Source of the DNA: a virus
Virus record (IMG/VR): IMGVR_UViG_3300014926_000040
Location: 1 to 49,046 of that record
DNA: 49,046 nt
Strand: one strand, 5' to 3'
A program made the position numbers and the translations under genes. The notes under the pieces were generated by a model, which was not told the DNA's origin, made no database searches, and worked only from the letters and a program-made list of their open reading frames with translations. Positions 1 through 49,046 of the stretch are shown one piece after another. How positions within the stretch are numbered: the first letter of the stretch is position 1; the number at the start of each line of letters is the position of its first letter.

Positions 1-114
1 GATGCTGGAGTTTGTGCAGAACAACATGTGGATAAGCATGTTGTGAAGATGGTGCTGGAGTATTCACAGTTGCTGTCAACTGCTCATAGAGTATTGGATG
101 GGCGGGAGTGGGAG
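1..114 (+). repeat. Inverted 114-bp repeat, copy 1
   Basis: Bases 1-114 are the exact reverse complement of 40612-40725, with no mismatch found by eye. The match ends at 114/40612, where the sequences differ (T here against G in the other copy). The other end of the repeat cannot be seen because the window starts there. Confidence 0.9.
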
Positions 115-156
115 TTGTGGGGAACTTGTATGGTTAAACTAGCTTACCCTTCTTAA
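1..156 (+). pseudogene. Truncated copy of the 179-residue gene at 40210-40749
   Basis: From base 1 the frame encodes residues 9 to 46 of the protein made from 40210-40749, including HVDKHVVKM and LLSTAHRVLDG. DNA identity ends at base 114. The frame then runs on into ELWGTCMVKLAYPS and stops at TAA 154-156. No start codon is inside the window because the copy begins at the window edge. It converges on the GIY-YIG gene and overlaps its last codons. It is either a real partial duplication or an artefact of the sequence end. It is unlikely to be functional. Confidence 0.75.
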
Positions 157-568
157 ACAACTCTAGTAAATTTTCAGTATAAAGTTCCGTATTACCATTA
201 CCTAAAAGGTTTTTTCCTTTATACCTATAAGGTTCACATACAGTATGCAGAAGCTGTTCCACATTGAAAGCAGTCTGAACACTAGTAAAAGGAAGACAAG
301 CAAGCACTCGAACTTTAGTATAATTAGGAAGTCCGAGTGTTTCTATCCTATGGTAGACAGTTCTAGAAGAGTAACCTAGTTTATAAATCACACTCTTATC
401 TTTAAAAGTCAGTTTAATAAAGTAGATAACTCCAGAACTTCTCTTAGTAGGTGTATACTTTGTTACAGTAAACTTCTTCCCCGTCCGCTCAAACTCAGAT
501 AAAACCTGATGACACATGTCATACAGGAGTTCATATCGACCAATAGGTTCAGAAAGTTTATGTTTCAT
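134..568 (-). CDS. GIY-YIG nuclease-like protein (T5orf172/MUG113 type)
   Basis: A 144-residue protein with the layout of small GIY-YIG-type phage proteins. A VIYFIKL strand (47-53) stands in place of GIY...YIG. YKLGYSSRTVYHR (62-74) supplies the conserved Gly and Arg residues, a Glu lies at 104 just before LLH, and NGNTELY (124-130) corresponds to the usual G-TE-F/Y motif. In this family these residues form a DNA-nicking active site. The classic GIY triad is imperfect, so the protein may bind DNA without cutting. It is the last gene of the leftward lysis/nuclease cluster and sits 23 bp after the HNH gene. It has no strong Shine-Dalgarno sequence. Confidence 0.7.
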   Translation of the reverse strand: MKHKLSEPIGRYELLYDMCHQVLSEFERTGKKFTVTKYTPTKRSSGVIYFIKLTFKDKSVIYKLGYSSRTVYHRIETLGLPNYTKVRVLACLPFTSVQTAFNVEQLLHTVCEPYRYKGKNLLGNGNTELYTENLLELFKKGKLV

Positions 569-591
569 CTAGAATTCTAATACAGGTGCTT

Positions 592-903
592 TCATTTACA
601 GTTATAAACACTTCGGTAAGGTAAAGAGTTGTTCTTGTTACAAAACAACACCTTCCCATAAGGAGTATTCTCGATTCTATCCTTTTTCAGTCCTTCTTCA
701 ACGGTTTGGTACTGCATATTACTAGTAATATCCAACCCACCTTGAGCTAAAGCACATATATGGTCTACTACATAGCCTTTTCTACCAGTAGAGTAACCAT
801 TTTCCCTATCAAACTTCTTCTTTACCGCTGGATTCCTACATGTAAGAGCAGAAACTTCACTAAAAGTACCTAAAAGTACCAGAAAAACCACTAATTTTCT
901 CAT
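592..903 (-). CDS. Exported HNH endonuclease-like protein
   Basis: 103 residues. Residues 1-19 form a clear signal peptide (MRK, a hydrophobic core, then VSA before the mature LTCRNP). The mature part has an HNH signature: DH at 47-48, GG-D at 55-58, N62, then KDR-E at 74-78, all in the order of small HNH nucleases. Four cysteines fit a secreted fold. This suggests a periplasmic or released nuclease, possibly acting on host DNA at lysis. It starts one base after the stop of the preceding 55-residue gene. Family assignment is good. The cellular role is inferred. Confidence 0.75.
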   Translation of the reverse strand: MRKLVVFLVLLGTFSEVSALTCRNPAVKKKFDRENGYSTGRKGYVVDHICALAQGGLDITSNMQYQTVEEGLKKDRIENTPYGKVLFCNKNNSLPYRSVYNCK

Positions 904-904
904 T

Positions 905-1072
905 TTATTCTCTTTTTCTCCGTTCGTAGATAGGATTATCTACTAGTTTTGCCTTAAAAACCTCTCTACTATACTCCTGTTTTCTCTCTACAACTACTAC
1001 TTTTAGAGCAGGTAGAGAGAATAAGTTAATAGGAGGCAGAGTTAAATCACTCCAAGAAAGCTTTCTACTCAC
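905..1072 (-). CDS. Small 55-residue phage protein with GTG start
   Basis: An uninterrupted 56-codon frame exactly fills the gap between the endolysin and the HNH gene. It starts at a GTG that overlaps the last codons of the endolysin and stops with TAA one base before the HNH ATG. The product begins MSRKLSWSDLTLPP and continues INLFSLPALK, with a basic C-terminus (YERRKRE). The WSDLTLPPINL stretch looks like a docking motif. No function is recognised. Tight packing on both sides is the main evidence that it is real. Confidence 0.6.
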   Translation of the reverse strand: MSRKLSWSDLTLPPINLFSLPALKVVVVERKQEYSREVFKAKLVDNPIYERRKRE

Positions 1073-1628
1073 ATTCAAGTACCTTTTTACATCTAGAATA
1101 GTTCTTTACTCGGTCAATTGCATCATTAGTTCCACCATTAATAATCTTAGTAATCTTACCAAAGTGACCAACATCTGCAAGTTCATTTAACCTATGTTCT
1201 TTCCAGAACCAAGCAGCACTTCTACTAGCATGTTCAGGTTCACATAGTATTCTAGGATTAGTTACACAGTCAATACCCAACCCTTCCATTACCGCTCTAT
1301 GGTTGCAATAACCTGTTACTTGTAGAAGTCCGTGCCCTTTGAAGTATTTCCCAGTTGTACTATGGTTAGCATGTGCTACTGCTAGTGCTTCAGGAAGAAG
1401 ATTACCTAAATCTTTCCTATATTCATAAGCAGAACCACTAGCAATCTCCTCTGAGTAGATAAGATTACAACTTTCATGTGCTATTTGTGCTATAAAAGCA
1501 GCTATTCTTAAAGGAGTATTGATTTCAAACTCCTCCATAGCCCTATTTAAATGGACAAAGTACTTGTCTATTATCTTATCAGTAGATTGTGGAATCATTT
1601 CATGTAGTTGTTCATGCGTAACTAACAT
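1065..1628 (-). CDS. Endolysin, glycoside hydrolase family 19 (chitinase-like)
   Basis: A 187-residue single-domain GH19 lysozyme-type endolysin that cleaves the sugar backbone of peptidoglycan at the end of infection. AFIAQIAHES places a Glu at 52, and a second Glu lies at 61 in YSEEIASG. Two Glu residues nine apart is the catalytic spacing of phage GH19 endolysins such as that of SPN1S. FKGHGLLQVTGYCNH (around 96-110) is the substrate-groove motif, and NGGTND (near 165) is also typical. There is no signal peptide, so access to the wall depends on the holin. The gene starts at the last base of the preceding 74-residue gene (ATG overlapping TAATG). Confidence 0.92.
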   Translation of the reverse strand: MLVTHEQLHEMIPQSTDKIIDKYFVHLNRAMEEFEINTPLRIAAFIAQIAHESCNLIYSEEIASGSAYEYRKDLGNLLPEALAVAHANHSTTGKYFKGHGLLQVTGYCNHRAVMEGLGIDCVTNPRILCEPEHASRSAAWFWKEHRLNELADVGHFGKITKIINGGTNDAIDRVKNYSRCKKVLECE

Positions 1629-1852
1629 TATTCTTCCTCACCATCAAAATAACCACTTAGTAGTTGTAGTTTTAATTGCTCTAATAAGTAGACCATGTTT
1701 GCCTTACTCTCCATATTAGAAGACATAAAAAGTAAATCCAAATTATCCTTATCTACACCAATTACAATAACATCTGCTAGTAGCTCTTTAGAAGATTCTA
1801 AAATACTATCAGCAGTTACTTTCTCTTCTTTCTTAAATTCTACTACTTTCAT
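1628..1852 (-). CDS. Unknown 74-residue acidic phage protein
   Basis: Small protein beginning MKVVEFKKEEKVTADSIL, with a helical C-terminus containing a YLLEQLKLQLL segment and ending DGEEE. An in-frame ATG four codons upstream (1864) would overlap the end of the PhoH gene further. I prefer 1852 because GAGAGGG lies about four bases before it. The pattern of a short strand-rich core followed by a Leu-rich helix recurs in small phage proteins of unknown role. Nothing identifies a function. It lies between phoH and the endolysin in one leftward operon. Confidence 0.75.
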   Translation of the reverse strand: MKVVEFKKEEKVTADSILESSKELLADVIVIGVDKDNLDLLFMSSNMESKANMVYLLEQLKLQLLSGYFDGEEE

Positions 1853-2528
1853 TTGCCCTCTCATAAGCTTCTAGTACATGTTTACAGGTTTCTGACCTAA
1901 CTACATCTTTAACAGAGAATGTAATTATACCAAGTTTAGGTACATCTTTCAAGATTTCCATAGCTTTAACAAAACCAGAGTTATGGTTATAAGTTTGAGC
2001 AGGGTCGCCCATTAGAATTGCCTTTGTTCCTTCACCCATTCTAGTTAGAATCAACTTTATCTGGTCTGCTGTAGCATTCTCTACCTCATCTACTAGCACA
2101 ATAGAATCATTAAACGTCTTACCTTGTAGGAAAGATATAGGTTTTGCTTGAATCCTACCATCAGTAAGCATAGCTGAAACAACTTGCTTTCCTACTCTAT
2201 CTACAAAACAATCTAAATAAGGTTCTAGATAAGGTGCAAACTTATCAGCTATTTCACCAGGAATAAAACCTAGTTTTTCTCCAGCAGGTACATAAGGACG
2301 AGTAAGAATTATCCTAGAAACTAGATCAGATTGAAGCATTTCAATAGCTAGACTAGAAGCAATGAAGGTTTTACCTGTTCCAGCTACACCATTAGCAAAG
2401 GTAATACTATTATTCCTGATAGATTTGATTAGTTTTTCCTGACTTTCACTCTTAGGACGGAGTAATTTAACAGGACGTTCTGGTACATATACAGCTTCAA
2501 CTTTAGACCTACTCTTAGATTTACGCAT
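1833..2528 (-). CDS. phoH: PhoH-like ATPase
   Basis: A 231-residue P-loop protein of the PhoH family, RecA-fold ATPases related to the N-terminal half of SF1 helicases. The Walker A motif GVAGTGKT is at 47-54 and Walker B IVLVDE at 143-148. The family signature TRPYVPAGEKLGFIPG spans about 76-91, and the sensor segment GDPAQTYN follows at roughly 184. PhoH proteins are common in phages and their role in infection is unsettled (RNA or phosphate-stress links are proposed). Its position inside the lysis cassette is unusual. Length is typical of the phage form. Confidence 0.93.
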   Translation of the reverse strand: MRKSKSRSKVEAVYVPERPVKLLRPKSESQEKLIKSIRNNSITFANGVAGTGKTFIASSLAIEMLQSDLVSRIILTRPYVPAGEKLGFIPGEIADKFAPYLEPYLDCFVDRVGKQVVSAMLTDGRIQAKPISFLQGKTFNDSIVLVDEVENATADQIKLILTRMGEGTKAILMGDPAQTYNHNSGFVKAMEILKDVPKLGIITFSVKDVVRSETCKHVLEAYERANESSRI

Positions 2529-2548
2529 ATATGGGCTTTATTTAGTAG

Positions 2549-2779
2549 TTAGACAAGTGTTTTAAAGTATAAACATGCTAGTTCAATACCTACATTCAAT
2601 AGCATTGTAGAAATCTCTAGTCCAATTGCTCTTAGCTCATTAAAAGCAGCTTGTTGTTTGTCTTTACCTTTAAGGTCACTTGTTTCTATTATTGCTACAA
2701 TCTTCTTAATATGTTCAAATGGTTGCCCACCAATGACATACTTAGCAAAAGCAGAAATAGCTGTATTCTTTATATTCAT
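2549..2779 (-). CDS. Unknown 76-residue protein in the lysis cassette
   Basis: The gene begins ATGA, overlapping the stop of the putative lipoprotein gene. The product has a helical amphipathic body (FEHIKKIVAIIET), a charged turn (LKGKDKQQAA) and a hydrophobic end (STMLLNVGIELACLYF). The end could touch the membrane but is short for a confident transmembrane helix. A position between holin/lipoprotein and phoH suggests a lysis accessory, but no family is recognised. Confidence 0.7.
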   Translation of the reverse strand: MNIKNTAISAFAKYVIGGQPFEHIKKIVAIIETSDLKGKDKQQAAFNELRAIGLEISTMLLNVGIELACLYFKTLV

Positions 2780-2958
2780 AAAATTTCACCTGTATCACAG
2801 TCGATATAAAAAAGTAAGTACCTTGAACTGAGTGAAACGTCAGTCTTAATACCTACCATATAAGTATCATATACTACCTTTACTTTAGGAAAACAAACAG
2901 GTTCTTTAGTAAAGATAGTACATGAAGAAAGTAGAATAACTACTAAACTTTTGCCAAT
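2776..2958 (-). CDS. Putative Rz1-like outer-membrane lipoprotein (o-spanin candidate), non-standard start
   Basis: A frame of up to 60 residues overlaps the 3' end of the holin and ends TGA inside the ATGA start of the next gene. Near its N-terminus is a textbook lipoprotein signal: KSLVVILLSSC, with a lipobox LSSC. It is followed by a short periplasmic part with KEPVCFPKV. No ATG, GTG or TTG lies in frame before the signal. The only codon giving a sensible signal peptide is ATT at 2958. An ATG at 3120 would add about 54 residues in the holin's shadow frame and spoil the signal. Partner i-spanin not seen. Confidence 0.5.
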   Translation of the reverse strand: MGKSLVVILLSSCTIFTKEPVCFPKVKVVYDTYMVGIKTDVSLSSRYLLFYIDCDTGEIL

Positions 2959-3146
2959 GGTTTTGCTTCTTGGAAGAAGAAACCTAGAACACCAAAGCCT
3001 AAAGTAGCTACATTTAGAACATTTTGCACTAAACCAGCATCGTAATGTACTCCAACTGCTTGACAAAGAGCAGCTAAAGAAGCCATTGTTGCTGGTTGTT
3101 GTAGATTTGCTTTTAACCATATAAAAGCTCCTAGTACTTTTTCCAT
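2943..3146 (-). CDS. Holin-like small membrane protein
   Basis: 67 residues with two hydrophobic stretches, about 18-33 (MASLAALCQAVGVHYD) and 40-58 (VLNVATLGFGVLGFFF). The N-terminus is short and the C-terminal tail carries Lys. This fits a two-span holin that permeabilises the inner membrane and releases the endolysin encoded downstream. GAGGAA lies just before the ATG, inside the last codons of the cupin gene. The exact holin class is not certain. Confidence 0.7.
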   Translation of the reverse strand: MEKVLGAFIWLKANLQQPATMASLAALCQAVGVHYDAGLVQNVLNVATLGFGVLGFFFQEAKPLAKV

Positions 3147-3148
3147 TG

Positions 3149-3451
3149 TTATTCCTCGTTATAGTCGTTAGGGACTCCAGTACACTTCTTAAGTATATTG
3201 AAAATTCTTGTATTATCTTCTAAAGCCATGAGTTCATGTGGTTCACCAACTCTAAAGTCAAGTAGTTGTCCAGCAGTTGCTTCTACTTCCCAGTCATGAG
3301 AATAAGCTTTTAGTTTACCTCTTGCCACAATAGTTATATGTACATCATCTTCTGTATGTACATGCTTTGGTAGTATATCACCTGCATATTCAAAATCATA
3401 CATAGTACCTTTGATATCGCCAAGGTCTTTTAGTGGATTAGCCAATAACAT
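3149..3451 (-). CDS. Small cupin-fold protein
   Basis: A 100-residue single cupin barrel. The first cupin motif is PKHVHTEDDVHI with His at 30, 32 and 38. The second motif is GEPHELMAL with His at 71. The His pairs would bind a metal ion. Cupins of this size often sit just after phage fibre genes, as here, and may be fibre tip, chaperone or small-molecule-binding parts. The gene overlaps the tail-fibre assembly gene by 14 bases, so it is in the same leftward operon. Confidence 0.75.
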   Translation of the reverse strand: MLLANPLKDLGDIKGTMYDFEYAGDILPKHVHTEDDVHITIVARGKLKAYSHDWEVEATAGQLLDFRVGEPHELMALEDNTRIFNILKKCTGVPNDYNEE

Positions 3452-3914
3452 TAGGTGCAGTTCCTGTAGTGCTTGTTGAATACCAATTACCTAAACTATC
3501 TCTTCTTGGTGGTTGAGGTATTTTAGGACTAAAAGGGTCAGTAAATGTAAAAGTATTTATAACATCTAGATACGCTAACAAAAATGTATTAGTAGGGTCT
3601 AACTCTAGTTCAGCTAAAGTATCTGTAATTATCTTTTGTACTAGCTCATTAACTTCTGCTCGCTTTCTAGTTATCACTTCTTCTTTTTGTAGGTCATTCA
3701 TAGGTGTTACTACCCAATCAACAGTCCAACCAGTTTCAGTTTGTCTAGGAGTGTCTAATAAATACTCAAAAGGTTCTAGTTTAATAAATGGCATTTCTAC
3801 AGGAGTAAACGGTTGAAATACTTCTATATCAATACTACCATAAACTTCAAGTAAGTTTTCTTCTAAATAAGGGTATTCAGTTGCAATACCATTTACTATT
3901 TTTGCATAATACAT
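3438..3914 (-). CDS. Tail fibre assembly chaperone-like protein
   Basis: 158 residues starting MYYAKIVNGIATEYPY, the usual opening of phage tail-fibre assembly proteins: a short strand that reads out a fibre-like sequence. It is followed by a helical Lys/Glu-rich middle (RKRAEVNELVQKIITDTLAEL) and a Pro-rich end with LGNWYST. It lies directly after the glycine-rich fibre gene, the standard position. It would help fold or trimerise the adhesins encoded upstream. Confidence 0.65.
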   Translation of the reverse strand: MYYAKIVNGIATEYPYLEENLLEVYGSIDIEVFQPFTPVEMPFIKLEPFEYLLDTPRQTETGWTVDWVVTPMNDLQKEEVITRKRAEVNELVQKIITDTLAELELDPTNTFLLAYLDVINTFTFTDPFSPKIPQPPRRDSLGNWYSTSTTGTAPNVIG

Positions 3915-3915
3915 G

Positions 3916-4773
3916 TTAAGCTCCTACATTTGTTGATGGATACATTCTATTAGTACCCCAAACGATTCTTACAGCTCCGCCGCCGCCTCCATTTCCTACC
4001 GCATCACCGCCAGCACCGCCACCACCATAGTTACCACCATTCGCAGAAATACTACCTACTTGCCTACCATTACTACCACCAGAACCACCTTTACCTACGG
4101 GACTACTAGAAGTACCTCCTGCTCCATTTGCTCCTTCTCCATAGATACCAGTTCCACCACCAGATGTATAAACTGTAGTAGAAGCATAACCCCCACCTCC
4201 ACCGCCACCAGAACCTGCTGTTGCTGGAATTATTTCAGTACCAGCCCCATTTAAAGTAGTAGCATTACCTCCAGCCCCTGAATAACCAGCAGCACCTCCA
4301 CCACTAACCGCATTTATAACAGCTCCATAGTAATAAACACTAGTTTGGGTAGGTTTACCACCTACATTATAAGTGCCTATGTTTCGAGATATGGCATATA
4401 AATGGGCTTGTAGTAGTACAGTATTAGATGAAACTCTAATTATAGTAGAAGTAGGATTGCTGTATCCAGCACCAGCTATCAGTCTTAAAGTTTCCCCAGG
4501 AGTTACAGGTATATTATTTACATAACTTAATGTACCTCCTTTACCGCCTTTTGCAGAGCTTGGTATAGGATAACATCCGCAGTACCAACATCCTGTATAT
4601 TGCTCATAAAGTCCAGGCTCTCCGCCAGAAATAGCAACAGCACTTATAGAAGTTACACCTACCGGTACTACCCAAAAAAAACCTCCAGTAGCAGTAGGAG
4701 TACCAGTAGCCATAATACTACCAGAAATATCACTCGACTTGCTGTTTAATATAGCAGAAAGAATACCACTCAT
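3916..4773 (-). CDS. Glycine-rich receptor-binding (tail fibre tip) protein
   Basis: 285 residues. The second half is dominated by long Gly runs (SGGGGGGGYAST, NYGGGGAGGDAVGNGGGGG) separated by short hydrophobic patches. That is the composition of polyglycine-II sandwich adhesins such as the T-even gp38 tip. The C-terminus AVRIVWGTNRMYPS resembles the conserved end of such adhesins. The gene overlaps the preceding fibre gene by ATGA. Likely function is direct binding to a host surface receptor. Exact receptor cannot be read. Confidence 0.75.
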   Translation of the reverse strand: MSGILSAILNSKSSDISGSIMATGTPTATGGFFWVVPVGVTSISAVAISGGEPGLYEQYTGCWYCGCYPIPSSAKGGKGGTLSYVNNIPVTPGETLRLIAGAGYSNPTSTIIRVSSNTVLLQAHLYAISRNIGTYNVGGKPTQTSVYYYGAVINAVSGGGAAGYSGAGGNATTLNGAGTEIIPATAGSGGGGGGGYASTTVYTSGGGTGIYGEGANGAGGTSSSPVGKGGSGGSNGRQVGSISANGGNYGGGGAGGDAVGNGGGGGAVRIVWGTNRMYPSTNVGA

Positions 4774-5135
4774 GTTAAACCAGCTCCATTAATAAACCAT
4801 TTAGTACTAGACACTTTAATAGCAGTTGCCATACCATTTTGTGCAAGTGTTCTTATACCTGTAGTTCCAGCACCAGCTAATACTAAAGTATCTGTATCTA
4901 TTGCTATAGATACTGTACCTGAGCCATCATTAATGAACACAATAGAAGTACCAATTAGAAAAGCTACAGTACCATTAGCTGGAATAGTATAAGTCCTAGC
5001 AGTAGCATCAGAATGGTACATATGTTTTCCTGAATCTTCTAGTGTTAAAGTATAAGCAGTATTCTGTACATTCTGTGGTATGTTTAGATACCCTGTGTTA
5101 CTTGCTTTACTAGCTAAAGTTCTTGCATTAGACAT
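4770..5135 (-). CDS. Small tail fibre/adhesin component
   Basis: 121 residues, rich in Thr, Ala and Gly. The N-terminus ends in NVQNTAYTLTLEDSGKH, and the rest is a beta-rich fold (TYTIPANGTVAFLIGTSIVF) ending NGAGLT. This domain type is common at the ends of phage fibres and spikes, here as its own gene. It lies between two glycine-rich adhesins with a start codon right after the 33-residue gene. Likely a virion component of the adhesion apparatus. Confidence 0.6.
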   Translation of the reverse strand: MSNARTLASKASNTGYLNIPQNVQNTAYTLTLEDSGKHMYHSDATARTYTIPANGTVAFLIGTSIVFINDGSGTVSIAIDTDTLVLAGAGTTGIRTLAQNGMATAIKVSSTKWFINGAGLT

Positions 5136-5136
5136 C

Positions 5137-5238
5137 TTAAGCCTCTGTTTTTATAACTATTTCTATTATCCTGAACTCAGTAGCAGGAAAAGTATCAATA
5201 TCTCTCGCAAGAAATAATAACGATATTAGCTTTTCCAT
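5137..5238 (-). CDS. Tiny 33-residue protein between fibre genes
   Basis: The frame fills the gap between two fibre genes. It starts at an ATG one base after the TAA of the upstream adhesin (TAAAATG) and ends TAA just before the ATG of the next gene. The product starts MEKLISLLFLARDIDTFP and ends EIVIKTEA. No family is recognised. Support is positional only: a tight intergenic fit and likely translational coupling. Confidence 0.4.
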   Translation of the reverse strand: MEKLISLLFLARDIDTFPATEFRIIEIVIKTEA

Positions 5239-5239
5239 T

Positions 5240-6172
5240 TTACCACCAAGTTATTCTTACTCGACCATCACCACCGTTACCACCTCTACCAGAAGTAGCT
5301 CCAGTACCTATAACGCTAGCTCCTCCACCACCGCCACCTGAACCTAATGCACCATTACCACCGTCCCCTCCTTTACCACCTGCAACATTCATACCTCCTC
5401 CGCCACTACCGCCATAATATAGGTCTAAGCCTGATATAGGCTGTATTCCATTTGCACCATTAGTTCCATTTGAAGCAGTAGAAGGTCCTTGAATTGTTGA
5501 AAAAGAACTCGATATTGTTCCTGCGGCAGTAAGAGTACTAGCAGTACCACCACCCGCACCGCCTGTACAAATAATACCAGTAGTAGGAAGCACTATACTA
5601 CCACTAGCACCAGCTTGTCCTGAAAGACCTACATTTGTTAATGCTGTGATTATTCCAGGTATTCCTATTCCGCCTCTAACAGAGTTTGCTATTGTCAAAG
5701 ATGCACCTGCTGTACCTCCTGAGGGAAAAGTTCCACTCGTTAGACCTGCGCCTCCGCCATTTCCCGCAGAAGCACCAACTAATACTGTTTGCACATTTGT
5801 TTCTGGAGTAACAGAAACATAACTAGGAGCTCCATTACTACCAATATTTCCTACAAGAGCTGTAGTAGAAGTTACTGAAGCTCCGCCTGCACCACCAATA
5901 CCTACAGATATATATAAAATATCGGGAATACTTGTTGCCGGAAGCAAGAGTAAAGACCTTGCGCCACTACCTCCGCCTGCACCACCCGTAGTATTATTAG
6001 CTGTATTAATAGCACCTGAACCACCGCCACCGCCACTTGAAAGAAGGTCAATCATAATAAAATTACAATTTCTAGGTTTAATCCATGTATGCCAGCAAAC
6101 AGTAGCAGCAGTAGAGTTTGGAGTAAATGTCTGCATATTGCTGTTGAATAAAACATGAGAAGTATCTAACAT
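5240..6172 (-). CDS. Glycine-rich receptor-binding (tail fibre tip) protein
   Basis: 310 residues from the ATG at 6172, chosen because it overlaps the upstream stop as TGATG. An in-frame ATG at 6205 would add 11 residues. An N-terminal beta part (MLDTSHVLFNSNMQTFTP) precedes alternating Gly runs (SSGGGGGSGA, GGAGGGSGARS, GGSGGGGMNVAGGKGGDGG), and the gene ends DGRVRITWW. This is the second glycine-rich adhesin of the cluster, and the VRI-W end matches that of the other one. It probably forms a receptor-contacting polyglycine tip. Confidence 0.75.
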   Translation of the reverse strand: MLDTSHVLFNSNMQTFTPNSTAATVCWHTWIKPRNCNFIMIDLLSSGGGGGSGAINTANNTTGGAGGGSGARSLLLLPATSIPDILYISVGIGGAGGASVTSTTALVGNIGSNGAPSYVSVTPETNVQTVLVGASAGNGGGAGLTSGTFPSGGTAGASLTIANSVRGGIGIPGIITALTNVGLSGQAGASGSIVLPTTGIICTGGAGGGTASTLTAAGTISSSFSTIQGPSTASNGTNGANGIQPISGLDLYYGGSGGGGMNVAGGKGGDGGNGALGSGGGGGGASVIGTGATSGRGGNGGDGRVRITWW

Positions 6173-6930
6173 CAGTATGCGCCACCTATTGCTGTAACTT
6201 CCCAACCAGAAGCAACTGTAGTACCTAAACCTACAATAATATAATAACCTGCTGGTAATGCTATATTCATAGGATAGTCTATATCCGGAGTGGCTACTGT
6301 GTTTGAACCTATTGTTGCTGGTAATGATAATTCACCATAAAAGAAATTGGCAGTATCCGCAACAATCCCTACTATTTCATTAGTTGTACCTAATGCAGTT
6401 GTTTGAGTATAGGAACTTGCTGTTCCGTCAGTTTGTATAAATAAAGTCATTTGACCGTTAGTCACCGGCCCTACATAGATTTCATATTTTGCCGCACCAG
6501 TTACAGGTGTCCAACTCCAGGTAATACTACTAGTTGTTCCGGTGGTTGTTACTACAGCCGTCTCTGTACTAGCTACGGTTTCAGCTCCATATTGGTCTAC
6601 TGCTACTATTTTTGCATAGTATGTTCCAGCCAATAATGTACCACCAGTTGTGTTTGGTGTACCGGTGGGTGTTCCTGTTACTGCTGCTATTGAAGATACT
6701 AATCTAGTGTTCTCAGCAGAAAGATAAATTCTAGCTACAGTAGCAACGTTTCCACCTCTGGCCTTGAATCGTAATCTTTGTATAAACCCACCATTAGTTG
6801 GGTCAGCTCTGAATACAGGATAATTATTAATACTTTGTCCTGTATAATCTGCTGCTGCTGTAGTTAATACACCCGCTAAACCCTGTATATCACCTTTTGC
6901 CGAGAAAATCGGACTTGTATTTGCTGCCAT
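6172..6930 (-). CDS. Fibre protein with fibronectin-III-like domain
   Basis: 252 residues. The middle (about 95-165) reads GTYYAKIVAVDQYGAETVAS followed by ITWSWTPVTGAAKYEIY. That is a fibronectin type III pattern, a fold often inserted in phage tail proteins. The flanks are beta-rich and end AGYYIIVGLGTTVASGWEVTAIGG, as in surface-exposed virion parts. It is one of six consecutive leftward adhesin-type genes and starts 9 bases after the previous gene. Probably a structural tail or fibre component. Confidence 0.65.
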   Translation of the reverse strand: MAANTSPIFSAKGDIQGLAGVLTTAAADYTGQSINNYPVFRADPTNGGFIQRLRFKARGGNVATVARIYLSAENTRLVSSIAAVTGTPTGTPNTTGGTLLAGTYYAKIVAVDQYGAETVASTETAVVTTTGTTSSITWSWTPVTGAAKYEIYVGPVTNGQMTLFIQTDGTASSYTQTTALGTTNEIVGIVADTANFFYGELSLPATIGSNTVATPDIDYPMNIALPAGYYIIVGLGTTVASGWEVTAIGGAY

Positions 6931-6939
6931 AATATCCTC

Positions 6940-7587
6940 TTAAGATAAATAAAGTTTTGATGAAAGTGCAACTGCTAATCCTATATTAGTTCCACCAGTA
7001 CTAATAGGAGTTGACCAAGTATTATCACCTCTTAAATAAGTAGTACTATCCGCAGTACCTGAACCTAAAATAGAAGTAGAGATAGTTCCTGTAGTTAAAG
7101 CACCAGCATCAGTATTAACTGGGATAGCTTGCCAAGTATTATCACCTCTAAGATATACAGTACTATTAGGAGTATTAGTCCCTAAAGCAGCTAAGGGTAA
7201 AGTTCCATTAACTAATGCACTGGCATTATTAGTAGCAGAGTACGAAATAATATCTACTGTATCTCCTGTGCTAGCAGCTACGTTTAATACAATCTCAGCT
7301 CCAGCTAAATCCATATAATCGGATGAACTTAGAAGCACACCATTCAAATAAACTTCAACTGCATTAGAGTTATAACTAGCAGAAAAACTAGTCTGACCAG
7401 CAGTAGCAGTAAAACTAGTTTTAACGTAAGCTGTAGTTCCTATTACTCCTACTGCCCCACCTCCTGCATTTGCAAGTACATAAGCTTTTGTAGCTACGTC
7501 TTGTGCATTTACTGGGTCAGCTACATTAATAATAGTATTACTATTTGCATCTAACCCATTTTTAGCGATAAATTTCTTTTGAGCCAT
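6940..7587 (-). CDS. Tail fibre protein (module A)
   Basis: 215 residues. The first 35 (QKKFIAKNGLDANSNTI, then DPVNAQDVATKAYV) closely match the N-terminus of the fibre encoded at 7614-8777, so the two genes share an attachment module. The rest is Thr/Ser/Gly-rich and contains twice the short motif YLRGDNTW, which is frequent in trimeric phage fibres. Likely a fibre that docks on the same tail site as its paralogue. Confidence 0.7.
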   Translation of the reverse strand: MAQKKFIAKNGLDANSNTIINVADPVNAQDVATKAYVLANAGGGAVGVIGTTAYVKTSFTATAGQTSFSASYNSNAVEVYLNGVLLSSSDYMDLAGAEIVLNVAASTGDTVDIISYSATNNASALVNGTLPLAALGTNTPNSTVYLRGDNTWQAIPVNTDAGALTTGTISTSILGSGTADSTTYLRGDNTWSTPISTGGTNIGLAVALSSKLYLS

Positions 7588-7613
7588 AATTCACTATCCT
7601 TATAGCATTAAAA

Positions 7614-8777
7614 TTAAATAGCAACTAGTGTTTTAACTACTTTAAATACAGTAGAAGTTGCTTGTGCAGGAGTTGCAAGTAATTGTAAGTTTCCACCAGA
7701 GATGTTTCCATCAAAAGTAGCTAAGGCTGTTTGAGTAGTACCAATATTAACATTACCATACTCAACTACATTAACATTAGCACCATCATGGATAACTAAA
7801 ACTTCTGATACCTGATAAGAAGTACCACTAGTTACTTGAACTGTATACTTAACCGACCTATAAGTAGCAATAGCATTAGCATCAAGTACTTGATTAGCTG
7901 TAGTTGAAGCTGTTGTTACTATAGCAGACCCGATAGAACCATTAGCTAAAGGTAATGAAGCATTTGATGTAGTATTTAAAGCATCACTAATACCATAACT
8001 ACTTAATGTAGTAGGATTAGTACCACCAGTAACACGACCTTTGGTGTCAACAGTTACAGATTTATATGTTCCAGCAGTCACACCAGTTGCCGATAAAGCT
8101 GTAGTAAGAGAACCTGAACTTAAATTTGTAGCACTAGCTGTAACATCACCAGTAAGTGCTAATTGTTGGGCAGCCGCTAATTGCGCTACGTTTGTTACAT
8201 TAGATAAACCAACATCTGATGAAGTTAGAGTAACTGCACCAACTTTACCAGCTACAGAAGTAACATCAGAACTACCACCTTGAACTAAATCGTAAGTAGT
8301 ACCATTAGAAATAAGTACATCACCAACTGTCCAGTTAGAGTTTCCATCAATAGTAGTAGTACCTGCAACTGATACTTTGTAATACCAACCAATAGTAGCA
8401 GCAGCACCTGAGGTTAAAGCTGGACTATTTGTACTAGCATTCCATACACCTTTATAAACTAATCCACCTGTAACTGCTGCACCACTAGATGCCGCTGTAA
8501 CTCTACCTTTAGCATCTACTGTGATAGATGAGTTTGTGTAACTACCAGCAGTAACACCACTTGCAGCTAAAGCAAGAGAATTTGAACCTGCCTCTGAAGT
8601 AACATCACCAGTAAAAGCAGGTAAGGTAGTTGTTGGAAGAGTACCAGATAACTTAGTAGCATCTTCTGAATATGTTTTATTAACTGCATCTGTTGCATTG
8701 ACAGGTGTAGCTACATTTGTAAGTGTTTTACTATTAGCATCTAAACCATTAGCTGCTATAAATCTTTTTTGAGTCAT
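7614..8777 (-). CDS. Modular tail fibre protein
   Basis: 387 residues in three parts. Residues 1-35 are a module shared with the fibre at 6940-7587 (QKRFIAANGLDANSKTL). The middle carries repeated beta motifs (GVTAGSYTNSSITVDAKGRV near 74, and GVTAGTYKSVTVDTKGRV near 230), typical of trimeric fibre shafts. The last 80 residues (from YRSVKYTVQV) match the C-terminal domain of the protein encoded at 8787-9212. The gene thus links two paralogues by different ends, a sign of module exchange. Confidence 0.75.
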   Translation of the reverse strand: MTQKRFIAANGLDANSKTLTNVATPVNATDAVNKTYSEDATKLSGTLPTTTLPAFTGDVTSEAGSNSLALAASGVTAGSYTNSSITVDAKGRVTAASSGAAVTGGLVYKGVWNASTNSPALTSGAAATIGWYYKVSVAGTTTIDGNSNWTVGDVLISNGTTYDLVQGGSSDVTSVAGKVGAVTLTSSDVGLSNVTNVAQLAAAQQLALTGDVTASATNLSSGSLTTALSATGVTAGTYKSVTVDTKGRVTGGTNPTTLSSYGISDALNTTSNASLPLANGSIGSAIVTTASTTANQVLDANAIATYRSVKYTVQVTSGTSYQVSEVLVIHDGANVNVVEYGNVNIGTTQTALATFDGNISGGNLQLLATPAQATSTVFKVVKTLVAI

Positions 8778-8786
8778 AATAATTCC

Positions 8787-9212
8787 TTAAGAAGGTAAAA
8801 GTGTTCGGACAATTTTAAAATTTGTACTTATATTTGTAGGAGTTATAAGAAGTTCTACATTAGAATTAACTATCCTACTTCCAAAAGTACATAAAAGTTC
8901 TGATGTTACCATATTAGCATACTCAACCAACATTACATTAGCATTATCATGCAGTAGAAGTATTTCACATACTTGTCTAGTTGTTCCTATAGTAGCATAG
9001 ATAATGTATTTTGCTCCTCCATACATAGTATAAGGGAACGTATCCATAACTTGTTCTGATATAGCAGAATCAGAAGAAAAAGTAAGTATGATATCATTAC
9101 CACTAGGCCCAGGAGGCCCTTGAATAGCAGAGGTTATAATAGTAGAAGAACCAATGTCTTTACTAGTTATAGTATCATGAACAGTTTGTATTACAACTAC
9201 TGTATCAGTCAT
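8787..9212 (-). CDS. Short fibre protein with collagen-like hinge
   Basis: 141 residues. After a short N-terminus comes GPPGPSG, a minimal collagen-like triplet run, and then a C-terminal domain of about 85 residues (KYIIYATIGTTRQVCEILLL onward). That domain aligns with the end of the fibre at 7614-8777: both have a LLLHDNAN/LVIHDGAN core, a VEYAN/VEYGN motif and end FK-V-TL. The start overlaps the preceding gene by one base. Probably a minor fibre or base part. Confidence 0.65.
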   Translation of the reverse strand: MTDTVVVIQTVHDTITSKDIGSSTIITSAIQGPPGPSGNDIILTFSSDSAISEQVMDTFPYTMYGGAKYIIYATIGTTRQVCEILLLHDNANVMLVEYANMVTSELLCTFGSRIVNSNVELLITPTNISTNFKIVRTLLPS

Positions 9213-9565
9213 TACCTTGTAACCTCATCTTTAAACAATACTTTCCCTTCGACAAGTCTAGTAATGTCACCATTAGGGAAATAAACTTCAAGGTCGTATA
9301 CACCGCCTGTACCAAGAAGAGTCCCTGTATTAACCGAAGATATGTAAAGGTCTATTTGTCCTAGAAGCGGAGTTATAACTATTCCACCATTTGCAGAACT
9401 TAATTCTAGTAACGTAGTAGCTGCTGAAACAGTTTCTCTTACCTGTAGTTTAGCTGTGCAACCAGTTAAATTGACTGCTGTATTTGTTGAGCTTTTCCAG
9501 AAAAGGCTATGCCTATAAGTAGCACCTTTTTCTATTACTGGAAGATTTAGTTTTGATGCTGACAT
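9212..9565 (-). CDS. Minor tail/baseplate-associated protein
   Basis: 117 residues with an N-terminal GATYRHSLFWK strand, VNLTGCTAKLQVRE, and the ending GVYDLEVYFPNGDITRLVEG plus KVLFKDEVTR. This pattern is common in small phage virion proteins encoded next to fibre genes (BppU N-terminal/fibre-adaptor type). It probably mediates fibre attachment. Family naming is from memory of the pattern and not certain. Confidence 0.55.
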   Translation of the reverse strand: MSASKLNLPVIEKGATYRHSLFWKSSTNTAVNLTGCTAKLQVRETVSAATTLLELSSANGGIVITPLLGQIDLYISSVNTGTLLGTGGVYDLEVYFPNGDITRLVEGKVLFKDEVTR

Positions 9566-9566
9566 A

Positions 9567-9812
9567 TTAACCTGCTTTAATATTGTTAGTAGTTGATAAC
9601 CATGTAAATAGTCCTACTACCACTATCCCAAGTAACCAAAAGAACTTAGTTACAATAGTTTCACCTACTTCTTTATAGAAGTCATTTCTAGCTTCTTCTA
9701 CTGCTCGTTTAGCTATGATGACTATCTGGTCTTCTGTAAGCTCATAACGGTTAAAATTCGGACATTTCTCGAAAATTACCTCGTTTTCTTCTAAAAATCG
9801 TTCTTTTTCCAT
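9567..9812 (-). CDS. Small membrane-anchored protein, first gene of the leftward fibre operon
   Basis: 81 residues: a charged helical N-terminal part (ELTEDQIVIIAKRAVEEARN) and one transmembrane helix near the C-terminus (about 57-73, FFWLLGIVVVGLFTWLS). Proteins of this shape recur in phages next to structural genes. No function is known. Its ATG lies about 60 bases downstream of a leftward TTGATA-17-TACACT promoter, so it leads the operon that runs down to 134. Confidence 0.75.
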   Translation of the reverse strand: MEKERFLEENEVIFEKCPNFNRYELTEDQIVIIAKRAVEEARNDFYKEVGETIVTKFFWLLGIVVVGLFTWLSTTNNIKAG

Positions 9813-9857
9813 GAGAAAATACCTAAAGTTGTTCTTTTTTATTTACTGTGGATGTGA

Positions 9858-9876
9858 TACACTTATAAAGAGTGTA
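9858..9876. promoter_or_regulatory. Operator-like dyad in the divergent promoter region
   Basis: TACACT at 9858-9863 and its mirror AGTGTA at 9871-9876, separated by 7 bases. It lies between the leftward fibre/lysis operon and the rightward packaging operon. The right arm is the -10 hexamer of the leftward promoter, so a protein bound here could control both directions. Confidence 0.5.
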
Positions 9877-9899
9877 CACGAAAGTAGTATATTTATCAA
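9871..9899 (-). promoter_or_regulatory. Leftward sigma-70-type promoter for fibre/lysis operon
   Basis: Reading leftward, TTGATA (9899-9894), a 17-base spacer and TACACT (9876-9871). Start of the first gene is about 59 bases downstream. A clear rightward partner promoter for the terminase operon was not found in 9813-9939. Confidence 0.6.
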
Positions 9900-9939
9900 C
9901 CCTTTTTTGTTATATATTACCCAATAAAATCAATAGTTT

Positions 9940-10659
9940 ATGTTAGATTCTAATTCTCTTATAGTTAATTTGGATGAAAAAGTAAGTCCAATAGTTCTAG
10001 CAAGTATTCTTGGTATGAACATAAGTTTAGTTTATCAGGAATCACAAGCTGGCAGACTTCCACTTGTTATTACAGAAGCTACATATAAAGAGTGTATTCA
10101 AATGTATATCACTCATTTCAAGAAAAGTGTAGACCTTAAACTAGCTAAAGAACAGAATGAACAAGAACTTAGAAAAGCTAAACTAGCAGAAGATACAAGA
10201 CTAAAAGAAGAAAAACTTAAAATTAAAGAAGAACTAGACAGAGCAAAAGCAGGAAGTAAAAGAAGTTTTAGTTCTGTTGGAGATGAACCTAATGAAGGTA
10301 TGCCACCACTGATGGCAGCTAAGATGAAACAGGATATTCGTCTAGGTATAGCAAAGGAAGCACAACTATGGTTAAAGATAGCAATAGAAAGAGGAGAGTA
10401 TATTTCAGTTAATGAACTCTATGAACTTACTGAACCTTTCCTACAAGCAATTAAGAATGTACTAGTTTCGTTATCTTCTGATATCCCAGAAGTACAAGAA
10501 GCAGTAGACCAAGGAATGGAAACTCTTTATAACCTTGGAGTTAAACTAATAGAGAATGCGGAGAATGATGGAGAGCAGTTTGTACAAATGATGCTGGATA
10601 GAGAACTTGAATTGAGTGATATAGAGATATCATTTACTTCTGCTGAACAGGAGTTCTAA
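9940..10659 (+). CDS. terS: Terminase small subunit (lambda Nu1-like)
   Basis: 239 residues. The N-terminal part (VSPIVLASILGMNISLVYQ, ESQAGRLPL) looks like the winged helix-turn-helix that binds the packaging site. Then comes a long charged coiled coil (about 60-105, KLAKEQNEQELRKAKLAED). The tail is acidic and helical. This matches the domain order of Nu1-type small terminases, and the next gene is a GpA-type large subunit overlapping by TAATG. Role: recognise phage DNA and recruit the motor. The assignment rests on context and domain order more than on sequence identity. Confidence 0.7.
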   Translation: MLDSNSLIVNLDEKVSPIVLASILGMNISLVYQESQAGRLPLVITEATYKECIQMYITHFKKSVDLKLAKEQNEQELRKAKLAEDTRLKEEKLKIKEELDRAKAGSKRSFSSVGDEPNEGMPPLMAAKMKQDIRLGIAKEAQLWLKIAIERGEYISVNELYELTEPFLQAIKNVLVSLSSDIPEVQEAVDQGMETLYNLGVKLIENAENDGEQFVQMMLDRELELSDIEISFTSAEQEF

Positions 10660-12581
10660 TGAAGTCAAAATGTACTACTAAGAATATTGCTGAAAGAAAG
10701 TATCTAGGAAGCTTACTAGAGTTATTCAAAGCACCAATAAGAATAGGAACAAGACAATGGGCAGAGAAGTACAGGGTTATGTCTGCTGTAGAATCTTCTA
10801 CTGTTGGTAAGTTCTCTAATAAACTAACACCTTATATGGAGTTTATCTATGATTGTATAGATAACCCAGAGATACCAGTTATTGTTGCTACTAAGTCGGC
10901 TCAAATCGGCTGGAGCGAATTAACTAATAATGCACTAGGTAAATGGATTCATACTGACCCTAGTAAAATCATTATGGCTTTTCCTAGATTAGCTTCTGCT
11001 AGAAACTACAGTCGAGAAAAGATTAAGCCTTTCTTTGCTGGAACTAAAGTATTAAGAGATATCATTAACCAAAGAGTAGCAAAGGAGAGCTTTAACTACT
11101 TTGAATTCCCTAATGGTTTTCTCAAACTAATTACTGCTGGTTCAGTAGGTGAGATGAAGTCTTCTTCTATTCCTAGGATTATTATTGAAGAACCAGACGA
11201 CCTTAAAGCAGATGTTAATGGTCAAGGTGACTCACTAGATATTGTAATTGAAAGACAGAAAACTATTCCTACTAAAAGAAAGAAACTTATCTATGGTGGG
11301 ACTCCAACAGATAAAGATTTTAGTAAAGTAGAAGATGCGTATAAAAAGAGTAATCAGATGGTGTTCAAACCTGAATGCCATCATTGCAAACAGTTACATG
11401 AACTTTCTTTTGATAATCTACATGAAGATGATTATCAAGATAGATACATTAGTGATATATACGGAAAGAAGAACCCCGCTTCTGCATATTATACTTGTCC
11501 TCATTGTGAAGAACCTTGGAGTTTTGAGCAAAAGAAACAGAATATAGTTAATGGTATGGCTCATGGAAGTAAAGGTTGGCATCCACAAAAACCTGAAATA
11601 ACCGAAATCTATGGCTTCTCTTTTAACGAACTGCTCAGCTCTTTTGAAGCTTCTTCTTATCAAGAACTTAGTAAGAAAAGAGTATTAGCAGAACTAGAAC
11701 TTGCTAAAGGTAATGAAGGTAAGATGAAATCCTTTACTAACAACAACATGGGTAAAGCTTATGCTTCTGGTTCTTCTGCTATGGAAGCTGATGAAATGAA
11801 ACTACTTCGTTCTAACTATCCAGAACACATAGTACCAATGGAAGGACTTGTTTTAACTGCTGGTATAGATGTACAGGATAATAGATTTGCTATAGTAATT
11901 AGAGCTTGGGGAAGAAACAATAATAGTTGGTTAGTTTCTTGGATGGAAATCTTTGGAGATGTAAAGAATCAAGATGCTCATATCTGGCAAGAACTTACAG
12001 ACAAAACTGTACTAGCAGAAATACCTCATGCTACTGGTAAACCTCTTAGAATAGCTGCGGTATCTATAGACTCTGGAGATAACACAGAACTTGTATACAA
12101 ATGGGTACTAGCAATGCAAGAGCATAACCCACAAGTATATGCAACTAAAGGTGTTCGCGACCTTAGATTTAGTGATGATGAAATCTATCGTGAACCATCT
12201 AACATAGACATTAATGCAGACAAACAAGTTAGAAAGAGTTTAGCTGAAACTATGGGTGTTAGTGTATTCCCACTAGGGGCACATAAAGCACATACTGAGA
12301 TTCTTAACCGAGTAGCTCTTAATAGTAACAAAGATGCTAGAAGTAACATCTACTACTTCAATGAACAAAGTTATGGACACTACGAAGAACAAATGACTTC
12401 TTGTAGGAAACTAATTGATGTAAACTCTGGCTATAACAAGTCAGTCTATAAACTAATTGCAGGTAAAAGAAAAGAGGCTATAGATGCTGAAAAGAATGCG
12501 TTACACGCTGCTTATGCTATTGGTATCCGTAACTACAGTTACGAGAACTGGAAAGCAATTGAAGAATATTTATACAATTAA
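10659..12581 (+). CDS. terL: Terminase large subunit, GpA family (packaging ATPase and nuclease)
   Basis: 640 residues, the size of lambda gpA (641). The deviant Walker A KSAQIGWS is at about 79-86 and Walker B RIIIEEPDD at 173-181. A zinc-type pair CHHC (Cys 240, 243) and CPHC (Cys 280, 283) follows. Nuclease-domain acids are in AGIDVQDNR (Asp 404, against 401 in lambda) and SIDSGDNTE (Asp 471). It cuts concatemers or circles and pumps DNA into the prohead at the portal. Because GpA enzymes usually make cohesive ends, a cos site is expected. I could not place it. Confidence 0.95.
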   Translation: MKSKCTTKNIAERKYLGSLLELFKAPIRIGTRQWAEKYRVMSAVESSTVGKFSNKLTPYMEFIYDCIDNPEIPVIVATKSAQIGWSELTNNALGKWIHTDPSKIIMAFPRLASARNYSREKIKPFFAGTKVLRDIINQRVAKESFNYFEFPNGFLKLITAGSVGEMKSSSIPRIIIEEPDDLKADVNGQGDSLDIVIERQKTIPTKRKKLIYGGTPTDKDFSKVEDAYKKSNQMVFKPECHHCKQLHELSFDNLHEDDYQDRYISDIYGKKNPASAYYTCPHCEEPWSFEQKKQNIVNGMAHGSKGWHPQKPEITEIYGFSFNELLSSFEASSYQELSKKRVLAELELAKGNEGKMKSFTNNNMGKAYASGSSAMEADEMKLLRSNYPEHIVPMEGLVLTAGIDVQDNRFAIVIRAWGRNNNSWLVSWMEIFGDVKNQDAHIWQELTDKTVLAEIPHATGKPLRIAAVSIDSGDNTELVYKWVLAMQEHNPQVYATKGVRDLRFSDDEIYREPSNIDINADKQVRKSLAETMGVSVFPLGAHKAHTEILNRVALNSNKDARSNIYYFNEQSYGHYEEQMTSCRKLIDVNSGYNKSVYKLIAGKRKEAIDAEKNALHAAYAIGIRNYSYENWKAIEEYLYN

Positions 12582-12590
12582 GGAACGACT

Positions 12591-12857
12591 ATGGCACTCC
12601 CACTAATAGAAGCACAAGCGCAATTAGTTACTGTTAATGCTGCACTACAAGATATTATAAGTGGTAAAAGAATAGCAGAACTTAGAATTGGTTCTGGTGA
12701 CTTTCAAAGAACTCTTCGTTACCAAGAAGTAACTTTTGACGAACTTAAAACTTTACAACAAGAGCTAATGATTACTATTGATAGTTATGCTTCTGCTAAA
12801 CCTGTCTTTAGAACTAATGCACATATACCAATGAGAGTAGGAAAGGAGTTATTCTAA
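12591..12857 (+). CDS. Head-to-tail joining protein, gpW-like
   Basis: 88 residues with an N-terminal helix, a central strand pair (RIAELRIGSGDFQRTLRYQE), then TFDELKTLQQELMITI. This matches the gpW fold that closes the portal channel and joins head to tail. Its position between large terminase and portal is exactly that of lambda W. AAGGAAC lies 5 bases before ATG. It overlaps the portal start by TAATG. Confidence 0.85.
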   Translation: MALPLIEAQAQLVTVNAALQDIISGKRIAELRIGSGDFQRTLRYQEVTFDELKTLQQELMITIDSYASAKPVFRTNAHIPMRVGKELF

Positions 12858-14299
12858 TGGCAGAAAATTACGACCCATACGAGAATACTTTATATTCTCC
12901 AGTACAACAACAAGCTTTTGAAGGTGCTAGTGTAAACTATAGAAACTCTCAAAGATTAATGCTAACTGGTGAAGCAGATACACTTGCTGCCAGAGAACTA
13001 CTAGCATTACAAATGCGTTCGCATCATGCTATTAGAAATAATGGATATGCTAAAAGTGCTGTAGTACGATATGTAACTTCACTTGGAGCAATCAAAGTAA
13101 CTTGGAAAGATAATAAAGGTAATGCACATCCTTTAATGCAAGGTATGTGGGATGAGTTTGTAGCTAATCCTAACCTAGATGGTTTTGGTACATTAGAAAA
13201 TACCCAATCAATCTGGCATTACTCTATGTTTGCTTCTGGAAATGCTTTTACTAGAATGGTAATCAGAAGAACTGGTAATCCTAATAGAGTACCATTAAAA
13301 CTACAAGCTATCCCTAGTGAACTTCATAATGTTTTCTACATGGGCAAGAACTCTGATGAAATAACCCGTAATGGTATTACATTTGTTGACTCTAAACCAA
13401 CTACATACTACTTTAGAAAAGGTATCTATGAACAACAATGGTATCAGGTTAATAATACCTTTCCACAAGTAGAAGTTCCTGCTGATGAAATACTTCATAT
13501 GTTTATCAGAGAAAATGCAGGACAATGGATAGGTATTCCTAACCTTGCTTCTGTTCTTATACCTTTATATGAATTAGATGAACTTGCTGATGCTACTATA
13601 GCTAAACAAAAAGCTGCTCAAGCTATTGCATGGATTGTTGAAAATACTAATCCTTTGAATATGACTCCTACTGGTAGTCCAACTACAGTTAAGGATAAAA
13701 ACTTAAACGATAAAGTTGTATTCCAAGCAACTGGAGGTTCTACTCAGTACTTAAACAAAGGGGAAAAGATTAACTTCTATCAGTCTACAGATATCGGAGC
13801 TAATCTTCCTACTTTAATTAAAACTGAACTACATCGTATAGCTGCTGCTGTTGGTGTTCCTTATCATACTTTAACTGGTGATACTTCTGGTCTTGACTTC
13901 TCTTCTATTCGTGCGATTGGAATTGAACTTCGTAACCGCCTTGAGTACATTCACCACTTTTATACTATTCCACTTGGTCTAGACCCTTTAACTAGTTACT
14001 TTAAAGAACTTGCAGTACTAACCAGTAAGAAAGTATCTAACGCTTCTCCTGCTTATCAGTTACCTCGTTGGTATGGAGTAGATGAATTAAAAGATACTCA
14101 AGCTGACCTACTAGAAGTGCAGAATGGTATGGCTACTCTACAATCTAAACTAGATGAAAGGCATACTACTTTTGAAGATATTTTAGCTGATAGAGAAAAG
14201 ATAAAAGAAATGGGTTTAGACCATCTTATAACTCCTAAACCTACTTCTATGAGTCAAGCAAATAATAATGAGGCAAATACAAACACTACTGGAAATTAA
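12857..14299 (+). CDS. Portal protein (lambda gpB family)
   Basis: 480 residues. Early motifs ALQMRSHHAIRNNGYAKSAV and the central FIRENAGQWIGIPNLASVL, then AAAVGVPYHTLTGDTSGLDF, are hallmarks of lambda-type portals. Twelve copies form the ring at one capsid vertex through which DNA is packaged and ejected. The C-terminal region (about 430-480) is polar and Asn/Thr-rich. It may be processed or disordered. The gene starts at TAATG and ends just before a strong promoter at 14322. Confidence 0.93.
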   Translation: MAENYDPYENTLYSPVQQQAFEGASVNYRNSQRLMLTGEADTLAARELLALQMRSHHAIRNNGYAKSAVVRYVTSLGAIKVTWKDNKGNAHPLMQGMWDEFVANPNLDGFGTLENTQSIWHYSMFASGNAFTRMVIRRTGNPNRVPLKLQAIPSELHNVFYMGKNSDEITRNGITFVDSKPTTYYFRKGIYEQQWYQVNNTFPQVEVPADEILHMFIRENAGQWIGIPNLASVLIPLYELDELADATIAKQKAAQAIAWIVENTNPLNMTPTGSPTTVKDKNLNDKVVFQATGGSTQYLNKGEKINFYQSTDIGANLPTLIKTELHRIAAAVGVPYHTLTGDTSGLDFSSIRAIGIELRNRLEYIHHFYTIPLGLDPLTSYFKELAVLTSKKVSNASPAYQLPRWYGVDELKDTQADLLEVQNGMATLQSKLDERHTTFEDILADREKIKEMGLDHLITPKPTSMSQANNNEANTNTTGN

Positions 14300-14321
14300 T
14301 TCTAGTAGTATAAAATAATTA

Positions 14322-14350
14322 TTGACATTACCTATAAATTATAGGATAAT
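14322..14350 (+). promoter_or_regulatory. Strong promoter with a perfect dyad in its spacer
   Basis: TTGACA at 14322-14327, 17 bases, GATAAT at 14345-14350. The spacer plus the first -10 base reads CCTATAAATTATAGG (14331-14345), a perfect 7-bp inverted repeat around one central A. A protein bound there would sit between -35 and -10 and block RNA polymerase. Drives the protease/scaffold/capsid genes. Confidence 0.75.
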
Positions 14351-14375
14351 CGAAAGAAAGTAAAAGGAATACCCT

Positions 14376-15584
14376 ATGAAATACGGCAGACTCTTAACCA
14401 GACTATATAATACTCCTTTAGCTATAGCTCAGAGTAAACTTGATGTACTAACATCAGAAGTTACTCTAAAACTACTAGCAGGGGAGAATTTATCTTCTGT
14501 TTCAGGCCCTGATAGACAAGACGCACCACAAGAAACTTCTGTAATTAAAGTATTCGATTCTTTAGTTAGTAAGAATGGTGGTGGTGATAGTGGCAGCACT
14601 AGTTATGAAAGTATTACTAGACAAATAAACTCAGCTATTTCCCAAGGAAGTACTTCGCTTACATTCTATATAGATAGTCCTGGCGGTGAAGTAAATGGTT
14701 TATTTGGTTTGGCTGCCTTTATAGCTTCTTTACCTTCTAAAGGTATAGAAACAACAGCAGTAACAGATGGAAGTGCAACATCTGCTGCTTATGTAATAGC
14801 ATCAGCTTGTCAAACAGTACTAGCTACTGAGAACTCTATTGTAGGTTCTATAGGTGTTATTATGACACTTATCAATGTAACTGAAGCTGACAAGAAAGCT
14901 GGAATCCAATATACTATTCTTCGTAGTAAAGAAGATAAAGCTCTTATTAATCCTCACGAAGACTTACCTAGTAAAGCTATCGAAGATGCAACTAAGATGC
15001 TAGGTGTTCTTGACAACATTATGAACAAAACTGTATCCACAAATAGACCTGCTCTAACTATGGATACTATTATGAGTTTAGCTGGTGGTACAGTCTTAGC
15101 GGAAGAAGCTTTATCACTTGGTCTAATAGATGGAATAGTATCTTCTATTGATGAAGTAACTAATCCTAAAACAACTTCCAAACCTCTTTTAACTACTAAT
15201 ATAGGAACTACTATGAACCTAGAAGAAGCACTAGCAAAGAACATTCAGTTAAGTTCTGAGCTAGAAGCATTAAAAGCCTCAACTACTCTTGAAGTAGCCA
15301 AAGCTAAACAGGCAGAGCAAACAAGAGTATTAGGTATTCTTGATGCTGCTGCTACTTTTAAATTATCTGCTGAATTAGCTACTAAACGTATTAAAGCTGG
15401 TGCTTCTATTGAAGACACAGTTGAAATGTTTGAAGGAATTAAAGAAGCATTACAAATGGCAAATCCAGTAGATACTTCTACTGTTATGCAATCTTCAATT
15501 ACAACTGAAACAGTAAACGCTAGCGAAGAAGACTTCTTAACTGGTTTTATGAGTGCAGTTGATAAATTTACAGGAGTCAAATAA
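14376..15584 (+). CDS. Capsid maturation protease (S49 family) with C-terminal scaffold domain
   Basis: 402 residues. The S49/SppA-like protease (about 50-260) shows FYIDSPGGEVNGL, then DGSATSAAYVIAS with nucleophile Ser at about 136, VGSIGV, and a candidate catalytic Lys at 188 (RSKEDKAL). The Ser-Lys distance of 52 equals that of lambda gpC (166 and 218). The rest (280-402) is a helical scaffold that is also made separately from an internal start at 15213, as with lambda C/Nu3. It digests the scaffold during prohead maturation. The gene starts 25 bases after a strong promoter. Confidence 0.92.
   Translation: MKYGRLLTRLYNTPLAIAQSKLDVLTSEVTLKLLAGENLSSVSGPDRQDAPQETSVIKVFDSLVSKNGGGDSGSTSYESITRQINSAISQGSTSLTFYIDSPGGEVNGLFGLAAFIASLPSKGIETTAVTDGSATSAAYVIASACQTVLATENSIVGSIGVIMTLINVTEADKKAGIQYTILRSKEDKALINPHEDLPSKAIEDATKMLGVLDNIMNKTVSTNRPALTMDTIMSLAGGTVLAEEALSLGLIDGIVSSIDEVTNPKTTSKPLLTTNIGTTMNLEEALAKNIQLSSELEALKASTTLEVAKAKQAEQTRVLGILDAAATFKLSAELATKRIKAGASIEDTVEMFEGIKEALQMANPVDTSTVMQSSITTETVNASEEDFLTGFMSAVDKFTGVK
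15213..15584 (+). CDS. Nested scaffold protein (Nu3-like internal start)
   Basis: An in-frame ATG at codon 280 of the protease gene is preceded by AGGAACTACT, the same leader as at the gpW and tail-tube starts. It would yield a 123-residue protein, MNLEEALAKNIQLSSELEAL onward. This is largely helical and charged, as expected of a scaffold that guides capsid assembly and is then degraded. The arrangement copies lambda Nu3 inside C. The ribosome-binding site is visible. Separate expression is inferred. Confidence 0.75.
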   Translation: MNLEEALAKNIQLSSELEALKASTTLEVAKAKQAEQTRVLGILDAAATFKLSAELATKRIKAGASIEDTVEMFEGIKEALQMANPVDTSTVMQSSITTETVNASEEDFLTGFMSAVDKFTGVK

Positions 15585-16060
15585 TGGCTGAATATAATGG
15601 TGGTTTTCAAAGCTATCCCAACCGCACTACAAAGAAGATTTTCTTTCGTGCCGATGATAGAACAACTAAAACTGTAACAGTTAAAGCAGGACAAGTACTC
15701 AAAGCATTATCTTTTGTAGAATCTGATAAAGATGGTAAAGTTATTGCTCATACAGGTATTGTTTCTACTGGAGCTAATACTCCTCCAACTATCAATAAAA
15801 TTGCTGGTGTTTTGTTATTTGATGTAGATGCAACTGGTGCTGATGTAGAAGCTACTGCATATACCGAAGCTAGTTTCTGGGCAAGTGCATTAACTTGGTC
15901 TGTTGATACTGCGGTTGACGTAGTTACTAAAGTTGATGGTACTACTGTAGCTGTAACTGCTTACAATACTAATGCTTCAACTAATTTACTTAAACAAAAA
16001 CTTGTTGAAGGTACTGAGTTTGAACCACTCGGTTTCTTATCTGCTGGAGAACAATTATAA
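15584..16060 (+). CDS. Head decoration protein (gpD-like)
   Basis: 158 residues starting after TAATG overlap. AEYNGGFQSYPNR is followed by TVKAGQVLKALSFVESDKDG and a beta-rich remainder. This is the pattern of lambda gpD-type decoration proteins, which bind the expanded capsid as trimers and stabilise it. It is larger than gpD (110 residues). Gene order protease-scaffold, decoration, capsid is as in lambda. Confidence 0.82.
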   Translation: MAEYNGGFQSYPNRTTKKIFFRADDRTTKTVTVKAGQVLKALSFVESDKDGKVIAHTGIVSTGANTPPTINKIAGVLLFDVDATGADVEATAYTEASFWASALTWSVDTAVDVVTKVDGTTVAVTAYNTNASTNLLKQKLVEGTEFEPLGFLSAGEQL

Positions 16061-17256
16061 TGGCTGCTCTTACTTTCTTAGACCCTTATCAGGCTAGTAA
16101 ACTGTTATCTGGTGTTATTCCAGCTAACAAAGTTAAACGTCCTAACTGGTTACAAACATTCTTTAGCAATGAATCTTCTACTGAAAGAGATACCGTAAAC
16201 TTTGATGTAGAGTTTACTGCTAAAAACACTATGGGTATGTTTGTTCTACCAGAATCAGACGTTACTCCTATCACTCTTAATGAGTTTGGTACTAAAGAAC
16301 TTCGTTTCTCTTATGCAAAAGAAGGTCTTAACTCACCAGACTATGAAGAAATCAATGTACGTCAACTAGGACAACCTTTTGGTAGTTTAGATGTTATGGG
16401 CAATGAAGTTGCTAACATCCGTAGTAAACTAGCTTTGTCTGAACAACGCTTTGAAAACTTGTTTGAATTAACTGCTACTAATATCTTACTTTACGGTGGA
16501 TATCAAGCAGCTTCTGAAAAACATCCTAGTATTCGTTATGACTTTGGTCGTACAGTAATTAAAACTACTGCTAACTTAGATACTTTAGATTTAGTACCAT
16601 CAGTAAACTTAACTACTACTGCTGTTACTGCTCCTTGGGATTCTACTCAAGTTATTATGCCTGTACTTACTGGTACTTATAGTGATGGTCGTAAAGCTTG
16701 GACTAATGGTAACATTGTTACTACCAAAACAGCTACTCCTGTTAAAGACTTAATCAAAATGTATGAAACTGCTAAGTTCCGTTCTGGTACTTCTGCATGT
16801 TTAATGTCTTCTGATGCTTATGAAGCTTTCAATACCGACTTGTTAGCTAACTATAAAGATGCTTCTTTAACTACTTTAGACGTATTGTTAAGAGCGCAAC
16901 AAGATGTATTACCAAGAATTAAAGACGTTCAAGGTTTAACTTTCAAGCGTTCTTATCCTTTAGGTAATGGCGAGTTAATCGACATCTACGTTTATGATGG
17001 TTTCTATCATACTCGTTCTGCTGGTACTGCTACTAAGTATGTTCCTAACGGTTTCGTAGTATTAATTCCACCTTCTGAAAATGGTGTTAAAGTCTACGGT
17101 CGTATTAAACATCCTAGAGCTAACTACTCTGCTATGCCTAGATGGATTAACTACTGGGAAGAAGCTAAAACTGGTAAAAGAGAATGGGAAGTTCATACAA
17201 ACTTCTTAATGGGTCATACTGATATTGATTCAGTAGTATCTTGGAAAGTATTGTAA
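16060..17256 (+). CDS. Major capsid protein (lambda gpE type)
   Basis: 398 residues. The opening FLDPYQASKLLSGVIPANK followed by PNWLQTFF and RDTVNFDVEF is characteristic of lambda gpE-type capsid proteins of the HK97 fold. The C-terminus has VYGRIKHPRANYSAMPRWIN. It is about 57 residues longer than gpE. It overlaps the decoration gene by TAATG. Codons are biased to T-ending forms, more so than the neighbours, as expected of a highly expressed gene. Confidence 0.94.
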   Translation: MAALTFLDPYQASKLLSGVIPANKVKRPNWLQTFFSNESSTERDTVNFDVEFTAKNTMGMFVLPESDVTPITLNEFGTKELRFSYAKEGLNSPDYEEINVRQLGQPFGSLDVMGNEVANIRSKLALSEQRFENLFELTATNILLYGGYQAASEKHPSIRYDFGRTVIKTTANLDTLDLVPSVNLTTTAVTAPWDSTQVIMPVLTGTYSDGRKAWTNGNIVTTKTATPVKDLIKMYETAKFRSGTSACLMSSDAYEAFNTDLLANYKDASLTTLDVLLRAQQDVLPRIKDVQGLTFKRSYPLGNGELIDIYVYDGFYHTRSAGTATKYVPNGFVVLIPPSENGVKVYGRIKHPRANYSAMPRWINYWEEAKTGKREWEVHTNFLMGHTDIDSVVSWKVL

Positions 17257-17274
17257 TTTAACTAGGTCATATTA

Positions 17275-17949
17275 ATGTCATTTACTATTAAATTTGATAA
17301 TGGAGATTTAGAGAAGCTGAGTATTAACTTGGCTTCACAAAACTTATTATCACCAATAGTTCCTGATGTTAATATGGCTATTAATAAATTCCATAATGCT
17401 TTAGAAGAAAGAGTAAATGCTAATTTTAAAGTACCCTACAGTTTAGATACAGTAAGAAGACCTTCTAGTCCTATTACAAGTAATCTATCTATGGAGTATA
17501 GTTTAGTCTATGCTGATACACCTGTTCCGTTAGCAAAGTATAAGTATACAACTACTAAAGTAAAGGTCAGAAATGCTATACCATTTATGTATGCGGAAAA
17601 TAAAATTAGATATACCCCTATTAATAAAGCTAAATCTGTTAGAGTTACTATTAAGAATGGAAGAGGTGGTGTTGCTGCTACTCCTAGAAAAAGAACACAA
17701 TTTAAGAAGTTCTTAATAGATAACGAAAATACTAAAGGCATCTTTGTAAGGCTTACAAAACCTACATGGGAAGAAATACCTAATCCAGAGAATAAAAAAG
17801 GAGTCAGAAATAAAAATCTTAAACTTCTTTTTGGGCCAAGTGTAGCTAGATTAGCAATTTCAGTCTATAACAAAGATATAGAAATGGATAAAGCTAAAGA
17901 CACTCTTTCTAAAGACATACTAAATGCTTTTACAAGGAACTTTAAATGA
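17275..17949 (+). CDS. Tail completion protein (minor tail gpZ-like)
   Basis: 224 residues, basic. The N-terminal half has paired charged helices (VNMAINKFHNALEERVNANF). The C-terminal part is KKFLIDNENTKGIFVRL, then LLFGPSVARLA, which is the signature end of the lambda Z/neck-completion family. It would cap the tail top before head joining. It sits after the capsid gene as in lambda (E, F, Z). Its end overlaps the next start by ATGA. Confidence 0.65.
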   Translation: MSFTIKFDNGDLEKLSINLASQNLLSPIVPDVNMAINKFHNALEERVNANFKVPYSLDTVRRPSSPITSNLSMEYSLVYADTPVPLAKYKYTTTKVKVRNAIPFMYAENKIRYTPINKAKSVRVTIKNGRGGVAATPRKRTQFKKFLIDNENTKGIFVRLTKPTWEEIPNPENKKGVRNKNLKLLFGPSVARLAISVYNKDIEMDKAKDTLSKDILNAFTRNFK

Positions 17950-18272
17950 ATATAACAGAACCAGTAGAACAAATACTTGATGCTGTAGGAGAAAACCTAG
18001 AGTTTTCTGCTGCAACTATAAAAGGTATTCCAGGCTTTAGTTTAGTTGTTCTACAAGGTGATGGTAATTTATATGATGTAGAGAAACAGCAGTTTTCATT
18101 CATGTTATCTTCTTTAGATGTAGAGGCTAACTCTATAGTTGAAGATGATACATTTACTATGGATGACACTGTTTATACTTATACATTTAGAGTAACTAAT
18201 ACCCCAGTACCTAATTTAGCAGGCTGGAGTAAATGTCCTGTAGTATTCAAAGGAAAAGAAAGCAATGTTTAG
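17946..18272 (+). CDS. Probable head-tail connector (gpFII position)
   Basis: 108 residues, acidic and beta-rich: VEQILDAVGENLEFS, then YDVEKQQFSFMLSS, then TYTFRVTNTPVPNLAGW. Size, position between the gpZ-like and gpU-like genes and the late strand pattern suggest the FII-type connector. Sequence similarity is not obvious. ATGA overlap upstream and an 8-base overlap downstream point to translational coupling. Confidence 0.5.
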   Translation: MNITEPVEQILDAVGENLEFSAATIKGIPGFSLVVLQGDGNLYDVEKQQFSFMLSSLDVEANSIVEDDTFTMDDTVYTYTFRVTNTPVPNLAGWSKCPVVFKGKESNV

Positions 18273-18684
18273 TGAACAAGATGTTATGACTCTTCTATCT
18301 ACTTTACCTTATTCAGTAAGTTTAGCTAAGAGTAAAGAGATGGAACTAACAGAAGAATATGCACCTCCAAAAATATTCGTTGGTTATGGTAATGTATCTT
18401 CTAGAAATCCTACTGCACCTATAGACTTTGATATCTATGATGCACATGGAGAAAACTTAGTACAATACTTTGATATACAAGTAGTGTGCAATAGAAGCGA
18501 TTTACCTACTGTATGGAAAGCAGTTTATACTGCTTTAATAGGTAAGAATCCTATACCTTTAGAAACAGATAGGTCAGGATTTACTCTAGCTGAAAGTGGC
18601 CCTATGGGTTTCTCTAATTCGTCTATATGGTGGATTAGTAGATGGATTATAGGTTTTCCAACAATTTATACAAATTTTAATTAA
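18265..18684 (+). CDS. Tail terminator protein (gpU-like)
   Basis: 139 residues, alpha/beta. The helix at the start (EQDVMTLLSTLPYSVSLA), VGYGNVSSRNPTAPIDFD and a strand YFDIQVVCNRSDLPTVWKAV fit tail terminators, which form the hexamer that ends tube growth and sets the joining face. It comes directly before the tail tube gene as in lambda U-V. Identity with known members is low, so the call rests mainly on context. Confidence 0.6.
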   Translation: MFSEQDVMTLLSTLPYSVSLAKSKEMELTEEYAPPKIFVGYGNVSSRNPTAPIDFDIYDAHGENLVQYFDIQVVCNRSDLPTVWKAVYTALIGKNPIPLETDRSGFTLAESGPMGFSNSSIWWISRWIIGFPTIYTNFN

Positions 18685-18702
18685 CTTACATAAGGAACAA
18701 CT

Positions 18703-19974
18703 ATGGCAATTGTTAAATTCCATGAAAAGAACGTAGCGTTATTTTCTAAAGTATCTAGTGGTACTGCTGATACTTTCGTAAGTACTGATGCTACTCCTAT
18801 TACTACTTTAGACGGTGGTTTTACTTTTGATACTGCTGCTTTTCAGTTCTTAGGTGATGCACTATCTCGTGACGAATACACCTATCAAAAAGATATTTAT
18901 GGTGAGCTTAATGCTGAGATTATGCAACCTATCTTAGGTACTACTTCTTCAGCTTATGATGCTACTACTTCTAATGTAACAGCAGCAGATTTATTTATCG
19001 CTTGTGGCGGTAATTTTAGTAAAGCTCCTGCTACTGGTACTACTGTTAGTATTTCTTATGATAACTATACAGCAGTTAACTCTACAGTTGCTTTAGAGTA
19101 TAGAAAATCATCTGGTGAAGATGCTACTAAACAAAACGTATACCCAATGAACACAGTTAACGGTACTGTTGATGTTTCTTTAAACATTGGCGAGATTCCT
19201 AAACTTAAATTCTCTTTAAAAGGTAACGTAGCTTCTGCAAGTTCTTCTACTGCTATTTCTCCTGAGTACGGTTTACAGACTTCAAACGTAGCTCCAGTAA
19301 TGAAGAAAGCTAATATTGCTTATGCTAAAATCGTAAAAGTAGACCAAAATGCTTTTACTACTGGCCCAGCATTTACTGCTATTATTGCTTCTCCTACTAA
19401 AGCAGGTCATTGGCAATGTACTGGTTCTGGTTTATTAACTGCTTTAGGCCCTGTTGGTTCTATCAGACCTATCAAGTTAGTTCAAATTACTGGTACATCT
19501 ACAAATATCACAGATAAAGTTCTTATAGCTGAAGTAACTTCTGATACTACTTGTGAGTTCTTCTATCCAGTTAATGGTACTTTAACTGCTGCTACTACAG
19601 TAACTAAGAGTATCGCTACTTCAGAAACTTTAGGTATTTCTACTTTATCTGCAAGTAACTTCTTTGGTTTTGATTTCACTCGTTATTTAACTGGTGTTGA
19701 AGAAGGTTTTGCTAAAGGTGCGACTCCTACTGACGTTTCTATTACAATCTTAGAAGCTCCAGTTGGTGATACTAGTTATTTTATCCCAAACCAAACTGAC
19801 GTTAGTACTTTTTATGCTGTAAGAGTAACTCTTGGTACTTCTGCACAAAGTAAAGTTGTTTACCAATGGGATAAATTACAATTAAGTAATCTTAAAGAAG
19901 GTAAAGTAGGTTCTTATTTCGGCAAAGATATGACTTTCCGTAATACTGGTAAATCTTTGATGATGTTAATCTAG
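18703..19974 (+). CDS. Major tail tube protein (gpV-like)
   Basis: 423 residues, beta-rich, opening MAIVKFHEKNVALFSKVSSG. The placement of TLDGGFTFDTAAFQFLGD and IKLVQITGTSTNITDK is typical of siphoviral tube proteins. It is far longer than lambda gpV (246), so it probably carries an extra surface domain. AAGGAACAACT precedes the ATG, a strong leader. A factor-independent terminator follows, which suits very high expression of the tube subunit. Confidence 0.8.
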   Translation: MAIVKFHEKNVALFSKVSSGTADTFVSTDATPITTLDGGFTFDTAAFQFLGDALSRDEYTYQKDIYGELNAEIMQPILGTTSSAYDATTSNVTAADLFIACGGNFSKAPATGTTVSISYDNYTAVNSTVALEYRKSSGEDATKQNVYPMNTVNGTVDVSLNIGEIPKLKFSLKGNVASASSSTAISPEYGLQTSNVAPVMKKANIAYAKIVKVDQNAFTTGPAFTAIIASPTKAGHWQCTGSGLLTALGPVGSIRPIKLVQITGTSTNITDKVLIAEVTSDTTCEFFYPVNGTLTAATTVTKSIATSETLGISTLSASNFFGFDFTRYLTGVEEGFAKGATPTDVSITILEAPVGDTSYFIPNQTDVSTFYAVRVTLGTSAQSKVVYQWDKLQLSNLKEGKVGSYFGKDMTFRNTGKSLMMLI

Positions 19975-20000
19975 TATTTCTAAGTACTTGATTTATAAAG

Positions 20001-20026
20001 AGGGAGTCTTCGGATTCCCTTTTTTT
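20001..20026 (+). terminator. Factor-independent terminator with UUCG loop
   Basis: Stem AGGGAGTC (20001-20008), loop TTCG, stem GATTCCCT (20013-20020) with one G-T wobble, then six T. It follows the tail tube stop by 26 bases. The C(UUCG)G loop is the most stable bacterial tetraloop. Confidence 0.92.
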
Positions 20027-20031
20027 ATGCT

Positions 20032-20060
20032 TTGACAAAAGGTACAATTTCTAATATAAT
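20032..20060 (+). promoter_or_regulatory. Consensus promoter for tail assembly genes
   Basis: TTGACA (20032-20037), 17 bases, TATAAT (20055-20060): a perfect match to the sigma-70 consensus. It starts 6 bases after the terminator, so the chaperone/tape-measure unit is transcribed independently of the tail tube gene. Confidence 0.9.
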
Positions 20061-20116
20061 CAACAATGTAGCAATTTAGCTATTTTTTCATTCACACAGA
20101 CTTAGAGGACATTCTA

Positions 20117-20578
20117 ATGGCACAAAAATTATACGTTAAACTACAAGCACCTACTATTGAATTAGCTATTACTGCTAAAGATGGTGGCAATACTCAAGCT
20201 AGTTTGTTAGCTGGTTTTAAACGCTACCCATCTGAATTAGGTGAAACTAAATTAAAAGAATTTCAGGAACTTTTAGGAAGGACTGATGAAGTAGGTAAAA
20301 ATGCTATTACTGCATTTATAGCTAGTGAAATAGTTTATTTAAAGAAAGCTCCTATAGTTGTAGAAGATACTGATACTGGTACATTAAAAGATGTAGTGGT
20401 AAAAGATACTCGTGATGCAATTAAACCGAATGAAACTCTCTGGGATAGTCCTAAAGAATGCCTAGACGTCCTCCTAGGACACTTCTTAGAATCTAATCCT
20501 TGGAGAGTTTCCCTAATTGAAGGTGTATTAAAAGCTTTAACTAATATGGACTTTAGTACTGATTCAGCAAAAAACTAA
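20117..20578 (+). CDS. Tail assembly chaperone (gpG-like)
   Basis: 153 residues, acidic and helical, starting MAQKLYVKLQAPTIELAI and ending DFSTDSAKN. It lies between the tail tube and tape measure genes. It ends at a slippery A-AAA-AAC (20569-20575) right before TAA, so some ribosomes continue into the gpGT-like product. This is the conserved siphoviral chaperone arrangement. The free form coats the tape measure protein during tail assembly and is absent from the virion. Confidence 0.85.
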   Translation: MAQKLYVKLQAPTIELAITAKDGGNTQASLLAGFKRYPSELGETKLKEFQELLGRTDEVGKNAITAFIASEIVYLKKAPIVVEDTDTGTLKDVVVKDTRDAIKPNETLWDSPKECLDVLLGHFLESNPWRVSLIEGVLKALTNMDFSTDSAKN

Positions 20579-20988
20579 TAGAGGCTGGAGAAGTACTAGG
20601 GCTACTAGCTCTTATAGGACAAAGACAACATAAGACAACAGAAGCAAGAAAGAAAGAAAATGAATCTCTTCTTGCTTTTGGTGGTACTCCTATAGAAGAT
20701 GATGATGAAGATGAATCATTAGCTGACTTAGATGATTCTGATAGTTATCTTTTTCTATGGGATACCAACTTATCTATTTTTGAAATCTATAAGATAGTTA
20801 GACTATATTTATCTGAATACTATGGTATGGATTCAGCCATTCTATTATCGCTTATACAAGATAAAGGATTATCTGTAACTGATACACTAACTAATATTCC
20901 CTATATACATAGTGGTTATGTCAATATAATATCCGATAAGGAAGAAAAAGATGGCAGAGCAGAAGAACAATCTGATTTTAAAACTTAG
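20117..20988 (+). CDS. Frameshifted tail assembly chaperone (gpGT-like, -1)
   Basis: Slippage of one base back on A-AAA-AAC at 20569-20575 moves the ribosome into a 137-codon frame from 20575 to TAG 20986-20988, giving about 290 residues in all. The extension starts LIEAGEVLGLLALIGQ, has an acidic middle (EDDDEDESLADLDDSD) and ends in the tape measure gene with a 38-base overlap. It has no start codon of its own at the beginning, and it accounts for the whole 372-base gap. In lambda the T part recruits tail tube subunits. Confidence 0.85.
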
Positions 20989-23900
20989 ACTGGATGTAGA
21001 TACTTCTAGTGCAGATAAGTTAGTAACCCTTACTAAGTCCTTAGATGAAGGCTTAAAAGCTACAGCTAATAATACTAATGAGTTAGCTAAAGTAGAAACA
21101 GCTAGGTCTTCACAACTTCAAGCAGCTAGTATTAAACTTCGTGCCATTGAAGAGGGTATAACTTCTCAAAGAGCTGAAGCCTCTAAAAAAGCACAAGAAG
21201 CTTATAATAAACTACAAGAACTTGTTAATAAAAATAATAAACTTCTTGAAGAAGGTGTTAAATGGTCTAGCTTAGTTATTGTTAATACTCAAAGAGCTGT
21301 AGATAAACATAATGATTTGCAAAAAGCTGCTAATGAACAACTTCAAGTAAAAATAGCTGAAATAGTATATGAAAAATCTCAACTTGATACGCTTATTATA
21401 CGAATATCTGCTGAAGAAAGAATAAATAAAATCTATGAAGATAGAAAGTTACAAATACAAAATATAGGTAGTTTAAAAACTCCAGATATAGGTAGTTTAA
21501 AAGCTCTAGGAGGTGGAGGCCCTTCAGAACCTATAGACTATACACCAAAAACACCTACTGGTTCTTATAACTATGGAACTGGCACAACTGTCAAACCAAA
21601 GAAAGAAGAAGAACAAGATAATTACAATCTAGTAGAGAAAGCTCTTGCTAAAACTAGAAAGTTAGAAGAAGATAGGTATAAAATATATGATACCTATAGT
21701 AAATTAAAAGCAACTGCACAAGCTTCTTATGCAGCACAAGAGATAAAAGATGAAGAAAGTCTAGCTACAAAGTTAAGACAAGTAGAATTAAATCGTATTA
21801 AAGATACTGTAGAATATAATACTCAGAAATTAGAAGCTTTTAATTCTTATACTAAACAGCATTTAAAAGAAGAAGAACAATTAGCTGATAAAATAAGACA
21901 AATAGAACTTAGTGCTTTAAAGGCAGATATAGAAGAAAGAGCTGCTGTCTATGCAACTAAAATAAAAGAACAAGCTTCTTATGCTATGCAAAGTATAGCA
22001 GAAGAGGAAAAACTAGCTGAAAAATTAAGAGAGATTGAATTAGCTTCTTTAAGAGCAGATATAGAAGAAAGAGCTGCTGTTTATAAAGCAAAATTAGATG
22101 CACAAGCTAATTATGCTTCTCAAAGTATACAACAAGAAGAACAATTAGCTGCTAGACTTAGACAAACAGAATTAAATGCTTTAAAAGCTGTTATAGAAGA
22201 ACGTAATAATGCTTATATTGCTAGACTAAATGCACAAACTAATTATGCTCAACAAGCTATAGCTCAGGAGCAGGACTTAGCAGATAGAACTAGACAAATA
22301 GAATTAAATGCACTTAAATCTTCTATAGAAGAAAGGCATGCTCTTGAACAGCAGAAATCAAATGCTAAAAGTGGTTATGCTCAACAAACTATAAAAGATG
22401 AAGATAGTTATATCAAATCAAATAGAGATAGGGAACTAGCTGCTCTTCGTTCTAGTATGGAAGAACAACATCAAATCAGAATGGCTAGCTTTAATAGAAG
22501 TTTAGCTATTCAAGAGTCTAGCTTAAAATCATCTATATCTATACAGGTTGCTGAACAACTTTATGGTATCCAATCTGTAGAAGCTGTAAGAGCTAGAGCT
22601 GCTGAACAAAGTATAGTATTAGAACAAAACAGACAAGATAAATTAGCTAGAATTTCTAGAAAAGTACAAACTGGCAATCTAACTCCAGAAGCTGGGTCTT
22701 CACAAGCTGCAAGAATAAATGATGAACATGCTGCAAGTATTGTAAGATTAAACACACAATTAAGAAATCATGAAGAAGCCAGTAATCAAGTAGCAAAAAG
22801 CCACTCTAATTTATTTACTAGAGTTGGTGAACTTGTAGGTGCTTATACAATATGGGATTCTGCTCTAAATGCAGTTACTTCAGTTCTTAGAAGTCTTCCT
22901 GCTATTGGTATTGAATTAGAAAGTACACAAGCTAGTTTATCAGCTACAACAGGTTCTGCTGCTGGTATGGTTAGTGTTATGCGGGCTTTAGATGCAGAAG
23001 CAAAACGTACAGGTATTGAGATAGGTACACTTAGAGAAACATTTAGAGGTTTCCAAGCTTCTACTAGTTTAGCTGGTGAATCTATGGATTCTACTTGGCA
23101 TATGTTTACTAACTTAAATACAGTTATTACTGGTTTACACTTACCTGCTGATAAAGCAAATGGTATATTCCTAGCAATGGCTCAGATGTTTAACAAAACT
23201 AAAGTACAATCAGAAGAACTTGTTAAACAGTTAGGTAACTTACTTCCTGGAGCTTTTGCCTCATTTGCAACTGCTAATAATGTTGCATTTGGTGGGCAGT
23301 TTGAAAACTCTATCGACCTTATAGCACAAATGAAAAAAGGTACTGTATTTGCTCATGAAACTATTGAGAGATTTACTCAATTCATGGCAGATAGATTTGA
23401 ACCTGCTTTTGCTTATGCAAGTCACGGTTTAAATGCTGCTGTTGGTAGAATGAAAAGTAGTTATACTTTATTAGTAGAGTCTATCTATGGTGGAAGTTCA
23501 GAAATCATTCTTAATATTGTAAAAACTTCTACAACTATTTTGGAGTTCCTAAGAGGTGCTATAGATGGAACTAATATGTATGGTAAAATCTTTAAAGAAG
23601 TTTTTGTTGTAGGAACAGTTTTTGGTATAGCTATGTTAGGAAACTTAGCTAGAGCTTCAATAATTAGTACTGCTGCTACTATAGTAGAAACAGAAGCTAT
23701 AGTTGCTAGAACTGCTGCAAGAAGAGCAGAAGCAATAGCTGCGGGTATTCAAGTAGCTGCTGTTGAGAGTATGGGACTTGCTGCTGCTGTTAGTACTATA
23801 GCAGCTAAAGGGCTTGGAGTTGCTTTAGCTTTTCTTTCTTCTCCTGCTGGTATAATAGCTGGTATAGGTTTAATAGCTTATTCTCTTTATGATTTAGCTA

Positions 23901-26900
23901 CTAGTTCTGGCGAAGCCTCTGAAAAGGCAGATAAATTTTTAGAAGAATTAAAAACAAATTTAGATAAAACAAAAATAGAACCTTTTACTTTAGAAATGAA
24001 GGTTGACGCTGACCCGCTAGTAGTAGAAGCTAAAGAGCGTTTAAAAGATGTAACAGATATAGTAGAAAAGACACAAAGAGATTTAGAGCAAAAAGGCCCG
24101 CTATTTACAAATGTTTTTAACTTAGCTAGGCTAGACGAAGATAAAAAAAGAATAGTTGCTTTAGAACAAGCATTAGTAGCTGCTAAAGACCAAGCTTATA
24201 TTAAAGTAACTGTTGATACTGGTGGAGCTTTAAAAGATATAGAAGATATAGCCCAACATTTTAAAGTACTTGCATTAGAAGCTCAAGGACTTTCAGAAGA
24301 AGCAGGTAAGATAAAGTTTGATGAAACTAATAAAAAAGCTATAGAAACTACTCAAGCTAATATAGAAGATGGAATAAAGAATGTAGATAAATGGAGAGCT
24401 ACTCTAAAACAAAAAGAGGAGTTTGAAGCAGCTCATGCAAAGAAAGTAGCTGAAATAGCTAAGTATAATGCAACTAATCCTACTTTTCGTAAAAGTATAA
24501 ATGATTCAAATTATATACAAGAACTTAAAACTTTAGTAAAAGCTTCTCAGGAGGCTTCTACTAACATAGCTAATTATGAAAACTCTCTTCAAGTACAAAA
24601 AAATCAAAAGATTGCTAGAGATACTGCTGGTATAAATAAAGATAAGCAAGAAAAGTTAGAATATACAAACTTTCTACTAGGGCTAGATGCAGTTATTTTA
24701 AAGAGTAGTACAGATTCTCAGAAGCAAAGACAATTTGCAGAACGAACAGCAGAAATAGAAGCAAATAAAGCAAGAGAAACTCAAAGAAAAGCTTACGAAC
24801 AAGTTAAAGCTAGACCAGAAGAACAAAGAACAAAAGAAGATACTAATTTCTTAAATGAAAATGCAAATGTATTAGTTAAAATTGAACAAGCTAAAACAGC
24901 TAAAATTAACGAAGTAATGGAGCGTTTTAATAAGAAGCAGGAATCTGAGACTAATAAACATAATAGTGAAATGAAAAGGTTAAATAAAGACCTTTACAAA
25001 GATTATGAAAGAGATGCTAATCAGGTTGCCCTTGATTTAGACGCTGCTTTAAATAGACAAACTCAAAGATATAACGAACATTTAACAAGTATTAAAGATT
25101 ATTATAGAAATAGAAAAGAATTACGAGAACGTGCTTTTGAAGACCAAGTAGCTATTTTAGTAAAAGAACAAGCTTTGGCTCGGACTAATGGAGATGCTTC
25201 TAAAATTGAACAACTTCAGGATAAAATAGATGCTCTTGAAGCAAAGCTTAAAGCTGCTAATATAGCAGATGCTATACAGCAAACACAAGCACAAATAACT
25301 TATAATAATGCTTTAGCTGATACGAATATACAGTTACAAAGATTACTAGGTAACACAGCAAAAGCAACTAGAATGTCTTTAGAACAAGCAAATAAAAATA
25401 CTAGGGATATATTTAATGCGGAAATTAATAGTAAAACAAATACACCTGCTGAAAAACAAAGAGCCCAAGAAGGTTTAAATAATTTAGATTTATCAGAAGA
25501 AATCCAAAATACAAGAGCTATAGCTGAGGAAACACAAACTTATAAAGATAAAGTAGATGCTGTTAGACTTGCTTATATAGACTTAGGTACGCAAACTTCT
25601 AGTTCTCTTTCTACTTCATTAGGTTCTTTTGGCCCTCTAATGAATACTATAGATACTATGACTGCTGCTTATGCTAATCAGCAAGTAGCTATTGAGAGAC
25701 TAACTGCTGCTGCTGATGAGTTAGCTAAAAATAGAGAATCAGTCTTAAAATTTAAGGCAGAAGGTAGTGATGAAATAAAAGCTATCGATAAACAAATTAA
25801 ACAAAATGCGGCTGAACAAGAACTAGCACAGCAAACTCAGTTTAGAAGTCAAGTAAAAGGTGCTGGAGATACTTTTAGTGCTATAGAGAAGATGACTGCT
25901 AAAAACTCTGCTATAAATAAAGCTGCTCATACTGCTCAAATGGTAATGAATGGTATAGAGTTTGCATTTAAACTAAAAGATATGGCATTGACTATAGTTA
26001 GTTTTACTACTGGGTTTGCTTTAAAAGCTAAAGATATGGCTATGAACATAGCAGCTTTACCTGCTGCACTTTCTTTAGGAGCTGCTCAAATGTTTGCTCA
26101 AAGTGGTTGGGCTGGCTTTGCTGGTGTAGCTGCTATGATAGCTTTAATAGCTGCTATTGGTATTGCAGCATCTGGTGGTAATACAACGACTACTAATACA
26201 TCAATGAAAGAGAGTGATGGTAAAGGAACTACTTTTGGTTATGGGGATAAAGAATCTACTTCTATTGCTGATTCTTTAAAACTAATGCTTGATATTGACT
26301 ATAAGAGTTACAAAGAATTAATTAAAATTGGTAATGGTATTAGAGCTACTGATAATAGTATTACTAAAATTATTAGAGCTAATGCTACTGGGAATTTGCT
26401 AGAAGCAAGTACAGCTAAAACTGGAAGTAAAGATAATATGGCTGTTGTTGCTGGAGCTGCTGTTGCTTTTGCAGCTACAGGTATAGGAGCAATATTCGCT
26501 TTATTGCTCTATGAAAAAGTAACTATTAAAAAATTGGATGAAGGTGTCCATATCATAGCTACTAAAACTAGAGATGTACTAGCAGGCTCAAATGTTTTAA
26601 TTGAGCAATATACTACACTTGAAAAAACTACTTCTAGTGCTTTTGAAACTACAGTAGAAATCTATGATGTAATGCAAAAAGCTTCTAAAGCTGCTGTAAA
26701 ACTATTTACAAACTTGTATTACAATATGGCTAATAGTATTAGAAATCTAGCAGTAGATATCTCTAAAGCAGCTACAGATGCGGTTTATTTATATAAATTT
26801 CCAGAGATAAAAATATCCTTGAAGAATCAAGGTACTGATAAATTTATTAAAAAGATACAAGGTATAATTGGAAAACAATTAGACCTTATGGCTAAGAATG

Positions 26901-29017
26901 TATTTGGTGGTTTATTTGGAGACCTAAGAGATTTAGGCGAGGGGATGTTTACTACTGTTAATCGTTTATATGCAGAGTATGCAGTAGCTAAAAAAGGTTT
27001 AGAAGAAGTAGGCGGTACTTTTGAACCTAATGTAGTTTCTGGAATGCGATTAGCAGATGCTTTAATAGCTGTATCTTCTAACGCTGATACTGCTGCTGGT
27101 AGACTAAAAGAGTTTGCACAACAAGAAGCAGAGTTTGCTAAGAACTTCTTAACTACTAATAAAAAGAATACATTAGCAGTAAAGAACTTTGCTGATTCAG
27201 TTGCTGGTATATTCCAATCTGGTTTAACTAAAGAACAAGTAGGAGCTTCTCAAACTTTTACAGAGAAGCAAGTAGGTTTAGTTAATGCTACTGCTAATGA
27301 ATCTAAAGCAATGCAAGTTGAAAGCAAAGCTTGGGATAAGTATAGTGCTGCTTTTGATAAAAATTGGGTAGGTAAACTTTCTGATAAAGCTCTTAAACCT
27401 ATTTATGATGCTTGGGTTGTAACTAGGAAAAGTCTAGATAAAGCACAAGAAGATGTAAAAACAGCAACAGATAGCCTTGTACCTGCATCTACAGTTACTA
27501 ATGCTAAGACACTTAAACAAGTATTCTTTGAGGCAGTTAAGACTACTGGTGATTTTGGTTCTGCTATCATAACTATGCAAAATAGTTTAGATTTGACTAC
27601 TGAGTCTGGTTTAGCTACCCATAGAATGTTAACAAGTCTTGATACTACGTTCACTTCTCTAACTGCTGATATCTTGAAACCTATTGATGACCAGATTAAT
27701 ACTATCAAAGATAGCATTGATGCTAGAACAGTAGAAGAAAAAATGGCTGCTTTAGCTTCTAGTAAAGATATCAATGAGCAAAGAAAGCTAACTACTTCAC
27801 TGCAAAAGCAAATTACTGCTAAGTATGATACAGAGAAATCTGCTATTAATAATATTAAAAATAGTTTCATTAAGCTTGCTGATACTGTTAAGAGTTTGTT
27901 ACTAAGTGATTTATCTACCTTAGACCCATATGCTAAATTTAAAGAAGCACAAAAAGAGTATGATTTAACCCTAGAACAAACTAGAAGTACTGATTTAGCT
28001 GTAGCTTCTGAAGCTGCTGGTAAGTTAGGTACAGTAGCTCAAAACTACTTGAAGGAAGCTCAAAGCTACTTTGGTGCTACTGAAGCTTATGCAAACATAT
28101 TTAATAGTGTTACAGGAACTCTTAGTGATTTAAGTACTACTGCAACTACTCAAGCAGAGGCTAATACAGAAGCTATTAAAACCTTAGGTGAAGCTGCTAT
28201 AAAACAACTTGAAGATTTATCTACAGGTTTTATTAAATCTGTTTCAGATAGGCTTCAAGAACTAGTTGCTAAATCTACTGTTACTCTTGATACTAATAGT
28301 GCCACTGATATGTTAGCTAAATTAACTACTAGTGCGAATAACTTAGGACAGGCTTTTAATACTTTGATAACTAAGTTCAATGCTATGATGGCTGTAACTC
28401 CTACACAAGATAAGAGTAACATGCAGTTATTAACAGAACAACTTGTAGCTGCTACTACAAAATCTCAGTCTACTGATAAAGCTACAAAAGCTACAGGTAA
28501 GCAAGAAGTTACGAATATAAACGAACAGATAAACTCCTACTCTAAAGGGTTTAAAAAAGGTGGAGTAGACTTAGCTGAATTGTATAGCAAGAATAGAAAA
28601 GATATACAAACATATAATACTACTATAGCTAAAGAGGAAGCTATAATAGCTGCTAATAAAAAACTTAAAGCTAGCGACCCTAAGAAACTATCAGCAGATG
28701 AGTTACTTAAACATAAAACAACATTACAAGAAGCTACAATTGCTAAAGCTGCTATAGTAGATGTAGGTGCATTTGCTAGTGGTGGTACAGCTTCTGGTAT
28801 GACCTTAGTTGGTGAACGTGGCCCAGAGTTATTAAGACTGCCTCATAATACTCAAGTTATTAACAACAATAATACTAATAGATTATTGGAAGATAACAAT
28901 AAGGCAAGTTTAAATATCTTGACAGATATGAAGAAAGAGCTTATAATCCTAAATAATCGAATGGAAACAATCGAACGTAAAACTAGACTTTCTAAACCTA
29001 CTATGGGTATTGCATAA
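20951..29017 (+). CDS. Tape measure protein (very long)
   Basis: 2688 residues, three times lambda gpH. The protein is largely helical, with a run of 44-residue coiled-coil repeats at 258-517. Conserved tape-measure core motifs follow (TMFTNLNTVITGLHLPADKA near 720). Hydrophobic stretches near 970 (IIAGIGLIAYSLYDL) and 1720 (AGVAAMIALIAAIGIAASGG) may cross the host membrane at ejection. The C-terminus has GMTLVGERGPELLRLPHNTQ (around 2615-2635), a common tape-measure ending. At about 0.15 nm per residue it predicts a 400-nm tail. It starts inside the gpGT frame and ends in TAATG. Confidence 0.95.
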   Translation: MAEQKNNLILKLRLDVDTSSADKLVTLTKSLDEGLKATANNTNELAKVETARSSQLQAASIKLRAIEEGITSQRAEASKKAQEAYNKLQELVNKNNKLLEEGVKWSSLVIVNTQRAVDKHNDLQKAANEQLQVKIAEIVYEKSQLDTLIIRISAEERINKIYEDRKLQIQNIGSLKTPDIGSLKALGGGGPSEPIDYTPKTPTGSYNYGTGTTVKPKKEEEQDNYNLVEKALAKTRKLEEDRYKIYDTYSKLKATAQASYAAQEIKDEESLATKLRQVELNRIKDTVEYNTQKLEAFNSYTKQHLKEEEQLADKIRQIELSALKADIEERAAVYATKIKEQASYAMQSIAEEEKLAEKLREIELASLRADIEERAAVYKAKLDAQANYASQSIQQEEQLAARLRQTELNALKAVIEERNNAYIARLNAQTNYAQQAIAQEQDLADRTRQIELNALKSSIEERHALEQQKSNAKSGYAQQTIKDEDSYIKSNRDRELAALRSSMEEQHQIRMASFNRSLAIQESSLKSSISIQVAEQLYGIQSVEAVRARAAEQSIVLEQNRQDKLARISRKVQTGNLTPEAGSSQAARINDEHAASIVRLNTQLRNHEEASNQVAKSHSNLFTRVGELVGAYTIWDSALNAVTSVLRSLPAIGIELESTQASLSATTGSAAGMVSVMRALDAEAKRTGIEIGTLRETFRGFQASTSLAGESMDSTWHMFTNLNTVITGLHLPADKANGIFLAMAQMFNKTKVQSEELVKQLGNLLPGAFASFATANNVAFGGQFENSIDLIAQMKKGTVFAHETIERFTQFMADRFEPAFAYASHGLNAAVGRMKSSYTLLVESIYGGSSEIILNIVKTSTTILEFLRGAIDGTNMYGKIFKEVFVVGTVFGIAMLGNLARASIISTAATIVETEAIVARTAARRAEAIAAGIQVAAVESMGLAAAVSTIAAKGLGVALAFLSSPAGIIAGIGLIAYSLYDLATSSGEASEKADKFLEELKTNLDKTKIEPFTLEMKVDADPLVVEAKERLKDVTDIVEKTQRDLEQKGPLFTNVFNLARLDEDKKRIVALEQALVAAKDQAYIKVTVDTGGALKDIEDIAQHFKVLALEAQGLSEEAGKIKFDETNKKAIETTQANIEDGIKNVDKWRATLKQKEEFEAAHAKKVAEIAKYNATNPTFRKSINDSNYIQELKTLVKASQEASTNIANYENSLQVQKNQKIARDTAGINKDKQEKLEYTNFLLGLDAVILKSSTDSQKQRQFAERTAEIEANKARETQRKAYEQVKARPEEQRTKEDTNFLNENANVLVKIEQAKTAKINEVMERFNKKQESETNKHNSEMKRLNKDLYKDYERDANQVALDLDAALNRQTQRYNEHLTSIKDYYRNRKELRERAFEDQVAILVKEQALARTNGDASKIEQLQDKIDALEAKLKAANIADAIQQTQAQITYNNALADTNIQLQRLLGNTAKATRMSLEQANKNTRDIFNAEINSKTNTPAEKQRAQEGLNNLDLSEEIQNTRAIAEETQTYKDKVDAVRLAYIDLGTQTSSSLSTSLGSFGPLMNTIDTMTAAYANQQVAIERLTAAADELAKNRESVLKFKAEGSDEIKAIDKQIKQNAAEQELAQQTQFRSQVKGAGDTFSAIEKMTAKNSAINKAAHTAQMVMNGIEFAFKLKDMALTIVSFTTGFALKAKDMAMNIAALPAALSLGAAQMFAQSGWAGFAGVAAMIALIAAIGIAASGGNTTTTNTSMKESDGKGTTFGYGDKESTSIADSLKLMLDIDYKSYKELIKIGNGIRATDNSITKIIRANATGNLLEASTAKTGSKDNMAVVAGAAVAFAATGIGAIFALLLYEKVTIKKLDEGVHIIATKTRDVLAGSNVLIEQYTTLEKTTSSAFETTVEIYDVMQKASKAAVKLFTNLYYNMANSIRNLAVDISKAATDAVYLYKFPEIKISLKNQGTDKFIKKIQGIIGKQLDLMAKNVFGGLFGDLRDLGEGMFTTVNRLYAEYAVAKKGLEEVGGTFEPNVVSGMRLADALIAVSSNADTAAGRLKEFAQQEAEFAKNFLTTNKKNTLAVKNFADSVAGIFQSGLTKEQVGASQTFTEKQVGLVNATANESKAMQVESKAWDKYSAAFDKNWVGKLSDKALKPIYDAWVVTRKSLDKAQEDVKTATDSLVPASTVTNAKTLKQVFFEAVKTTGDFGSAIITMQNSLDLTTESGLATHRMLTSLDTTFTSLTADILKPIDDQINTIKDSIDARTVEEKMAALASSKDINEQRKLTTSLQKQITAKYDTEKSAINNIKNSFIKLADTVKSLLLSDLSTLDPYAKFKEAQKEYDLTLEQTRSTDLAVASEAAGKLGTVAQNYLKEAQSYFGATEAYANIFNSVTGTLSDLSTTATTQAEANTEAIKTLGEAAIKQLEDLSTGFIKSVSDRLQELVAKSTVTLDTNSATDMLAKLTTSANNLGQAFNTLITKFNAMMAVTPTQDKSNMQLLTEQLVAATTKSQSTDKATKATGKQEVTNINEQINSYSKGFKKGGVDLAELYSKNRKDIQTYNTTIAKEEAIIAANKKLKASDPKKLSADELLKHKTTLQEATIAKAAIVDVGAFASGGTASGMTLVGERGPELLRLPHNTQVINNNNTNRLLEDNNKASLNILTDMKKELIILNNRMETIERKTRLSKPTMGIA
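21722..22501 (+). repeat. Six coiled-coil repeats in the tape measure gene
   Basis: Six units, the first of 40 codons and five of 44 codons (132 bp), covering residues 258-517. Shared positions are SYA or NYA, then EE-LA-KLRQ-EL and a following IEER. The units differ enough in DNA to be old duplications. Confidence 0.85.
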
Positions 29018-30567
29018 TGTCATTAATCTATCTAGCTGAATTAAATATAGCTACTTCTAGTGGAGTAGCTACTACTTTATATTTTACTAGTGGAAAAACC
29101 CTATCTGTTAGCGGGCAATCTTATATTGCTAAGATTGCTCAACCAGCTTTTTATGGTCAGAGTATTAGTATAGATAGTTCTATAGGAGGAGCTATAAGTC
29201 CTTCTATAGGAGAGCTTGTTCTTACTAATACTAAAAGAGATTTAGATAGTTATAAAGGTTATATATTTGAAGGTAAATTACTTTATCTTTACACCTATGA
29301 CACAGTTGCACAAACCAAAGTACTTATCCTAACTCAAACAATAGAACAAGCTTCCTTTGAATGGGATAGAGTCTCTATAAGACTACAAAATAGAAGTACA
29401 TTACTAGAAAAACCACTACAGACTGTTAAGTATGGTGGTACTAACACTCTTCCTGATGGTGTAGACGGTGTAAGTGATTTAAAAGGTAAGTATAAACCCT
29501 TGATTTTTGGTAGGGTAGCTAATATAAGTCCTGTTATGGTTAATAGCTCTAAGCTTATTTACCAAGTATCTAGTAGACCTGTAGAGCAGATAGTTTCTGT
29601 TATGTCTAATGGTAACTATATTACACCTATGAATACTTCACCTACTACTTTTGCAGAGTTTACTGCTGAGGTCAACCCTGCTGAGTCTGGTAAGTTTGTA
29701 TTCTTTTCTGATGCTGCTAATGGTACTTTGATTAGATTAGGTATGAACTTTGGTACTATTACTTGCACTAGTTGGGATAACATATCAGCTTTATCTAATA
29801 CACCTGCTCAGATTATAAAAGATGTACTTTTATATGCAGGTCTAACTTCTACTGACTGGATAGAAAGTGACTTTACAACTTTAGATAGTATCATTGCTGA
29901 TAATATAGGTATTGTATTATCTGATGGTCAAACTACTTCTAGTGTTCTTACTGATATCTGTAGTTCTATAGGTGTTTGGTGGGGGTTTGATGCAAACAAT
30001 AAGTTTCGTCTTTACTACTTTGGTTTCTCTGCTACACCTTTAATGACTTTACAGACTTTATCTGGGACTAGTCCTTATGGTATAACTTCTTTTGAAATCT
30101 CTAATGCTAGTGTTAATGGTAAAGCAGTTCCAGCTAAAGAGGTTATAGTTAATTACGATAAGAACTGGACAGTACAAGATAAAGCTAATTTAGCTGGTAT
30201 TATGACAGTAAAGTATCCTGATAGAGTTAATTGGCTTGGTGAAGAATATAGAAAGGTTAATGCTGTTAACTCTACCACTTTAACTAACTACCCAGAAAGT
30301 CAAGTATTTGAATATACTACACTTTTAAATGGTTCTATAGCTGCTACGGCAGAAGCGAATAGAGTTAAAGACTTACTTTCTGTAAAAAGATTTACTATAA
30401 GTGCTACTGCTAGACTAAGTACATCCGACTTAAAATCTCTTTATATAGGTGCTACTATAAAAGTTACTATTCCTAGATATGACTTAAGTGAGGGAGTTAA
30501 TTTTATTATAACTTCTATGGAAGTTGATTATTATAATAGTACAGTAAATTTAACACTCTGGGGATAA
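29017..30567 (+). CDS. Tail tip/baseplate hub protein
   Basis: 516 residues. The first part (YLAELNIATSSGVATTLYF, TSGKTLSVSGQSYIAKI, SPSIGELVLTN) is the pattern of distal tail/hub proteins found after tape measure genes in many siphoviruses. It continues with YKPLIFGRVANISPVMVN and a hub-like C-terminus (IKVTIPRYDLSEGVNFIITS). It probably combines the roles of the lambda M/L/K-J hub as the ring at the tail end. It overlaps the tape measure gene by TAATG. Confidence 0.65.
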   Translation: MSLIYLAELNIATSSGVATTLYFTSGKTLSVSGQSYIAKIAQPAFYGQSISIDSSIGGAISPSIGELVLTNTKRDLDSYKGYIFEGKLLYLYTYDTVAQTKVLILTQTIEQASFEWDRVSIRLQNRSTLLEKPLQTVKYGGTNTLPDGVDGVSDLKGKYKPLIFGRVANISPVMVNSSKLIYQVSSRPVEQIVSVMSNGNYITPMNTSPTTFAEFTAEVNPAESGKFVFFSDAANGTLIRLGMNFGTITCTSWDNISALSNTPAQIIKDVLLYAGLTSTDWIESDFTTLDSIIADNIGIVLSDGQTTSSVLTDICSSIGVWWGFDANNKFRLYYFGFSATPLMTLQTLSGTSPYGITSFEISNASVNGKAVPAKEVIVNYDKNWTVQDKANLAGIMTVKYPDRVNWLGEEYRKVNAVNSTTLTNYPESQVFEYTTLLNGSIAATAEANRVKDLLSVKRFTISATARLSTSDLKSLYIGATIKVTIPRYDLSEGVNFIITSMEVDYYNSTVNLTLWG

Positions 30568-30568
30568 A

Positions 30569-31756
30569 ATGACTTTAGTTTTGTATAAAATTACTACTGT
30601 AGGTAAGACTGTTGTTGCAGATAATACTACACCTCCTAGCGGAAGTAATGCTGTTACTCCTCCAGCTAATCTTACTATTTCTGCTCTTGCTGATTATTAC
30701 AGAACTCTAGATAGAAATGATAACGCATTTCATCCAGCTAATGCTCCTAGTAGTATCTCAGAACAAACAGTAAGTAATGGTATTGATGGTTTATCTGCTA
30801 TTCTTTCTAATGATAATGTTTCCCTATCTTCTGCTAGTGATGGAACAGTAAACTCATTTGCTAATTCTGGTACTAATATTTATATCTACGAAGGGACTAC
30901 TCCTTTAACTTACGATGGAATCGGGACATCTAAAGGAACTTGGAAAATAGATATAACACCTACTGCTGTAAATGTCCCTGCTATTACTAACAATACTAAT
31001 CATGCTACTACAGCAGAACTAACTTCCTTTTCTGCTGATGTAGGTAAACTTACTTTTACTATTAGTGGTACTAATAGTTTTGGTGTTACCTTTAGTTTAG
31101 TTAAAATACAAAACTTTACTAAAGCTAAAAATGGAACTATTGGTTCTAATGGTGCAAGTCCTGGAGCTTTCAGTATTGATAACTCTTTCTCTGCATTTAA
31201 TAAAGATGCTAATGGTGTTTTAAGCCCTAACGCTCTTATTTTATCTACTACAGCTCAGAATATAACAGCTATAACAAGTTATAAATGGCAGAAAAATGGA
31301 GTAGATATAGCTGGAGCTAATTCTTCAACCTTAGCTATAGTAGCTAATACTGATTACCCTTTTGGGACTACTAATAATACATATAAATGTATTGTAACTG
31401 GTACTATAAATGGTGTGGTTGGTGCTTCTTTAAACCATAGTGTAACTATCCCAGTTCTTACAGATGGGAAAGCTTATATTGTAGTTATAGAATCTACTAA
31501 TGGGACTTCATTTAAAGTAGGTCAAGGTAAAACTACTATTTTAAAAGCCTATGTCTTTTTAAATGGTGTAGATGTAACCAACACTATAGACCAACAATGG
31601 TTTAAATGGAGAAGAGTTTCTACTATAATATTAGAACCACCAAATGATGATACTACTTGGGATACATTACATTCTGGATATAAACAAGTAGGTGTAAATG
31701 TGGATGATGTAAGCTCTCAAGCATCATTCTTTTGCGACATAATTAACCCAAATTAA
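30569..31756 (+). CDS. Tail tip protein with Ig-like domain
   Basis: 395 residues. The N-terminus is Pro/Thr-rich. The middle (about 210-300) has ITSYKWQKNGVDIAGANSS followed by YKCIVTGTINGVVGAS, the W...YKC pattern of an immunoglobulin-like domain often seen in tail tips. It ends with a beta domain (QQWFKWRRVSTI). It starts one base after the hub gene. Likely binds host surface sugars or supports the central fibre. Confidence 0.6.
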   Translation: MTLVLYKITTVGKTVVADNTTPPSGSNAVTPPANLTISALADYYRTLDRNDNAFHPANAPSSISEQTVSNGIDGLSAILSNDNVSLSSASDGTVNSFANSGTNIYIYEGTTPLTYDGIGTSKGTWKIDITPTAVNVPAITNNTNHATTAELTSFSADVGKLTFTISGTNSFGVTFSLVKIQNFTKAKNGTIGSNGASPGAFSIDNSFSAFNKDANGVLSPNALILSTTAQNITAITSYKWQKNGVDIAGANSSTLAIVANTDYPFGTTNNTYKCIVTGTINGVVGASLNHSVTIPVLTDGKAYIVVIESTNGTSFKVGQGKTTILKAYVFLNGVDVTNTIDQQWFKWRRVSTIILEPPNDDTTWDTLHSGYKQVGVNVDDVSSQASFFCDIINPN

Positions 31757-31783
31757 TTTTTTACTTTAAATAAAGGAACAAAC

Positions 31784-33289
31784 ATGGCTACATTAGTTTC
31801 CACAGGTCAAATTACTATCGTAGATAATAATGACGCTCGTACAATATCCGCTATACTTGCCTCTAGTGGCGGAACACAACAAGTCTTTACAAAAGACGAA
31901 TCAACAGTTACTTTTGCCCCTGATTGGTTTACATCCCCTATAACTTTTACACCTAAGTTATTTATTAGCGGTATGACTGAAGCCCAAATATGGGCGGCTT
32001 TAAACAACAAACAATTTGCTTTTACACAAGCTGGAAGCTCTTTAGCTACATCTACAGCTATAAGCTCTCCTGTTTTTGTAAATACTTCTAATGCTTCATT
32101 ATCACCTAATACACCACTTACGGTAACACATGGTGCAGGTGGTGCTTCTCTTGTATCGACTCTGCAACTTAAGGGCAATTTACCTGAAGGCGCTTCTTCT
32201 CTTTCAATATTCTTTGATGCTGATTTTGTAGATCCAATTACAGGTTTAACTACACATATTTCTTGTCAAAATGAAATAAGTGCCGTAAAAACAGGTACAA
32301 ACGCTGTTTTTATTGTGATTAGAGGACAAACAAACGTAGAGCAGTCTACTTCTGGAACAAAAGCAAATATTGCTGTTGCTGCTGATTTAATACGCAGTAG
32401 TGGTACAGACACCACTAATTTGTCTTATAAGTGGTTTGATTCAAGTGCTCAAATTTCTACATCTACTAGTGGTTATGCTACGAAATATGGTTTCAAAAAT
32501 ACAGCATCAAATACTATTCCCACAGCAGCGGCTAATGAGTTAAACGTAAACGTACCAGTCTCTGGCTCAGGTACCTTTCACGCATCGCTACCTGTAAACA
32601 CAATGGTTTTGAGTGAACTTGCTATTAATAATATAGGTATTTACAGAGTAGAAATTACAGATGCAGATAGTAAAACATATTCTCAATACTTTACAATTTA
32701 TGATATAACTGACCCATATACTGTACGAATCAATTCTTCTACAGGCGATAAGTTACAAAATGGTATAGGTTCTACTACTTTAAGTGCGAAAGTTATATAT
32801 GGTGCTACTGAAATTGCAAGCTACACTGGGTGGTCTTTTGACTGGAAATTCTACGATAAGGATGGTAAAAGAGGTTCATTTATAGACACTTCCGCCGGTA
32901 AAATACCAGCTAATGGGTATCCTATTTCTGCTAATACTGCTTTAACTACTGGTGCATTTACAGTAACTTTTACTGGAAGTACACTTAGCTTTGCCGTAGG
33001 GGATATTGTAAAAGTATTAAGACCTAATGGTACTGCTTTATTCTTTGAAGTAGGTACTGCAAGTACAAACAGCAACACTATCAATCTTCGTACAACTGGT
33101 GTGACAAGTACTTGGCTAGTCGCTACTGATTTTGTTGGGCCTGCCACCGCTGATTTATTTAAAGATGGAAAAGTATTCAGTTGTATCACTAATGGTATAA
33201 AAAATACAACAGGTACTGCTACATTCACTGTGAGTGGGGACGAAATTGATGTTAAGGGTATGATTACCTGTGAAGCAAATAGACCATAA
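31784..33289 (+). CDS. Tail tip fibre-like protein with shared N-terminal module
   Basis: 501 residues. The first 17 residues (MATLVSTGQITIVDNND) match the start of the next gene, so both probably dock on the same tail site. The remainder is Thr/Ser-rich beta structure with an Ig-like stretch (LSYKWFDSSAQISTSTS) and a second one near 360 (WSFDWKFYDKDGKRGSF). AAGGAAC precedes the ATG. Probably a component of the central tail fibre or tip. No enzymatic motif seen. Confidence 0.6.
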   Translation: MATLVSTGQITIVDNNDARTISAILASSGGTQQVFTKDESTVTFAPDWFTSPITFTPKLFISGMTEAQIWAALNNKQFAFTQAGSSLATSTAISSPVFVNTSNASLSPNTPLTVTHGAGGASLVSTLQLKGNLPEGASSLSIFFDADFVDPITGLTTHISCQNEISAVKTGTNAVFIVIRGQTNVEQSTSGTKANIAVAADLIRSSGTDTTNLSYKWFDSSAQISTSTSGYATKYGFKNTASNTIPTAAANELNVNVPVSGSGTFHASLPVNTMVLSELAINNIGIYRVEITDADSKTYSQYFTIYDITDPYTVRINSSTGDKLQNGIGSTTLSAKVIYGATEIASYTGWSFDWKFYDKDGKRGSFIDTSAGKIPANGYPISANTALTTGAFTVTFTGSTLSFAVGDIVKVLRPNGTALFFEVGTASTNSNTINLRTTGVTSTWLVATDFVGPATADLFKDGKVFSCITNGIKNTTGTATFTVSGDEIDVKGMITCEANRP

Positions 33290-33301
33290 TAGGATTTAAA
33301 A

Positions 33302-36300
33302 ATGGCATCATTAGTAAGTGTTGGTCAAATAACTATTACTGATGTAAATGATGGAAGCAGTAATTTTACTGCTTTCATTTATTTACAACAATTAGGACAG
33401 CCTAGTGACCCTTCTGGGGGTTCATATAACTTTACAACAAATACTTTAACTGTACCATCTGGTGGTTGGTCAGCCAGTATGCCTACTGCCAGTACAACTC
33501 CTATATGGATTTCTACTTATCTGTTTTCTACTACTGTAACTGGTTCTACTGTAACTGGAGGTACATGGAGTGTTCCTAAATTATTCAGTCGTAATGGTAC
33601 TGATGCTAATACTATTACTACTATTGGTATTAATTATGACGCTCAACTTGCAGGTCTTAGCGGTCAAAAAATAACTATAAAAGGTATTGATTATACTGTC
33701 GCAAATACTGGACATTCTTTAGTAATATTTCGTCCTAGTACTGGAGCTGTTATATCTGGGCCTACTTTATACGGTACTTATGCTGATGGTACAGTTACTG
33801 GAGCTTCAACTCCTATTAATAACTTAGTAAATGCTTTAAATGGTATGACTACTGGAGATATAGCTATTATATCTACAGCAGATGCTTGTAGTTGTCCTCA
33901 AATACTAAGAAATGCTTTACTAAATTTTGGTTCAAGCATAGCTAAAACATGGATTCCTAGTCGAGTATCACATGTATTTATAGGTCAAAAAGGAGGTTTA
34001 GCTGGTTCTGCTTATGAACAAACAGCTACTGGAGCTGGCAAAGATGCTATTATTACAGCTACAGCTATCTTTACTACCTCTGGTTTAGACCAAAATATAT
34101 CTAATACTAGTAATAATATACCTATAGATTTATACCAACAAGCCACTTCTACTCCTGCTTTACCAACTAAAACTGCATATGATGTTATAACTAATGTATT
34201 GTATGGAGCTACTGGTACTAATACACTTGCACCATCATGGTCTAATACATTACCAACTACTTTAGGTGTAACTACTTCAACAAGTGCAAGTTCTTCGCCT
34301 GCTGGTGTTGGCACTACTGTGGTTAATGGTACTGACACTACTGTATATCATTACGGATTAGGTTTAACTCATACGGCTAATGAAATTCATACCACTTCTC
34401 TGTATGTAAAAGATAACACTAATACTGCTGGAACTTTTAGTATTACGTTTGGTTCTGCTGATAGTACTAGTGGTATCTCAGCATCATTTACTATTGCTGC
34501 AGGAACTACAAACGGCACTATAACTACTACAACACCAAACTTTACTTGTGCTGCTGTAGCTGGTTATGCTGGATGGTATAGAATTACTTGTACCTATGTT
34601 CCAGTTATAGTTAATACTACTATGGTATGGAGTGTACCTACTGCTAGAAGTTTTGATGTATCTGGTTTTATGATAGAGCCTGGAGCTAGTGCAACTACTT
34701 ATATTACTTCTACTAATACACTTGGAAGTTGGACTAGAACTTTACCATCAACAATACTTAAACCTACTTACTCTAGTACTTGTTATTTCAAATCTAATCC
34801 TAATAATAAGACTATTGTAGATGCTAGTTGGACTACCGCTTATATCAGTCAAGGCACTAGAAGTAACTTTAAAACCGCAACAACTGTAGGTAGTGCCGCT
34901 TGGTCTGACGCTACAGCAAATACTGCTATTATAGCTATCACTGGTTCTGGTGGCGGTATGGTAGTTGATGATGAGGTAACTTTATGTTATCCTACAGTTG
35001 CTACACCAAGTTTTATTTACACTAAAAAAGTTACTGCTGTTGGTACACCTCCTACTACAGCTACTTGGTCTGATACTGGGCAAGTAATTGACGGTAATTT
35101 ACTTGTTACAGGTACTTTGAGTGCTGCTGCTTTGAAGACAAGTACTTTAAATGCAACTACTGCTATTACAATAGGTACTTCTAGTGATGGTATTAATATA
35201 AGTGGAACTACTAATAATATTACAGTTAAAAACTCTAGTTTAAATAGAGTTAAAATAGGTAATCTAGATACTGACTATGGTATAGAAGGTTTTGCAAATA
35301 AAACAGGAACTAATTTATCTCTTGGCTATATTCTGCAAGATAATGTATATCAGATTGTAACTAGGTCAGCCTCAGAGTTTAATTTTGTCCCTTATGGGGC
35401 TTCATCTAACGCTGATGGTATTACATTTACTGCAACTGCTGACGGCCCTGTAGGAACTAATACTGCACTACTTAGTCATACATACCTAACAGGACAAACA
35501 TTACATGCTAATACTAGAGTTGATATAATTAGTTTAGGTAATACAACAAAAACACAACTAACTACAATGGGTTTTGTTACATCTACAGCAGCAGCTACAC
35601 TTACATATTCTATGTATTATGTTATTGTAGAATTAGGTACAACAACAAACTGGAATACTATGTTTAATACTACAGGTATTACATATACACAAGGTGGCAT
35701 CTATTTTAACAATAGTACTGCTGATAAGGTTTTTGTAGGTAATGGTGTATTTATAAAAAAATCTGGTTTATACCCTACCGTAACTTCTACCGTTTTGGGG
35801 ACAATTTCGCTTAATTCTTCTGAAGTTGTATCTAGTAAAATGCTTACAGGTTATAGTTATACTATTCAAAGGACTTCTACTTATAGTACCACAGTCCTTA
35901 CTACAGTTGGGGCCCCAAATACAAACCCTGGAACTATTTTTACAGCTACTGGAAGTTTAGATCCCTCTTTAAATTATAATGCTGGAAGTGGTAATGGTTA
36001 TGATGGTTTCGTAAATCTTATACAGGCTCGTAGTTTTCAGTTAAATAGTAATGGGCTTTCTGTTTACCAAACTTCTCAATCTTTACGAAGAGGTGGTGGT
36101 AATTACACATTACCTGTATTAGCAGAAGGAAAAGTTTTACTTACTAGTACTGTTGCAGGGCAATTAACGGCTACTATTCCAATTATTGCAGAAGTTAAGT
36201 CATGGCCAAAGGTAGGAGCATATAGATTATACGCTCAAATTTGTGGATATTATATAAGTAGCGTGGGTACTGCTTCTGATGCTTTTTCAGTCTCTATAGC

Positions 36301-36583
36301 AGCTACTGGTTACTTTGATGGTGTTTTAAATGTACAACAATTAGCAGCTACTCCTGTAGTATCAGGACAATCTACTGACACTGTTAATTTACCTTTAGCA
36401 TCTATAGCAACTTTTTCTCTAATTGATTCGGCTAGTTTTACTGGTAAAGTAGTTAATCTTATTTTAAAATCAAGAGTAGCACAACCAGCAGACGGGCAAA
36501 CAACTTTTAGGTATGTTGTATGGGTAATGGACGATGGTAATGATTATTTATCTAATGCTTTCTATAATCCTGAAAGGTGGTAA
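33302..36583 (+). CDS. Large tail tip/central fibre protein
   Basis: 1093 residues, beginning MASLVSVGQITITDVNDGS, a module like that of the gene before it and of many gpJ-type host-specificity proteins. It is followed by long Thr/Ser/Ala-rich beta regions with several carbohydrate-binding-like segments and a C-terminal VVWVMDDGNDYLSNAFYNPE. Being the largest tip protein, it is the best candidate for the primary receptor-binding fibre. In lambda this role sits on one gene (J). Here it seems split over four. Confidence 0.65.
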   Translation: MASLVSVGQITITDVNDGSSNFTAFIYLQQLGQPSDPSGGSYNFTTNTLTVPSGGWSASMPTASTTPIWISTYLFSTTVTGSTVTGGTWSVPKLFSRNGTDANTITTIGINYDAQLAGLSGQKITIKGIDYTVANTGHSLVIFRPSTGAVISGPTLYGTYADGTVTGASTPINNLVNALNGMTTGDIAIISTADACSCPQILRNALLNFGSSIAKTWIPSRVSHVFIGQKGGLAGSAYEQTATGAGKDAIITATAIFTTSGLDQNISNTSNNIPIDLYQQATSTPALPTKTAYDVITNVLYGATGTNTLAPSWSNTLPTTLGVTTSTSASSSPAGVGTTVVNGTDTTVYHYGLGLTHTANEIHTTSLYVKDNTNTAGTFSITFGSADSTSGISASFTIAAGTTNGTITTTTPNFTCAAVAGYAGWYRITCTYVPVIVNTTMVWSVPTARSFDVSGFMIEPGASATTYITSTNTLGSWTRTLPSTILKPTYSSTCYFKSNPNNKTIVDASWTTAYISQGTRSNFKTATTVGSAAWSDATANTAIIAITGSGGGMVVDDEVTLCYPTVATPSFIYTKKVTAVGTPPTTATWSDTGQVIDGNLLVTGTLSAAALKTSTLNATTAITIGTSSDGINISGTTNNITVKNSSLNRVKIGNLDTDYGIEGFANKTGTNLSLGYILQDNVYQIVTRSASEFNFVPYGASSNADGITFTATADGPVGTNTALLSHTYLTGQTLHANTRVDIISLGNTTKTQLTTMGFVTSTAAATLTYSMYYVIVELGTTTNWNTMFNTTGITYTQGGIYFNNSTADKVFVGNGVFIKKSGLYPTVTSTVLGTISLNSSEVVSSKMLTGYSYTIQRTSTYSTTVLTTVGAPNTNPGTIFTATGSLDPSLNYNAGSGNGYDGFVNLIQARSFQLNSNGLSVYQTSQSLRRGGGNYTLPVLAEGKVLLTSTVAGQLTATIPIIAEVKSWPKVGAYRLYAQICGYYISSVGTASDAFSVSIAATGYFDGVLNVQQLAATPVVSGQSTDTVNLPLASIATFSLIDSASFTGKVVNLILKSRVAQPADGQTTFRYVVWVMDDGNDYLSNAFYNPERW

Positions 36584-36585
36584 TT

Positions 36586-37059
36586 ATGTATATTATTCTT
36601 TATACAAAAGACGAAAATGCTTTAAATGAGTTTGTAACTACTATAAAAGAAAAATATATGGTAGAGCTAGACCCGACCAATATTAATTGGAAATATGCTA
36701 TAGATAGAACAGATATAACTACTAGTTATGATTTGAGTGATTTACCTATTACCTATGATGATATTAAGTCTATTATACATTGCCAGTTTATGTTAGTTGA
36801 GTCTAGAGATTATGTAAAAATAACACAAGTTTTTATAAACTCAACAGAAGTAGATAAAACAACTATTCAAGCAGATGGTATAGATACTGTAACCTTTTCT
36901 AATGCACCAGTAGGCACTATCACTATAAAAAATAGTGAAGAAGTTTCAGGGACAATCGAAGGAACTGACACCTTTGCAACTACTATAGCTGGAACATATA
37001 ATATAACTATTATATGTGATGGCTATGAAGATTTTACTACTACTATTGAGGCAATCTAA
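36586..37059 (+). CDS. Unknown tail-region protein, possibly fibre-associated
   Basis: 157 residues from ATG 36586, chosen because AAAGGTGG lies five bases before it. A GTG at 36577 would add three residues. The N-terminal half starts MYIILYTKDENALNEFVT and ends near SIIHCQFMLVES. The second half is an Ig-like or beta-sandwich domain (VFINSTEVDKTTIQADGID to GYEDFTTTIEAI). The two-part shape recalls fibre-assembly or tip-cap proteins. No family is recognised. Confidence 0.6.
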   Translation: MYIILYTKDENALNEFVTTIKEKYMVELDPTNINWKYAIDRTDITTSYDLSDLPITYDDIKSIIHCQFMLVESRDYVKITQVFINSTEVDKTTIQADGIDTVTFSNAPVGTITIKNSEEVSGTIEGTDTFATTIAGTYNITIICDGYEDFTTTIEAI

Positions 37060-37376
37060 TGCCATTTTTAATTACTAAACCGTTAGAAGAACAGAAAGTT
37101 GAATTTAAAACTACTATTAATACTATAACAGGTGAAAAAATCCTTGCTAAGTACCCAGACTATGTACAAAGAAACATGACTGCTAGATATGTAGAACTAC
37201 TTTCTCTTACTGAGCTAGATACTCCTGAAGCTTTAGCTCTTAAAGCTAGCTGGGACTGGATAAAAGATATAAGAAGTAGGAGTAATATAGCTAATCTTGG
37301 TATAGATAATGCTAGTAATTTTGTAGAAGTGAGAAATATCTTAACAAATTATACTATTGAAATAACCAACTTGTAG
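37059..37376 (+). CDS. Unknown small protein after tail tip genes
   Basis: 105 residues, start overlapping the previous stop (TAATG). The product is helical: NMTARYVELLSLTELDTPEA, then LALKASWDWIKDIRSRSN. Small proteins with such a Trp-containing helix often follow fibre genes and assist assembly. No confident family. The last gene of the tail-tip transcription run before a 139-base gap. Confidence 0.6.
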   Translation: MPFLITKPLEEQKVEFKTTINTITGEKILAKYPDYVQRNMTARYVELLSLTELDTPEALALKASWDWIKDIRSRSNIANLGIDNASNFVEVRNILTNYTIEITNL

Positions 37377-37445
37377 CATCAAACGTGCCATTTAATTAAG
37401 CAAATAATTAAAATAAAACTGTACTTTTAGTAGGGAAAGAGTAGA

Positions 37446-37494
37446 CTAGGAACTGAATCTAAGAGTTAGGTTCAATGTCCTAGCATATTCTAGG
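37446..37494 (+). promoter_or_regulatory. Overlapping alternative hairpins in a leader
   Basis: CTAGGA (37446-37451) can pair with TCCTAG (37478-37483), enclosing TGAATC/GGTTCA. The same CCTAG (37479-37483) can instead pair with CTAGG at 37490-37494. The two folds exclude each other and lie 20-70 bases before the next gene, as expected for an RNA switch or attenuator. There is no clear promoter or T-run in 37377-37515. Confidence 0.35.
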
Positions 37495-37515
37495 TTTTCA
37501 GAACGTGAGGTCTAT

Positions 37516-38280
37516 ATGACTATAGGAACTGAAACAGATACTTCTACTTTAAACACTCTACTAAAAGGTACAGATATGGGAAATTTATTCGGTGCAGGTA
37601 ATGGCAGTACTACAGAAGGCTTAGTACTTGGTATGCTATTAGGTCGAGGTGGTTTATTCGGTAATAATGGTAATGGTCTTGCTGATGGTGCTGGTGGAGC
37701 TATGTTACGCATTCCTCCTGAACAAGCTACTGCTAACATGTCGTTAATGTCTGGTATTGGTGATTTGAAACAAGCAGTAGCAGTTGGTGTTGCTACTACT
37801 GAAACTTCTAATGCTAACCAAACAGGGCAGCTTACTGCTGCTGTTTTATCTTCTACTAGTGCTAATCAAATTGCTGTTTCTGGTGTTAAAGATGTAGTAA
37901 ATGCTAACTCAGTAGTGTTGATGCAACAATTAAATACTGTTAATACTAACATCATGGAGTCTAAGTATGAAATTGCTCAGACTATTACTAATGATGGTGA
38001 TAAAACTCGTGCTTTAATTACTGCTAATATGGTTACTGAATTGAATAACCAAATAGCAGACTTACGCACTCAACGTGCAGTTGATTCTGGTAATGTTACT
38101 GTAACCAATAATATTAACCAAAACCAATTGCAAATGCAACAACAACAACAATTAGTTACTACTAATGGCTTGTTACAACAATTATTGGCAGAACAAAGAA
38201 TTACTCAAGGTGTATTGAACATCGGTAGTGGTACTGTTTCTGGTAATAGTCAAACAGCAGCTAATACTAGAGTAGCCTGA
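37516..38280 (+). CDS. Probable virion protein, Gly-rich with coiled coil, ending at a leaky UGA
   Basis: 254 residues. The N-terminal third is Gly-rich (LFGAGNGSTTEG, LLGRGGLFGNNGNGLADGAGG). The rest is a heptad-like coiled coil with Gln-rich end (NQNQLQMQQQQQL). Proteins of this design occur near phage structural genes and may be capsid-associated or head-fibre proteins. GAGGT precedes the ATG. The stop is TGA followed by C, and the frame then stays open for 68 more codons (see the readthrough product). Confidence 0.65.
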   Translation: MTIGTETDTSTLNTLLKGTDMGNLFGAGNGSTTEGLVLGMLLGRGGLFGNNGNGLADGAGGAMLRIPPEQATANMSLMSGIGDLKQAVAVGVATTETSNANQTGQLTAAVLSSTSANQIAVSGVKDVVNANSVVLMQQLNTVNTNIMESKYEIAQTITNDGDKTRALITANMVTELNNQIADLRTQRAVDSGNVTVTNNINQNQLQMQQQQQLVTTNGLLQQLLAEQRITQGVLNIGSGTVSGNSQTAANTRVA

Positions 38281-38487
38281 CTAGCTAATGCTGAACAGGT
38301 TATTATAGTAGTAGATACTGACCCTCCTACTCCTGCTCCTAGCACAGACGATGACACTTCTGATACATCTTCAGGGGAAGATAACGAGGAAACAGAAGAT
38401 TGCGATGAGGAAGAATGGGAAGAAGACGAAGAAACTACCAGAAAACCTATAAGAAACGGTCTAAAAGAGTTAAAAAAGGATAAGTAA
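37516..38487 (+). CDS. Putative readthrough product with acidic C-terminal extension
   Basis: If TGA 38278-38280 is read as an amino acid, the frame continues for 68 sense codons to TAA 38485-38487, three bases from the next ATG. The extension is LANAEQVIIVVDTDPPTPAP, then a Ser/Asp/Glu-rich acidic stretch with EEEWEEDEE, ending GLKELKKDK. It has no ATG, GTG or TTG, so it cannot easily be a separate gene. UGA followed by C is the weakest stop context known in E. coli. Readthrough gives 323 residues. Not proved. A sequencing error is possible. Confidence 0.5.
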
Positions 38488-38859
38488 ATGTCTGATTCAA
38501 TAGAATTACTACAAAAGCAGTTAGCGACTTTACAGGCACAGTCTGTTACACCAAGTCCTGCTAGTCCAGTTGTTTCTATGTCCATTGAGGACTTGAAGCA
38601 AGTCGTTAAAGCCGTCATTGCTGAGGAGGTAACTCTATTGAAACAGGAAGGTATCCCTACTAAACCTGTTGAGAATATGTCATTACTACAATCAATAGGT
38701 TTAGGTTTAACTGAAGAAGAACAAATTTGGTTGTCTGCTAGTGATAAACTCCAAGGAGTTGAGAAACATCTACCATTGTTTTTTCAAACTGAGGATGGAA
38801 AACTAGCAGTACAATCTTTTATCTTATACTATCGAGGTGTGTATGATTGTAAAACATAG
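38488..38859 (+). CDS. Unknown 123-residue protein
   Basis: AAGGA lies inside the acidic extension frame just before this ATG. The N-terminal helix SIELLQKQLATLQAQS is followed by a Pro/Ser linker, a helical MSIEDLKQVVKAVIAEEVTL and a Leu-rich C-terminal domain (LLQSIGLGLTEEEQIWLSAS). No family is recognised. It may be a small structural or regulatory protein of the late operon. Confidence 0.65.
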   Translation: MSDSIELLQKQLATLQAQSVTPSPASPVVSMSIEDLKQVVKAVIAEEVTLLKQEGIPTKPVENMSLLQSIGLGLTEEEQIWLSASDKLQGVEKHLPLFFQTEDGKLAVQSFILYYRGVYDCKT

Positions 38860-39079
38860 TATTGAAACTGAGAAAGCGGAGGCTGATATGCTATTTGAAC
38901 TAGTATCTTCTATTTGTCTTGCTGTTTATCCTAGTGTAGAAGAACAAACTCTACATGTAGAAGCAGCAAAACTGACATTCAAGAATGCACTAGATGAAAT
39001 AGTACATCATTCCTTTAAGATAGGACAGAAAGTCTGTTCTACTGCTGATGAAAAAGATACAGAAATGTATAAAGTGTAA
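38843..39079 (+). CDS. Unknown 78-residue protein
   Basis: Starts at ATG 38843 (GAGG five bases before); a GTG two codons upstream is also possible. It overlaps the previous gene by 17 bases. The product is helical: ETEKAEADMLFELVSSICLA, then HVEAAKLTFKNALDEIVHHS. Unknown function. Last rightward gene before the convergent replication operon. Confidence 0.6.
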   Translation: MIVKHSIETEKAEADMLFELVSSICLAVYPSVEEQTLHVEAAKLTFKNALDEIVHHSFKIGQKVCSTADEKDTEMYKV

Positions 39080-39085
39080 TATCCC

Positions 39086-39103
39086 TACTACAAGGACGTA
39101 GTA
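39086..39103. terminator. Weak convergent hairpin
   Basis: TACTAC (39086-39091), six-base loop, GTAGTA (39098-39103) between convergent operons. No good T-run on either side, so only a candidate bidirectional stop. Confidence 0.3.
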
Positions 39104-39108
39104 ACCCT

Positions 39109-39798
39109 TTAAATTGCCCAGTTTAAGTGGATTTTATCTACTTTTCTACCTGTTTTTCCTACTGTTAGTACCACTTTAGCTAGTTTTTTCGCCTCTAATT
39201 CCTTAATTACAGGAACTAAAATATCTCTTTTTACATACTTAAACTCCCTGTAAACTCCTTTTGCTTCAATCATATTCACAAAATCTTCTAAGAATATTGT
39301 AACTGTACCAGTTTTCTTCTTAAACCTGCTTTGTGTTGCAATTAGTTCCCATATTCTAGAAGTGTATTTGCTTGTGAAACTACCTACTTCTATCATCTTA
39401 ATAGTGCAGTAATCCTTAAGTTCCACTAGTTGCGGAACAATAGAAGGATGCCATTGAAGCTCAATAAAGTCTTCTTTCTCATTAAATGAGCTGGTTATCA
39501 CCCAACGAAGCTTCCAAACTCTTTCATCTTTGTCTTTATAAGCTAATTCTCTCCTATAGAGTTGTTCAGCAGCATGTTTAAGACTTTCTCTTGCATTTTG
39601 TAAAGTTGTTCCTCTAATGGAAGCGAACTCTGCTACTGTTACTCTGAAGAGTTTCTCTTTATCTAGTTCTTTGCCTTGGTCTATTCCCGCTAGTACGATA
39701 TAAACTATACTCTTTTCACTTGCAGATAGGTCATAGTTAGCAGTTATTAGTGGAAGACTAACTGCTATACTGTAATCAGATATGTCTTTTTTAATCAT
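39109..39798 (-). CDS. Plasmid-type replication initiator, Rep_3 family
   Basis: 229 residues with the duplicated winged-helix layout of Rep_3 (RepB/RepE-like) initiators. The first half holds LSASEKSIVYIVLAGI and VTVAEFASIRGTTLQNARES. The second half has VGSFTSKYTSRIWELIATQS and the C-terminal DNA-recognition part FKYVKRDILVPVIKELEAKK. Such proteins bind iterons at a plasmid origin and also repress their own synthesis. Candidate iterons lie at 40854-40900, at the head of the same operon. AAAGG precedes the ATG. It is the last of four co-transcribed genes. Confidence 0.88.
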   Translation of the reverse strand: MIKKDISDYSIAVSLPLITANYDLSASEKSIVYIVLAGIDQGKELDKEKLFRVTVAEFASIRGTTLQNARESLKHAAEQLYRRELAYKDKDERVWKLRWVITSSFNEKEDFIELQWHPSIVPQLVELKDYCTIKMIEVGSFTSKYTSRIWELIATQSRFKKKTGTVTIFLEDFVNMIEAKGVYREFKYVKRDILVPVIKELEAKKLAKVVLTVGKTGRKVDKIHLNWAI

Positions 39799-40036
39799 TT
39801 GAGCCTTTGTATAGTTCTGTTACTTTACAGTATTTACAAGTTCTTGTAGCTGGTTTAACTTTATAAAACTCACTTATAGGTTTACCGTTAAAAGAGGTTT
39901 CTACCATCCAAGCTATAGGTTCTTGCTCAGGTTGGTCTAGTGCAGTCTGTATATCCCAATATAAGTCATAATGGGTTTCTTTTAATTCACGCAATGTATC
40001 TCGTACTCTTCTCAACAACTCTCTTTCTTTACTCAT
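39791..40036 (-). CDS. Unknown small protein upstream of rep
   Basis: 81 residues from ATG 40036, or 82 from the adjacent ATG 40039. Helical N-terminus (ERELLRRVRDTLRELKETH), a PEQEPIAWMVETSFNGKP segment often seen in small phage proteins, and a single CKYC pair near the end that alone is too little for a zinc site. It overlaps rep by 8 bases and the upstream gene by a few, so it is translationally linked to the initiator. No function known. Confidence 0.6.
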   Translation of the reverse strand: MSKERELLRRVRDTLRELKETHYDLYWDIQTALDQPEQEPIAWMVETSFNGKPISEFYKVKPATRTCKYCKVTELYKGSND

Positions 40037-40208
40037 CATCTGTCTCCACTAAATAACCCTCCCAAACAATTGCTTTCATCACCCTAAAAGTATAACCAAT
40101 ACCTCCATCAAACTGCTTAACATACTCCTCCGCCTCCTCCAACTTCTCAAACACAAACTCTACATCGTTACTACTTGTTTCTTGTACTACATATACTACT
40201 TTACTCAT
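40029..40208 (-). CDS. Unknown 59-residue acidic protein
   Basis: Start at ATG 40208, chosen because GGAGAATAAG sits just before it and its upstream neighbour stops there. A further ATG at 40235 would add nine residues inside that gene. The product MSKVVYVVQETSSNDVEFVF is followed by EKLEEAEEYVKQF, an alpha/beta pattern seen in short phage proteins. Function unknown. Part of the rep operon. Confidence 0.6.
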   Translation of the reverse strand: MSKVVYVVQETSSNDVEFVFEKLEEAEEYVKQFDGGIGYTFRVMKAIVWEGYLVETDDE

Positions 40209-40209
40209 C

Positions 40210-40749
40210 TTATTCTCCAATCCATTCAGGAACACTTCTACCCTTCCAACCCCACAACTCCTTCTTACCTCTCCTATAATACTCCCTATAACTCTCCAAA
40301 CTATCCCCCTCTACCACAAATTCATCTGGCATAGCTGGTGTAGGTTCACTAAACTCTTTATCCTCTATCCTCTTAGGACTATTAACATACAACAAGTCCA
40401 CTAATCCTGAATACTCACACTTATGCACTTTTCCATACCTGTAGGTATACTCTTTACATAACTCAGACAGCAGTTCTGCCAGCCATCTATAGTTTGCTTC
40501 GCTTTGTCTAACCCAAACTGCACTTGGATGATTAACATGAGTAGCTTTGTAAAGGTTCTCCAACTCACCCTCCAACTTCCACCTTTTAATCCTCCTCCCG
40601 CTACTTCTATCCTCCCACTCCCGCCCATCCAATACTCTATGAGCAGTTGACAGCAACTGTGAATACTCCAGCACCATCTTCACAACATGCTTATCCACAT
40701 GTTGTTCTGCACAAACTCCAGCATCTTTATCTAAGTAGAATATGTTCAT
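40210..40749 (-). CDS. Conserved phage protein of unknown function (HVDKHVVKM family)
   Basis: 179 residues in a family widespread in phages. Conserved motifs: HVDKHVVKMVLEYSQLLSTA (17-36), ATHVNHPSAVWVRQS (69-83), YTYRYGKVHK (101-110), EPTPAMPDEFV (134-144) and the end RGKKELWGWKGR. The many conserved His, Asp and Trp residues suggest an enzyme, but I know no proven activity. It heads the four-gene rep operon, with AGAGGAC before its ATG. A truncated copy lies at 1-156. Confidence 0.8.
   Translation of the reverse strand: MNIFYLDKDAGVCAEQHVDKHVVKMVLEYSQLLSTAHRVLDGREWEDRSSGRRIKRWKLEGELENLYKATHVNHPSAVWVRQSEANYRWLAELLSELCKEYTYRYGKVHKCEYSGLVDLLYVNSPKRIEDKEFSEPTPAMPDEFVVEGDSLESYREYYRRGKKELWGWKGRSVPEWIGE
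40612..40725 (-). repeat. Inverted 114-bp repeat, copy 2
   Basis: Exact reverse complement of 1-114, covering codons 9-46 of the gene here. It contains TTATCCACA (40691-40699), a perfect match to the DnaA-box consensus, but the same bases encode the conserved HVDKH. Confidence 0.9.
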
Positions 40750-40758
40750 TTTGTCCTC

Positions 40759-40804
40759 TTTAAACTCCAGTTTTGTTATGTTGAGAGTGTTTTAAACTCC
40801 AGTT
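40759..40804. repeat. 14-bp direct repeat in the leader of the rep operon
   Basis: TTTAAACTCCAGTT at 40759-40772 and again at 40791-40804, a 32-base step (three helical turns). It lies between the promoter and the first ATG, so it could be an operator or a leader element. Confidence 0.65.
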
Positions 40805-40816
40805 AATCCAAAGCTT

Positions 40817-40845
40817 ATTATAGCAAAATGTGAAGTTTTTGTCAA
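40817..40845 (-). promoter_or_regulatory. Consensus promoter of the rep operon
   Basis: Reading leftward, TTGACA (40845-40840), 17 bases, TATAAT (40822-40817): a perfect sigma-70 promoter. First ATG is 68 bases downstream, past a 14-bp direct repeat. Confidence 0.9.
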
Positions 40846-40853
40846 GTGGTTTT

Positions 40854-40907
40854 CACCTAATTTATGATTTAGCTCACCTATCTAATGATTAGGCTCACCT
40901 TTAGCGG
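40854..40907. repeat. Iteron-like 21-bp repeats (candidate Rep_3 origin)
   Basis: CACCT begins at 40854, 40875 and 40896, an exact 21-base period. The two complete units also share TGATT (40865, 40886) and GCT at the end (40872, 40893). The third unit is partial. They lie directly behind the -35 of the rep operon promoter. Spacing of two helical turns and closeness to a Rep_3 gene are typical of plasmid iterons. Confidence 0.65.
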
Positions 40908-40909
40908 TT

Positions 40910-41366
40910 TTTCCTGTTATGAATCAAGCACTTACCGCCCCCCTAAAAGTAAAAGGAGAGCCAATCCACCAGCCGAGCCATGCCCATGAATCCCCTGTCT
41001 ATATACTGCTGTTTGTCTAACTTTCTCTCTTGTTTGTGGAGGAACTTCTGTGTGAACTAGGAGGACTTCTGCTTGTGTGGAAGAGGAACTGCTTTGTGTT
41101 TGTGGGTGAGTTCCTGCTCTAGCGACTTGTGAGTTGTTTATGGAATTAGTATTTGGAAACTGGAGGAGTGGGATTTTGATTGGGGAAAAAGGTGGTATGT
41201 AGATGAGAGACGCCTATTAAGTTTACGCACCGTTCTGAACTGCTGGAAGTACCTTTCTACTTATCTTAATAACTTGGTGGTTACTTCCTTGTAACCTGGT
41301 GACACGAAAACCTGTTGAGTAATACCTAGACAAAGGGTAACTTAACTTGCTGAATATCGCAATAAG
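40910..41366. other. Gene-poor stretch with GT-rich DNA
   Basis: No convincing gene of any size was found. It holds AGGAACTTCTG/AGGACTTCTG near-repeats, two copies of GTTTGTGG (41032, 41098), an inverted copy of the AGTCGCTAGAG element (41117-41127), and a hairpin GGTTAC-6-GTAACC (41279-41296). Base composition differs from the neighbours. Possibly part of the origin, a partition site or a non-coding RNA. Confidence 0.5.
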
Positions 41367-41519
41367 TCATTTTAACCTTCTCTCTCTTTTACTATGCATC
41401 AAGAAAGCAGATACCAGATACCAGATACCCGCGCCCACAACTATTTTATAATCGATTAATAACCCTAGAATGATTATAAATACGCCTATATTAAATATCA
41501 GTTTTGTTATTAAGTCCAT
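41367..41519 (-). CDS. Small two-span membrane protein
   Basis: 50 residues: MDLITKLIFNIGVFIIILGL, a short LIDYKIVV turn, GAGIWYLVSAFLMH and a basic tail SKRERRLK. Two hydrophobic helices with the positively charged end predicted inside. The start follows a weak TAGGCGG. It lies downstream of the 41591 gene, beyond the 26-bp palindrome. Candidates include a toxin, a holin-like or an exclusion protein, none supported further. Confidence 0.55.
   Translation of the reverse strand: MDLITKLIFNIGVFIIILGLLIDYKIVVGAGIWYLVSAFLMHSKRERRLK
41409..41429. repeat. Three tandem AGATACC units
   Basis: The 7-bp unit AGATACC occurs three times head to tail at 41409-41429, within the coding frame of the 50-residue membrane protein on the other strand (7-mer, so codons shift between units). 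Confidence 0.85.
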
Positions 41520-41552
41520 AAACCGCCTATATTATTAAAGTTATTTTGAGTT

Positions 41553-41578
41553 GCTACACTATAATATTATAGTGTAGC
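41553..41578. repeat. Perfect 26-bp palindrome
   Basis: GCTACACTATAAT followed immediately by its exact mirror, with no loop. No T-run follows on the leftward strand, so it is not a standard terminator. The half-site ACACTATAA recurs at 42846, 42886 (inverted) and 43580. More like a protein-binding or recombination site. Confidence 0.8.
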
Positions 41579-41590
41579 GGTTTGAAGTAT

Positions 41591-42298
41591 TTATTGTTTG
41601 TCAAGCATAACAATGTTTAGGCTAGCCATGTCACTATTTAAAGTGGTTGATTCGACTACATATCCAAGAATAATGGCTTCGGTAAATGCCGTTTGTGACT
41701 TTTTTAAGCTTATAGATAACCTTAATTTATTGTCCTTTACTTGTTTTATATCACTGAAACCCAATTTACTAAGCTCTTCAAACTTAACAAACAATTCAGT
41801 TTCTTTGTTAACTTTGATTTGATAAATGTCAGATTTATCAGAACTTAAAATGCTTAAAAGTTGTGTAAAAATTCTGTTATCATCTTGTAACTCTTTTAAA
41901 GCTTCGATGATATTAAGTTTTAGATATTCTTTACTTGTTAAAACTTGTCTATCATCGATGATGGTTTTTTGTTTATCAGCCAACTTATATTTAGATTGAC
42001 TTAAAGTTGGCTTTCCGGTTTCCGCACGTTCTAAAAACTCATCTAAATTAATATTATTTTGTAATGCTTCAAATAACATCAATTGCGGTATAACAGTATA
42101 ATCTAACTCATATACCTTTTTTAAGTTATTAGACTTAATAAGCACTTTATCATCAAAATTAATGCTTAGATTTTCGCACTTAAAAAGCGTATACCCTTTG
42201 TTTAGCCAGTTGTTTACGCTATGTAGCCCGTCTAAACCAGTTCCTTCGCAAGATGCTTGATTAAAAGAAGTGTTAGCGGTATCTATTAATTTATTCAT
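41591..42298 (-). CDS. Unknown 235-residue protein of the plasmid-like region
   Basis: Start at ATG 42298, supported by AGGAAC eight bases before it. A frame extension to ATG 42361 has no ribosome-binding site and would run through a palindrome. The protein is Lys/Asn/Leu-rich and mostly helical: NEAR the N-terminus GTGLDGLHSVNNWLNKGYTL, then LKKVYELDYTVIPQLMLFEA and a strand-rich end (KLRLSISLKKSQTAFTEAII). No family is recognised. Codon choice is more AT-biased than in the virion genes, suggesting separate origin. Position beside an origin suggests a copy-control, partition or maintenance role, unproven. Confidence 0.65.
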   Translation of the reverse strand: MNKLIDTANTSFNQASCEGTGLDGLHSVNNWLNKGYTLFKCENLSINFDDKVLIKSNNLKKVYELDYTVIPQLMLFEALQNNINLDEFLERAETGKPTLSQSKYKLADKQKTIIDDRQVLTSKEYLKLNIIEALKELQDDNRIFTQLLSILSSDKSDIYQIKVNKETELFVKFEELSKLGFSDIKQVKDNKLRLSISLKKSQTAFTEAIILGYVVESTTLNSDMASLNIVMLDKQ

Positions 42299-42328
42299 TT
42301 GTTTGTTCCTGTTTATTATTAAAGTTAT

Positions 42329-42346
42329 GATATCCAGATGGATATC
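42329..42346. promoter_or_regulatory. Operator-like palindrome before the 41591 gene
   Basis: GATATCCA, two bases, TGGATATC: perfect 8-bp arms, 31 bases upstream of ATG 42298. A related GGATATC occurs at 42408-42414 over the predicted -10 of the same gene. Confidence 0.55.
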
Positions 42347-42406
42347 TTTATACATGCTCATTAAACTACTATATTTTTAAAGAGCGGTAACTGTTAAGTT
42401 GTGTAT

Positions 42407-42435
42407 AGGATATCAGGGTTATAAACTAATTGCAA
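42407..42435 (-). promoter_or_regulatory. Possible leftward promoter for the 41591 gene
   Basis: TTGCAA (42435-42430), 17 bases, TATCCT (42412-42407). The -10 is a poor match but overlaps a GGATATC half-site, so regulation at this point is plausible. Confidence 0.4.
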
Positions 42436-42566
42436 CAAGTTTTTAATCTTTTTTAAAAATAAATATGGTTATACAAGTATCTTAAAAACCGTGCTTTAGC
42501 TGTTCGTGTATATATGAAGCGCGCGAATAACATTTTTGCTTGCTTGTGTCAAATCGAATAAATCCC

Positions 42567-42588
42567 CTAATAAGTTTGTGGTTATTAG
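42567..42588. repeat. 7-bp inverted repeat
   Basis: CTAATAA (42567-42573) and TTATTAG (42582-42588) around GTTTGTGG, flanked by two ATAAATCCC copies. Part of the repeat-rich non-coding segment. Confidence 0.55.
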
Positions 42589-42600
42589 ATAAATCCCTAG

Positions 42601-42840
42601 TTATCTGTGTGGGAATTGTAGGTGGAGTAAGTTGTTTGTGGTGTATGTACTGTATGTTGTTTGGGGAGTAGGTGGAGTAGAAGTTGTTTGTTTGTGGTTG
42701 GGGGGGGGAGGTTGTGGTGGTTGTTGTTGTGTTTGTGGGAGGTGGGTTAAAGTAGGTTAAGTAGGAGTCGCTAGAGGTGGGAGGGCGAGTCGCTGGAGGT
42801 GGAGGAGGTGAGTCGCTAGAAGTCGCTAGAGGTGGGTGGG
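42601..42840. other. G/T-rich tract, non-coding
   Basis: The + strand is almost free of C for about 150 bases and has nine G in a row at 42700-42708, with several more GG or GGG runs nearby, so G-quadruplex formation is possible. GTTTGTGG occurs here at 42634, 42690 and 42731, all in the same orientation. A leftward open frame (42482-42847) exists only because of the C-rich complement and encodes low-complexity Pro/Thr, so I do not call it a gene. Confidence 0.7.
42766..42835. repeat. Four AGTCGCTAGAG-type iteron-like repeats
   Basis: AGTCGCTAGAGGTGG at 42766 and 42821, AGTCGCTGGAGGTGG at 42788, and AGTCGCTAGA at 42811. Steps are 22, 23 and 10 bases, that is multiples of a helical turn. An inverted copy (CTCTAGCGACT) lies 1.6 kb away at 41117-41127. 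Likely a protein-binding array. Confidence 0.75.
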
Positions 42841-42841
42841 G

Positions 42842-42898
42842 AGACACACTATAAAGTAGTTCGGGGATTGGAACTAGAGGAGTATTTATAGTGTGTCT
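42842..42898. repeat. 57-bp nested inverted repeat
   Basis: Outer arms of 14 bp, AGACACACTATAAA (42842-42855) and its exact mirror (42885-42898). Inside is a 6-bp hairpin TAGTTC/GAACTA with loop GGGGATTG. It lies just after the stop of the 42906 gene but has no T-run. Shares ACACTATAA with the 26-bp palindrome. Confidence 0.8.
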
Positions 42899-42905
42899 AA
42901 ACTGA

Positions 42906-43496
42906 TTAAGCTAGTTCGAGTAGAGATTTCTCTAAACGGAAATGAGGTTGTTTACGGATAACATTCTTTTGTGAAACAGTATAAGAATCCCACAAACTAA
43001 TTACAGAAGCAATAACTCCTTCATCTTCTAAGTCTGCCCATTCAACTTCTGCACAAGAAACAGCATCAGCAAATTTAGCATGTTTACTAACAGCAGTTGC
43101 AAATGCTCTTTGGTCTAAAGTTAAACCAGCTACTGTAGTCGCTGTAGCACGAATAGAGAACTTACCAGTGTTAATAATAGCAATCTGGTCGTTAATGTTG
43201 TTAGCTAAAGAATGTACTTGTTTGCCATCAACTTCTTCATATAGTTTAATAGAAGCTAAGTTTGTTTTGATTTTAGCAAGTAAACCATATAGTACAACTG
43301 TTTTAGCAAAATCAGATAGAGATTCTACTGCTAAGTCTTCGATTTTAGTAGTATTCCATACAATAACTTCACCAGAAAATAGTTTAAACACAACTTCGTT
43401 AGTCGCTGTATCAAAAGAAGTAATCAAATTGGCTCTTACACCAAAGTCTACTACTTCACCATTTTCTAAAGTTACTACTCTTTTGTTGTCGCTCAT
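42906..43496 (-). CDS. Conserved phage protein of unknown function
   Basis: 196 residues. LENGEVVDFGVRANLITSFD and VVFKLFSGEVIVWN form a beta N-terminal part. A helical KTVVLYGLLAKIKTNLASIK and the C-terminal WDSYTVSQKNVIRKQPHFRL follow. The pattern of strand pair, YGL..KIK helix and late basic motif recurs in early or middle genes of other phages, whose role I do not know. It has its own promoter (TTGCAC-16-TATAAT) and terminates near the nested inverted repeat, so it is a separate transcription unit, perhaps well expressed. Confidence 0.75.
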   Translation of the reverse strand: MSDNKRVVTLENGEVVDFGVRANLITSFDTATNEVVFKLFSGEVIVWNTTKIEDLAVESLSDFAKTVVLYGLLAKIKTNLASIKLYEEVDGKQVHSLANNINDQIAIINTGKFSIRATATTVAGLTLDQRAFATAVSKHAKFADAVSCAEVEWADLEDEGVIASVISLWDSYTVSQKNVIRKQPHFRLEKSLLELA

Positions 43497-43552
43497 GTTA
43501 TGTCCTCAAGGGGTTAAAGTTTATACAGTCGCTTTCTGCTTCTGTTATGGTT

Positions 43553-43580
43553 ATTATACAGATATAGTATAAAAGTGCAA
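43553..43580 (-). promoter_or_regulatory. Promoter of the 42906 gene
   Basis: Reading leftward, TTGCAC (43580-43575), 16 bases, TATAAT (43558-43553). The upstream edge overlaps an ACACTATAA half-site (43580-43588, inverted in transcript sense) found in the palindromes at 41.55 and 42.85 kb. Confidence 0.7.
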
Positions 43581-43610
43581 CACTATAACTGTAAAAATAT
43601 GAAAATATTT

Positions 43611-43952
43611 CTAGTAAAAGATAAGTTTTCCCGATGTTATAGGAACGTATTCGGTTTTATACCTTTTTCCTAGTTTCTTTTCATTAAAAAAGTATCTTCC
43701 AGTTATAGTTGGTTTAACCAGCTCGCTAGAAGCTACTGTTTTAATGGTGTTAAAAACCTTTTTGTTTACCTTAGTATTTAGTTTGTCCCACATCCAAGAG
43801 TAAGAACCTTTTCTTTTTATACTCTTACATATAGTTGTCTTCTCTATTTTAGCTCTTTCTATTACTACAGAAGCTACCAGCGACTGGGTATATTCAGTCT
43901 GGTTTCTTGCTTCCATATATAATACAAGAGTTAAACATGCTAATGTATTCAT
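43611..43952 (-). CDS. SleB/CwlJ-like cell wall hydrolase
   Basis: 113 residues. ACLTLVLYMEARNQTEYTQS at the N-terminus and VASVVIERAKI, then CKSIKRKGSYSWMW, are the two hallmark segments of the SleB family. Glu 14 in YMEAR is the probable catalytic acid. The family cuts peptidoglycan. No signal peptide is evident. Lying in the early-type operon far from the GH19 endolysin, it may act at entry, in wall remodelling or as a second lysin. It follows a strong promoter at 43986-44014. Confidence 0.75.
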   Translation of the reverse strand: MNTLACLTLVLYMEARNQTEYTQSLVASVVIERAKIEKTTICKSIKRKGSYSWMWDKLNTKVNKKVFNTIKTVASSELVKPTITGRYFFNEKKLGKRYKTEYVPITSGKLIFY

Positions 43953-43985
43953 ATAGTTGTATCCTTTATTGTGTGTAACATCTTA

Positions 43986-44014
43986 TTTATACCACTTCCC
44001 TGTGGTATTGTCAA
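43986..44014 (-). promoter_or_regulatory. Promoter with perfect dyad in its spacer
   Basis: TTGACA (44014-44009), 17 bases, TATAAA (43991-43986), reading leftward. ATACCAC (43989-43995) and GTGGTAT (44002-44008) form a perfect 7-bp inverted repeat that fills the spacer, as at the 14.32-kb promoter but with another sequence. Drives the SleB-like gene. Confidence 0.75.
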
Positions 44015-44015
44015 C

Positions 44016-44471
44016 CTACTGTTTCTTGAAGATAGTTTGAAGGACTTTTAGTTGCTCTAAAGCACCTTCTTTTGTTAGTTGGACATAACCAGCTTCTAAT
44101 AAACGATTATCTATAAGTGTGTCTCCCCATTCAAATTTCAAGGAATGTTTAGTTTTAATGCTAGCTACATAATATATAGTACCTATCGTAGGAGCTACTC
44201 TAAGTGGTTCTGGTATTTCAATATCATTAACAACTATAGTAGGAATAGGGATTCCCTCTTCCCATTCTGCTTTAGCAATTATAGAAGTACTGCGAAGTTT
44301 GTACCATTCATCACTACTAGCACTATACTCCGTTATATAACCATCATTATCCATACATAGATATACAAGACTATCTCTATCTGTGTACATTCTATATATT
44401 TTTGATGTACTTTTTAAATATTTTCCATCTAGCAGAGCGGTTAATACTTCTCTAGGTGTTTTATATATCAT
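44016..44471 (-). CDS. Unknown phage protein, early operon
   Basis: 151 residues. The opening KTPREVLTALLDGKYLKSTS is like an SH3-like or ruler domain. The second half is EPLRVAPTIGTIYYVASIKT, then a FEWGDTLIDNRLLEAGYVQL, and TKEGALEQLKVL motif. This C-terminal block is common in small phage proteins of unknown role. The start overlaps the next gene upstream by 11 bases. Part of a leftward run of tightly packed genes. Confidence 0.65.
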   Translation of the reverse strand: MIYKTPREVLTALLDGKYLKSTSKIYRMYTDRDSLVYLCMDNDGYITEYSASSDEWYKLRSTSIIAKAEWEEGIPIPTIVVNDIEIPEPLRVAPTIGTIYYVASIKTKHSLKFEWGDTLIDNRLLEAGYVQLTKEGALEQLKVLQTIFKKQ

Positions 44472-44712
44472 CTATATCCTCCAAGTGTACAATAAAGTGA
44501 TTTCCGTTATTAGTAATTCTAGCTATATACTCTATAAGTTCTTGAGCTACTTCTTCTGAACTTGTTTTAACCTCTGTAGAATCGCCATTTATATAAGTTA
44601 ACATAACTATCCAGTAATCACCTATACTACTTTTAAAATAAGTTAAACTTAGTATATTATCAGGATTAAAAGAGAACTCCACTTTATCACTTATTTTAAC
44701 CAAAATTAACAT
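44461..44712 (-). CDS. Unknown 83-residue protein
   Basis: Compact alpha/beta product: MLILVKISDKVEFSFNPDNI, a strand pair DYWIVMLTYINGDSTEV, a helix SSEEVAQELIEYIARI and an acidic end. Starts at the last base of the preceding gene's stop (TAATG). No family recognised. Confidence 0.65.
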   Translation of the reverse strand: MLILVKISDKVEFSFNPDNILSLTYFKSSIGDYWIVMLTYINGDSTEVKTSSEEVAQELIEYIARITNNGNHFIVHLEDIDDI

Positions 44713-45566
44713 TATTCACACTCCAAACAGTATAAGGTAACTTCTTCTAGTGTTAAAGGTTTAGCAAAGTTAAACCAATTCCCTGAAGTTTGAAAAGGAT
44801 AGTCTTCATACTTATCATAAGCTTCTACAATAGCTACTCTAGTACCCCGACTTTCATCTTCATCCCACACATAGCAAAGACAAGGTTTAAACTCTTTCTC
44901 ATACCAATCTGGTTCTGGTCTTCCTGCTCTAGTATAGAAACCATAGTCTACTAGCGTAGTATTGCAGTAGCTCCATACTGAACCTCCTATATCTTTATAC
45001 TTTAAGACATTATTATCTATCTTGTAAAGGCAGTATCTAGTAGAATCTAAAATCATATTACCATCAGCTAGGTAATATAAAAGAGAATTAAGACTATCAA
45101 ACTTATAATTCATCTGTTCCTGTACTTTTTCTTCTACTTCTTCTTTTACTAAAGCAAGACTAGCTGAAGGGAAATTATAGTTAGATTCTTTTATAGCTAT
45201 ACCCTTGGTAGGATGGATATTTTCTACTGTTCCTATAATACCTATAAAAGTATCCATATCATCAATCCAACGATTGTCAAAGTCTTCTGTTCTTTCTGTT
45301 ACTTTCTTTACTATTTTTACTTTATCACCTATTTTAAACATAATCTTTTTCTCTTTTACTAATCTAAGACTTGATTGTGGGTATATGAAGCTATTATCTT
45401 CTATCTTGATACTACCTCTTTCAGTTATATCAATTACTTTGCTTTTTATACCTATAGTAGTTTCCATTTCTTTTACCCAAGGGGATTCTCTTATTCCTGA
45501 TGGGTATCCTACTACTTCTACTAAATCACCTATTTTAAACATATTATTAACTGTATTATATAACAT
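44712..45566 (-). CDS. Protein with two tandem SH3-like domains and an early-region C-terminal domain
   Basis: 284 residues. Two related units follow each other: MFKIGDLVEVVGYPSG onward (9-71) and MFKIGDKVKIVKKVTE onward (76-142). Each contains a W and later E/DT-IG-I, then a strand ending SLRLVKE or SLALVKE. This looks like KOW/SH3 barrels, known to bind RNA or protein. The last 60 residues (CLCYVWDEDESRGTRVAIVE to FAKPLTLEEVTLYC) match the end of the next upstream gene's product. GGAGAG precedes the start. Role unknown. Confidence 0.7.
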   Translation of the reverse strand: MLYNTVNNMFKIGDLVEVVGYPSGIRESPWVKEMETTIGIKSKVIDITERGSIKIEDNSFIYPQSSLRLVKEKKIMFKIGDKVKIVKKVTERTEDFDNRWIDDMDTFIGIIGTVENIHPTKGIAIKESNYNFPSASLALVKEEVEEKVQEQMNYKFDSLNSLLYYLADGNMILDSTRYCLYKIDNNVLKYKDIGGSVWSYCNTTLVDYGFYTRAGRPEPDWYEKEFKPCLCYVWDEDESRGTRVAIVEAYDKYEDYPFQTSGNWFNFAKPLTLEEVTLYCLECE

Positions 45567-46167
45567 AACATCTCTCCAGTAGTTCTTCTTCAGTTAGTGG
45601 TGTTGCAAACCCAAAAGCAGTTATCCTAACTTCACTTCTAAAGTTTACAAATTTATTTTCTCTAGTTGAGTCATACTCTTTTATTAAAGATATACTATCT
45701 TTTCTATCTTTATTATAATTATGTACCCAACAAAGTATACCTTGTTTTGGTATATTATCGTACCATTCAGGAGTAGTGATAATAGCTGGTACATACATGT
45801 TATAAAGGTTTAAATGGTATTTAGTCTTTCTATCTCCAGTAGTTGAATATAACATATCATTTTCTAAAAAAACTACTCTATCTTCTGGTATAAGATATAA
45901 ATTACTCTTATACTTTACTTTGTTACCGTCAATTAACCACGCCCATAGTTCTCTAGTACTATTAAAACCAGTAACTTCTTCAAATATATAACCATGTTCT
46001 CCTGTATCATGGTCAACATCACAAACATATCTACCACAAGTTTCTTGTATTAACTCACATAAACTACTTATCTCTTTGTCTGGTTCAGAAGCTACACAAC
46101 CAGTACAACTATGACGTGCTTGTTCTTTAATTTTTCTATATACTTTACCATCTACTTCATGTAACAT
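45556..46167 (-). CDS. Cys-rich unknown protein with shared C-terminal domain
   Basis: 203 residues from ATG 46167, with AGGG eight bases before it; a GTG at 46176 overlapping the upstream stop is an alternative. HSCTGCVASEPDKEISSLCE and QETCGRYVC hold five cysteines, probably a zinc site. The middle has WAWLIDGNKVKYKSNLY. The C-terminus (GILCWVHNYNKDRKDSISLI to FGFATPLTEEELLERC) matches that of its neighbour. No function is known. Confidence 0.68.
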   Translation of the reverse strand: MLHEVDGKVYRKIKEQARHSCTGCVASEPDKEISSLCELIQETCGRYVCDVDHDTGEHGYIFEEVTGFNSTRELWAWLIDGNKVKYKSNLYLIPEDRVVFLENDMLYSTTGDRKTKYHLNLYNMYVPAIITTPEWYDNIPKQGILCWVHNYNKDRKDSISLIKEYDSTRENKFVNFRSEVRITAFGFATPLTEEELLERCYVI

Positions 46168-46172
46168 ATTAA

Positions 46173-46319
46173 TCACCCTAAAACACTAATACAAAGATAA
46201 ATAACTGACCACCATTGAATAAGACTTAGAAGTTCACCATACCAACTATCTTTTTTGATTAAACCTAAAACTACTAATGATACTAATATAGTTACCGCTA
46301 CTACTTCTTGTAAACTCAT
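46173..46319 (-). CDS. Small membrane protein
   Basis: 48 residues: MSLQEVVAVTILVSLVVLGL, a KKDSWYGELL loop, and IQWWSVIYLCISVLG. Two hydrophobic helices. TAGGAG lies eight bases before ATG 46319 at the end of the helicase gene, and the stop TGA overlaps a GTG of the next gene. Fully fills the intergenic gap. Function unknown. Confidence 0.65.
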   Translation of the reverse strand: MSLQEVVAVTILVSLVVLGLIKKDSWYGELLSLIQWWSVIYLCISVLG

Positions 46320-46321
46320 TC

Positions 46322-47719
46322 TTATGCTCCTATATAATCTTCAATTATTTCATCTAATTCAAAAGGAATACTAACTTTATACTTTCCTCTTGTTACTGCT
46401 ACATATAGCTGATTCAGAATCTCTCTATTTATTATATACCTAACCCCGTTCTCTCCCTCATTACTAGGAATAACATCATCAGCAAGTGTAACTTCATCCC
46501 ATTCAAGACCTTTACTCTTATGAATAGTAGAAAGAGTGAAATCTGCTAATTCTTCTCTATCTACAATACAAGATTTAATCTTATTAATATTATTATACAA
46601 TCCACCATTAGATAACTTATAGGATGCTTTAATAAGTCTAGCAAGTTCTGGCATCTTCTCAGAAGCTTCTACAAGGTGTTTATAAGTAGCATACTGTGAC
46701 AACTCTTTATCAGGATACTTAATTGTTTGTCCGAAACATAAAGAATTAATATGGTACAACTTTGCCCACAAGTCTTTAAGGTCTGCTAGGATATAAACCT
46801 TTTTATCCTTATCATAAGCATCTAGTAGGATATCCAGAAGCTTACTGTTTGTTCTAACAAGAACTGCTTGTGAGTTAATTGCTCCTTTAGTAGCTTTACC
46901 TATGATTGCTCTAGTGTTACCTGCTTTAGCTGTAATTCCTGTAGCTAGTTTAGCTATCTCAGAAGTGAATCTAAAACTCTCAGACAAGTAGAACTCCTTG
47001 TAACCTACAGGAACATAGTCTAAGGCATTAGTAGCACCTCTCCACTCATATATAGCTTGGAAAGAATCACCAACAAGTATAATTTGAGCATGTTTCTGTT
47101 GGTAAACAATATCTAATGTAACTGGGTTAGAGTCCTGAGCTTCATCTAAAAGAATCAAAGAGTAGTTTAAAACTGGTTTAGATAGCTGGAACAGTTTTAA
47201 ATAAACATCATGGGTTATTTTACCATTTGTAGCTGGATTAACTATAAAGTTCCAGTAGTTTACTGCTCCTAGTCTAACCACTTCTATAAACATATCATCT
47301 TCTTCAAATATCCCTACAAACTCTTCAATAGTTTGAACAGAAGACTGGCAGAAGTTCTTAACAAGAGCTGTAACAAGTAGTTTATACTCAATATTAGCTT
47401 CTACACCTTTGTTAATATCAGGTATATCCTGCATACTAAAGAAACCTTGTAGTTTCTTACCAAAAGCAGACTTTGTATTCTTGATAATTGCGCCCCATGC
47501 TAGCGAGTGCATAGTCTTACAAGTTACATAAGATGGAAACTTATTACTAGCTTCTTCCGCTATGCTCTTATTAAAGGCAACATATAGAGCTTGTTTACCT
47601 AATTCCTTTGCTACTTCTACAAGGGTATAAGTCTTACCAGTTCCAGCGAAAGCTCTTACCACCATAGAAGTTCCTGTTTTAGCTGATTCTACAATTTGTT
47701 CTTGTTCTACTGTTCTCAT
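46322..47719 (-). CDS. SF1 DNA helicase (UvrD/Rep-like)
   Basis: 465 residues with all SF1A hallmarks. Walker A AFAGTGKT is at 23-30, motif Ia VAFNKSIA at 48-55, Walker B LLDEAQD at 190-196 and motif III GDSFQAIYEWRGA at about 217. Motif V STIHKSKGLEWDEV is at about 403 and motif VI NQLYVAVTRGK near 440. It is shorter than UvrD and resembles phage Dda-like helicases. It would unwind DNA during replication or recombination and is the only replication enzyme in the window apart from Rep_3. The start overlaps the previous gene by one base. Confidence 0.93.
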   Translation of the reverse strand: MRTVEQEQIVESAKTGTSMVVRAFAGTGKTYTLVEVAKELGKQALYVAFNKSIAEEASNKFPSYVTCKTMHSLAWGAIIKNTKSAFGKKLQGFFSMQDIPDINKGVEANIEYKLLVTALVKNFCQSSVQTIEEFVGIFEEDDMFIEVVRLGAVNYWNFIVNPATNGKITHDVYLKLFQLSKPVLNYSLILLDEAQDSNPVTLDIVYQQKHAQIILVGDSFQAIYEWRGATNALDYVPVGYKEFYLSESFRFTSEIAKLATGITAKAGNTRAIIGKATKGAINSQAVLVRTNSKLLDILLDAYDKDKKVYILADLKDLWAKLYHINSLCFGQTIKYPDKELSQYATYKHLVEASEKMPELARLIKASYKLSNGGLYNNINKIKSCIVDREELADFTLSTIHKSKGLEWDEVTLADDVIPSNEGENGVRYIINREILNQLYVAVTRGKYKVSIPFELDEIIEDYIGA

Positions 47720-47910
47720 TATTCTGCTCCTTTGTATAAGTCAATTGTTGTTATTTGTAGTAGATGTCCCTCTCTCATAAGAAACTCTCCCTCACTTGTT
47801 ATAAGAACTTCTACATAGTTCTTTTGTACATAAGTATAACCATAGTACATTGATGCAAGTAGGAAGATAATAACAAACCATTTCATATCAATCTTATCTA
47901 AGTATTTCAT
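47719..47910 (-). CDS. Small single-span membrane protein
   Basis: 63 residues with one helix near the N-terminus (KWFVIIFLLASMYYGYTYV) and a short soluble part (VLITSEGEFLMREGHLLQIT). The ATG at 47910 follows a run of ten A and overlaps the previous stop as ATGA. A later ATG at 47886 is possible. Function unknown. Confidence 0.6.
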   Translation of the reverse strand: MKYLDKIDMKWFVIIFLLASMYYGYTYVQKNYVEVLITSEGEFLMREGHLLQITTIDLYKGAE

Positions 47911-48131
47911 TTTTTTTTTGTCCAGAGTAGGTCTTGTGGGATAGCGTAGTTGTTTACTTGTTTGTCACTTATACTACCATCTCTATGTAGAGAATCTATG
48001 TAGTAGCTATAATTGGTACTTCTTAGTGTAAAATCTCTAAACCCTATTTCTTTTTCTATTGCTCTTATTTCAGGCATCCATTCTTCTCTGAATACTCTAT
48101 CTACTTTTCTTTTGTTCCAGTATATAATCAT
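47907..48131 (-). CDS. Unknown basic 74-residue protein ending in a poly-A run
   Basis: Start at ATG 48131 (GGGGAG four bases before); the upstream ATG 48143 lacks this. WNKRKVDRVFREEWMPEIRA, then SLHRDGSISDKQVNNYAI and the end LLWTKKK encoded by A-rich codons. The stop lies in ATGA with the next start. No family recognised. Slippage on the A10 run could fuse it with the downstream membrane protein. Confidence 0.6.
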   Translation of the reverse strand: MIIYWNKRKVDRVFREEWMPEIRAIEKEIGFRDFTLRSTNYSYYIDSLHRDGSISDKQVNNYAIPQDLLWTKKK

Positions 48132-48436
48132 AATACTCCCCATTCATTTGATAGTTCTATATAAGAATTCTCTAAAGCTATACCAGCATACTTCTTAGCT
48201 TCTACTAACTCTTGTTTACTTTTAGCTTTAGAAAAAACATCCATAACTTCCTCAATATAGTTGTCACGAAACTGTACTTGTTCCCGTAGACGTTCTTCAA
48301 TCCTGTCTGCTTGTTTTACTTGTTTCTCTAGAATCTGCATCTTATCCATCATGTCTTCTAGTCTAACAACTACTTCTTCTGGTAAGTTGCAGTATTTAAT
48401 AACTTCTTCTAATGTGTAGTTAGATGGTATGTTCAT
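48128..48436 (-). CDS. Unknown coiled-coil protein
   Basis: 102 residues. The middle (about 25-70) is a coiled coil: RLEDMMDKMQILEKQVKQAD, then RIEERLREQVQFRD. After it comes AKSKQELVEAKKYAGIALEN. The start overlaps the previous small gene by ATGA and the end overlaps the next gene by four bases. Could be a regulator or scaffold. Function unknown. Confidence 0.65.
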   Translation of the reverse strand: MNIPSNYTLEEVIKYCNLPEEVVVRLEDMMDKMQILEKQVKQADRIEERLREQVQFRDNYIEEVMDVFSKAKSKQELVEAKKYAGIALENSYIELSNEWGVL

Positions 48437-48564
48437 ATTAGTTCTCCTAGTTCGCTGTACTGTATCTTCCAGCCTTGTTTGATTAGTATGTTTACTAAAG
48501 AAAGGTTAGTTGTTTCTAGTTTAAGCTCACCTTTGTACATTTTAAAAACAACTCCTACATCCAC
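48433..48564 (-). CDS. Small 43-residue protein
   Basis: The frame starts at GTG overlapping the upstream stop (TAGTG) and ends TGA overlapping the next ATG. It covers the whole gap. An ATG at 48540 would give 35 residues. The product contains MYKGELKLETTNLSLVNILI followed by KQGWKIQYSEL, a sensible alpha/beta pattern. Not recognised. Confidence 0.5.
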   Translation of the reverse strand: MDVGVVFKMYKGELKLETTNLSLVNILIKQGWKIQYSELGELI

Positions 48565-48914
48565 TAGAAATCATCCCTATCATCACAAGCTTCCCAACAA
48601 GCTTGTTCTACTCTTTCATTCTCATACTTCTCTTGTAAGTAGACTTGTAGGAACTTAAACTGGTTTTTATTTAACTTAAAAGAGTTTCCTGTAAACTTTC
48701 CATCATAGTCTGTAGTATAACAAGTAGCAGAAACAATGTTAATATCATCCAACTCTGGACACTCTTCTGGACTTTCCCAAGTAGCTGGATAGTAGCTACC
48801 ATAAACAGTAAACTCTAATTCTAAGTCTACTTCCCCAACTATTGTTGGTACTACTATAGCTTGATGCAAGAAAGGTTCTCTACACTCTAGGTTTAATATA
48901 TAATTTGTATTCAT
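48564..48914 (-). CDS. Unknown phage protein, leading gene of the early operon in this window
   Basis: 116 residues. The core LELEFTVYGSYYPATWESPE and INIVSATCYTTDYDGKFTGN shows a beta hairpin plus a W-x-x-P-E-x-C motif. It recurs in many phage early proteins of unknown role. The C-terminal helix ends EQACWEACDDRDDF. First gene of the leftward run, with AT-rich DNA and a possible promoter upstream. Confidence 0.68.
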   Translation of the reverse strand: MNTNYILNLECREPFLHQAIVVPTIVGEVDLELEFTVYGSYYPATWESPEECPELDDINIVSATCYTTDYDGKFTGNSFKLNKNQFKFLQVYLQEKYENERVEQACWEACDDRDDF

Positions 48915-48985
48915 TTTAGAATCCTAATTTAAATTATTATAAAAGTTATCAATAAAATTAATATATAAAATTAATTTATGTGCGT

Positions 48986-49013
48986 ATATTAAACTATTTT
49001 GGGCTCAATGCAA
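48986..49013 (-). promoter_or_regulatory. Possible early promoter
   Basis: TTGCAT (49013-49008), 16 bases, TAATAT (48991-48986), reading leftward, 72 bases before ATG 48914. The -35 falls in the left arm of the inverted repeat at 49006-49038. Confidence 0.4.
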
Positions 49014-49038
49014 GCATTTTTATAATTAGCTTGCATTG
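49006..49038. promoter_or_regulatory. Inverted repeat at the window end, operator candidate
   Basis: CAATGCAAGC (49006-49015) and GCTTGCATTG (49029-49038): perfect 10-bp arms, 13 bases apart. Overlaps the -35 of the putative early promoter, as expected for a repressor site. Confidence 0.55.
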
Positions 49039-49046
49039 CTTTAAAA

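Follow-up and report, generated by a model that had tools for sequence, protein, structure and literature searches.

A plasmid-type Rep_3 initiator with iteron-like repeats in an environmental tailed-phage lineage, and signs of its repeated replacement

The window, the whole 49,046-bp stretch of DNA analysed here, joins the virion genes of a tailed phage to a plasmid-type Rep_3 initiator and 21-bp iteron-like repeats. Sequence comparison gives good support to the view that this iteron/Rep_3 module is a real part of the phage lineage and no oddity of a single contig. We think it probable that the module serves mainly to initiate replication in the infection cycle, in the manner of lambda O, and that its initiator has been swapped as a cassette. 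Coordinates are collected in Table 1.

Table 1. Features of the window and of its replication module
Feature	Position	Strand	Remarks
IMG/VR record IMGVR_UViG_3300014926_000040	1-49,046		whole record; environmental tailed phage
Virion block	9940..39079	+	terminase, portal, protease, decoration, major head, tape measure, tail, small 3'-end genes
Rep_3 initiator	39109..39798	-	229 aa; WH1 + WH2; plasmid-type subfamily
ORF of rep operon	39791..40039	-	82 aa; kin in G017 (67%) and G018 (46%)
ORF of rep operon	40029..40235	-	68 aa; no family match
First rep-operon gene	40210..40749	-	phrog_624 'DNA binding protein' family; 179 aa, full length
Inverse-copy segment	40612..40725		114 bp; exact inverse copy is the record's left tip, 1-114; inside first rep-operon gene
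Promoter	40817..40845	- (40845->40817)	TTGACA-17-TATAAT, extended -10, 12/12
Iteron-like repeat copy 1	40853..40873	-	core TTAGGTGA; 7 bp upstream of -35
Iteron-like repeat copy 2	40874..40894	-	core ATAGGTGA
Third core	40895..40902	-	AAAGGTGA; 21-bp spacing kept
Non-coding candidate origin region	40750..41590		841 bp; AT peak 41450-41590 (72-76%)
Perfect palindrome	41553..41578		26 bp; terminator-like; 3' end of upstream leftward genes
SF1 (UvrD/Dda-like) helicase	46322..47719	-

An earlier note on this DNA had read the virion genes as lambda-like, and at profile level this holds, with matches for TerL (phrog_15), portal (phrog_21), protease (phrog_53), major head (phrog_29) and decoration (phrog_49). 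Within the 2,688-aa tape-measure gene, positions 21718-22404 hold internal repeats of 68-73% identity. The 49,046-bp record has no terminal repeat; its ends are open, and part of the genome is probably missing. The note had also proposed that a leftward operon ends with a Rep_3-type initiator. A run of four overlapping ORFs does extend from 40749 to 39109, and a profile search matched both initiator domains in the product of its last gene, well over the curated Pfam cut-offs for the Rep_3 family (PF01051 + PF21205): WH1 with Rep3_N at 1.3e-22 and 81 bits (cut-off 22.4), and WH2 with Rep3_C at 1.4e-8 and 35 bits (cut-off 21.1). A six-frame search for Rep_3 gave 1.4e-24. The protein aligns to the PDB sequences of pPS10 RepA, mini-F RepE and R6K pi. 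Its AlphaFold model is of moderate confidence (pLDDT 65); in a Foldseek search with it the top 49 matches were Rep_3-type initiator structures (E 7e-11 to 4e-6), the best PDB fold matches of this pLDDT 65 model being pi and RepE bound to iterons. Among viral contigs the window's Rep had no close relatives. The helicase encoded further along the window is a possible replication partner, and its relatives that carry Rep were distant matches only.

The promoter of the rep operon, predicted to be a perfect TTGACA-17-TATAAT, is indeed the sole 12/12 sigma-70 site in 38000-49046. Just upstream of its -35 element, the AGGTGA core occurs three times at exact 21-bp spacing. The repeats of 21-base period announced behind the promoter are thus present, as two full units and a third core and not as a long array. 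When the 841-bp intergenic region was shuffled 500 times, their self-match score of 16.0 was never reached; nor was the repeat score of the 180-bp upstream region in 2000 shuffles. Some dyad symmetry is seen in each unit. Elsewhere, the gene at 44712-45566 contains a 34-bp direct repeat (45309-45342 and 45510-45543, 88%), each copy of which holds a ATAGGTGA core like that of the iterons. A DnaA box, TTATCCACA, at 40691-40699 fits the consensus; it was set aside because such sites are no commoner in the window than expected by chance and this one lies in the phrog_624 coding sequence. GC skew was rejected as an origin marker, being confounded by gene orientation. Rfam found no structured RNA in the window, and the non-coding region gave chance-level matches only.

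Related phages were gathered by terminase searches and are mostly fragmentary viral records. Rep_3 was found in five kin of the virion lineage (G005, G007, G011, G015 and G018), all other metagenome records, and each also holds the clade's virion genes, so that virion genes and a plasmid-type initiator stand on one molecule in the window and in five further records. The module may not be universal in the clade, given that Rep_3 was undetected in G016 (63.9 kb) and G017 (39.7 kb), possibly fragments. DNA preceding the rep operon is present in five records (the window and four kin). Every one has a direct-repeat pair of period 21-22 there, close to a promoter-like site and some 85-150 bp ahead of the operon's first start codon, and in each case no shuffle out of 2000 reached its score. 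Among 196 regions upstream of genes in these five records, the rep operons occupy ranks 1-5, scoring 15.8-19 against 11 for the next. The repeat sequences vary from phage to phage and the layout is constant. In the window and G005 alike, the rep operon lies just past, and opposite to, homologous last genes of the virion block, the G005 operon following the homologue of 38837-39079 in matching place and orientation. One small gene (window 592-903, minus strand; G005 34933-35241, plus strand; 57% identical) has moved, as it lies beside the endolysin region in the window and next to the rep operon in G005.

The type of initiator does not follow the descent of the virion genes. The Rep tree, drawn from few and divergent sequences and poorly resolved on its plasmid side, contains two fully supported clades, one of G005, G007, G011 and G015 and the other uniting the window and G018 with the Reps of plasmids and of KS14. 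In the TerL and capsid trees the window and G005 are sisters, as are G015 and G018. Mapped against these trees, Rep type shows 2 changes, and thus appears to have been exchanged at least twice. A 97-aa gene of G018 (210-503) comprises the WH2 half only of a phage-type Rep_3, as expected of a displaced old initiator, and a full plasmid-type Rep_3 is encoded elsewhere in that record. The comparisons point to repeated initiator replacement between sister phages, which is new here. In the window and G018 lines, the initiator and its cognate repeats appear to have been exchanged together, as one cassette; in which direction each exchange went we can only infer.

We picture the working of the module as follows. 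A Rep monomer would bind the 21-bp repeats and then melt the adjoining AT-rich non-coding DNA; a replicative helicase would be brought in, either the host's or one aided by the phage SF1 helicase; and theta replication would start on the injected, circularised genome. As the level of Rep rose, its binding beside the promoter would damp its own operon. The Rep_3 (RepB/RepA/pi) iteron theta plasmids, such as pPS10, R6K and mini-F and small mobilizable plasmids of Enterobacter and Moellerella, have in common with the window the two winged-helix domains and upstream direct repeats of 21-22 bp. The plasmid relatives and KS14 have an iteron period of 21 or 22 upstream of rep, several share an AGGTG core, and the Enterobacter iteron starts with ATAGGTGAG, like one window repeat. 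Identity of the Reps is about 30%. Whereas these plasmids carry 3-4 repeats, the window has two full ones plus a core, with rep as the last of four genes; unlike them, it has a virion gene set, and no mobilisation or partition genes were found in it. Lambda O offers a functional parallel, as a phage initiator that acts on few direct repeats and starts theta replication during infection; an iteron-binding initiator can thus serve lytic replication alone. It belongs to a protein family unrelated to the window's Rep, and its iterons lie inside the O gene.

In Vibrio cholerae, the PLE satellite RepA, a plasmid-type initiator, and its iterons replicate the satellite during lytic infection, and phage SF1B helicases have been discussed for this replication (PMC7145576). 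PLE is a precedent for a plasmid-type initiator acting in lytic infection; its RepA differs in being of the RepA_N family, not Rep_3, and in serving a satellite, not a phage. Within the clade, G015 encodes a DNA polymerase A, a ligase and a helicase besides its Rep_3, a combination that suits use in lytic growth. Its polymerase A is split over two overlapping frames (7400-11105; 658 + 585 aa), which may come from a split gene, from an intervening element or from an error in sequencing. G016, in which Rep_3 was undetected, has polymerase A and dUTPase, and also a 130-aa TerL-like piece (37686-38078, minus strand) apart from and additional to the full terminase gene. The window itself has no integrase and no DNA polymerase, as stated earlier, the latter verified for family A polymerase; no primase showed among the window ORFs scanned, in a search that used no dedicated primase profile. 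Nothing can be read from its missing polymerase: the record is probably incomplete, polymerase, ligase and helicase occur in G015 together with Rep_3, and the lack may only reflect the missing part. Several points count against our reading of the module: Rep_3 was undetected in some kin, the number of repeats is below that of several well-known iteron plasmids, rep lies away from the repeats, and the choice between a lytic and a plasmid role rests on gene absence in incomplete records.

The note had concluded that the phage persists as a plasmid. Its starting point, a Rep_3 replicon with iterons, is well supported, whereas upkeep as a plasmid is the weaker inference: ParA (PF13614), ParB (PF02195) and an HTH_3 repressor were detected in none of 17 clade records (the window and 16 kin, incomplete). 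Plasmid maintenance is possible, and a temperate phage whose prophage persists as a circular plasmid by means of Rep_3 and the iterons, as in KS14, is the strongest of the competing explanations, though we hold it to be rather unlikely. Burkholderia phage KS14, a phage-plasmid of the Peduoviridae, has a 27%-identical Rep_3 with about three upstream 22-bp iterons, and its prophage, which has been isolated, is a plasmid (PMC3091744). Further in its favour, plasmid-type replication genes are reported to be frequent in phage-plasmids and very rare in ordinary phages (PMC10879196), and neither kind of recombinase was detected in the clade: no serine recombinase in the 17 records, and no tyrosine integrase in clade records, which are incomplete and include ones of 46-64 kb. 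Yet KS14 has ParA and another virion type, and no partition gene was found in the window. Extrachromosomal mycobacteriophage prophages likewise have a plasmid-like initiator, of RepA type, whose transcription runs opposite to that of the virion genes (PMC7157519); they have parABS, none of which was found in the window's clade. The polymerase A, ligase and dUTPase of the kin are genes of lytic type. No close relative turned up among 72,556 plasmids (best plasmid terminase, 31%) or in one genome each of 84,980 species (best, a 34% partial match), and no bacterial genome with a close relative indicates a host. The iteron/Rep_3 module is of a known kind; what is new is its place in a tailed-phage clade where no genes for plasmid maintenance were detected and where the initiator seems to have been exchanged repeatedly.

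A temperate phage that integrates and uses Rep_3 only after induction, its integrase and repressor lying in the unassembled part of the genome, is improbable. It would suit the open record ends, and an integrase occurs in distant terminase kin (Marinobacter phage PS3) and in the distant G022, but none is found in the close clade records, the longest included, and genome contigs gave no prophage-like match beyond the 34% partial one. We give marginally less credence to the view that the repeats are operators of a regulator and no origin, with Rep_3 turned transcription factor or the module decaying. There are just two full repeats, abutting a promoter and with dyad symmetry, and the WH2-only Rep relative in G018 could speak for decay; against this, both domains of the window's Rep are intact, in length and position the repeats match the iterons of related plasmids, and four kin (G000, G007, G015 and G018) have some 0.8-2.2 kb of non-coding DNA on the far side of theirs.

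The left end of the record calls for care. The left tip and its 114|115 junction are suspect because 1-114 is the exact inverse copy of 40612-40725. G001 is identical to the window across 21.7 kb, and its end holds 55 bp of that junction; its positions 1-13 are GTATAAGAGACAG, a piece of the Nextera mosaic end, that is, an untrimmed adapter in a public viral contig. Shared junction, identity and adapter start together indicate that G001 is probably not independent of the window. Exact inverted copies also join the end of a contig to a site within it in G018 (1-91 and 35144-35234, 91 bp) and G016 (63768-63880 and 42132-42244, 113 bp), and lie close by each other in G015 (54952-55027 and 54774-54849, 76 bp). 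Such end-linked copies of 76-114 bp thus occur in 4 records of one clade and in 0 of 173 other locus pieces, a comparison weakened by the shortness of those pieces. Chimeric reads are the simplest reading, with real inverted duplications as the alternative; a biological terminal inverted repeat or an inversion isomer was also considered for 1-114. No contigs were found that extend the right end or carry iteron DNA of the same species. The rep operon is taken as sound because the phrog_624 gene continues unbroken over 40611|40612. An assembly chimera, a plasmid replicon misjoined to a phage contig, is the least likely explanation of all, even though the inverse copy of the tip sits in the rep operon and the window's Rep is nearer to the Reps of plasmids than to that of the sister phage, because Rep_3 co-occurs with the same virion genes in five kin records, in G005 in equal place and orientation.

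We tentatively entertain a broader picture of a non-integrating, possibly virulent phage lineage. Rep_3 and iterons would be its core replication function beside its own DNA polymerase; initiator and cognate repeats would have been replaced repeatedly by cassettes from the plasmid pool, perhaps escaping incompatibility or interference, with WH2-only remnants left behind. The case also warns against calling a phage a phage-plasmid on the strength of its Rep gene alone. Sister phages with differing initiator types offer a natural series for the exchange of origins between plasmids and phages, and the lineage also lets one ask whether lytic replication can be driven by an iteron initiator together with a phage polymerase.
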